Source: Rhizobium sp. Q54 (GTDB lineage: Bacteria > Pseudomonadota > Alphaproteobacteria > ATCC43930 > CGMCC-115725). From it: a stretch of DNA of 32,430 bases. A model generated the notes under the pieces. It worked only from the letters and a program-made list of their open reading frames with translations. It was not told the DNA's origin and ran no database searches. The stretch is from positions 1 to 32,430 of the forward strand of contig CAMATN010000049.1 of the NCBI GenBank assembly GCA_945861155.1, given 5' to 3'. Each line of letters begins with the position of its first letter. The stretch's first letter is position 1. A program made the translations under genes and the position numbers. Shown here piece after piece: positions 1 to 32,430 of this stretch.

Positions 1-2391
1 CCGCGCGGCGATCCGCTGGTTCAGCGTGCCGTCGGGATAATTGCCGTTGGAATCGGGTTGCCCCGCCGATATCCCGGTCAGCAGCTCCATTGCCTGGTCG
101 ACCGTGTCCACCGCATAAACCGCGAACCGGCCCTCTGTTGCCGCCGCGACGATGTCGTGGCGCAGCATCAGGTGCTTGACGTTGCTCGCCGGGATCATCA
201 CCCCCTGGCGGCCGGTAAATCCGGTCGCCTGACAGCTGTCGAAAAAACCCTCGGTCTTTTCGTTGACCCCGCCGATCGCCTGGATCTGGCCGCGCTGGTC
301 GACCGAGCCGGTCACCGCGAGCGACTGGCTGAGCGGCGCCTCGGCCAGGGCCGACAGTAGCGCGAACAATTCGGCGGCGGACGCGCTGTCGCCTTCGACC
401 CCGCCATAGGATTGCTCGAAGACGAGGCTCGCTGCCAGCGACAACGGCCGGTTTTTGCCGAAGCGTCCGCCGAGAAAGCCGGTCAGGATCAGGACGCCCT
501 TCGAATGGAGCGGCCCGCCGAGTTGGACCTCGCGTTCGATATCGACGACTTCGCCGCGGCCGAGCCGGACTTGCGCCGTGATGCGGCTCGGGCTGCCGAA
601 AGCGAGGCCGCCAAAGCTGATCACCGAGAGCCCGTTGAGCTGGCCGATCTGTGCGCCGTCGGTTTCGATGCGGATCGTCTTGCGGGCGATCTCTTCCTGC
701 AGGCGGCGATAGATGCGGTCGCCGCGGCGCAACTGCGCGTCGATCGCGGCCTGCACCTCGATTGCCCCGACCACCGCCTTGCCGGCATCGGCGGCAAGCT
801 GGTCGGCTTCGCGCAGCAGGTCGGCGAAGGCGCGGACATTCGTGCTGATCTTGCCGGCATCGCCGGCGAGCCGCGCGGCTTGCTCGATGACCCGGGCGAC
901 GCCGGCGCGATCGAGCGGCCGCAGATTCTCGCGCCTTGTCATCGCGCAGATCAGGCGCGCTGACATCAGCGTCGTTTCCGGGGTGCGCTCGACCTGGTCC
1001 TCGAAATCGGCGGCGATCTTGAACAGCTCGACAAATTCGTCGTCCTGGGCGCTGAGCAGGTAATAGAGCGCCGGCGGGCCTACCAGCACCACCTTGAGGT
1101 CGAGCGGGATCGGCTCCGGCGTCAGCGATACGGTGGTCGCCGTGCTCAGCAATTGCTCCAGCGTCTCGATGCGGATCTGCCCCGAATTGAGCGCCCGCTT
1201 CAACGAGGCCCAGCCGAAATTGCCGCTCAGCAGCTTTTGCGCGTCGAGCACGAGATACCCGCCATTGGCCCGGTGCAGCGCGCCCGCCGTCACCAGGTTG
1301 AAGTCGGTGACCAGCGCGCCGAACCGCGCCAGATGCTCGACCCGGCCGACCAATGTCTGGTGCGTCGGGTTGTCCTCGTAAATGACCGGCGCGCCGTGCC
1401 GCCCGCCATTGTCGACGATGACGTTGACCTGATACCGCCGGAACCTCGCGTCCGGCGGTTCTCGAACCGGCGGGGCGGGCACGGCCGTGGGCTCGGGAGA
1501 CGCCGGCGCCAGGAAATCGTCGATATTCTCCTTGATGTCGTGCTCGACGGCGTCGAGAAATTGCCCGATTTCGGGAAGGGCTGCGTATTCGCCGCGGATT
1601 TCCTCGATCAAATGGTCAATCGCGAAGCCGGTCGTCTCGCGATTGAGCGCCTGCACCGCGTCGCGCTGCTCGCGCTCCCACAGCGGCACATCCCGCACCG
1701 TCGCTTCGAGCTCGCTCTGGAGGGCTTCGAGCTCGTGCTGGATGCGCTCGCGCTCGTCCGGCGGGAGCTCGGCGAACATTTCCCCGGTCAGCAGCTTGCC
1801 GTCGCGCCGGGGCGTGAGCGCAAGCCCGGCCGGCGTGCGCACCAGCGTGATGTCGCGGCTTTCGGCCTTCTGCTGCAGCGAGCCGAACGCCTCTTCGTTG
1901 CGCTCCTTGAAACGGTTCTCGATCGCCTGCCGGCGCGCCCGGTAGTCGTCGCGCTCGAAGGCGGCGGGCAGCGCGACCCGAAGTTCCGTGACGAGTCGCT
2001 TCATCGCCGCCGCCAATCCGACGCCGCGCCCCGCCGGCAATTGCAGCCTCCGAGGCTTTTGCGGATCGTCGAAATTATTGACGTAACACCAGTCGGGCGG
2101 CGTTTTCTCGCCCTCGGCCCGCACGCGCAGCAAATCCTCGACCATGCTGTGCCGGCCGGTGCCGCTCGCCCCGAGCGCATAGACGTTGTAGCCCTTGCCG
2201 CGGAGCCTGAGCGCGAAGTTGAGCGCCTCGACCGCGCGCTCCTGGCCGATCAATCCTGGGGCTTCGGCCAGCTCGCTGCACAGTACGAACGGCAGCTCGG
2301 CCGGGTCGCAACGCCGATAGAGCAACGCCGGGGGCAGGGCTTCCCCAAGCGCCGGGGCGATCGGCCCCTCCCCAGCAGGCGTTGTCGCCAT
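1..2391 (-). CDS. Lon-like ATP-dependent protease (AAA_32/Lon_C), 3' end cut by window edge
   Basis: This is an ATP-dependent serine protease of the Lon-related AAA_32 family, expected to act in the cytoplasm on unfolded or regulatory proteins. About 797 residues are visible and the frame is open to position 1, so only the extreme C-terminus should be missing (family members are about 800 residues). A nucleotide-binding loop GASGTGR is seen near residue 70, with Arg where classical Walker A has Lys. A long charged helical middle region follows. The C-terminal Lon protease domain carries the catalytic pair Ser669 in EGDSAS and Lys712 in GGVNEKTEG. The ATG at 2391 is supported by a strong GGAGG about 6 bases upstream. 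It lies 61 bases downstream of the ketoacyl synthase gene on the same strand, so it may be read through from the lipid cassette or have its own promoter. Family assignment comes from domain order and motifs. The substrate is unknown. Confidence 0.85.
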   Translation of the reverse strand, partial: MATTPAGEGPIAPALGEALPPALLYRRCDPAELPFVLCSELAEAPGLIGQERAVEALNFALRLRGKGYNVYALGASGTGRHSMVEDLLRVRAEGEKTPPDWCYVNNFDDPQKPRRLQLPAGRGVGLAAAMKRLVTELRVALPAAFERDDYRARRQAIENRFKERNEEAFGSLQQKAESRDITLVRTPAGLALTPRRDGKLLTGEMFAELPPDERERIQHELEALQSELEATVRDVPLWEREQRDAVQALNRETTGFAIDHLIEEIRGEYAALPEIGQFLDAVEHDIKENIDDFLAPASPEPTAVPAPPVREPPDARFRRYQVNVIVDNGGRHGAPVIYEDNPTHQTLVGRVEHLARFGALVTDFNLVTAGALHRANGGYLVLDAQKLLSGNFGWASLKRALNSGQIRIETLEQLLSTATTVSLTPEPIPLDLKVVLVGPPALYYLLSAQDDEFVELFKIAADFEDQVERTPETTLMSARLICAMTRRENLRPLDRAGVARVIEQAARLAGDAGKISTNVRAFADLLREADQLAADAGKAVVGAIEVQAAIDAQLRRGDRIYRRLQEEIARKTIRIETDGAQIGQLNGLSVISFGGLAFGSPSRITAQVRLGRGEVVDIEREVQLGGPLHSKGVLILTGFLGGRFGKNRPLSLAASLVFEQSYGGVEGDSASAAELFALLSALAEAPLSQSLAVTGSVDQRGQIQAIGGVNEKTEGFFDSCQATGFTGRQGVMIPASNVKHLMLRHDIVAAATEGRFAVYAVDTVDQAMELLTGISAGQPDSNGNYPDGTLNQRIAAR

Positions 2392-2452
2392 TGTTTCCTC
2401 CGCTCGAGGGTCCGCGGTTCCGCCCTCGTTATTGGTTTTTCAACGCGCGGGA

Positions 2453-3904
2453 TCAGCGCACCAGCACCAGCGAGCAATTATGTCCGCCAAAGGCAAAGGC
2501 ATTGGCGACGGCCACGTTCACCTGATGATCGCGGGCGACGTTCGGCGCGTAGTCGAGGTCGCAGTCCGGGTCGGGCTCGTGATAGTTGATGGTCGGCGTG
2601 ATGACCCCATGGTGCAGGCTGAGCGCCACGATGCCGATCTGGATCGCCGAACTCGCGCCGATCGCGTGACCGAGCATCGATTTGTGCGCGCTGATCGTCA
2701 GGTCGCGGGCATGGCCGCCGAACACGGTCTTGATCGCCATGGTCTCGTTGGTGTCGTTGAGGCGGGTCGAGGTGCCGTGCGCGCTGATATAGCCGACCGC
2801 GTCGGTGTCAACCCGGGCGTCCCGCAAGGCGAGGCGCATCGTCTGCGACATGCCCTCGCCCAACGGCCGCGGCGTCACGACGTTGTAGGCTTCGCTGGTC
2901 TCGGCATGGCCGACGATGCGGGCATAGCTGCGAGCGCCGCGGCGGCGCGCGTGGGCCGGCGATTCGAGGACCAGGATCGCGCCGCCTTCGGCCATCACGA
3001 AACCGTCGCGCCCGCGATCGAACGGCCGGCTCGCGCTCTCCGGCGAGTCGTTGCGGGTCGACAGCGCGTGGATCTGGTTGTAGGCGTGGATCACAAACGG
3101 GTTGACCGTCGAGTCGCACGCCCCGGCGAGGACGATGTCGGCCTTGCCGGTCCTGATCCATTCGCATGCCGTGGCGATCGTCTGCGCGCCGGTGGCGCAG
3201 GCGACGCTGACGCTGGTCGAGGGCCCGCGCGCGCCGGCCCAGATGCTGAGCTGCGCCGCCGGCGCGTTGGTCATGTGCTTGATCACGTAATTGTGATCGA
3301 GCGCCGGCCACAGCGTGTTGCCCTGGCTGCGCAGGCGTTCGTTGACGTCGAGCAGGTAGTTGAAGCACCCGGCGCCGACGCCGACGGCGACGCCGAGGCG
3401 GGTGCGATCGAGATCGGCGAGGTCGAGGCCGGCATCTTCGATCGCCAGTACGCCCGACAGCATCGCGAATTGGGTAAAGCGGGCATACCGCTCGGGGAAC
3501 GGCATGCGGCAGCGGGCCTTGTAGACCGCCTCGAAATGCTCGGGCGCCTCGCCGGCAAAGCGTGTCGCGATCCCCGCGCTGTCCCAGCGCCGCGCGGCCT
3601 GGACGCCGGATCGGCCGGCGCACAACCCCTCCCAGCTTTCCTGCCAGCCGACGCCAAGCGGCGTCACCATGCCGATACCGGTGATCAGAACCTCGCCGTC
3701 TTCGCGACCGGCGCCCGGCCCGATGCCCGGCTCAACCATCGGGACCGCCGTGCGGATGTCGCCGCCGAGATAGGCGCCCATTACCCGCGCCTGAACCGCG
3801 AGGAACTCCCGCATCGTCTGGTGGTACTCGGAGAGGATCGGGTCATCGGGCGCGGCGCCGACGGGCGGCATGCCGCGCCGCGGATCGCGTGGTTCTCCCG
3901 CCAC
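2453..3904 (-). CDS. Beta-ketoacyl-ACP synthase (KAS II/FabF-like) with N-terminal extension
   Basis: This is a condensing enzyme of the thiolase fold that would extend an acyl-ACP by decarboxylative Claisen condensation. The core starts near residue 72 (VLITGIGMVTPLG) and carries the KAS I/II Cys-His-His triad: Cys236 in VACATGA, His376 in SAHGTST and His407 in SAHKSMLGHA. The C-terminal AFGGHN glycine-rich loop is intact, so it should be catalytically competent. The first ~70 residues are not part of FabF. Residues 26-46 (HQTMREFL...VMGAYL) resemble linker helices of modular polyketide synthases, which suggests descent from a PKS or a docking element. The start is a GTG four bases after the FAAL stop codon, with no clear ribosome site. 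ATG codons at residues 12 and 31 are alternatives. It is the last gene of the ACP-desaturase-methyltransferase-FAAL cassette. Function as a KS is secure; substrate and product are inference. Confidence 0.88.
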   Translation of the reverse strand: MAGEPRDPRRGMPPVGAAPDDPILSEYHQTMREFLAVQARVMGAYLGGDIRTAVPMVEPGIGPGAGREDGEVLITGIGMVTPLGVGWQESWEGLCAGRSGVQAARRWDSAGIATRFAGEAPEHFEAVYKARCRMPFPERYARFTQFAMLSGVLAIEDAGLDLADLDRTRLGVAVGVGAGCFNYLLDVNERLRSQGNTLWPALDHNYVIKHMTNAPAAQLSIWAGARGPSTSVSVACATGAQTIATACEWIRTGKADIVLAGACDSTVNPFVIHAYNQIHALSTRNDSPESASRPFDRGRDGFVMAEGGAILVLESPAHARRRGARSYARIVGHAETSEAYNVVTPRPLGEGMSQTMRLALRDARVDTDAVGYISAHGTSTRLNDTNETMAIKTVFGGHARDLTISAHKSMLGHAIGASSAIQIGIVALSLHHGVITPTINYHEPDPDCDLDYAPNVARDHQVNVAVANAFAFGGHNCSLVLVR

Positions 3905-3908
3905 GATG

Positions 3909-5612
3909 CTAGCTCACCGCCAGGGTTTGCTGTGCGAACAATTCGCGGCAGAGCTGGCGGCGCACCTTGCCGCTGGTGGTGCGCGGCAGGCTGCCGCGCT
4001 CGACGAAGGACACGACATCGACGGTATAGCCGGCATGGGTCAGTTCGCGGCGGATATTCATCCGCAGCCCGTCGCGCCCGGCGGCGTCCGATACATCGCG
4101 CGGCCGCGCCTCGGCCAGCACGACGATTTTCTCGGTCGCGCGCTCCTCATCGAACAAGCCGAACGCGGTAGCGCGGCGAACGCCGTCGACAAGGCAGACA
4201 AGCTCCTCCATCCGGTCCGGCGAATAGTTGCGGCCGTTTTTGATGATCAGATCCTTGCGGCGTCCGGTGACATAGATCTCGCCATCGGCGAGGTAGCCGA
4301 GATCGCCCGTGTCGAACCATTCCTCGGTGCGCCGGCGGAACGCGCCGGCCTCGATATACCCGGCATAAAGGCTCGCCGAGCGCAGCAGTATCCGCCCGAC
4401 GCGGCGATCCGGCCGCTCGGCGCCGTCATCGTCGGCGATCCGCAATTCGGTCCCGGCCAGCGGCGTCCCCGCCGACACCCAGGCGCGAGCGTCGTCGGCG
4501 GTTGTCTCGGCCGGAGTCGCGACCCCGAGCGTCTCGAAGGCGGTCCGCTCGATATGATCGACGCGGGGAATGCGCGGCTCGGGCGGGAAGCTGACCGCGA
4601 GCGTCGCCTCGGCCAGACCGTATACCGGACGCAGCGCCGTCGGCTTTAGCCCGAACCGGGTCAAATTGTCGGCCACGCTGCGGACAAAGCGCTGCGACAC
4701 CGGTTCGGCGCCGCAGATGATCTGATCGAGGCTCGACAAATCGCAGGAAACCGTCCTTCGGACCAACATCTGCATACAGGTTTGCAGCGCCGACGGCGGC
4801 GTCACCGTGATCGTCCCGCGGCCGGCTTCGATGATGCGGAACCATACTAAAGGCCCGTTGATGAATTGCCGCGTATCGAGCAGCGTCATCCGCGCGCCGA
4901 CCGCAAGCGGCGTCAGGAGACCGCCGAACAACCCCATGTCGTGATACATCGGCAGCCACGACACGAGGTGGTCGCGAGGCGTTATCGGCGCCCGCTGCGC
5001 GATCGCGTGCAGATTGGCGAGGATGGCCGGCCAGGTCAGCGCGATGCCGCGCGGTCGGCCGGTGCTGCCCGAGGTGAATTGCACATAGGCCGGGTCATGG
5101 GGACCGGCGATGTCGAGCGCTTTGTCGGAGGGCGGCGCGGCGAAGATCGCTTCGGGCGCCACGGTGGCGACGCTCGCGACCGGCAGCGGTTTTGCGGCGA
5201 CCGCCAGTCGCGGCGCCAGCGTCGCCACCAGTTCGGCGAGTTCCTGCCCGGCCGCGACGCCGTCGCCCGGTTCGCCGCCGGGGCCGCCGAACGCCGGCAA
5301 GGTCGACGGGACGATCCCAGCCGTAAAAGCGCCGAGGAGCAGGCCGAGATGATCGGGGCCGGTCGGCAGCATCAGCAGAATGCGATCGCCGCGCCGCAGA
5401 CCCAGCGCCTCGAGGCCGGCGCGGGCCCGCCGCGCGAGCCCGTCAAGTTCGGCCCAGGTCAGGGCGGTCGGCGGGCCGGCGCCGTCTTCGGCGAAAAGGA
5501 CCGCCGCCTCGCCGCCGCGCTCGACTGCCCGCCGGCGCAGCCGATCGAGGAGATGGTCACCCGGATGATGGCCCGAACGACTGCCCGGATCGCTGCCCGA
5601 CCAAGCGCTCAC
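3909..5612 (-). CDS. Fatty acyl-AMP ligase (FAAL-type adenylate-forming enzyme)
   Basis: This ANL-superfamily enzyme of 567 residues activates a fatty acid as acyl-AMP, most likely for transfer to the ACP encoded at 8280-8579. Visible motifs are TSGSTGRPRG (residues 180-189), SWLPMYHDMGL (218-228), the FAAL/FadD32-style A5 motif YGLAEAT (331-337), DTGDLGY (434-440), GRRKDLIIKNGRN (450-462) and C-terminal LPRTTSGK with the adenylation lysine at about 549. The YHDMGL and YGLAEAT forms favour a carrier-protein-loading FAAL over an acyl-CoA synthetase; this is inference from motif style. The open frame extends upstream to 6251, but that part overlaps the methyltransferase and reads as low-complexity shadow. 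The GTG at 5612 gives a GTGA overlap with the methyltransferase stop and the expected family length. Translational coupling with the upstream gene is likely. Confidence 0.87.
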   Translation of the reverse strand: MSAWSGSDPGSRSGHHPGDHLLDRLRRRAVERGGEAAVLFAEDGAGPPTALTWAELDGLARRARAGLEALGLRRGDRILLMLPTGPDHLGLLLGAFTAGIVPSTLPAFGGPGGEPGDGVAAGQELAELVATLAPRLAVAAKPLPVASVATVAPEAIFAAPPSDKALDIAGPHDPAYVQFTSGSTGRPRGIALTWPAILANLHAIAQRAPITPRDHLVSWLPMYHDMGLFGGLLTPLAVGARMTLLDTRQFINGPLVWFRIIEAGRGTITVTPPSALQTCMQMLVRRTVSCDLSSLDQIICGAEPVSQRFVRSVADNLTRFGLKPTALRPVYGLAEATLAVSFPPEPRIPRVDHIERTAFETLGVATPAETTADDARAWVSAGTPLAGTELRIADDDGAERPDRRVGRILLRSASLYAGYIEAGAFRRRTEEWFDTGDLGYLADGEIYVTGRRKDLIIKNGRNYSPDRMEELVCLVDGVRRATAFGLFDEERATEKIVVLAEARPRDVSDAAGRDGLRMNIRRELTHAGYTVDVVSFVERGSLPRTTSGKVRRQLCRELFAQQTLAVS

Positions 5613-6493
5613 AAATTCCCGCTCTTCTCGGCCGTGATCATGTGGCACACCGTGTGCCCGGAGCGGTAGGTGGCGAGTGCGATCATCAGATAGCGCCGCA
5701 GCATCAGATAGGCCCGCTCCGACAGCGCCCGCATCTCGTCGGCATGCGCGTCGAGGTTGACGAGCCACTGGGTCAGAGTGAGGACGTAGTCGCGGCTGAT
5801 GTTTTCGAGGCCGTACGGGACGAGCCCGGCTTCTTCCATCTCCAGCTGCATGCGGCCGGCCGACACCATGTCCATGGTGTAGCCAAAGGCCTGGTCGACT
5901 TCGCGGTTGCCGCGGTCGCCGAGATATTTTTCGCGCTTTGAATCCCGGTCGTAGTCGCTTTCTTGGACGAAGATCCGCCCGCCCGGCCTCAGCAAGGCGC
6001 AGCAGCGCTCGAAGATCTGCCGCTTTGGCGGCATGTGAATGATGCTCTCGAGGAACATCGTCGCGTCGAACGATTCCGCCGGATAGGGCATCGACAAAAC
6101 GCTGCAGACATCGATGTGGACCGCATCCCGCAATCCGCGCCGCTCGGCCCAGGCGAGACCGTATTCGCGCTGCACCGGGCTCAGCGTGACCCCGGTGACG
6201 CGCACGCCATATCGTTCGGCGAGATAGAGCGCCGGCCCGAACCAGCCGCACCCGACATCGAGCAGCCGCGCGCCGGGCTTGAGGTCGAGCCAGGCGGCCA
6301 CCTTGTCCATCTTGGCAATCTGTGCGCCGTCGAGGTCTTCGTCGCCGCGCGCGTAGACGCCGCTCGAATAATTCATGTTGCGGTCAAGCAGCAATTCGAA
6401 CATCCGCGGCGGCGTATCGTAATGCACCCCGCTATCGCCGATCGCTTCCGTCGGCACCGGATGCTGCCGGATGCGCCCGAGGATATTGGTCAT
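5609..6493 (-). CDS. Class I SAM-dependent methyltransferase, cyclopropane-synthase-like
   Basis: This 294-residue soluble methyltransferase has the SAM-binding motif I LLDVGCG at residues 77-83. The preceding segment (NYSSGVYARGDEDLDGAQIAKMD) resembles cyclopropane-fatty-acid synthases, which read NYSxxxF...L..AQ.AK. Residues 147-154 (FLESIIHM) hold the Glu and His positions seen in the MPBQ/sterol type of small-molecule methyltransferases. It is shorter than true CFA synthases (about 380-420 residues) because it lacks their N-terminal lipid-binding domain, so a carrier-bound acyl chain is a plausible substrate. Methyl branch, methylene or cyclopropane products are all possible and cannot be separated from sequence. 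The ATG overlaps the stop of the upstream desaturase-like gene (ATGA), and its own stop overlaps the FAAL start, which places it inside a tightly coupled operon. Confidence 0.82.
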   Translation of the reverse strand: MTNILGRIRQHPVPTEAIGDSGVHYDTPPRMFELLLDRNMNYSSGVYARGDEDLDGAQIAKMDKVAAWLDLKPGARLLDVGCGWFGPALYLAERYGVRVTGVTLSPVQREYGLAWAERRGLRDAVHIDVCSVLSMPYPAESFDATMFLESIIHMPPKRQIFERCCALLRPGGRIFVQESDYDRDSKREKYLGDRGNREVDQAFGYTMDMVSAGRMQLEMEEAGLVPYGLENISRDYVLTLTQWLVNLDAHADEMRALSERAYLMLRRYLMIALATYRSGHTVCHMITAEKSGNL

Positions 6494-7386
6494 ATCAGCG
6501 AGGCCTCTGCGGCGACGGGACGGCGCGAGCCGGCCATTTGCCGCGCGCGACCCTCTTTCAGCCGGCGGGTATGGACCGCCAATTCTCTCATCGTCGCGAT
6601 CGGGCTGCCGGCGAGCCGGGATAGCGTCGCCAAGACCTGACGACGCAGTTCCGCCTCGTCATCGTCGCGGATCGTCGACTGGATCATGACGCGGAATTCG
6701 GCGTACCCCTCGATGCGGTCGGTGACTGCGGCATCGAAGTCGCGGTCCGCCTTCATCGTCGTCGGATGCTTGTCCCCGGTCGGATTGAACAACATCCACT
6801 TGCAGGTCTGCATGAATTCGAGCAGCAGCTCCGGGCGCGCCGAGGCGGCTTCTTCCATGAATTCCTTGTAGCAGCCGGCGTGGCGGAATTCGTCATTGCC
6901 GATCAGGCGGTAGATCTGCGCCAGCACCGGTTCTTCCGCCTCGTCGCTCCAGCGGTGGTACCACATGCCAAGCCTCAGCTCGCCGCAATAGTGCAGCGCC
7001 AGGGTCGGCGGCCAGGGGGCGGGCGACAATTCGGTGTCGAGTTCGCCCAGAGATGCGACATCGGGCTCCAAATCCCACAGCTTCAGGTACTCGCGCAGCA
7101 CAAGGTAGTGCTTCATTTCCTCGTAGTACCAGATGCTCATGAACTGACAGAAATCGGGCATCTCGCGAAAGTCGCGCAAGAACATGCGCACCGCATAGAG
7201 CGACGACAGCTCCATCAGGCAGTTGATCCGCAGGAACCTCAGGGTCGTCGGCGAGACCAAAGTCTTGTCGACCGCGTCGAATTTGATGTCGGACAGGCTC
7301 CATCGCGCCTTCTCCAGGCGCCGGAACATCCGGTCGTAATGTGCCGCCGGGCTGGTCAAGCTTGCCAATCCTCCCTCGTTGGTCAC
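6490..7386 (-). CDS. Ferritin-like di-iron acyl-ACP desaturase-like protein (second of two)
   Basis: This helical 298-residue protein carries two di-iron ligand sets of the E...ExxH type: Glu59 and Glu90-x-x-His93 (EEMKH), then Glu136 and Glu166-x-x-His169 (DEFRH). The sequence around the first set (W..EE..H...LREYL) is like soluble acyl-ACP desaturases, which use O2 and electrons from a reductase to oxidise carrier-bound acyl chains. Hydroxylase or other oxidase chemistry is possible with the same fold. The reported GTG start has no ribosome site. A TTG at 7359 lies about 10 bases after GGGAGGA and may be the true start, which would shorten the protein by nine residues. The gene follows its paralogue by 11 bases and overlaps the methyltransferase start by 4. 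No ferredoxin or reductase gene is visible nearby. Confidence 0.8.
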   Translation of the reverse strand: MTNEGGLASLTSPAAHYDRMFRRLEKARWSLSDIKFDAVDKTLVSPTTLRFLRINCLMELSSLYAVRMFLRDFREMPDFCQFMSIWYYEEMKHYLVLREYLKLWDLEPDVASLGELDTELSPAPWPPTLALHYCGELRLGMWYHRWSDEAEEPVLAQIYRLIGNDEFRHAGCYKEFMEEAASARPELLLEFMQTCKWMLFNPTGDKHPTTMKADRDFDAAVTDRIEGYAEFRVMIQSTIRDDDEAELRRQVLATLSRLAGSPIATMRELAVHTRRLKEGRARQMAGSRRPVAAEASLI

Positions 7387-7397
7387 CGGACCGGGCG

Positions 7398-8252
7398 TTA
7401 TTGATGCGCCAGCGCGGGTTCGGGTGCGCTGGCGTTCGCCCGCGCGCCGGACATGCGTTTGGCGAGCCAGGCCGGATCCCGGAATTGGCGGAAATAATTG
7501 GTCAAATAAAGGATAAGTTCGGAGCGATATTCGGACGTCCAGAATTTCACATAGAGGTCGGTTCCCATGTCGTATTCGCCGAACATGGCAATGTGCTCCT
7601 GCGGCATCTGGTGGTCCTTGAAGAGGGCGCTGAACTGCGGCCAGATCTCCAGGCGCTCTTCCTGACTAACATTCTCGGCCAGGGCTTCGAGGCAGAGCTG
7701 GAAAAACCGGCAATGCCGGGTTTCATCCTTGGCCATGCGGCGCAGGAGCGATGCGACGTTGGGGTCCCCGGCCGCGTCGGCCACCGACGAGTAGGCGATC
7801 TTTGCCGAGTACTCCTGGACGACCCCGTAGACCAGCTGCTGGAGCCGCGAATCCATGCGATAGCCCTCGCGCTTCCGCGCGAGATATCCATCGGACGTTT
7901 CCTCATACCGTCCCTGTTCCAGCCCGTCATATTCGCCGGCGCTTATTTCCACGCCCAGGCCATCGAGAATAGTCCGCAGAACAATGCTGTGCAGATATTC
8001 TTCCCCGCCCCACATCGAGGCCCAGATGCCGAGCTTGTAATCGTCGCCATAGGCGCGGAAATAGCCCTTAACGTAATGGACGATGCCGTGCTCGTTCAGC
8101 GCCGTGCTGCGCATGAACCGGATGACGTCATCGGGCACCAGCGCCCGATCGAACTTCATCTTGGAGATCTCGCCAAGATCGGGCCACATGTTGCGGCCAC
8201 GGATAAAGAATTCGTCGAGCATCTTGGTGTCATGCCAGCTGGCGACGCGCAT
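7398..8252 (-). CDS. Ferritin-like di-iron acyl-ACP desaturase-like protein (first of two)
   Basis: This is a 284-residue helical protein of the soluble acyl-ACP desaturase type. Both di-iron ligand sets are present: Glu54 with Glu85-x-x-His88 (GGEEYLH) and Glu147 with Glu177-x-x-His180 (KDETRH). The spacing, and the W...W..EE..H...LR.IL pattern, match the desaturase fold. Expected role is O2-dependent oxidation (desaturation, or possibly hydroxylation or acetylenation) of an acyl chain held on the neighbouring ACP. The ATG at 8252 is preceded by AAAGGAG at good spacing. It lies 27 bases after the ACP gene and 11 bases before a second, clearly diverged paralogue. The two may act in series or as a pair. 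Fold and metal site are well supported by sequence; the exact reaction is not. Confidence 0.82.
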   Translation of the reverse strand: MRVASWHDTKMLDEFFIRGRNMWPDLGEISKMKFDRALVPDDVIRFMRSTALNEHGIVHYVKGYFRAYGDDYKLGIWASMWGGEEYLHSIVLRTILDGLGVEISAGEYDGLEQGRYEETSDGYLARKREGYRMDSRLQQLVYGVVQEYSAKIAYSSVADAAGDPNVASLLRRMAKDETRHCRFFQLCLEALAENVSQEERLEIWPQFSALFKDHQMPQEHIAMFGEYDMGTDLYVKFWTSEYRSELILYLTNYFRQFRDPAWLAKRMSGARANASAPEPALAHQ

Positions 8253-8279
8253 CGATAGGCTCCTTTACAAACTAATCGA

Positions 8280-8579
8280 TCAGATCGACCGGCCCGAGGT
8301 TTTTTCCATGATCAGTTCAACCGCGTCGCCGACCGTGACGATGCGCTCGAACAGATTGATATCCGAGCCGAGTCTGACCCCGAACTCTTCCTCGACCCCA
8401 AGCACGACATCCACCATGCCTAACGAATCAACGTTAAGATCGTCGCGCAGGCGCGACGAGGGCTGGATCGTCGCCGGGCTCTCGAGCGCGAGGATCTGCT
8501 GCAAAAGCTGTTGAACCCTGAGGAGCACCGCGTCTCTTCCGGCCGCGGGAATGCCTGTAGGAGAAAAACTAGCCGCCAT
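8280..8579 (-). CDS. Acyl carrier protein
   Basis: This 99-residue carrier protein has the phosphopantetheine attachment serine at Ser52 in the DSL motif (DDLNVDSLGMVDVV), followed by the acidic helix VVLGVEEEFG typical of ACPs. It would be converted to holo form by a 4'-phosphopantetheinyl transferase encoded elsewhere, and it would carry the acyl chain for the desaturases, methyltransferase and KS of this cassette. The frame is open further upstream, but the ATG at 8579 is preferred. It has GGAG about 10 bases upstream, and the extra residues would run through the leader hairpin. A ~19-residue N-terminal tail precedes the first ACP helix. It is the first gene of the cassette, so the promoter should lie in 8580-8696. 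Confidence 0.9.
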   Translation of the reverse strand: MAASFSPTGIPAAGRDAVLLRVQQLLQQILALESPATIQPSSRLRDDLNVDSLGMVDVVLGVEEEFGVRLGSDINLFERIVTVGDAVELIMEKTSGRSI

Positions 8580-8597
8580 TCTTTGTTGCTCCAAGAC

Positions 8598-8623
8598 GTA
8601 ACGCGGCGCTGTGGCCGCGTTAC
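8598..8623. promoter_or_regulatory. Perfect inverted repeat in the leader of the lipid cassette
   Basis: The arms gtaacgcggc (8598-8607) and gccgcgttac (8614-8623) are exact complements with a 6-base spacer. The element ends 18 bases before the ACP start codon, just upstream of its ribosome site. It could be an operator for a dimeric repressor, an mRNA hairpin controlling ACP translation, or a terminator for cobM, which ends at 8697 on the same strand. There is no T-run after it on the minus strand, which argues against an intrinsic terminator. The symmetry is directly visible; the role is inference. Confidence 0.6.
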
Positions 8624-8696
8624 TCACTCTGCTCAATGGAGACCCCACCTTACGCGCAATCGGGCCGTGCGGCAACTGCGAGGCTCCTCAGTCCCC

Positions 8697-9449
8697 TCAG
8701 CCGGGCCGCAGCACATGGTGGTGGTCGGCGGCGTAGAGGCGGCTGTCGCTCCCCTCGCCCGCGAGTGCCCGACCGACCAGGATTAGCGCGGTCCGCGTGA
8801 TTCTGGCTCGCTTGGTCTGGTCGCGGATGTCGGCGAGGGTGCCGCGGATCAGCAATTCGTCCGGCCAGCCGACCCGGTAGGCGACGACCGCCGGGCAATC
8901 GCCGCCGTAATGCGGCAAAAGCGCCCGCACGACCCGCGCGATATTAGCGATCGACAGGTGGATCGCCAGAGTTGCGCCGGTCGCCGCGAGGCGGTCGAGG
9001 CTTTCGCCTGCGGGCATCGCCGAGGCGCGGACCGCGGTGCGCGTCAGGATCACGGTCTGCGCCACATCCGGCAGCGTCAGCTCGCGTCGCAGCGCCGCCG
9101 CCGCCGCCGCGAAGGCCGGCACGCCGGGGGTCACGTCGAAGGCGATGCCGAGCGCGTCGAGCCGGCGCATCTGCTCGCCGATCGCGCCATAGAGCGACGG
9201 ATCGCCCGAATGCACCCTGGCGACGTCGAGCCCGCCGCGATGCGCCGCGGCGATTTCGTCGATGATCTCGTCGAGCGTCAGCTTCGCGGTATCGACGACC
9301 CGCGCGCCGGGCGGAGCCGCGGCGACAATCGCTTTCGGCACCAGTGAGCCGGCGTAGAGGCATACCGGGCAGCGCTCGATCAGGCGCAGCCCGCGCACCG
9401 TGATCAGATCGGGCGCGCCCGGTCCGGCGCCGATGAAATGCACCGTCAT
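8697..9449 (-). CDS. cobM: Precorrin-4 C11-methyltransferase
   Basis: This SAM-dependent tetrapyrrole methyltransferase of 250 residues methylates C11 of precorrin-4 (CobM/CbiF family). The N-terminal motif [16 protein letters not shown], the YAGSLV segment, [10 protein letters not shown] and the [11 protein letters not shown] stretch are all characteristic of CobM rather than of the C17, C20 or C5/15 enzymes. The ATG overlaps the stop of the upstream cbiG-cobJ fusion by four bases (ATGA), so it is translationally coupled and is the last gene of the second cob operon. The stop is about 117 bases before the ACP start of the lipid cassette. Confidence 0.92.
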
Positions 9450-11383
9450 TGGTTTCCCGGGGCTGGTCCCGGCGCTGGCGCGCCGTCGAAATAACCGCGC
9501 GGCGTGTAAAGGCGGGGCGGGTCGCCGGCGATCAGCCGGGTATGAATGCTGCCGACCAGCACCAGGCTCAGCATGTCGACATCGGCATCGGCAAGCTCAT
9601 CGAGCCGCACAATCCGGTGCGTCTCGCCGGCCCGGCCGAGATTGCGCGCGATCACGCAAGGGGTTTCGGGCGGGCGATGCGCGAGGAGGATCGCGGCGGT
9701 CTCGGCCAGACGCGCCGCCCGTCGCGCCGAGCGCGGATTGTAAAGCGCGACGACGAAATCGGCGCTCGCCGCCGCCTCGACGCGGGCGCGGATCCGATCC
9801 CACGGGGTCAGCAGATCGGACAGCGAGATCGCGCAGAAATCGTGGCCGAGCGGCGCCCCGACCCGGGACGCCGCCGCCTGCATCGCGCTGACCCCAGGGG
9901 CGACGGCGATGTCGACCGCCGACCAATCGCGGCGCCGCTCGCGGTCGAGCAGCTCGAAAACGAGGGCGGCGAGGCCGTAAATACCGGGGTCGCCCGACGA
10001 GACGAGCGCCACCGAACTGCCCGCGGCGGCGAGGTCGAGCGCGAGCCGCACCCGAGCGGTTTCCTCGCCGATCGCGCTGTCATGGCGGCGCTTGCCTTCG
10101 ATCGCGCGGCCGAGCAGGTCGAGATAGAGCCGATACCCGACGACATCGTCGGACGCGGCGAGCATCGCGCTGGCCTCGGGGGTACGCCAGGCCGGGTCGC
10201 CTGGCCCGCTGCCGATGATCGCGAGGCGCCCGCGCGGCCGGCCGATCGCGGTCGCGTCGATGGCGCCCGGGGCGCGCGCGATGGCGCAGGTCGCGCGCCG
10301 CGACTGGCGGCGCGGCACGACGAGGTCGCCTTCCGGCCCGACCGCGGCCAGCGCCGCGCCCTCGGCGACGCCCCAGCAGCCGGTCGCGCGAAACGCGGCT
10401 TCGGAGCGGATCGTCAGGCGTGCGGTCTCGTCCAACAGACGCGAGGCCGGGAAAAACCGCGCCGGAACCGCCAACGCCTCGGCCAGGGCCTGGATTGCGG
10501 GTTCGTCCGCCTTGATGTCAATGGAGACGATAGCGGCCACGGCTCCGGCCGCGAGCCCGGCTTGCGCAAGCGTGTCGCGCACCAATGCGGCGATCTCCTC
10601 GGCCGCACAGCCGCGCTCGCAGCCGATCCCGAGCGCCAGCACCGGGGGGTGAAAAATCAGCGCTTCCGCGTCGGCGGCGGCGGCCCGATCGGTGACGACG
10701 ATTTGCAGACCCTCACCCGCCCTCGGGCTTCGCCCTCGCGCCCCCTCTCCCGCATTGCGGGAGAGGGGGGGACCCATCGCTTTTGCGATGGGGGGGTGAG
10801 GGCTGTCGGCCCAGCGCACCGATCCCATACGCAGCCAATCCGCCCGAACGCCTTCTTCGACAAGCGCGACCGCCTCGCCGGCGAGCAGCGCGGCGGCGAC
10901 CGGTTTGACCCGCACGGGGTTGGCGATACGCCAGCCCGGCGGCGGCTCGTCGAGCGCGAAACCGAGCCGCAGATCCCCGGCCGTCGTGATCGCGGCCACG
11001 CAGCCAAGATCGCCGGCCAATGCCTCGGCGAGGGCGCGGGCAAGCGCGTTGGCCCCGCGATGCCCGCCGAGCAGCGGCACCGCGACCGAGCCGTCCTCGG
11101 CCAGCGCGACGACCGGCGGCTCGACCCGCTTGTCGTCGATCAGCGGCGCCAGCGCCCGGATCAGGATGCCGCTCGCGCACAGGCCGATGATCGGCCGGCC
11201 GGCGGCGAACAATTCGGCGAGGAGCGGCATGACGCGGTCATAGGCTTCGTCCCATTCCCCAGGCTGCGCGCGCGGCCCGAACAGCCGCGCTCCAGGCAGG
11301 AGGCCGCGCACCCGCTGGCCGAGCGCGGCCCCGCCCGGCCCCAAGACGACCACCGCCACGCCGTTCGGCAGCGCCGGTTTCAT
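9446..11383 (-). CDS. cobJ: CbiG/CobE - CobJ fusion: cobalamin protein CbiG and precorrin-3B C17-methyltransferase
   Basis: This is a 645-residue fusion. Residues ~1-190 form the CbiG N-terminal and central part ([27 protein letters not shown]). Residues ~225-365 form the CbiG C-terminal/CobE domain ([10 protein letters not shown]...). Residues ~385-635 are CobJ/CbiH, with [35 protein letters not shown] and [10 protein letters not shown]. CobJ methylates C17 with ring contraction; CbiG in the anaerobic route opens the lactone of cobalt-precorrin-5A. A palindromic repeat (10710-10802) is read in frame as residues ~194-225, exactly between the CbiG central and C-terminal domains. The start overlaps the cobI stop by four bases and the stop overlaps the cobM start by four. 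The fusion puts two consecutive-pathway activities in one chain. Confidence 0.9.
10710..10802. repeat. Palindromic repeat element inside cbiG-cobJ
   Basis: The outer arms ccctcaccc (10710-10718) and gggtgaggg (10794-10802) enclose a 13-bp perfect hairpin ccccctctcccgc / gcgggagaggggg (10741-10753, 10757-10769) and a second hairpin cccatcgc-tttt-gcgatggg. The whole element keeps the reading frame open and encodes the Gly/Arg/Pro-rich stretch [13 protein letters not shown]. The same ctctccc-cgc style recurs in cobQ and cobN in this window. Confidence 0.85.
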
Positions 11384-12159
11384 CCGCTCGCTCCCCGATC
11401 GGGCCGGATCGTCGATTCGCCCGGGTGGATCAGCGCCATCGCGAAATAGGGGACGCTCGCCGGATCGACCGTCGCGAGCGGCGCGACCCGTTCGCTCGGC
11501 AGGCTCGCGTGCTCGACATAGATCGCGCCGTCGAGCAGCCCGAGCCGTTCGAGGACCCGCCGCAACTTCGCAAAATGCCGCCCGAGCTTGATCACCGCGG
11601 CGCCGTCGCCGGGGTCAACCGCCGCGAGGCGCCGGGCGAGCGCGTCCTCGCCGAGCGTGGCCGGGATCACCGACAGGATCGCGTCGCGCTGGACCAGCGG
11701 CAATGCAGCCGCCGCGGCGCATGCCGTCAGCGACGACACTCCGGGCACGATCGTCACCCGGTAGCGCTCGGCGAGTTCTGCGAAAATGCCGGCGAAGCTG
11801 CCGTAAAACAGCGGGTCGCCCTGGCACAGACAGGCGACATCGCCGCCCCGGTCGAGCACGGCGGCGATCTCCGCCGCGGCCGCCCGATAGATCGCGGCGG
11901 GCGGCGGTCCGGGCTGCATCGGAAAGCGGATCGCGATCTCGGGTTGGCCGCGATCGAGCCATTGCGCGACGATCCCGCGGGCAAAGCTGTCGCCGCTCTC
12001 GGGCGCCGGATAGACGACGACCGCGGCGGCGCGCAACAGCCGCAGCGCCTTCAGCGTCACCAGTTCGGGGTCGCCCGGCCCGAGCCCCAGCCCATATAGC
12101 TGCCCGCTTGCCATTTCAGCCTGGGCCATCTCCGCTGCCATCTCAGCCGGGGGCGACAT
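11380..12159 (-). CDS. cobI: Precorrin-2 C20-methyltransferase
   Basis: This SAM-dependent methyltransferase of the CobI/CbiL type methylates C20 of precorrin-2 (or its cobalt form). Recognition rests on LYGLGLGPGDPELVTLKA near the N-terminus, CQGDPLFYGSF, and VPGVSSLTACAAAAALPL. Length from the first ATG is 259 residues. The first ~15 residues (MSPPAEMAAEMAQAE) are not conserved-looking and contain further ATG codons. A start at 12114 giving MASGQLYGLG would fit the family best and would remove the 17-base overlap with the upstream glycosyltransferase gene. The stop overlaps the cbiG-cobJ start by four bases. Confidence 0.9.
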   Translation of the reverse strand: MSPPAEMAAEMAQAEMASGQLYGLGLGPGDPELVTLKALRLLRAAAVVVYPAPESGDSFARGIVAQWLDRGQPEIAIRFPMQPGPPPAAIYRAAAAEIAAVLDRGGDVACLCQGDPLFYGSFAGIFAELAERYRVTIVPGVSSLTACAAAAALPLVQRDAILSVIPATLGEDALARRLAAVDPGDGAAVIKLGRHFAKLRRVLERLGLLDGAIYVEHASLPSERVAPLATVDPASVPYFAMALIHPGESTIRPDRGASG

Positions 12160-13816
12160 CGTACAGCGTCAGCACCATGCGCTGGCCATTCGAGTAATCG
12201 AGCCCGCGCACGCTGCCGCGCGGCTGCGCGACAAGGCCGCGCACACTCAGCGCCTGCAGAAACATCGCCTCCTCCCGGCTGCCGACCAGGGCTTCGCCGC
12301 CGCCTTGAAGCGCCTCGGCCGCGCCGCGCGGGGTGGTCAGCCGCACATCCGTGCCGAGCAGAAAGACCAGGCTCGGCTCGCTGTAGCCGACCGCGACCAG
12401 GCGAGTCCCGGCGGTCGGCTTGTGTTGCGCCACCAGTTCCGCCGCGGCGCGGCTGAGCCACAGCCTATCGAGGCCGGGCAGCACGCCGAGCGCGGCCGGC
12501 GTGACAAACGCCAGCGCGAGCGCCGCCAGCAGCCCGGTGGTCCCGGCCGGAGGCGCTCGATAATGGAGGACCGCCGCCATCCCCGCGAGCAGCAACCCGG
12601 CGCCGAGCACGCCGGCCAGCGCGATCTCGCTGCCAAAACGCAGCGGCAACCCGATCAGCGCCGCCGCCAGCGCGACCGTCACCACGACCCACAATGCCTT
12701 GACCAATATATCGACGCGCCGCGGCCAGCTTCGCGGCGCGAAGCGGACGCCGTCGGCCAGCGCGGCGGCGGCCAGCAGGGCCAGCGCCGGGTAAAGCGGC
12801 AGCACGTAATGCGGCAGCTTGGTCGGAACCAATTCGAGCAACACCCAGGCCGGCGCCAGCCACGCGAGCAGGAAGCGCTCCGCCGGCATGTCGCGCCGCC
12901 GCCAGCCCCGCACCAGCGCCGGCACCAGCAACAGCGAGCCCGGCCAGAACGTCGCGCAGGTCAGCAGCAGATACGAGAACGGCGGCGCGCCGTGCGATTC
13001 CTGGGCGCCGATCAGCTTTGTCATCAAATCCCCGCCGAGCGCGTCGGCGACAAACCTTCCCTCGGTGGCCTGCTCGATCGCGACCAGCCACGGCGCCACG
13101 GCGACGACCAGGGCGAGCAACCCGGCCACCGGGTAGAGGCCGCGCAACCAGCGCAGATCGCGATCTGCGATCGACAGCGCCGCCGCCGTCACCAACGCCA
13201 GGGCCGGCCCCGCCGGGCCTTTCAGCAGGATCGCGGCGATCTGTGCGCCCCAGAACACCACGGCGATCCAGCCGGGGACCGGTTGGCGGGCGCGGCGGAG
13301 CACATAGGCGAGACCGAGCGCACCCTGCCCGGCCGTCACCGCGGCCAGCAGCATCGCGTCCGTCTTGGCGATGTGCGCCTCGGCCACGACCCCGAGGCAG
13401 CTGGCCAGCAGCACCGCCGCGATCAGCGCAACGCGACGCGCGGTCAGCGGGTCTGCCTCGCCGCGCGACATCGCGGCGCCAAACGCGAAGACCAGCAGCG
13501 CCGCCGCCGTCGCGCCGATCAGCGAGGGCAGCCGGTACGGCCAGATCGCGGTGCTCGCCGGGCTGCTGAAGGCGCTGACCGAGGCGGCTTGCAGCCAATA
13601 GATGCCGGCCGGTTTTTTGTTGCGCGCCTCGTCCTGGAAGCGGATGCGCAGGAAATCGCCGGTTTCCAGCATCTGCCGCGTCGCCTGGGCAAACCGGGCT
13701 TCGTCGCGGTCGAGCACGGGGACCCCCGACATGCCGGGCAGATAAAGCAGCAGACACAGCGCCAGGATTATCCCATAGGGCCATGCGCCATCCCGCCAGC
13801 CCCGCGACCCCGGCAT
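12143..13816 (-). CDS. ArnT/PMT-family integral membrane glycosyltransferase
   Basis: This 557-residue polytopic membrane protein resembles the glycosyltransferase family that includes ArnT (lipid A aminoarabinose transferase) and other polyprenyl-phosphate-sugar users. After a first transmembrane helix (residues ~13-29) comes the periplasmic motif VLDRDEARFA (residues 34-43), whose Asp-Glu pair is typical of the active site. RNKKPAGIYWLQAAS and later VPTKLPHYVLPLYPALALL also match the family. About a dozen hydrophobic segments are visible. It would move a sugar from an undecaprenyl-phosphate donor to an acceptor on the periplasmic side. It starts two bases after the cobL stop and runs into cobI, so it is co-transcribed with B12 genes although no corrin step needs it. 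The open frame upstream of 13816 lies over cobL and is shadow. Donor and acceptor are unknown. Confidence 0.83.
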   Translation of the reverse strand: MPGSRGWRDGAWPYGIILALCLLLYLPGMSGVPVLDRDEARFAQATRQMLETGDFLRIRFQDEARNKKPAGIYWLQAASVSAFSSPASTAIWPYRLPSLIGATAAALLVFAFGAAMSRGEADPLTARRVALIAAVLLASCLGVVAEAHIAKTDAMLLAAVTAGQGALGLAYVLRRARQPVPGWIAVVFWGAQIAAILLKGPAGPALALVTAAALSIADRDLRWLRGLYPVAGLLALVVAVAPWLVAIEQATEGRFVADALGGDLMTKLIGAQESHGAPPFSYLLLTCATFWPGSLLLVPALVRGWRRRDMPAERFLLAWLAPAWVLLELVPTKLPHYVLPLYPALALLAAAALADGVRFAPRSWPRRVDILVKALWVVVTVALAAALIGLPLRFGSEIALAGVLGAGLLLAGMAAVLHYRAPPAGTTGLLAALALAFVTPAALGVLPGLDRLWLSRAAAELVAQHKPTAGTRLVAVGYSEPSLVFLLGTDVRLTTPRGAAEALQGGGEALVGSREEAMFLQALSVRGLVAQPRGSVRGLDYSNGQRMVLTLYDVAPG

Positions 13817-13818
13817 GG

Positions 13819-15039
13819 TCAGCCGGGCTTGGTCGCGGCGAGCTGGGTCACGCTCAGCAGCGGGCGCCAGGCCTGATGGTCGCCCAGCTTCGCCGCCCGG
13901 CTGACCGCGATCCGGGTCAATTCGCCGCCGTAGCTTGCCTGCCAATCGAGCACCGCGCGCTCGCCCGCGATGCTGACGACATTGGCGACGAGCCGCCCGC
14001 CCGGTCGCAACGCCGCCCATAGGGCCGGCAACAATTCGGGATCGCCGATGCCGCCGCCGACAAAGATCGCGTCGGGCCGGGGCATGTCGGGGGAAAGTTC
14101 GGACAGCGCCCGCGGCGCCGCGGCAATGATGATCCGCAGCCCCGGCACGCCGAGCATCGCGGCGTTGCGCGCGATCATCGCGGCGCGTCCCGGGTCGCGC
14201 TCGACCGCGAGCGCCGCGCCGCTCGGGTTGGCGCGCAGCCATTCGATCGCGATCGAGCCGCAGCCGGCGCCGATATCCCACAGAGTCTCGCCCGGCAGCG
14301 GCGCGAGAAGCGCCAGGGTCGCCGCCCGGACTTCGCGCTTGGTCAGCTGCCCGTCATGCTCGAACGCCTCGTCGGGCAGCCCGGCGAGGCGCGACAGGGC
14401 GCCGGCGCCGGGGGCTGTCTCGCATTCGAGCGCGATCGTGTTCAGGTCTGATGTGTCGCGCTCGTTCCAATCCTGCGCCGTGAAGCTGACGACCGCCTCG
14501 CGCGGGCCGCCGAGATGCTCGAACACGGTCATCCGGCTCGGCCCCCAGCCGCACGCGGCGAGCAGACGCGCCACCGCGCGCGGGGTCGTCCCATCCTCCG
14601 ACAGCAGCAGCACGCGCGCGCCGGGCGCGAGATGCAGGCGCAAGCCGTCGAGCGGCCTTCCATGGAGGCTCACCGTCGCGCACTCCGCGAGCGCCCAGCC
14701 CTGGCGGGCGGCGGCGAGGCTGAAGGCCCCCGGATGCGGCACGATCGTCATCTCCTCGCGGCGAAAATGGCGCGCCAGCGTAGCGCCGACCCCGTACCAT
14801 AGCGGGTCACCGCTCGCCAGCACCGTGACCCTTGAGCCGCGCCGCGCCGCGATAGCGGCGATGCTGTCGGCCAGCGGCTGACGCCATGCGAGGCACTCCG
14901 CGTCGCTCTCCGGGACCAGCGCCAGATGGCGGGCGCCGCCGACCAAAACCTGCGCGGTCTCGATCAGGGTGCGCGCGGCGGGGGCGAGCCCGGCGAATCC
15001 ATCTTCGCCGATGCCGACGACGCTGAGCCAGCGCGTCAT
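13819..15039 (-). CDS. cobL: Precorrin-6Y C5,15-methyltransferase (decarboxylating)
   Basis: This is a fused CbiE-CbiT enzyme of 406 residues. The N-terminal half (SVVGIGEDGFAGL, LASGDPLWYGVG, PHPGAFSLAAARQGW) is the C5-methylating CbiE domain. The C-terminal half (LTKREVRAATLALL, ETLWDIGAGCGSIAIEWLR, DAIFVGGGIGD) is the CbiT domain that methylates C15 and decarboxylates the C12 acetate. The ATG at 15039 overlaps the cobH stop as ATGA and puts MTRWLSVVGIGEDG at the N-terminus, as expected. The longer open frame to 15069 would start inside cobH without a ribosome site. It is followed two bases later by the glycosyltransferase. Confidence 0.92.
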   Translation of the reverse strand: MTRWLSVVGIGEDGFAGLAPAARTLIETAQVLVGGARHLALVPESDAECLAWRQPLADSIAAIAARRGSRVTVLASGDPLWYGVGATLARHFRREEMTIVPHPGAFSLAAARQGWALAECATVSLHGRPLDGLRLHLAPGARVLLLSEDGTTPRAVARLLAACGWGPSRMTVFEHLGGPREAVVSFTAQDWNERDTSDLNTIALECETAPGAGALSRLAGLPDEAFEHDGQLTKREVRAATLALLAPLPGETLWDIGAGCGSIAIEWLRANPSGAALAVERDPGRAAMIARNAAMLGVPGLRIIIAAAPRALSELSPDMPRPDAIFVGGGIGDPELLPALWAALRPGGRLVANVVSIAGERAVLDWQASYGGELTRIAVSRAAKLGDHQAWRPLLSVTQLAATKPG

Positions 15040-16760
15040 CGGGAGGCCGCGGGGCGGGGTTCGCCGCACAGCGCGTTGAGCGCCGCGGCGGCCAGCGCGC
15101 TGCCGCCGCGCCGGCCGCGCAGTGTGACATAGGACAAGCCGCGGCCGAACCCGGAGAGCGCCTCCTTCGCCTCGGCGGCGCCGACAAACCCGACCGGAAA
15201 GCCGAGCACGAGGGCCGGCTTATCCGCCCCCTCCGCCAACATCTCGAGCAGGCGGAACAGTGCCGTCGGGGCATTGCCGATCGCGACGACCGCGCCGGCC
15301 AGATATGGCCGCCACAATTCGACCGCCGCGGCGCTGCGGGTCGTGCCCTGCGCCGCGGCAAGGGCGGCGACCGCGGGGTTGCGCAAGGTGCAGATCACCT
15401 CGTTGCCCGCGGGTAGACGAGCGGTAACGATGCCGGCCGCGACCATCGTACTGTCGACGAGGATCGCCGCGCCGCTCGCCATCGCGCGACGACCCGCCTC
15501 GGCGGCGCCGCGCGACCAGGCGAGATCGGCGAGGATGGCAACGTCGCCCGCGGCATGCGCCAGCCGCACCGCCAGCGGGCGGAGCGAGACGGGGAATCGC
15601 GCCAGATCGGCTTCGGCCCGGACCAGCGCGAACGAGCGCCGATAGATCGCCGCCGGATCGCGCAGGTAGGTGTATGCCGGGATTTTGGCGAGAGATCTCG
15701 ACGAGCGGACCGAGATTGCCGCGTCGCTCCGCTCCTCGCAATGACAGCTTCCTGCTGCCACGCCATTGCTGTCCTCTGCTACTCCTTTGCTGTCATTGCG
15801 AGCGAAGCGAAGCAATCTCGGGACAGCGTGCTTGGACGACGGCGAAAGCGCGAGCCGCGACTGTTTCGGAGCGGTCACCCCGAGCGTCCACGCTTCTTCC
15901 GTCTCGATGATTGTGCGCTGTTGTGCGGTCAGCGCCGGATCGCCATCAAACAGCGCCGCCAATTCCCCGGCCTGGTCGCGCGCGGCGAAAAACCGGGCGA
16001 CGTCGCGGACCTGCGCGGCATCCTTGGGCTCGTTCGGCTGCGGCGCGATCCGCCACAGCGAGGGGTAGATTTCGGCCATCACAACCCCGACGCCCTCCTC
16101 CGGGGCTCGCAACCCGGTCTCGAACGGCCAAACGCGAATGCGGCCCTGCCAGCGCGGATCGTCGCGCAGCGCCCGCACCACCGGAATCCCGGTCAGCGCC
16201 TGCCCGCCGACCGATCCAGTGCCGAGCAGTTTCCAGCACGGCTGCGTCGTCGGCACATAGACATCGATCAGCCGGCGCTCGACGAGGCCGCCCGCTTGAT
16301 GGAGCCGATGGTGGGTCGGCGCGAGATACGGTCCCGCCGCGGCGCTCGGGCATCCCCAGAACGGGAAGGCGCCCCGCGACACGCGCCGATTGAGGTCGGC
16401 GGCGACCGCGAAGCGGTTGTTGCGGTTTTTCGCATCGTCCTCGATCAGACCGGCGATCTCGTCCCACACCGCGCGCCAGGGCCGACCGGAGAGGCCGAGC
16501 CGGGCGGCAAACCCGGCCGGGTAGCCGAACGGGAAATCGCACCCGACCAGTACGCGCTCGCCCCCGGCCACCGCGTCGGCGAGGATCTCCAGCAGGGTTT
16601 CCCGGGCGGCATGGCGGGTCGGCGGGTTGAGCAGCCGCTCGCCCGCTTTGCCATGCCGGCAGATCCAGATGCTGTCGCGCCCGGTCTTCGGCTGCCCCGC
16701 CGCGCTCCAGTCGACGATCACGAAGGTGTCGAACAGCGTGCCCTGCTCCGCGTCAGTCAT
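15036..16760 (-). CDS. cobH: Fusion of a DUF429-like domain with precorrin-8X methylmutase
   Basis: This is a 574-residue fusion. Residues ~358-574 are CobH/CbiC (IPAYTYLRDPAAIYRRSF, VRLAHAAGDVAI with the catalytic-type His402, GFPVGFVGA, GRRGGSALAAA), which migrates a methyl group from C11 to C12 to give hydrogenobyrinic acid. Residues ~10-298 form a separate domain with acidic motifs VIVDWSA (Asp17), VGCDFPFGYPAGF (Asp75) and VMAEIYPSLW (Glu230). Their order resembles DUF429-type RNase-H-like domains; this is inference and the function is unknown. Between them, residues ~314-350 are encoded by a palindromic repeat (15711-15820) and contain LLRFARND and CEERSDAAIS. The ATG overlaps the cbiX stop by eight bases, and the stop overlaps the cobL start by four. 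Confidence 0.87.
   Translation of the reverse strand: MTDAEQGTLFDTFVIVDWSAAGQPKTGRDSIWICRHGKAGERLLNPPTRHAARETLLEILADAVAGGERVLVGCDFPFGYPAGFAARLGLSGRPWRAVWDEIAGLIEDDAKNRNNRFAVAADLNRRVSRGAFPFWGCPSAAAGPYLAPTHHRLHQAGGLVERRLIDVYVPTTQPCWKLLGTGSVGGQALTGIPVVRALRDDPRWQGRIRVWPFETGLRAPEEGVGVVMAEIYPSLWRIAPQPNEPKDAAQVRDVARFFAARDQAGELAALFDGDPALTAQQRTIIETEEAWTLGVTAPKQSRLALSPSSKHAVPRLLRFARNDSKGVAEDSNGVAAGSCHCEERSDAAISVRSSRSLAKIPAYTYLRDPAAIYRRSFALVRAEADLARFPVSLRPLAVRLAHAAGDVAILADLAWSRGAAEAGRRAMASGAAILVDSTMVAAGIVTARLPAGNEVICTLRNPAVAALAAAQGTTRSAAAVELWRPYLAGAVVAIGNAPTALFRLLEMLAEGADKPALVLGFPVGFVGAAEAKEALSGFGRGLSYVTLRGRRGGSALAAAALNALCGEPRPAASR
15711..15820. repeat. Palindromic repeat element at the DUF429-CobH domain junction
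   Basis: The left arm at 15711-15747 (cgagattgc...cgcaatgacag) and the right arm at 15790-15820 (ctgtcattgcg...gcaatctcg) are imperfect reverse complements separated by about 42 bases. The core gcaatgacag / ctgtcattgc is exact. This sequence type is a common dispersed intergenic repeat in alphaproteobacteria and gives the well-known spurious peptides CEERSDAAI and LRFARND. Here it is read in frame inside a functional-looking gene. Confidence 0.88.
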
Positions 16761-17664
16761 GATCGTGGTGTTGGTGATGACCGTGATCGTGATCGTGATC
16801 GTGGTGATCGCCGCCGCCGCGGACGTGGTGGTGGTGGCCCTGTTGCGGCGTGCCGACGGCGTCCTCGTAGCCGACGATCCGGGTGCGGTACTTGCACAGC
16901 TGGCAGTTCATGTTCGGGTCGCCCCCGTCGAATTCGGCGATGCGGTCGTGGAAGGCGGCGATGACCTCCGGATGGTCGCGCAGATAGCCGGCCTTGACGA
17001 ACTCGATCTCGGGGAACCGCGCCGCGACCAGGTCGGTCTGGGCATAGATGCGCTTGACCAGGATTCCGGTGAACAGGAAATACGGAAACACGACGATGCG
17101 GCGAAAGCCGAGCCGCACGGCGCGTTCGAGCCCGGCATCGACGCGCGGATGGGCGACCCCGCTGAACGCCGCCTCGGCCCAGCCGAACCCCATGCCCTCC
17201 CACAGCATGCGCGCGATCTTGGCGATATTCGAATTGGCGTCGGGGTCGTTGCTGCCGCGGCCAACGACGACGAGCAGCGTCTCCGAGCGGTCTCCCGGCG
17301 CCACCGCGGCGATCCGCTCGGCCGAAGCGGTCAACAGCTTCGCGTCGATCGCCAGATCGCGACCGAGTCGCACGTCGATGCCCGGATGCGCGGCCATGAA
17401 GCTGTTCATTTCCCACGGCAGATCGTTCTTGACGTGGCTGGCGGCGAACAGCATGCCCGGTATCGCGAGGATGCGCCGCGCGCCGCGCGCCGTCAGCGCG
17501 CCCAGCGCCTCGCCGATCGTCGGCCGGGCGAATTCGAGGTAGCCGGTGGCGAAATCGTACTCCCCGATACGCGAGCGCAGCGCCGAGGCGGCCTCCTCGA
17601 ATTCGTCGATCGCCTCGGGATCGCGGCTGCCATGCCCGCACAGCAGCACCGCGGTCTCGCTCAT
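16753..17664 (-). CDS. cbiX: CbiX-type sirohydrochlorin cobaltochelatase (long form, Fe-S motif and His-rich tail)
   Basis: This 303-residue long-form CbiX would insert Co(II) into sirohydrochlorin, the cobalt-early step. The N-terminal half has the chelatase motif LLCGHGSRDPEA with His11. The second half repeats the fold (VVVGRGSNDPDA), but with Arg where the first half has His. Residues 252-257 (MNCQLC) match the MxCxxC iron-sulfur motif of long CbiX proteins. The last ~27 residues are a His/Asp-rich metal-binding tail ending HHQHHDHD. The ATG at 17664 follows GGGAG; the longer open frame to 17748 overlaps cobD and is not supported. It is the first gene of the second cob operon, divergent from cobD across 56 bases. 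Cobaltochelatase is preferred over a nickel or iron chelatase because of context. Confidence 0.88.
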   Translation of the reverse strand: MSETAVLLCGHGSRDPEAIDEFEEAASALRSRIGEYDFATGYLEFARPTIGEALGALTARGARRILAIPGMLFAASHVKNDLPWEMNSFMAAHPGIDVRLGRDLAIDAKLLTASAERIAAVAPGDRSETLLVVVGRGSNDPDANSNIAKIARMLWEGMGFGWAEAAFSGVAHPRVDAGLERAVRLGFRRIVVFPYFLFTGILVKRIYAQTDLVAARFPEIEFVKAGYLRDHPEVIAAFHDRIAEFDGGDPNMNCQLCKYRTRIVGYEDAVGTPQQGHHHHVRGGGDHHDHDHDHGHHQHHDHD

Positions 17665-17720
17665 GCCTGATACTCCCGACGGTTGATTGCGGCCGCGGCG
17701 CGACCAAGATTGGCGTTCCG

Positions 17721-18731
17721 ATGACCCTTCCCGACCTGCACGACCCACTCCTGCTGTTGCTCGCCGGTCTGGCGATCGACGCGGCGTTCGGCGACATGCC
17801 GGCGGTGTTTGCCCGCGTGCCGCACCCGGTCGCGCTGGCCGGCCGCGCGGTTGCGTTCGCCGAGCGCAAGCTCAACCGCCCGCAGCGCGGCGATGAGCGC
17901 CGCCGCGAGCGCGGCATCGCGACGGTCGTCGTGCTGGTCGGCGCCGCCGCCGGGCTCGGCTGGGGACTGCATTGGCTGTGCCGCTTCAGCCTCGCGGGCG
18001 CGCTCGTCGAGGCGCTGGCGATCGGCATTCTGCTGGCGCAGCGCGGCCTCCATCAGCATGTCGCCGCCGTCGCGGTCGCGCTCGAACAAGGCGGGTTGCC
18101 GGCCGGCCGGGCGGCGGTCAGTCACATTGTCGGGCGCGACCCGGCGCGGCTCGACCGGCACGGCGTCGCGCGTGCCGCGATCGAAAGCCTCGCCGAGAAT
18201 TTCAGCGACGGCGTCGTCGCGCCGGTCTTCTGGTACCTGGTCGGCGGCCTGCCGGGCCTCTTCGCGTATAAGATGGCGAACACGCTCGACAGCATGATCG
18301 GCCATCGCTCGGAGCGCTACCGCGCCTTCGGCTGGGCGGCGGCCCGGTTCGACGATCTGCTGAACCTGGCGCCGGCGCCGCTCAGCGGCCTGTTGCTGTC
18401 CGCGGCGGCGCTGTTGACCGGCGACGCGCTGGCGGGGCGGGCAATCGCGATCATGCGGCGCGACGGGCGCCGGCATCGCTCGCCGAACGCCGGCTGGCCC
18501 GAAGCGGCGATGGCGGGCGCGCTCGGCCTCGCCCTCGCCGGACCGCGCCATTATGCCGAAGGGGTCGTGGCCGACCCGTGGATCGGCGAGGGCACGCCGG
18601 ACGCTACCCCGGCCGACATCGCGCGAGCGCTGCGGCTTTATGTGACGGCGTGCCTGCTGCTGGGCGGCCTCGTGCTCGGGACATGGGTGCTCGGGGCGTG
18701 GCTGGCGGGGCATGTCACGCGGCCCGGATGA
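17721..18731 (+). CDS. cobD: Adenosylcobinamide-phosphate synthase (CobD/CbiB), membrane protein
   Basis: This 336-residue inner-membrane enzyme joins adenosylcobyric acid to (R)-1-aminopropan-2-ol or its phosphate. Family motifs are visible: LAIDAAFGD and [10 protein letters not shown] near the N-terminus, then [37 protein letters not shown] and [23 protein letters not shown]. Several hydrophobic segments are present, including one at the C-terminus. It is the only plus-strand gene in the cob locus, transcribed divergently from cbiX. Its stop overlaps the 3' end of convergent cobQ by 17 bases. The ribosome site ahead of the ATG is weak. Confidence 0.93.
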
Positions 18732-20274
18732 GACGCGGCGGGCGCGAGGCGGCGAGCAGCGCACCGAGGTCGAGGTGCCGTTCGAGATGATCGGCGAGGC
18801 CGTCGAGCACGGTCTCGATCATCGCATCATAGGCCACCGTACCGCTCGCGGCCCCGAGCCGGGCGAGGAAGGCGCGGCGGAACGGATCGCTGGCGAAGAG
18901 CCCGTGCAGATAGCACCCGGCGACCCGGCCATCGGCGCTGACCGCTCCGTCGGGCCGGCGACCGGTTTGAAGATCGAGACCGAGCATCGGGCGGGCGAGA
19001 CCGGGGCCGGCGGTCACGCCGAGATGCATCTCATAGCCGCGCACCTTCATGCCGCTCGCGATTTCCGTCCCGGCGGCTTCGGCGAGCCGCTTGGCGCCGC
19101 CGAGCACGGTGTCGACATCGAGGAGCCCGAGCCCCGGCGCTTCGCCCGGCGGACCCTCGTTTCCGTGCGGGTCGCCGATATGGCGGCCCAGCATCTGATA
19201 GCCGCCGCACAGGCCCAGAATGTGCCCGCCGTGGCGGCGATGCGCCAGGATGTCGATATCCCAGCCCTCGCGCCGCAGCGCCGCGAGGTCGGACAGCGTC
19301 GCCTTCGACCCCGGCAGGATCACCAGCGCCGCGTCGCGCGGCAGCGGGTTGCCAGGGCGGACCAGCACCAGTTCCACCGCCGGCTCGGCGCGCAGCGGGT
19401 CGAGATCGTCGAAATTGGCGATGCGCGGCAACAGGGGGACGGCGATTTTGAGGCGACTGTGCCGGCCACTCACCCCAGCCCTCTCCCCGCGGCCGCGGGG
19501 AGAGGGAGGGACCCGCGGCGAAGCCGTGGGAGGGTGAGGGGCTGGCACTGAGAGCGCCATCGTATCTTCCGCCGGAAGGGCTGACGCGGCCGGGAAATAC
19601 GGCACCACGCCGAAACAATCGAGGCCGGTGCGCTCGCCGACCGCGGCGATGCCGCCGGCGAACAGGCCGACATCGCCGCGGAACTTGTTGACGATATAGC
19701 CGGCGAGCCGCGCCCGCTCGCTCGGCGATAGCAGCGCATGAGTGCCGACGAGCTGGGCAATGACGCCGCCGCGCTCGATGTCGCCGATCAGCGCGACCGG
19801 CACGTCGGCGGCTTCGGCAAACCCCATATTGGCGATGTCGCCGGCCCGCAAATTGATTTCGGCCGGGCTCCCGGCGCCCTCGACCAGCACGAGATCGGCC
19901 GCCCCGGCGAGCCGGTCGAAGGCGGCGAGCACCGCCGGTAAGAGGCTCGGCGCCAGCGTCCGGTAATCGCGCGCCGATACGGTGGCGTGGACGCGACCGC
20001 CCAGCACAATCTGCGCCATGCCGTCCGATTGCGGCTTCAGCAGCACCGGGTTCATATCGGTGGTGGGGGCGATCCCGCAGGCGCGCGCCTGCAACGCCTG
20101 CGCCCGGCCGATCTCGCCGCCATCGGCGGTGACCGCGGCGTTGTTCGACATGTTCTGCGGCTTGAACGGCCGCACCCTGAGCCCCCGCCGGGTGAAAACG
20201 CGCGCCAGCCCGGCCACCAGCAGCGATTTCCCGACATCCGAGCCGGTGCCCTGCAGCATCAAGGCGCGGGTCAT
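18715..20274 (-). CDS. cobQ: Cobyric acid synthase (glutamine-hydrolysing)
   Basis: This 519-residue amidotransferase makes four ATP- and glutamine-dependent amidations of adenosylcobyrinic acid a,c-diamide. The N-terminal ATPase domain has GTGSDVGKS (residues 9-17), KPQNMSNNA and [12 protein letters not shown]. The C-terminal class I-like glutaminase domain has the Cys356 nucleophile in [10 protein letters not shown] and His457 in YLHGLF. A palindromic repeat (19469-19541) is translated as residues ~245-269 (containing SPRGRGE) between the two domains, just before [20 protein letters not shown]. An upstream TTG at 20289 is possible, but the ATG at 20274 has GGGGTCGGGGGAA before it and gives the normal N-terminus. 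The gene overlaps cobD at the 3' end and follows cobO across a 130-base repeat-filled spacer. Confidence 0.93.
19469..19541. repeat. Palindromic repeat element inside cobQ
   Basis: A perfect 28-bp palindrome (ccctctccccgcgg / ccgcggggagaggg, 19479-19506) lies between outer arms ctcaccc (19469 onward) and gggtgag (to about 19538), with gacccgcggcgaagccgtggga in the right part. The element is read through in frame in cobQ and is of the same type as the elements in cbiG-cobJ and cobN. Confidence 0.87.
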
Positions 20275-20296
20275 TTCCCCCGACCCCAAACAACAC

Positions 20297-20391
20297 CGTC
20301 ATGCCCGGGCTTGACCCGGGCATCCACGGGGGCATCCACGGGGGCTCCCCGGATAAAGACGTGGATGGCCGGGACAAGCCCGGCCATGACG
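20297..20391. repeat. Intergenic palindromic repeat between cobO and cobQ
   Basis: The left arm at 20297-20328 (cgtcatgcccgggcttg...catccacg) and the right arm at 20360-20391 (cgtggatggccggg...ggccatgacg) are close reverse complements. A short tandem duplication of gcatccacggg lies at the end of the left arm. The element fills most of the 130-base spacer between cobO and cobQ, whereas most other minus-strand cob genes overlap or abut. If transcribed it would form a long hairpin that could affect cobQ expression. Confidence 0.85.
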
Positions 20392-20404
20392 ATAGGGGGG
20401 AACA

Positions 20405-21028
20405 TCAGAACTCGATTCCCGGCTGCGCCTTGACCCCGGCGCGGAACGGGTGCTTGACCAGGGTCATCTCGGTGACGAGGTCGGCGGCCTCGATCAGCGC
20501 GGCCGGCGCGTTGCGGCCGGTCACGACGACGTGCAGGTCGCGCGGCTTTGCCGTCAATGTCTCGACCACCTCGCCGACCGGCAGATAGTCGTAGCGCAGC
20601 ACGATGTTCAATTCATCGAGCAGGACGAGCCGATAGGTCGGGTCGGCGATCATCTCTTTCGCCAATTCCCAGGCGGCCCGCGCGGCGGCGATGTCGCGGG
20701 CGCGGTCCTTGGTGTCCCACGTAAAACCCTCACCCATCGCCCGGCAGGTCACCAGATCGGGGAATTGGGCGAGGATCGTGCGCTCGCCGGTGCCCCACGC
20801 GCCCTTGACGAACTGCACGATGCCGACCCGCATCCCGTGCCCGATGCAGCGCAATACCATGCCGAAGGCGGCGGTTGTTTTCCCCTTGCCGGAACCGGTA
20901 TGGACGATCAGGAGCCCGCGCTCCTCGGTCTTGGTCGCGAGCACCTTGCGGCGGGCCGCCTGACGCCGCTCCATCTTCTCGCGATGCAGCCGGTTGATCT
21001 CCTCTTCGTTGAATTTGGGATCACTCAT
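20405..21028 (-). CDS. cobO: Cob(I)yrinic acid a,c-diamide adenosyltransferase
   Basis: This 207-residue BtuR/CobA/CobO-type ATP:corrinoid adenosyltransferase attaches the upper adenosyl ligand to the reduced cobalt. It has the characteristic P-loop HTGSGKGKTTAAFG (residues 43-56), then VQFVKGAWGTGER, LVLLDELNIVLRYDYL and VVTGRNAPAALIEAADLVTEM. The ATG at 21028 overlaps the cobN stop by eight bases (ATGAGTGA). The open frame upstream of this lies in cobN and is shadow. It is placed between the chelatase and cobyric acid synthase genes, matching the order of reactions in the cobalt-late pathway. Confidence 0.94.
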   Translation of the reverse strand: MSDPKFNEEEINRLHREKMERRQAARRKVLATKTEERGLLIVHTGSGKGKTTAAFGMVLRCIGHGMRVGIVQFVKGAWGTGERTILAQFPDLVTCRAMGEGFTWDTKDRARDIAAARAAWELAKEMIADPTYRLVLLDELNIVLRYDYLPVGEVVETLTAKPRDLHVVVTGRNAPAALIEAADLVTEMTLVKHPFRAGVKAQPGIEF

Positions 21029-24000
21029 CGCGCATGACCTCCGCGCGCACGCTGTTGCGCTTGGGACGCCACAGCCCGCGCTCGACCGCCTCGCGAAACC
21101 GGCTCTCGGTCTCGGCCAGCGCCGCCGGGTTGTGCGCCCCCATGAAATCGCGCACCGCCGGATCGCCGAGATAGGCGTCGTAGAGCGCGTCGAAATGCGA
21201 ATCGTCGACGGCGCGCGCGGTCGCGGCGAAGGCGAACAGGTAATCGACCGTCGCGGCGATCTCGGCGGCGCCCTTGTAGCCGTGCCGCATGACGCCCTCG
21301 ATCCAGCGCGGATTGGCGGCGCGGCCGCGCACGACCCGGCCGATCTCCTCGCGCAGGGTGCGGATGCGCGGCCGGTCGGGTTGCGAATGATCGTTATGAT
21401 AGACCGCCGGCTCGCGCCCCGACAGATGGCGCACCGCGAGCGCAAGCCCGCCCTCGAACTGATAGTAATCGTCGCTGTCCAAAAGATCGTGCTCGCGATT
21501 GTCCTGGTTGTGCAACACGGCGTCGGTGTCCGCCAGGCGGGCTTCGAAGAGGGTGCGTTCGGGGCGTCCCTCGGCGCCGGCGCCATAGGCGAACTGGCTC
21601 CAGCCGAGATACGAATCCGCGAGGTCGCCCTCGCCCCGCCAGATCCGCTCGTCGAGCAGGGTTTGCAGGCCGGCCCCGTAGGCGCCCGGCTGGGAGCCGA
21701 AAATCCGGTAGCCGGCGCGCAACGCGGCCTCGTCCGGCATGACCCCGTCGGCTTCGAGCGCGCCCCGGTCGGCGGCGACCCGAGCGGCGAGCGGGTTGGT
21801 CTCGGGCGGCTCGTCGAGCGCGGCGACGGCGCGCACCGCGCTGTCGAACAAATCTATGAGCCCGGGAAACGCGTCGCGGAAAAACCCGGAGATGCGCAGC
21901 GTCACATCGACGCGCGGCCGGTCGAGCACCGACGCGGGCAGGATCTCGAAGCCGGTAACCCGCCCGCTGGCGCCTTCCCAGACCGGGCGGACGCCGATCA
22001 GCGCCAATGCCTGGGCGATGTCGTCGCCGCCGGTGCGCATGTTGGCGGTGCCCCAGGCGGACAGCGCCATACGCCTCGGGTAGAGCCCGTGCTCCTGGGC
22101 ATAGCGTTCGACGAGGAGCCCCGCCGAGTGCCAGCCGAGCTGCCAGGCCGCCGGGGTCGGCACCGCGCGGGTATCGACCGAATAGAAATTGCGCCCGGTC
22201 GGCAGCACTTCGGGGCGGCCACGGCTCGGCGCCCCGCTCGGACCCGGCGCGACCGCCCGCCCGTCGAGCCCGGCCAAGACGCCGGCGATCTCCGCCGCGC
22301 CGCACGCGGTGACCGCCGGGCGCAACCACCGTTCGATCCAGTCGAGCACCGCACGGGTGGCGTACCATCCCGGCTCGGGATGGGCGAGGCCGGAAACCAG
22401 GCGCAGCGCCAGGTTTTCGAGACGTTCCACGGTGTCGCCGGCGGTGCGCCAGCCCCCACCCTCCCACGCCTCACGGCGCGGGTCCCTCCCCTGGCGCATC
22501 TGCGATGCGCCACCCGTCAGGCGCACGCACGCGTGCGCCGAGAGGGCGCTTGCAGGGGAGGGTATTTCAGGGCACGGCGGACCCCCTCCCCCGCTTTGCC
22601 CCCACCCTTCCCTCCCCCGCAAGCGGGGGAGGGTTAGGGTGGGGGCGGGGGAGGGTTGGGGTGGGGGTTCGGCCGCAAGCACTACCGGCCGCGGCCCCGC
22701 CCACGGTTCGGCGAGGTCGAGCATCATCGGGTCGGCGCCGAGGGCGAGATCGGCGGCAAGGGCGCGCAGCAGAGATTCGTTTTGTTCTCCCGTACCGCGC
22801 CGCGCGCGGGCGAAGGCGACGAGCAGCGCGTCGAGACGCTCGCCCGTGGGGCTCTCGCCGAGCACATGCAGCCCGTCGCGGATCTGTAATTCCTTCAGCT
22901 CGCACAGAAAGCCGTCGAGCTTTTGCAGGGCGCGCGGCAGATCCTCGTCAGGCGAGATGCCGCAATCGCGGTCGATGCCGGCGGCTCGCGCGCGTTCCAA
23001 TATCTCCACGGCGAGCGGCGCGATCCGGCGCGGGTCGCCGCGCGCGGCGTCATAATATTCGTCGATCAGGCGCTCCAGCTCGGCCTGCGGGCCATAACTG
23101 CCGGCGCGGGTCAGAGGCGGGGTCAGATGATCAATGATGACCGCCTGCGAGCGCCGCTTCGCCTGACTGCCCTCGCCCGGATCGTTGACGATGAACGGGT
23201 AGAGATGCGGCATCGGCCCGAGCACCGCCTCCGGAAAACATTCCGACGACAGCGCCAGCGCCTTGCCCGGCAGCCATTCCAAGGTGCCGTGCTTGCCCAG
23301 ATCGATGACCGCGTCGGCGCGGAAGCTGTCGGCGAGCCAGGCATAGGCGGCGAAATACGAAGGCGGCGGCACCAGCGCCGGGTCATGATAGGTCGCTTTC
23401 GGGTCGAGATTATAGCCGCGCGCCGGCTGGATCAGCACCGCGACATTGCCAACCCGAAAGCCGGGGATCGCGAAATGCCCGCAATCGAGCCGGCCCGGGC
23501 GGAAGAACGGGTCGCGCTCGGCCGCACCCCAGCGCGCCGCGACCTGCTGCTGCACCGTGGCCGGCAAGCTCGCGAAAAACGCCGAATACTCGGCGAAGGA
23601 CAAGGTTTCCTCGGCGGGCGCCCGCGGCCGGGCGTTGCTGGGGCCGGAGAGCAGCCGCTGCATCAGCGCCGCGGCGTTTTCCGGCATGTCGCCGGTGCGG
23701 TACCCGGCCTCGCGCAGCGCGCGCAGAATGGCGACCGCCGATTGCGGCGTGTCGAGCCCGACCCCGTTGCCGATGCGGCCGTCGCGGTTCGGGTAATTGG
23801 CGAGGATGATCGCGACAAGCCGCTCGGCCGGCGCCTTCTGGCGCAGCCGTGCCCAGTTGCGCGCGAGATCGGCGACAAAGGCGACCCGGTCGGCGACCGG
23901 CCGGTAGCCGACAAGATCGGCCTCGGTTTCGGGATCGCGGCCCAGCGGCGCCTTGAACGATACCGCGCGGCTGAGAATGCGGCCGTCGATCTCGGGCAGC

Positions 24001-25103
24001 GCGACGTTCATCGCCAAGTCCCGCGGCCCCAGACCGCGCGTGCCGGCCCGCCATGATTCCTCGTCGCCGCCCGAAAAGACGATCTGCAGCACCGGGCAGT
24101 CGGTCCGCAGCGGGTCGTTGCCGCCCGCCGCCGCGACCGAAAACCCGGTCGCGCTGAGGATCACCGCCGGCGGGTGGGCGGCAAACGCGCGGGCCAGCAA
24201 TGAAGCCGATTCCGGCTCCTTGAGGCTGTGCACGAACACCGGCAACGGCCGCAGCCGCCGTGCCGCGAGCGCCCGCACCAGCGCGTCGACCGGCGCCGTG
24301 TTGCCGGATTGGACGAGCGCCCGATAGAACACGATCGGCACTACCCCACCGTCGCCGCGCCACTCCCGCACAATATCGGCCAGACCCGGCACGGCATGTC
24401 CCGGCCAATAGAGGCCGGCGCGCAGCAACGGCGCGGGCTCGGCCCAATCGGCGGCAAAGCACCCCTCACCCTCCCACGCCGCTGGCGCGGGTCCCTCCCT
24501 CTCCCCGCAAGCGGGGCGAGGGGCTGAATGATGCTCCGTCGACTCCCTCGCCCCGCTTGCGGGGAGAGGGTTGGGGTGAGGGGCTGCCAGGTACGAAGAA
24601 AGGGGTTGCCGACCTGCCAATGTCCCCGCGTAGCGCAGGAAATTCTCGGCGTTGCCCGGGCCGCCTTCGGCGAGGTAGCGCCACAGGCGCCGGCAGGCGC
24701 CGGCCGGTACGGTCGAGAGCCGCGCCAGTTCGGGGTCGGGCTTGTCGTCGCCGGGCAGTAGCGCGAGCGGGATGCCATGCTGGCGGCAGGTCTCGACCAG
24801 CCGCTCGACGCCGTAGGGCCAATAGGCGCTGCCGCCGAGCAGTCGGGCGATAACCAGCCGGGCCTCGGCAACCCGCTCCATATAGAGATCGACCGAGAAA
24901 TTGTGGCCGAGGCGCATGACCGGCGCGAGCCGCAGGCTGGGCGCTTGCGGGTCCTGGGTTCGTCGGCGCGCCTGCGCCGCGGCGAGCAGCGCGATCTCGG
25001 TGTCGGCGCTCGCCAGGACGATGATCTCGCCCGGGGTCTGCTTGAGGTCGATCGCGGCCGACCCGTCGGCGATGATGCCGGGCTCGGTGGCGAGGAGGTG
25101 CAT
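21021..25103 (-). CDS. cobN: Cobaltochelatase large subunit CobN
   Basis: This 1360-residue large subunit of the ATP-dependent cobaltochelatase inserts Co(II) into hydrogenobyrinic acid a,c-diamide with CobS and CobT, which are not in this window. Family signatures include LGHNFSVDLYMERVAEARLV, YWPYGVERLVETCR, VFVHSLKEPESASLLA, LANYPNRDGRIGNGVGLDTP, DAVIDLGKHGTLEWLPGKA (read around 23280-23330) and MRHGYKGAAEIAATVDYLFAFAATA near the C-terminus. Two palindromic repeat clusters are read in frame: residues ~174-214 (24462-24584) and ~812-884 (22453-22668). Both add low-complexity Pro/Gly/Arg segments, and the conserved sequence resumes on either side, so the gene is likely functional. The ATG abuts the cobW stop with no spacer. 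Confidence 0.94.
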   Translation of the reverse strand: MHLLATEPGIIADGSAAIDLKQTPGEIIVLASADTEIALLAAAQARRRTQDPQAPSLRLAPVMRLGHNFSVDLYMERVAEARLVIARLLGGSAYWPYGVERLVETCRQHGIPLALLPGDDKPDPELARLSTVPAGACRRLWRYLAEGGPGNAENFLRYAGTLAGRQPLSSYLAAPHPNPLPASGARESTEHHSAPRPACGEREGPAPAAWEGEGCFAADWAEPAPLLRAGLYWPGHAVPGLADIVREWRGDGGVVPIVFYRALVQSGNTAPVDALVRALAARRLRPLPVFVHSLKEPESASLLARAFAAHPPAVILSATGFSVAAAGGNDPLRTDCPVLQIVFSGGDEESWRAGTRGLGPRDLAMNVALPEIDGRILSRAVSFKAPLGRDPETEADLVGYRPVADRVAFVADLARNWARLRQKAPAERLVAIILANYPNRDGRIGNGVGLDTPQSAVAILRALREAGYRTGDMPENAAALMQRLLSGPSNARPRAPAEETLSFAEYSAFFASLPATVQQQVAARWGAAERDPFFRPGRLDCGHFAIPGFRVGNVAVLIQPARGYNLDPKATYHDPALVPPPSYFAAYAWLADSFRADAVIDLGKHGTLEWLPGKALALSSECFPEAVLGPMPHLYPFIVNDPGEGSQAKRRSQAVIIDHLTPPLTRAGSYGPQAELERLIDEYYDAARGDPRRIAPLAVEILERARAAGIDRDCGISPDEDLPRALQKLDGFLCELKELQIRDGLHVLGESPTGERLDALLVAFARARRGTGEQNESLLRALAADLALGADPMMLDLAEPWAGPRPVVLAAEPPPQPSPAPTLTLPRLRGREGWGQSGGGGPPCPEIPSPASALSAHACVRLTGGASQMRQGRDPRREAWEGGGWRTAGDTVERLENLALRLVSGLAHPEPGWYATRAVLDWIERWLRPAVTACGAAEIAGVLAGLDGRAVAPGPSGAPSRGRPEVLPTGRNFYSVDTRAVPTPAAWQLGWHSAGLLVERYAQEHGLYPRRMALSAWGTANMRTGGDDIAQALALIGVRPVWEGASGRVTGFEILPASVLDRPRVDVTLRISGFFRDAFPGLIDLFDSAVRAVAALDEPPETNPLAARVAADRGALEADGVMPDEAALRAGYRIFGSQPGAYGAGLQTLLDERIWRGEGDLADSYLGWSQFAYGAGAEGRPERTLFEARLADTDAVLHNQDNREHDLLDSDDYYQFEGGLALAVRHLSGREPAVYHNDHSQPDRPRIRTLREEIGRVVRGRAANPRWIEGVMRHGYKGAAEIAATVDYLFAFAATARAVDDSHFDALYDAYLGDPAVRDFMGAHNPAALAETESRFREAVERGLWRPKRNSVRAEVMRDE
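22453..22668. repeat. Repeat cluster inside cobN (distal)
   Basis: This is about 216 bases of nested palindromes read in frame as residues ~812-884 of CobN. It begins with a gggag/ctccc-rich arm (cccccaccctcccacgcc) and includes gcgcatctgcgatgcgcc and gcacgcacgcgtgcg hairpins. It ends with two tandem-like copies of g(g)gagggtt(a/g)gggtggggg. It seems to be at least two elements side by side. Conserved CobN sequence WAGPRPVVLA precedes it and RTAGDTVERLE follows it. Confidence 0.82.
24462..24584. repeat. Repeat cluster inside cobN (proximal)
   Basis: Outer arms cccctcacc (24462-24470) and ggtgagggg (about 24575-24583) enclose two hairpins, ctccccgcaagcgggg and ccccgcttgcggggag, which are also complementary to each other. 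The element is read in frame as residues ~174-214 of CobN (including NPLPASGARE and RPACGEREG). It is the same family as the elements in cobQ and cbiG-cobJ. Confidence 0.86.
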
Positions 25104-26144
25104 TTAGAGCGCCCCAGGGACCGCCCCCAGCGCCGTCTGGATCGCGATGCGGTCGAGGCCCTTCCGGCCGATCACGACGAGCCGGCTCGTCCGGCGCTCG
25201 GCCGAATGCCAGGGCCGGTCGAAATGCGTGTCGATGCGGTCGCCGACCGCCTGCACGACCTGGCGGCGGTCGCGGCCCGGCACATCGAGGAAGCCCTTGA
25301 CCCGCAGCACGTCATGGGCGCGGATCAGCGCCGCGAGGCGGGCGCGGAACGCGGCGGCGTCTGTGACCGGCCCGTGCTCGACGACAAAGCTGTCGAAATC
25401 ATCGTGGTCGTGCTCGCCCTCGATCTCGTGCAGCGAGGGGCGGGCGGCGAGATCGTCCTCGGCCGCGGCGGCAACCCCGAGCGCGATCGCCGGCGCGACG
25501 CGGCCCTGCTCGGCGACAATGAGCTTTACCCCGGGCCGCAGCCGCGCCTCGATCTCCCGGCGCAGCCCGGCAAGCCGGCCCGGCGCGACCAGATCGGTCT
25601 TGTTCAGGATCACCAGATCGGCGCAGGCGAGCTGGTCGGTGAACACCTCCTCGAGCGGGTTGTCGTGGTCGATCGACGGGTCGGCGGCGCGTTGCCGGGC
25701 CACCGCCTCCGGATCGCTGGCGAAACGCCCAGCCGCCGCCGCCGCCGCGTCGATCACCGTCACGACCCCGTCGACGGTCATACGGGTGCGGATCTCCGGC
25801 CAGGCGAAGGCCCGCACCAGCGGCTTTGGCAAAGCAAGGCCCGACGTTTCGACGACGATGTGGTCGGGCGGATTGGCGCGGTCGATCAGGCGGGTCAGCG
25901 TCGGCAGGAAATCGTCGGCGACGGTGCAGCACAGGCAGCCATTGGCCAATTCGACGATGTCGTCGTCGGTGCAGGTCGCGTCGCCGCAGCCAAGCAGCAA
26001 TTCGCGGTCGATGCCGAGTTCGCCAAACTCGTTGACGATGATCGCAAGGCGATGCCCGGAGGCGGCGGTCAGCAGGTGGCGAACCAGGCTGGTCTTGCCG
26101 GCGCCGAGAAAGCCGGTGACGATCGTCGCGGGGATGCGGCGCAT
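25104..26144 (-). CDS. cobW: CobW-family GTPase/metallochaperone
   Basis: This 346-residue G3E GTPase is linked to cobalt delivery for cobalamin synthesis. The P-loop GFLGAGKTS (residues 11-19), the metal-binding GCLCC (CxCC, Cys70/72/73), the Walker B-like ETSGLALPKPL, and the guanine-specificity motif NKTD are all visible. A short His/Asp stretch EHDHDDFDSF precedes the C-terminal CobW_C domain. The gene sits immediately upstream of cobN (stop and start abut) and four bases after cobU. The CxCC motif is known to bind Co(II) in CobW homologues; a zinc chaperone is the main alternative, but the B12 context argues for cobalt. Confidence 0.93.
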   Translation of the reverse strand: MRRIPATIVTGFLGAGKTSLVRHLLTAASGHRLAIIVNEFGELGIDRELLLGCGDATCTDDDIVELANGCLCCTVADDFLPTLTRLIDRANPPDHIVVETSGLALPKPLVRAFAWPEIRTRMTVDGVVTVIDAAAAAAGRFASDPEAVARQRAADPSIDHDNPLEEVFTDQLACADLVILNKTDLVAPGRLAGLRREIEARLRPGVKLIVAEQGRVAPAIALGVAAAAEDDLAARPSLHEIEGEHDHDDFDSFVVEHGPVTDAAAFRARLAALIRAHDVLRVKGFLDVPGRDRRQVVQAVGDRIDTHFDRPWHSAERRTSRLVVIGRKGLDRIAIQTALGAVPGAL

Positions 26145-26148
26145 GCGC

Positions 26149-26688
26149 TTAACTATCCTTCAGCACCAGCGGCAAACCCGCCGCGATAAAGATGACGCGG
26201 TCGGCGAGCCCGGCGATTTCCTGGTTGAGCCAGCCGGCCGCGTCGCGGAAATCGCGGCCGAGCGGGGTCTGCGGCACGAGGCCGAGCCCAACTTCGTTGG
26301 CGACCAGCACCACCGGACCGGCCGCATCGCGCAACGCGGCGCGCATGGCGGAAAATTCCGGCTCGACCGGCCGCTCGGCCAGCATCAGGTTGGACAGAAA
26401 CAGGGTCAGGCAATCGATCAGCAGCGGGCGGTCCGGCGTCGCCTCGGCGGCAATCGCGGCCGCGACCGCGAGCGGCGCCTCGATGGTGCGCCAGAATGGG
26501 CCGCGCCGGGCGCGATGCGCGGCGATGCGCGCCGCCATCTCGGCATCGCCGGCCTCGGCTGTCGCGCAATACGTACCGCACGAAGCGGCGGCCTCGATGA
26601 GGCGCTCGGCATAGCGGCTCTTGCCTGAGCGCGCACCGCCCAGAACCAGTGTGATCGCGGGCAGCGTTCCCGCGTGGGGTGACGACAA
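26149..26688 (-). CDS. cobU: Adenosylcobinamide kinase / adenosylcobinamide-phosphate guanylyltransferase
   Basis: This bifunctional 179-residue enzyme (called CobU or CobP) phosphorylates adenosylcobinamide and then transfers GMP to give adenosyl-GDP-cobinamide. It shows the P-loop VLGGARSGKS (residues 15-24), the RIAAHRARRG stretch whose His58 corresponds to the GMP-accepting histidine, LLIDCLTLFLSNLM and VANEVGLGLVP. The start is a TTG at 26688. It is chosen because a GGAGGAGGAG ribosome site lies about 5-10 bases upstream, and no ATG or GTG is available before the P-loop. It is the first gene behind the cobalamin riboswitch, so it and the downstream genes should be repressed by coenzyme B12. 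Confidence 0.92.
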   Translation of the reverse strand: MSSPHAGTLPAITLVLGGARSGKSRYAERLIEAAASCGTYCATAEAGDAEMAARIAAHRARRGPFWRTIEAPLAVAAAIAAEATPDRPLLIDCLTLFLSNLMLAERPVEPEFSAMRAALRDAAGPVVLVANEVGLGLVPQTPLGRDFRDAAGWLNQEIAGLADRVIFIAAGLPLVLKDS

Positions 26689-26724
26689 CGGCTCTCCTCC
26701 TCCGCCCGAGGAATCGTCCAGTTC

Positions 26725-26900
26725 GCGGCGATGCGGAGGTCTCCTGGCTCGGGGTCGTCGCCGACGGCGCCTTCCCGGAGGGGTTATCCCAACCAGTGGC
26801 GTATGCCGCGGGCTCGCCGCTAACAGTTGCGGGGGCAGCGCCGGTCTTGCACCGGACTTCCCTGTCGCATCGCTCGGGCAACGCTAACACGCCGGGACGG
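26725..26900 (-). promoter_or_regulatory. Cobalamin riboswitch upstream of cobU
   Basis: On the minus strand this leader holds the conserved riboswitch core: GGTGCAAGACCGG, then GCTGCCCCCGCAACTGT (26839-26823), AGCGGCGAGCCCGCGG, CCACTGG, CCGGGAAGGCG, CGACGACCCCGAG, and the B12 box GAGCCAGGAGACCTCCGC (26750-26733). After it, CCTCCGC (26739-26733) is exactly complementary to GCGGAGG (26705-26699), the start of the ribosome site of cobU. A translational OFF state on B12 binding is therefore predicted. The ends are approximate. Esterase coding sequence ends at 26938, so the promoter lies within or just beyond 26900-26940. Confidence 0.95.
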
Positions 26901-26937
26901 CGGCGTCACCCTATCGCTCGCACAGGTGACGGGTGCA

Positions 26938-27918
26938 TCAAGACGCCGGCGCCAACGCCAGCGGTGATAGTATCTGCCAGATTAGATCGCTCGCCTTGAC
27001 GCCGGTCGAGGTCAACCCGACCTCGCTGCTGCCGCCGCCATTGATCGTCGTGTCGCTTCCGGGCCAGGTATGACCGCCGTTCTCGATCGTGTACAACCGG
27101 ATGGAGGTTCCCGCAGCGCAGCCGCTCCAGGTCTCAAGCGAGCCGGTTACCGTCGAGCCGTCGCTCAGCGCATCGGCGAACTGCACCGTGGTCGCTGAAT
27201 CATCCGGGCAATCGTTCGCTGCGGCCCAGAATTCGACAGTCTGCTGTTGCGAGTACACCGTACTGCCCGACAGGGTGGCGCCGCCGTTGTAAGGGACTAC
27301 CGGGTCGGCCGTGCCGTGGAAAAACATCGCAGCGATCGGTCGCGCGGGGAAGCATTGGCTTGCGACCGTCGCGTTCATCGCACCGGCGACGTTGGCAAAA
27401 CCGGCGAACCAATCTGCCATCGCGCATCCGAGGATCTGCGCAAAATTTCCGCCTTGCGAATACCCGCTTGCATAAATGTGCGATGAGTTGATCGAGTATT
27501 TCATCTCGATGTTCTGAATAATCACTTTGGTGAAGTCGATGTCGTTATTCGCACCGGTCGGTTTCCAGTCACCGTCCAGGCCGCTCCGGTATGCTACAAA
27601 GAATCCCTGAGCGTCGGCAATTACATCGAAGCCGGTTTTTTGCTCGATGCCCGAGCCAGTGCCGCCCTTGCCGTGATAGACCATCACAAGCGGGTAGGAT
27701 TTCCGTTTGTCGTAGCCGGCCGGGACGTGAACGATGTACGTGCGCGTCGTGCCGCCGAACTGAATATTAAAGATGACGTTCTGCCCGGCGCTGGTGCCGC
27801 CACTGGTCCCGCCGCCGCCGCCACCGGTCGGCTTTGCGGCATTGGCCGAGAAATCCGGTGGCAAGGCCAGCAGCGCGGCCAGACCGGCCACTGCCCATAA
27901 CGAACGAAAAGCAGTCAC
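26938..27918 (-). CDS. Secreted CE1/PHB-depolymerase-like esterase
   Basis: This 326-residue alpha/beta hydrolase is predicted to be exported. Residues 1-28 form a signal peptide (hydrophobic AVAGLAALLALP, ending ANAA), followed by a Gly/Thr/Ser-rich linker (residues ~29-46). The catalytic triad is visible as Ser154 in GYSQGG, Asp205 in HGTADPVVPY and His283 in NGGHTWPG. This is the pattern of feruloyl/acetyl-xylan esterases and poly(3-hydroxybutyrate) depolymerase-like LpqC proteins. Four or more cysteines (e.g. 165, 189, 237, 267) could form disulfides in the periplasm or outside. The start is a GTG with GGGAGGGG just upstream. It is a single gene between the riboswitch and tRNA-Phe; its substrate cannot be told from sequence. 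Confidence 0.86.
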   Translation of the reverse strand: MTAFRSLWAVAGLAALLALPPDFSANAAKPTGGGGGGTSGGTSAGQNVIFNIQFGGTTRTYIVHVPAGYDKRKSYPLVMVYHGKGGTGSGIEQKTGFDVIADAQGFFVAYRSGLDGDWKPTGANNDIDFTKVIIQNIEMKYSINSSHIYASGYSQGGNFAQILGCAMADWFAGFANVAGAMNATVASQCFPARPIAAMFFHGTADPVVPYNGGATLSGSTVYSQQQTVEFWAAANDCPDDSATTVQFADALSDGSTVTGSLETWSGCAAGTSIRLYTIENGGHTWPGSDTTINGGGSSEVGLTSTGVKASDLIWQILSPLALAPAS

Positions 27919-28046
27919 GACCCCTCCCGTTTCAGCGAGAGTGGCGACAGTGACGTTCAGGCCTTAACCGAAGCTTAAGATCGACCGAGAGAGGGCCAGC
28001 TGATCCGTTTCCTTTATGGATAACTAATATGAGTGATTGAAAGAAA

Positions 28047-28122
<76 letters not shown>

Positions 28123-28479
28123 ATTCCATGACTTCGCGGTCTTCGCGATCGTCACGCGGGCCGTGACGACACGGCCCGCGTTGGTCCGCAACCTAGCCAA
28201 ACGGCCGTCGTAGCGCAACCGTGGCGCTTGATCTCGTGTCGGGCGGCATCGGTTGTCCGCCTTCGTAGCAGGCGATCTCGATGGCCTGCATCAGGTCATT
28301 TCCGCCGCGGCGTTCGTCGCCGGAGTTGGCGCCGGAGTTGGCGCCGATGCGGTTTCGCCATTATGAAAAGCCAGTTGGATCGACCGATGCCTTGGCGGCC
28401 CGCCGCCCTGCCTGTTGCCTCGCGCCGCGACATCGGGGAGGGTACGCGTAAATCCCCTGCCCTGACTTGAGGTGATGCG
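28123..28479. other. Intergenic region between tRNA-Phe and the enolase-superfamily operon
   Basis: This 357-base spacer separates two divergent transcripts. It holds a perfect 12-bp inverted repeat (28154-28181) on the tRNA side and a tandem duplication of the 12-mer gccggagttggc at 28319-28342. No convincing gene is seen; short open frames in it are low-complexity and lack ribosome sites. Promoters for both directions must lie here, but I cannot place -35/-10 boxes with confidence. Confidence 0.6.
28154..28181. promoter_or_regulatory. Perfect 12-bp inverted repeat upstream of tRNA-Phe
   Basis: acgcgggccgtg (28154-28165) and cacggcccgcgt (28170-28181) are exact complements around a 4-base acga loop. 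It ends 31 bases before the 5' end of tRNA-Phe. There is no T-run on either side, so a classical terminator is not supported. An operator or mRNA hairpin is possible. Confidence 0.55.
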
Positions 28480-29580
28480 ATGAAAATTTCCGGGATCAAG
28501 ACCCAGATCGTCGAGCTGCCGGCCGACGAACCGCTGGCGGACGCCGCCGAGAACCCGAACGGCAAGCGGCCGATCGTGACCGTGCGGGTGCAGACCGATA
28601 CCGGGGTCGAGGGCGTCGGAATCGCCTATTTCGGCGGGGCATTGACCCGCACCCTGGCCCACGCGATCGACGAACTGGGCGCGCTGTGCGTCGGCGACGA
28701 CCCGGTGCGGGTCGAGGCGGTGCATCAGAAGCTCAAAAATGCCGCCGGCGGCTCGGCCGGACCGGGCGGCATCTATCACCTCGCGCTGTCGGCGCTCGAC
28801 ATCGCGCTGTGGGACATCCGGGCGAAGGCGGTGGACCTGCCATTGTGGAAGCTGCTCGGCGGGGCGCGCGACCGGGTGCCGACCTATGCGAGCGGCGCCT
28901 TGATGCGCGGCCTGTCGCTCGACCGGGTGGTCAAGGCCGCCGCGACGCTGAAGGACAGGGGCTGGCGCGAGATGAAGACGCAGCTGGCCTTGCCCGGCGA
29001 GACCACGCCCGCCATCGAGGTCGAACGGATGCGCCTCATTCGCGAGGCGATCGGCCCCGACATCAAGCTGATGTGCGACATCAACCAGCGCTGGCGTCCC
29101 GAGCAGGCGATGGATATCGGACGCCGGGTCGAAGATGCCGGGGTCGGCCTGTTCTGGCTCGAAGACGTGACGACGGCCGACGATTATCCCGGCCTCGCCC
29201 GGGTCAGCGACGCGCTGTCGACCCCGGTCGCCGGCGGCGAATATGTCTGGGGCATCGTACCGTTCCGCCACATGATGGAGGCGCGCTCGGTCGATGTGCC
29301 GATGGTCGATCTGGTGCGGGTTGGCGGCATCACGCAATGGCTGAAGGTCGCCGGCATGGCCGAGGCGTTCAACCTGCCGGTGGTCAGCCATTTGATCCCG
29401 GAGGTCCATGTCCACCTGATCGGCGCGGTTCCGAACGGGCTGACGGTCGAATACATGCCGTGGCTGCGCCCGCTGTTCAAGCAAGTGCCGGAGCAGCACA
29501 ACGGCGAACTCGCAATGCCGACCGCGCCCGGTCTCGGCCTCGAATTCGACGAGGCGATACTGGCGCGATATCGCGCCTGA
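28480..29580 (+). CDS. Mandelate racemase/muconate lactonizing-like enolase-superfamily protein (copy 1)
   Basis: This 366-residue enolase-superfamily enzyme belongs to the mandelate racemase-like group: an N-terminal capping domain, then a TIM barrel. Metal ligands are visible as Asp200 (MCDINQRW), Glu228 (WLEDV) and Glu254 (GGEYVWG). The catalytic His304 (VSHLIPE) with Asp277 (VDLVRVGGIT) forms the usual His-Asp dyad. The K-x-K motif on the second barrel strand is K-T-Q here (Lys166, Gln168). Likely reactions are dehydration or racemisation of a sugar acid or other carboxylate; the substrate is unknown. The ATG follows GAGGTG. It is the first gene of a three-gene plus-strand set with a methyltransferase and a close paralogue. 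Confidence 0.88.
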   Translation: MKISGIKTQIVELPADEPLADAAENPNGKRPIVTVRVQTDTGVEGVGIAYFGGALTRTLAHAIDELGALCVGDDPVRVEAVHQKLKNAAGGSAGPGGIYHLALSALDIALWDIRAKAVDLPLWKLLGGARDRVPTYASGALMRGLSLDRVVKAAATLKDRGWREMKTQLALPGETTPAIEVERMRLIREAIGPDIKLMCDINQRWRPEQAMDIGRRVEDAGVGLFWLEDVTTADDYPGLARVSDALSTPVAGGEYVWGIVPFRHMMEARSVDVPMVDLVRVGGITQWLKVAGMAEAFNLPVVSHLIPEVHVHLIGAVPNGLTVEYMPWLRPLFKQVPEQHNGELAMPTAPGLGLEFDEAILARYRA

Positions 29581-29649
29581 GACGGCAAGGACAAGACCGG
29601 GTAGATCGGCTGCTGATCAACATCTGTTTTTTGAAGGAAGAGTATTCGA

Positions 29650-31185
29650 GTGAATAACTGGACAGACGGCTATATTGCCGACATCGAGTATACCTATGGA
29701 TATTACGGCGAGCTGAACCCGCTCCGGGTGGCGATGCCGTTCCTGAACGTGGCGCTGATGCCGCCGACGATCGCGACCGCGTGCGAGCTCGGCTTCGGGC
29801 AGGGCGTCACCGTCAACATCCACGCCGCCGCGTCCGACGTTCGCTGGTATGGCACGGATTTCAATCCCGGGCAGGCGGCATTCGCCCAATCCCTCGCGGA
29901 AAGCGCGCGATCGGGCGCGCAACTGTTCGATCAGTCCTTCGGCGAATTCTGTAACCGCGCGGACCTACCGGATTTCGACTTCATCGCGCTGCACGGCATC
30001 TATAGCTGGATCTCGGACGAGAACCAGCGCTCGATCCTCGACTTCGTCAGACGCAAGCTGAAGGTCGGCGGCGTCCTCTACATCAGTTACAACACGCTGC
30101 CCGGGTTCGCGGCGACCGGGCCATTGCAGCATCTGCTCTCCGAGCACGGCCGGGTCATGGCGCCGCCAGGAAGCCCGCTTCTCGGCAAGGTCGATGCCGC
30201 GCTCGAGTTCGTCGAAAAACTCATGGCGCTCAACCCGGTGTACGGCATCGTCAACCCCAGTTTTATCGAACGGCTGCGTCAGGTCAAAAACCAAAACCGG
30301 CAATACGTGGCGCACGAATACTTCAACCACCACTGGCGCCCGCTGCGCTTTGCCGATTTGGCGGAAAGCCTGGGCGAGGCAAAACTGACCTTTGCCTGCT
30401 CGGCCCATTACCTCGATCATGTCGACGCGTTGAACCTGACGACCGATCAGCATCGTTTCCTCGCCGAGCTGACGGATCCGGTGTTCCGGCAGACGGTGCG
30501 CGATTTCATCGTCAATGCGCAATTCCGCCGCGATTTCTGGGTCAAGGGCGCCCGGCGCCTGCCGCTCGTCGATCAGGTGGAGGCACTGAAGCAGCTGAAA
30601 ATCATGCTGACCGGGGTGCGCAGCGAGGTTGCGCTCAATGTTACCGGCGCGCTCGGCAAGCGCGACATGACGCCGACCGTCTATGACCCGATCCTCGAAA
30701 TTCTCGCCGATCACGCGCCCAAGACGATCGGCGAGATCGAGCAATCGCTGAGCGGCGCCGGCCTGCGGCTTGCGACAATCTACGAAGCCATCATGGTGCT
30801 CGCCGGCAAGGGCGATCTCGTCGTCGTGCAGGACGAGGCAGCGCAGGCTCGGGCCAAGGCGCACACCGACCGGCTCAACCTGCGCATCCTCGACCGGGCG
30901 CGCACCAGCAGCGACCTCTTGCACATGGCGAGCCCGGTAAACGGCGGCGGCGTCGCCGCCGGCCGGTTCCACCAGCTGTTCCTGCTCGCATCTCGGCAAG
31001 GGCGGCAAAGCGCGGACGAAATGGCCCAATTCGCCTGGGACACCATCAGCCCGCAAGGGCAACGGGTGCTCAGAGAGGGCAAGACGATCGAAAGCCAGGA
31101 GGACAATCTGGCGGAATTGGCGATTCAAGCGCGCGACTTCATCGACCATCGGCTGTCGATTTTTCAGAAACTTCAGATTGCCTGA
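29650..31185 (+). CDS. SAM-dependent methyltransferase with methyltransferase regulatory domain
   Basis: This 511-residue protein has an N-terminal class I methyltransferase domain (SAM loop ACELGFGQG, residues ~45-52; YGTDFNPGQA; FDFIALHGIYSWI, residues ~118-130; KVGGVLYISYNTLPG). It is followed by a domain typical of the MethyTransf_Reg family (residues ~215-300; VAHEYFNHHWRPLRFADLAE) and a C-terminal helical winged-helix-like region. Family members are found in bacteria as stand-alone proteins; their substrates are poorly known. The GTG at 29650 is supported by GAAGGAAGAG about 10 bases upstream. It sits between two paralogous enolase-superfamily genes, 69 and 48 bases away, suggesting one operon. 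I cannot name the methyl acceptor. Confidence 0.82.
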   Translation: MNNWTDGYIADIEYTYGYYGELNPLRVAMPFLNVALMPPTIATACELGFGQGVTVNIHAAASDVRWYGTDFNPGQAAFAQSLAESARSGAQLFDQSFGEFCNRADLPDFDFIALHGIYSWISDENQRSILDFVRRKLKVGGVLYISYNTLPGFAATGPLQHLLSEHGRVMAPPGSPLLGKVDAALEFVEKLMALNPVYGIVNPSFIERLRQVKNQNRQYVAHEYFNHHWRPLRFADLAESLGEAKLTFACSAHYLDHVDALNLTTDQHRFLAELTDPVFRQTVRDFIVNAQFRRDFWVKGARRLPLVDQVEALKQLKIMLTGVRSEVALNVTGALGKRDMTPTVYDPILEILADHAPKTIGEIEQSLSGAGLRLATIYEAIMVLAGKGDLVVVQDEAAQARAKAHTDRLNLRILDRARTSSDLLHMASPVNGGGVAAGRFHQLFLLASRQGRQSADEMAQFAWDTISPQGQRVLREGKTIESQEDNLAELAIQARDFIDHRLSIFQKLQIA

Positions 31186-31233
31186 CCCAGATCGCCTGAT
31201 ACTGGTTGAACCCGTTCGCAGGAGGGCGCGCGC

Positions 31234-32331
31234 ATGAAGCTCGCATCGCTGGAAACCGATATCGTGCTGTTGCCGAATGACGAGCCGCTCGCCGGCTTCT
31301 CGGAAAATCCCAACGCCAAGAACCCGATCGTCACGCTGCGGCTGCGCACCGACGATGGCATCGAGGGATTGGGGGTGGCCTATTTCGGCGGCGCGCTGAC
31401 CCGCACCCTGCGCCAGGCGATCGACGCGCTCGGCGCGCTGGCGCTCGGCGAGGACCCGCTGCGGATCGAGGCGGTCGCGCGCAAATTGCGCGACGCAGCC
31501 GGATCGTCGGGTCCGGGCGGCATCCTGACGATGGCGATGTCGGCGATCGATGTGGCGCTGTGGGACATCAAGGGCAAGGCGCTCGGCCTGCCGCTGTGGA
31601 AGCTGCTCGGCGGCGGGCGCGACCGCATCCCGACTTATGCCAGCGGCGCGTTGCGGCGCGGGTTGAAGCTCGACGAGGCGGTCACCGCCGCCGGGCGGCT
31701 GCGGGAAAAAGGCTACCGCCAGACCAAGATGCAGCTCGGCCTGCCGGGCATTACCTCGCCGGCGCGCGAGGTCGAGCAGGCAAGGCTGATCCGCGAGGCC
31801 TGCGGCCCCGACATGGATTTGATGTGCGACATCAACCAGCGCTGGCGCCCCGAGCAGGCGATCGATATCGGCCGCCGGGTCGAGGATGCCGGGGTCGGCC
31901 TCTTTTGGCTCGAGGACGTGACGACGCACGACGATTACGCCGGGCTGGCGCGGGTAACTGCGGCGCTGGCGACCCCGGTCGCCGGCGGCGAATACCTCTG
32001 GGGCATCGTGCCGTTCCGCCACATGGTCGAGGCGCGCTCGGTCGATATCGTGATGATCGACCAGGTGCGCTCGGGCGGCATCACCCCATGGCTCAAGATC
32101 GCCGGCATGGCGGAGGCGTTCAACCTGCCGGTGGTCAGCCACGGCGTGCCGGAGATCCACATCCATCTGGTCGGCGCGGTGCCGAACGGCCTGACCGTCG
32201 AATACATGCCGCGCCTCTTCGCGCTGTGGAAGGACGTGCCGCAGCCAGTCGACGGCGACCTCTTGATGCCGACCGACCCCGGGCTCGGGCTCGAATTCGA
32301 CCAGGCGGCGATCGACAAATATCGCGCCTGA
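31234..32331 (+). CDS. Mandelate racemase/muconate lactonizing-like enolase-superfamily protein (copy 2)
   Basis: This 365-residue paralogue of the gene at 28480-29580 shares long identical runs with it (FGGALTRTL, MCDINQRWRPEQA, DIGRRVEDAGVGLFWLEDVTT). The active-site pattern is the same: Lys165-x-Gln167 (KMQ), Asp199, Glu227, Glu253, Asp276 and His303 (VSHGVPE). It should therefore use the same kind of substrate, perhaps a different stereoisomer. Differences cluster in the N-terminal capping domain (for example GFSENPNAKN versus DAAENPNGKR) and around residues 140-180, regions that set specificity in this superfamily. The ATG follows a strong AGGAGG. The pair probably arose by duplication, with the methyltransferase gene between the copies. 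Confidence 0.88.
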   Translation: MKLASLETDIVLLPNDEPLAGFSENPNAKNPIVTLRLRTDDGIEGLGVAYFGGALTRTLRQAIDALGALALGEDPLRIEAVARKLRDAAGSSGPGGILTMAMSAIDVALWDIKGKALGLPLWKLLGGGRDRIPTYASGALRRGLKLDEAVTAAGRLREKGYRQTKMQLGLPGITSPAREVEQARLIREACGPDMDLMCDINQRWRPEQAIDIGRRVEDAGVGLFWLEDVTTHDDYAGLARVTAALATPVAGGEYLWGIVPFRHMVEARSVDIVMIDQVRSGGITPWLKIAGMAEAFNLPVVSHGVPEIHIHLVGAVPNGLTVEYMPRLFALWKDVPQPVDGDLLMPTDPGLGLEFDQAAIDKYRA

Positions 32332-32332
32332 C

Positions 32333-32430
32333 GGACAGTCGAGCGTCCTTCGAGACGCCCGCTTCGCGGCCTCCTCAGGATGAGGAAGTCTTTGATGTCA
32401 CAGATAATTATTCCTCATCCTGAGGAGCAC
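32333..32430. repeat. Intergenic palindromic repeat at the right window edge
   Basis: ctcctcaggatgaggaa (32371-32387) and ttcctcatcctgaggag (32411-32427) are perfect 17-base complements with a 23-base spacer. They are preceded by gtccttcgagacgcccgcttcgcggcc. This is a common dispersed repeat type in alphaproteobacteria. It starts right after the enolase-superfamily copy 2 stop codon, is cut by the window end, and may act as a transcript 3' end. Confidence 0.8.

Follow-up and report, generated by a model that had tools for sequence, protein, structure and literature searches.

A six-gene cassette shared by Rhizobium sp. Q54 and Planctomycetota that probably encodes an uncharacterised lipid pathway

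Six genes in a stretch of 32,430 nucleotides from Rhizobium sp. Q54 (hereafter the window) recur in the same order in Planctomycetota and probably represent a real but uncharacterised lipid pathway. They encode an acyl carrier protein (ACP), two di-iron proteins (DI2 and DI1), a SAM methyltransferase (MT), a putative fatty acyl-AMP ligase (FAAL) and a putative ketosynthase (KS). We give about even chances to the reading that they form a conserved operon which tailors a fatty acid tethered to its dedicated ACP.

Results

Six uninterrupted, tightly spaced open reading frames occupy positions 2453-8579 of the minus strand (Table 1). The Pfam families (PP-binding, FA_desaturase_2 twice, CMAS, AMP-binding and ketoacyl-synt) fit the gene content that an earlier note on this DNA had claimed, and the coordinates agree with its 11-base gap (DI2/DI1) and its two 4-base overlaps (DI1/MT and MT/FAAL). 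The remaining gaps measure 27 bases (ACP/DI2) and 4 bases (FAAL/KS). The end at position 8623 that was given there has to be corrected, as no in-frame ACP start lies at this position; in-frame starts are TTG 8675, GTG 8627 and ATG 8579, the last of which is favoured by alignment with relatives. Predictions of promoters and terminators were not above chance.

Table 1. Features of the cassette in the window
Feature	Position	Strand	Description
ACP	8280-8579	-	99 aa from ATG 8579; PP-binding, PF00550
DI2	7398-8252	-	di-iron protein, putatively acyl-ACP-desaturase-like, PF03405
DI1	6490-7386	-	di-iron protein, acyl-ACP-desaturase fold (predicted)
MT	5609-6493	-	CMAS-family SAM methyltransferase lacking the CFA bicarbonate site, PF02353
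FAAL	3909-5612	-	GTG start; putative fatty acyl-AMP ligase, PF00501
KS	2453-3904	-	putative FabF-type ketosynthase, PF00109/PF02801
KS N-terminal extension	3695..3904	-	about 70 residues, contains the REFLAVQARVMGAYLGG stretch

A Planctomycetota MAG (L101) contains all six genes in identical order with 38-56% identity to the window, and this shared order in another phylum excludes chance. The run ACP-DI2-DI1-MT-FAAL was found in seven of 154 genomes of the class of L101 and is thus present in all eight loci including the window, with one FAAL being cut by a contig end. KS lies directly downstream of FAAL in five of the seven planctomycete loci (six of eight with the window); in a further one it probably follows across a contig break, the second contig carrying the end of FAAL, and in one locus, L194, no KS adjoins FAAL. 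The assumption that the gene set is conserved in related genomes therefore held for the Planctomycetota, but not for the order of the host, where the cassette occurred in one of 43 genomes, namely the window's own. A draw across the phylum Planctomycetota yielded a single positive among 246 genomes, which was G782 itself. Among the best 80 of 581 matches listed, many of them on short contigs, L101 was the only cassette carrier, more than 20 other loci had a CFA-like methyltransferase and two others a FAAL match (L154, weak, and L174); further cassettes may exist beyond these 80. A scan of named genomes with the window's DI2 alone gave eight pattern matches with no relative among them. Such single-protein scans are insensitive, since this one missed L101 although its genome was in the collection.

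Outside complete cassettes, beta/gamma homologues of DI1 (34-45% identity) were present in 14 genomes plus the window's own among 398. None of the 14 neighbourhoods gave a FAAL, KS, ACP or separate DI2 match, and four included a CFA-like methyltransferase (60-79 bits). Three of 195 Myxococcota genomes exhibited a DI2 match (31-33%) with a FAAL nearby, and no MT match or second di-iron match was found in these three loci. Plasmid searches returned one weak record for DI2, four for DI1, 312 (all below 60%) for the MT of L101 and none for its DI2.

The aligned relatives share the catalytic residues that the earlier note had named, all of which are found in the window. In the ACP (30.1 bits against PF00550; 37-42% identity to the seven planctomycete cassette ACPs) the phosphopantetheine serine lies in VDSLG and is conserved in all eight loci. 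The di-iron ligand set E, ExxH, E, ExxH, which reads E59, E90xxH93, E136, E166xxH169 in DI1 and E54, E85xxH88, E147, E177xxH180 in DI2, is likewise retained in both proteins of all eight loci. Against PF03405 (cut-off 22.7) DI2 scores 34.4 bits and DI1, slightly below the cut-off, 21.7 bits. The predicted structure of DI1 (pLDDT 85.7) has plant acyl-ACP desaturases as its closest solved folds (4v0j_F; Z 18.7, rmsd 3.6, 247 aligned), with R2-like oxidases ranking behind them (Z 17.0). A desaturase fold is accordingly predicted for the DI1 model alone; the AlphaFold model of DI2, built on a two-sequence alignment, is poor (pLDDT 44.4), which counts against the preferred reading. An identity of DI1 and DI2 as AurF-type N-oxygenases was rejected, as neither matches PF11583 within E 0.1 and both lack the histidine four residues ahead of the last ExxH glutamate, which we take to be the extra AurF ligand. 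Burkholderiales homologues of DI1 do match PF11583, though below its cut-off. A PHROGs search with both proteins gave no match.

MT scores 131.2 bits against PF02353, and its best PDB matches are MitM (82.9 bits) and 3bus (76.8), with a mycolic acid synthase in fourth place (75.8). At the positions of the bicarbonate site, presumably C139, E239, H266, I268 and Y317 in E. coli Cfa numbering, all eight cassette copies read S, I, Q, S and Y; four of five residues are thus replaced, in a check in which one CMAS-family yardstick itself deviates at two of the five positions. The corresponding residues of CmaA1 are given as H167, E140 and Y232 in part of one account (PMC9821293). Of the CFA-like methyltransferase proposed earlier, the CMAS family and fold can be retained, but an identity as cyclopropane synthase was rejected on these residues, and their replacement in every copy makes cyclopropanation disfavoured. 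This bears on a mycolate-like toolkit, in which a double bond, once introduced by desaturation, would be C-methylated or cyclopropanated with SAM, yielding a branched or cyclopropanated chain. Its enzyme kinds correspond to AcpM, DesA1/DesA2, CmaA/MmaA, FadD32 and KasA/KasB as far as described in PMC12845086, the CMAS score and the place of a mycolic acid synthase among the leading PDB matches (75.8 bits, MitM 82.9) fit, and the DI1 model matches DesA2 (Z 15.8). With the bicarbonate site altered throughout, even allowing for the deviating yardstick, we nevertheless regard this toolkit as rather improbable.

The claim of a FAAL-type ligase is supported by the PDB ranking of the cassette enzyme (191.8 bits with PF00501), which is led by the FAAL 3pbk (233 bits, E 4.9e-68) and further FAAL entries, a 4-coumarate--CoA ligase scoring 101 bits. 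NCBIfam is ambiguous: its top two models, NF005850 (338.9 bits, named 'long-chain-fatty-acid--CoA ligase') and NF006624 (338.0 bits, named 'fatty acyl-AMP ligase'), are tied and both below cut-off, and the tie with a model named CoA ligase counts against the preferred reading. These comparisons suggest that this ANL enzyme resembles FAALs more closely than it does acyl-CoA ligases. The interval from YGxxE to DTGD spans 98 residues in the window versus 62-87 in five other ANL ORFs, and the YGxxE-to-DTxD interval is 98-100 residues long in seven of the eight cassette FAALs, the eighth copy being cut. By this proxy, the pattern of which failed on four FAAL-like outgroups, the enzyme appears to have the FAAL-specific insertion; across this region the window's FAAL aligns to 3pbk with gaps of just two residues.

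The Cys-His-His triad of KS (Cys236, His376, His413) is kept in six of six aligned copies, L193 and L194 being left out of the alignment and of the identity table. Together with the FabF profile NF005589 (412.6 bits, cut-off 387) the triad points to a FabF-type ketosynthase; the score against TIGR03150 (434 bits) is below the cut-off of 493.75. Identity between the window's KS and its planctomycete cassette counterparts is 43-48%, and a Thermomicrobium FabF, which was left out of the KS tree, is nearly as close (43.1%), a further point against the preferred reading. The N-terminal extension is absent from the planctomycete copies in an alignment of six KS, and its REFLAVQARVMGAYLGG stretch was seen only in the window in a motif scan of the listed loci.

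In phylogenetic trees, cassette KS, FAAL and MT each split with a bootstrap of 100 from outgroups that were chosen by hand and yielded sequence for 10 of 10 (KS), 14 of 14 (MT) and 10 of 13 (FAAL) loci; for FAAL, L005, L006 and L007 gave no sequence and L072 was left out. As all MT outgroups were CFA/CMAS-like, with no MitM/RebM-type sequence among them, the MT tree is silent on the affinity to either group. Between L101 and L189, dN/dS of the five cassette genes other than the ACP was 0.016-0.071 (rough values with dS of 1.4-2.4; pairs of L101 and L190 are not covered). Such low values are not special to the cassette, as the GNAT (0.082) and cyanophycinase-like (0.027) neighbours are similarly low.

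The flanks vary by locus. The neighbours scanned in the window comprise cobalamin genes and a LonB-like protease, L101, L189 and L190 have cyanophycin-like genes, and the KS of L191 has an AMP-binding enzyme and an EamA transporter next to it on the opposite strand. No adenylation-domain protein or PLP decarboxylase was found among the 17 window ORFs scanned. Elsewhere in the genome of the window (C138), a PKS-type frame of 2500 residues was observed.

Discussion

The preferred reading, an operon tailoring an ACP-tethered fatty acid, draws on the recurrent gene order, the separate KS, FAAL and MT groups in the trees, the low dN/dS, the retained catalytic residues, the DI1 model and the FAAL interval, with precedents in AfcA of AFC-BC11 (PMC12186527), the mycolate enzymes (PMC12845086) and an anammox SAM-MT that lacks the bicarbonate site and binds an ACP (PMC9821293). 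For this reading we infer all reactions, their order and the product as follows. A free fatty acid would be converted by FAAL to acyl-AMP and loaded onto holo-ACP, DI1 and DI2 would oxidise the chain at two places (by desaturation or hydroxylation), and MT would methylate it, the likeliest sites being a hydroxyl or, after condensation, the alpha carbon. The chain would then move onto the KS cysteine and be condensed with malonyl-ACP. As the condensation product would sit on the ACP that carried the malonate, the chain would re-enter the core FAS, be reduced there and then be used in lipid, and no thioesterase would be needed. This hand-back cannot be universal, since KS is missing beside FAAL in L194. 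The cassette contains no electron-donor gene, which also counts against this reading.

The absence of a release enzyme, noted earlier as a gap, stands, but appears less problematic than stated. A KS reaction itself shifts the chain to another ACP, and a GNAT-like gene adjoins the cassette in four of the seven planctomycete loci (a contig end cuts that side in L191). Release by such an acyltransferase, or spontaneously, is part of an alternative in which condensation of the oxidised chain with malonate by KS comes first and MT acts afterwards on the resulting beta-ketoacyl-ACP, placing a methyl group on its alpha carbon and giving an alpha-methyl-beta-keto lipid. Besides the GNAT-like genes, the lost bicarbonate site of MT would fit, as the authors of work on AmxMT1, which shares this trait, suggest such chemistry in part of their account (PMC9821293). 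As MT is retained in L194 without an adjoining KS, and no GNAT homologue was found in the window's genome (an empty result which alone shows nothing), this alternative seems unlikely to us. The anammox FASII/ladderane clusters, in which AmxMT1 binds the special AmxACP3, differ in including radical SAM enzymes, and the portion of the account considered names no FAAL or di-iron pair (PMC9821293).

Searches of open-access literature returned no paper describing the six-gene set, and the pathway around a dedicated ACP and FAAL, as already presumed, was not matched to a characterised cluster. The mycobacterial set by which, according to sections of PMC12845086, mycolate is formed from meromycolyl-AcpM with desaturases, SAM methyltransferases, KasA/KasB and FadD32 is alike in combining an ACP, two soluble desaturase-type proteins, a CMAS-family MT, a FAAL and a FabF-type KS. 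The cassette differs in being six genes in one operon-like run in other phyla, in its MT lacking the bicarbonate site and in having no Pks13-type condensing enzyme among the window neighbours scanned. The furan fatty acid genes ufaM/ufaD/ufaO of Rhodobacter sphaeroides and R. palustris share SAM methylation, desaturation and O2-dependent oxidation of an acyl chain; there, in the excerpted account, phospholipid acyl chains are the substrate and three genes are enough, without FAAL, ACP or KS (PMC7380195).

The Burkholderia clusters afc (AFC-BC11) and bol (bolagladin) are similar in other respects. In the parts of the reports concerned, afc comprises the FAAL AfcA, a single carrier protein, the acyl-ACP-desaturase-like AfcD and AfcN and an O-methyltransferase (PMC12186527), and bol the acyl-ACP-desaturase-like BolL (PMC7756342). 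Unlike the cassette, afc as partially described also has adenylation, decarboxylase, citrate-synthase and KAS III-like genes. As its putative desaturase AfcC is a membrane protein acting on lysine and AfcD is dispensable (PMC12186527, in part), desaturase-like sequence is no proof of an acyl-ACP substrate for DI1 and DI2, which remain putative acyl-ACP-desaturase-like enzymes. A secondary-metabolite cluster of the afc/bolagladin kind, in which the modified chain would be the starter of a small molecule with other genes elsewhere, may be considered because FAAL adjoins a DI1-like gene in three Burkholderia loci (L069, L072 and L174; the protein in L069 and L072, 34.6% and 42.5% identical to DI1, is presumably AfcD-like). 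The FAAL and related di-iron neighbours in the three Myxococcota loci and the AMP-binding enzyme and transporter of L191 point in the same direction. The lack of any NRPS/PKS gene among the neighbours scanned and the variable flanks, cobalamin genes in the window versus cyanophycin-like genes in three planctomycete loci, speak against such a cluster, to which we assign a low probability.

More tentatively than the preferred reading of an operon for an ACP-tethered fatty acid, the cassette could be a transferable lipid-tailoring pathway of Gram-negatives that parallels the meromycolate set, was assembled independently and yields a fatty acid with added oxygen and methyl groups that has not been described (e.g., a methoxy or alpha-methyl one), with its own KS as the exit gate to the FAS; this is possible, though doubtful. 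If true, it would add a compact pathway for an unusual fatty acid to two phyla and suggest, in a form open to testing, how a dedicated ACP could be relieved of its acyl chain when no thioesterase is present. Six genes are few enough for joint expression in a laboratory strain with a read-out by lipid mass spectrometry.

Conservation and distribution of the cassette

Judged by sequence, the six genes of the cassette, which encode an acyl carrier protein (ACP), two acyl-ACP-desaturase-like di-iron proteins (DI2 and DI1), a SAM methyltransferase (MT), a fatty acyl-AMP ligase (FAAL) and a ketosynthase (KS), are a real unit and not a coincidence. A DI1-profile scan of named genomes yielded, among the best 80 of 581 loci, one locus with the complete six-gene set in identical order, L101 of the Planctomycetota bacterium isolate Ust_12 (JAAESM010000074.1; DI1 59%). 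DI2 was present at E <= 1e-12 in seven of 154 genomes of this isolate's class, and the order ACP-DI2-DI1-MT-FAAL is common to all seven (8/8 counting the window). KS directly follows FAAL in five of these planctomycete loci (L101, L189, L190, L191 and L192). In the genome G885 FAAL is interrupted by a contig end, and a second contig, carrying the end of a FAAL followed by a 55% KS, is probably the remainder of the same cassette. KS thus lies beside FAAL in six of eight loci including the window, probably in seven of eight; no KS adjoining FAAL was found in L194. In alignments, the planctomycete copies share with the window an identity of 37-42% for ACP, 41-49% for DI2, 52-57% for DI1, 50-57% for MT, 38-43% for FAAL and 43-48% for KS. 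The cassette KS (seven sequences), FAAL (eight) and MT (eight) each form one group with a bootstrap of 100 against the chosen outgroups. The dN/dS between L101 and L189, a rough measure given a dS of 1.4-2.4, is 0.016-0.071 for DI2, DI1, MT, FAAL and KS, and similar for the flanking genes.

Within the host's order (its own genome and 42 others) a close DI2 match was found in the window's own genome only, with paralogues of 24-33% identity in 32 of the 42 others. DI1 matched at 21-32% identity in 101 others among 385 genomes of the host's class, and at 34-45% in 14 others among 398 genomes of the phylum. The neighbourhoods of these 14 homologues contained no matches to FAAL, KS, ACP or DI2, and four of them included a CFA-like methyltransferase. 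Outside Planctomycetota the window holds the single cassette copy in these searches, which sampled genomes that are in some cases incomplete. As the spread over two phyla is patchy, it suggests horizontal transfer of the cassette. The composition agrees weakly with such a transfer (65.4% GC in the cassette vs 69.5% in the remainder of the window; ACP and DI2 about 59.5%, KS and FAAL 69%). In the FAAL tree the window lies outside all planctomycete copies; the MT tree, in a small conflict with this, groups it with L194 (support 90).

Genomic surroundings

The window covers bases 1-32430 of contig C49 (assembly of 4.88 Mb in 226 contigs, 96.9% complete). The ORF coordinates bear out the gaps and overlaps between cassette genes described in the earlier note; at its outer limit of 8623 there is no in-frame start. 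Beyond KS, a LonB-like protease gene extends past the window edge.

Coordinates of the cassette genes and of cobM
Gene	Position	Orientation and placement
ACP	8280-8579	same strand as cobM, downstream of cobM
DI2	7398-8252	same strand as cobM
DI1	6490-7386	same strand as cobM
MT	5609-6493	same strand as cobM
FAAL	3909-5612	same strand as cobM
KS	2453-3904	same strand as cobM
cobM	8697-9449	cassette strand; upstream of ACP

A long run of cobalamin genes occupies 8697-26144 (cobM, cbiG/cobJ fusion, cobI, cbiE/cbiT-type, cobH fusion, cobO, cobN, cobW), within which the ORF at 12143-14281 has a partial ArnT match below cut-off. In CobN the window shares about 54% identity with Shinella, Sinorhizobium and Sphingobium, which makes an alphaproteobacterial host likely. 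The contig may be misbinned; the link of the cassette to alpha-type cobalamin genes on the same contig would survive this. In the related planctomycete loci L101 (6337-20121), L189 and L190 the cassette stands amid cyanophycin-metabolism-like genes (IadA-like, cyanophycinase-like and cyanophycin-synthetase-like), named by reading the sequence alone.

Protein families and active sites

Pfam assigned ACP to PP-binding, MT to the CMAS family, FAAL to AMP-binding and KS to the FabF-type ketosynthases; DI2 scored above and DI1 one bit below the FA_desaturase_2 cut-off. The predicted DI1 model (pLDDT 85.7) best matched plant acyl-ACP desaturases (Z 18.7, rmsd 3.6, 247 aligned), followed by R2-like oxidases (Z 17.0) and DesA2 (15.8). 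As the DI2 model was unreliable (pLDDT 44.4), the assignment of this protein comes from its sequence. For FAAL, NCBIfam gave 338.9 bits with a model named CoA ligase and 338.0 with fatty acyl-AMP ligase, both under cut-off; the top PDB matches were FAALs, and the interval housing the FAAL insertion measures 98 residues vs 62-87 in five other ANL ORFs. The window KS bears an N-terminal extension of about 70 residues (3695-3904) with a REFLAVQARVMGAYLGG stretch, which none of the other cassette KS proteins in the alignment has; it may form a helix for docking or dimerisation.

All eight copies conserve the ACP serine and, in both DI1 and DI2, the E, ExxH, E, ExxH set; the Cys, His and His of KS are conserved in all six copies aligned. 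MT retains the glycine-rich SAM motif; by sequence alone it could be of more than one type, given its best PDB matches (MitM, 82.9 bits; 3bus, RebM, 76.8; mycolic acid synthase, 75.8). At the equivalents of C139, E239, H266, I268 and Y317 of E. coli Cfa, all eight copies have S, I, Q, S and Y. One CMAS-family plasmid gene included for comparison likewise carries Q and S, at two of these five positions. CFA/CMA synthases are reported to show strict conservation of the bicarbonate-site residues, and the anammox methyltransferase AmxMT1, which lacks them, probably to alpha-methylate a beta-ketoacyl-ACP (PMC9821293).

Proposed pathway and related systems

From the families, FAAL would load a free fatty acid onto the cassette ACP, and DI2 and DI1 would perform two O2-dependent oxidations of the bound chain. 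MT would place a methyl group on a new hydroxyl, or on the alpha carbon once KS has acted, and KS would condense the chain with malonyl-ACP. KS would also serve as the exit to core FAS with no need of a thioesterase, because its product would sit on the ACP that brings the malonate. A different exit is possible, since L194 has no KS beside FAAL and a GNAT-like gene adjoins the cassette in four loci (L101, L189, L190 and L194; one of two scanned fell just below the Pfam cut-off).

No housekeeping FabF was found in the host genome (96.9% complete assembly), where nothing matched at E <= 1e-30 apart from the cassette KS, at 434 bits, and a single PKS-type frame; FabF is present in each of the five relatives searched (640-658 bits). 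This absence is most likely an assembly gap, or FabF may have been lost, with the cassette KS substituting.

The mycobacterial meromycolate set has the same division of labour (PMC12845086); the cassette differs from it in operon, MT and hosts. FAAL and acyl-ACP-desaturase-like proteins are also found in the Burkholderia afc cluster, where AfcD was reported to be dispensable and AfcN essential (PMC12186527). The substrates of the furan fatty acid genes are reported to be the chains of phospholipids (PMC7380195). No description of the six-gene set was found by full-text searching of one open-access literature library.

In the Myxococcota loci L201, L202 and L203, FAAL lies near an ORF of 420-479 aa with a di-iron acyl-ACP-desaturase-like part. 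A 4HBT thioesterase separates the two in L202; in L203 this place is taken by an ACP and an ORF resembling alpha/beta hydrolases. Since these three loci pair FAAL with a related di-iron gene, they suggest a broader theme in which FAAL and di-iron proteins together tailor acyl chains.
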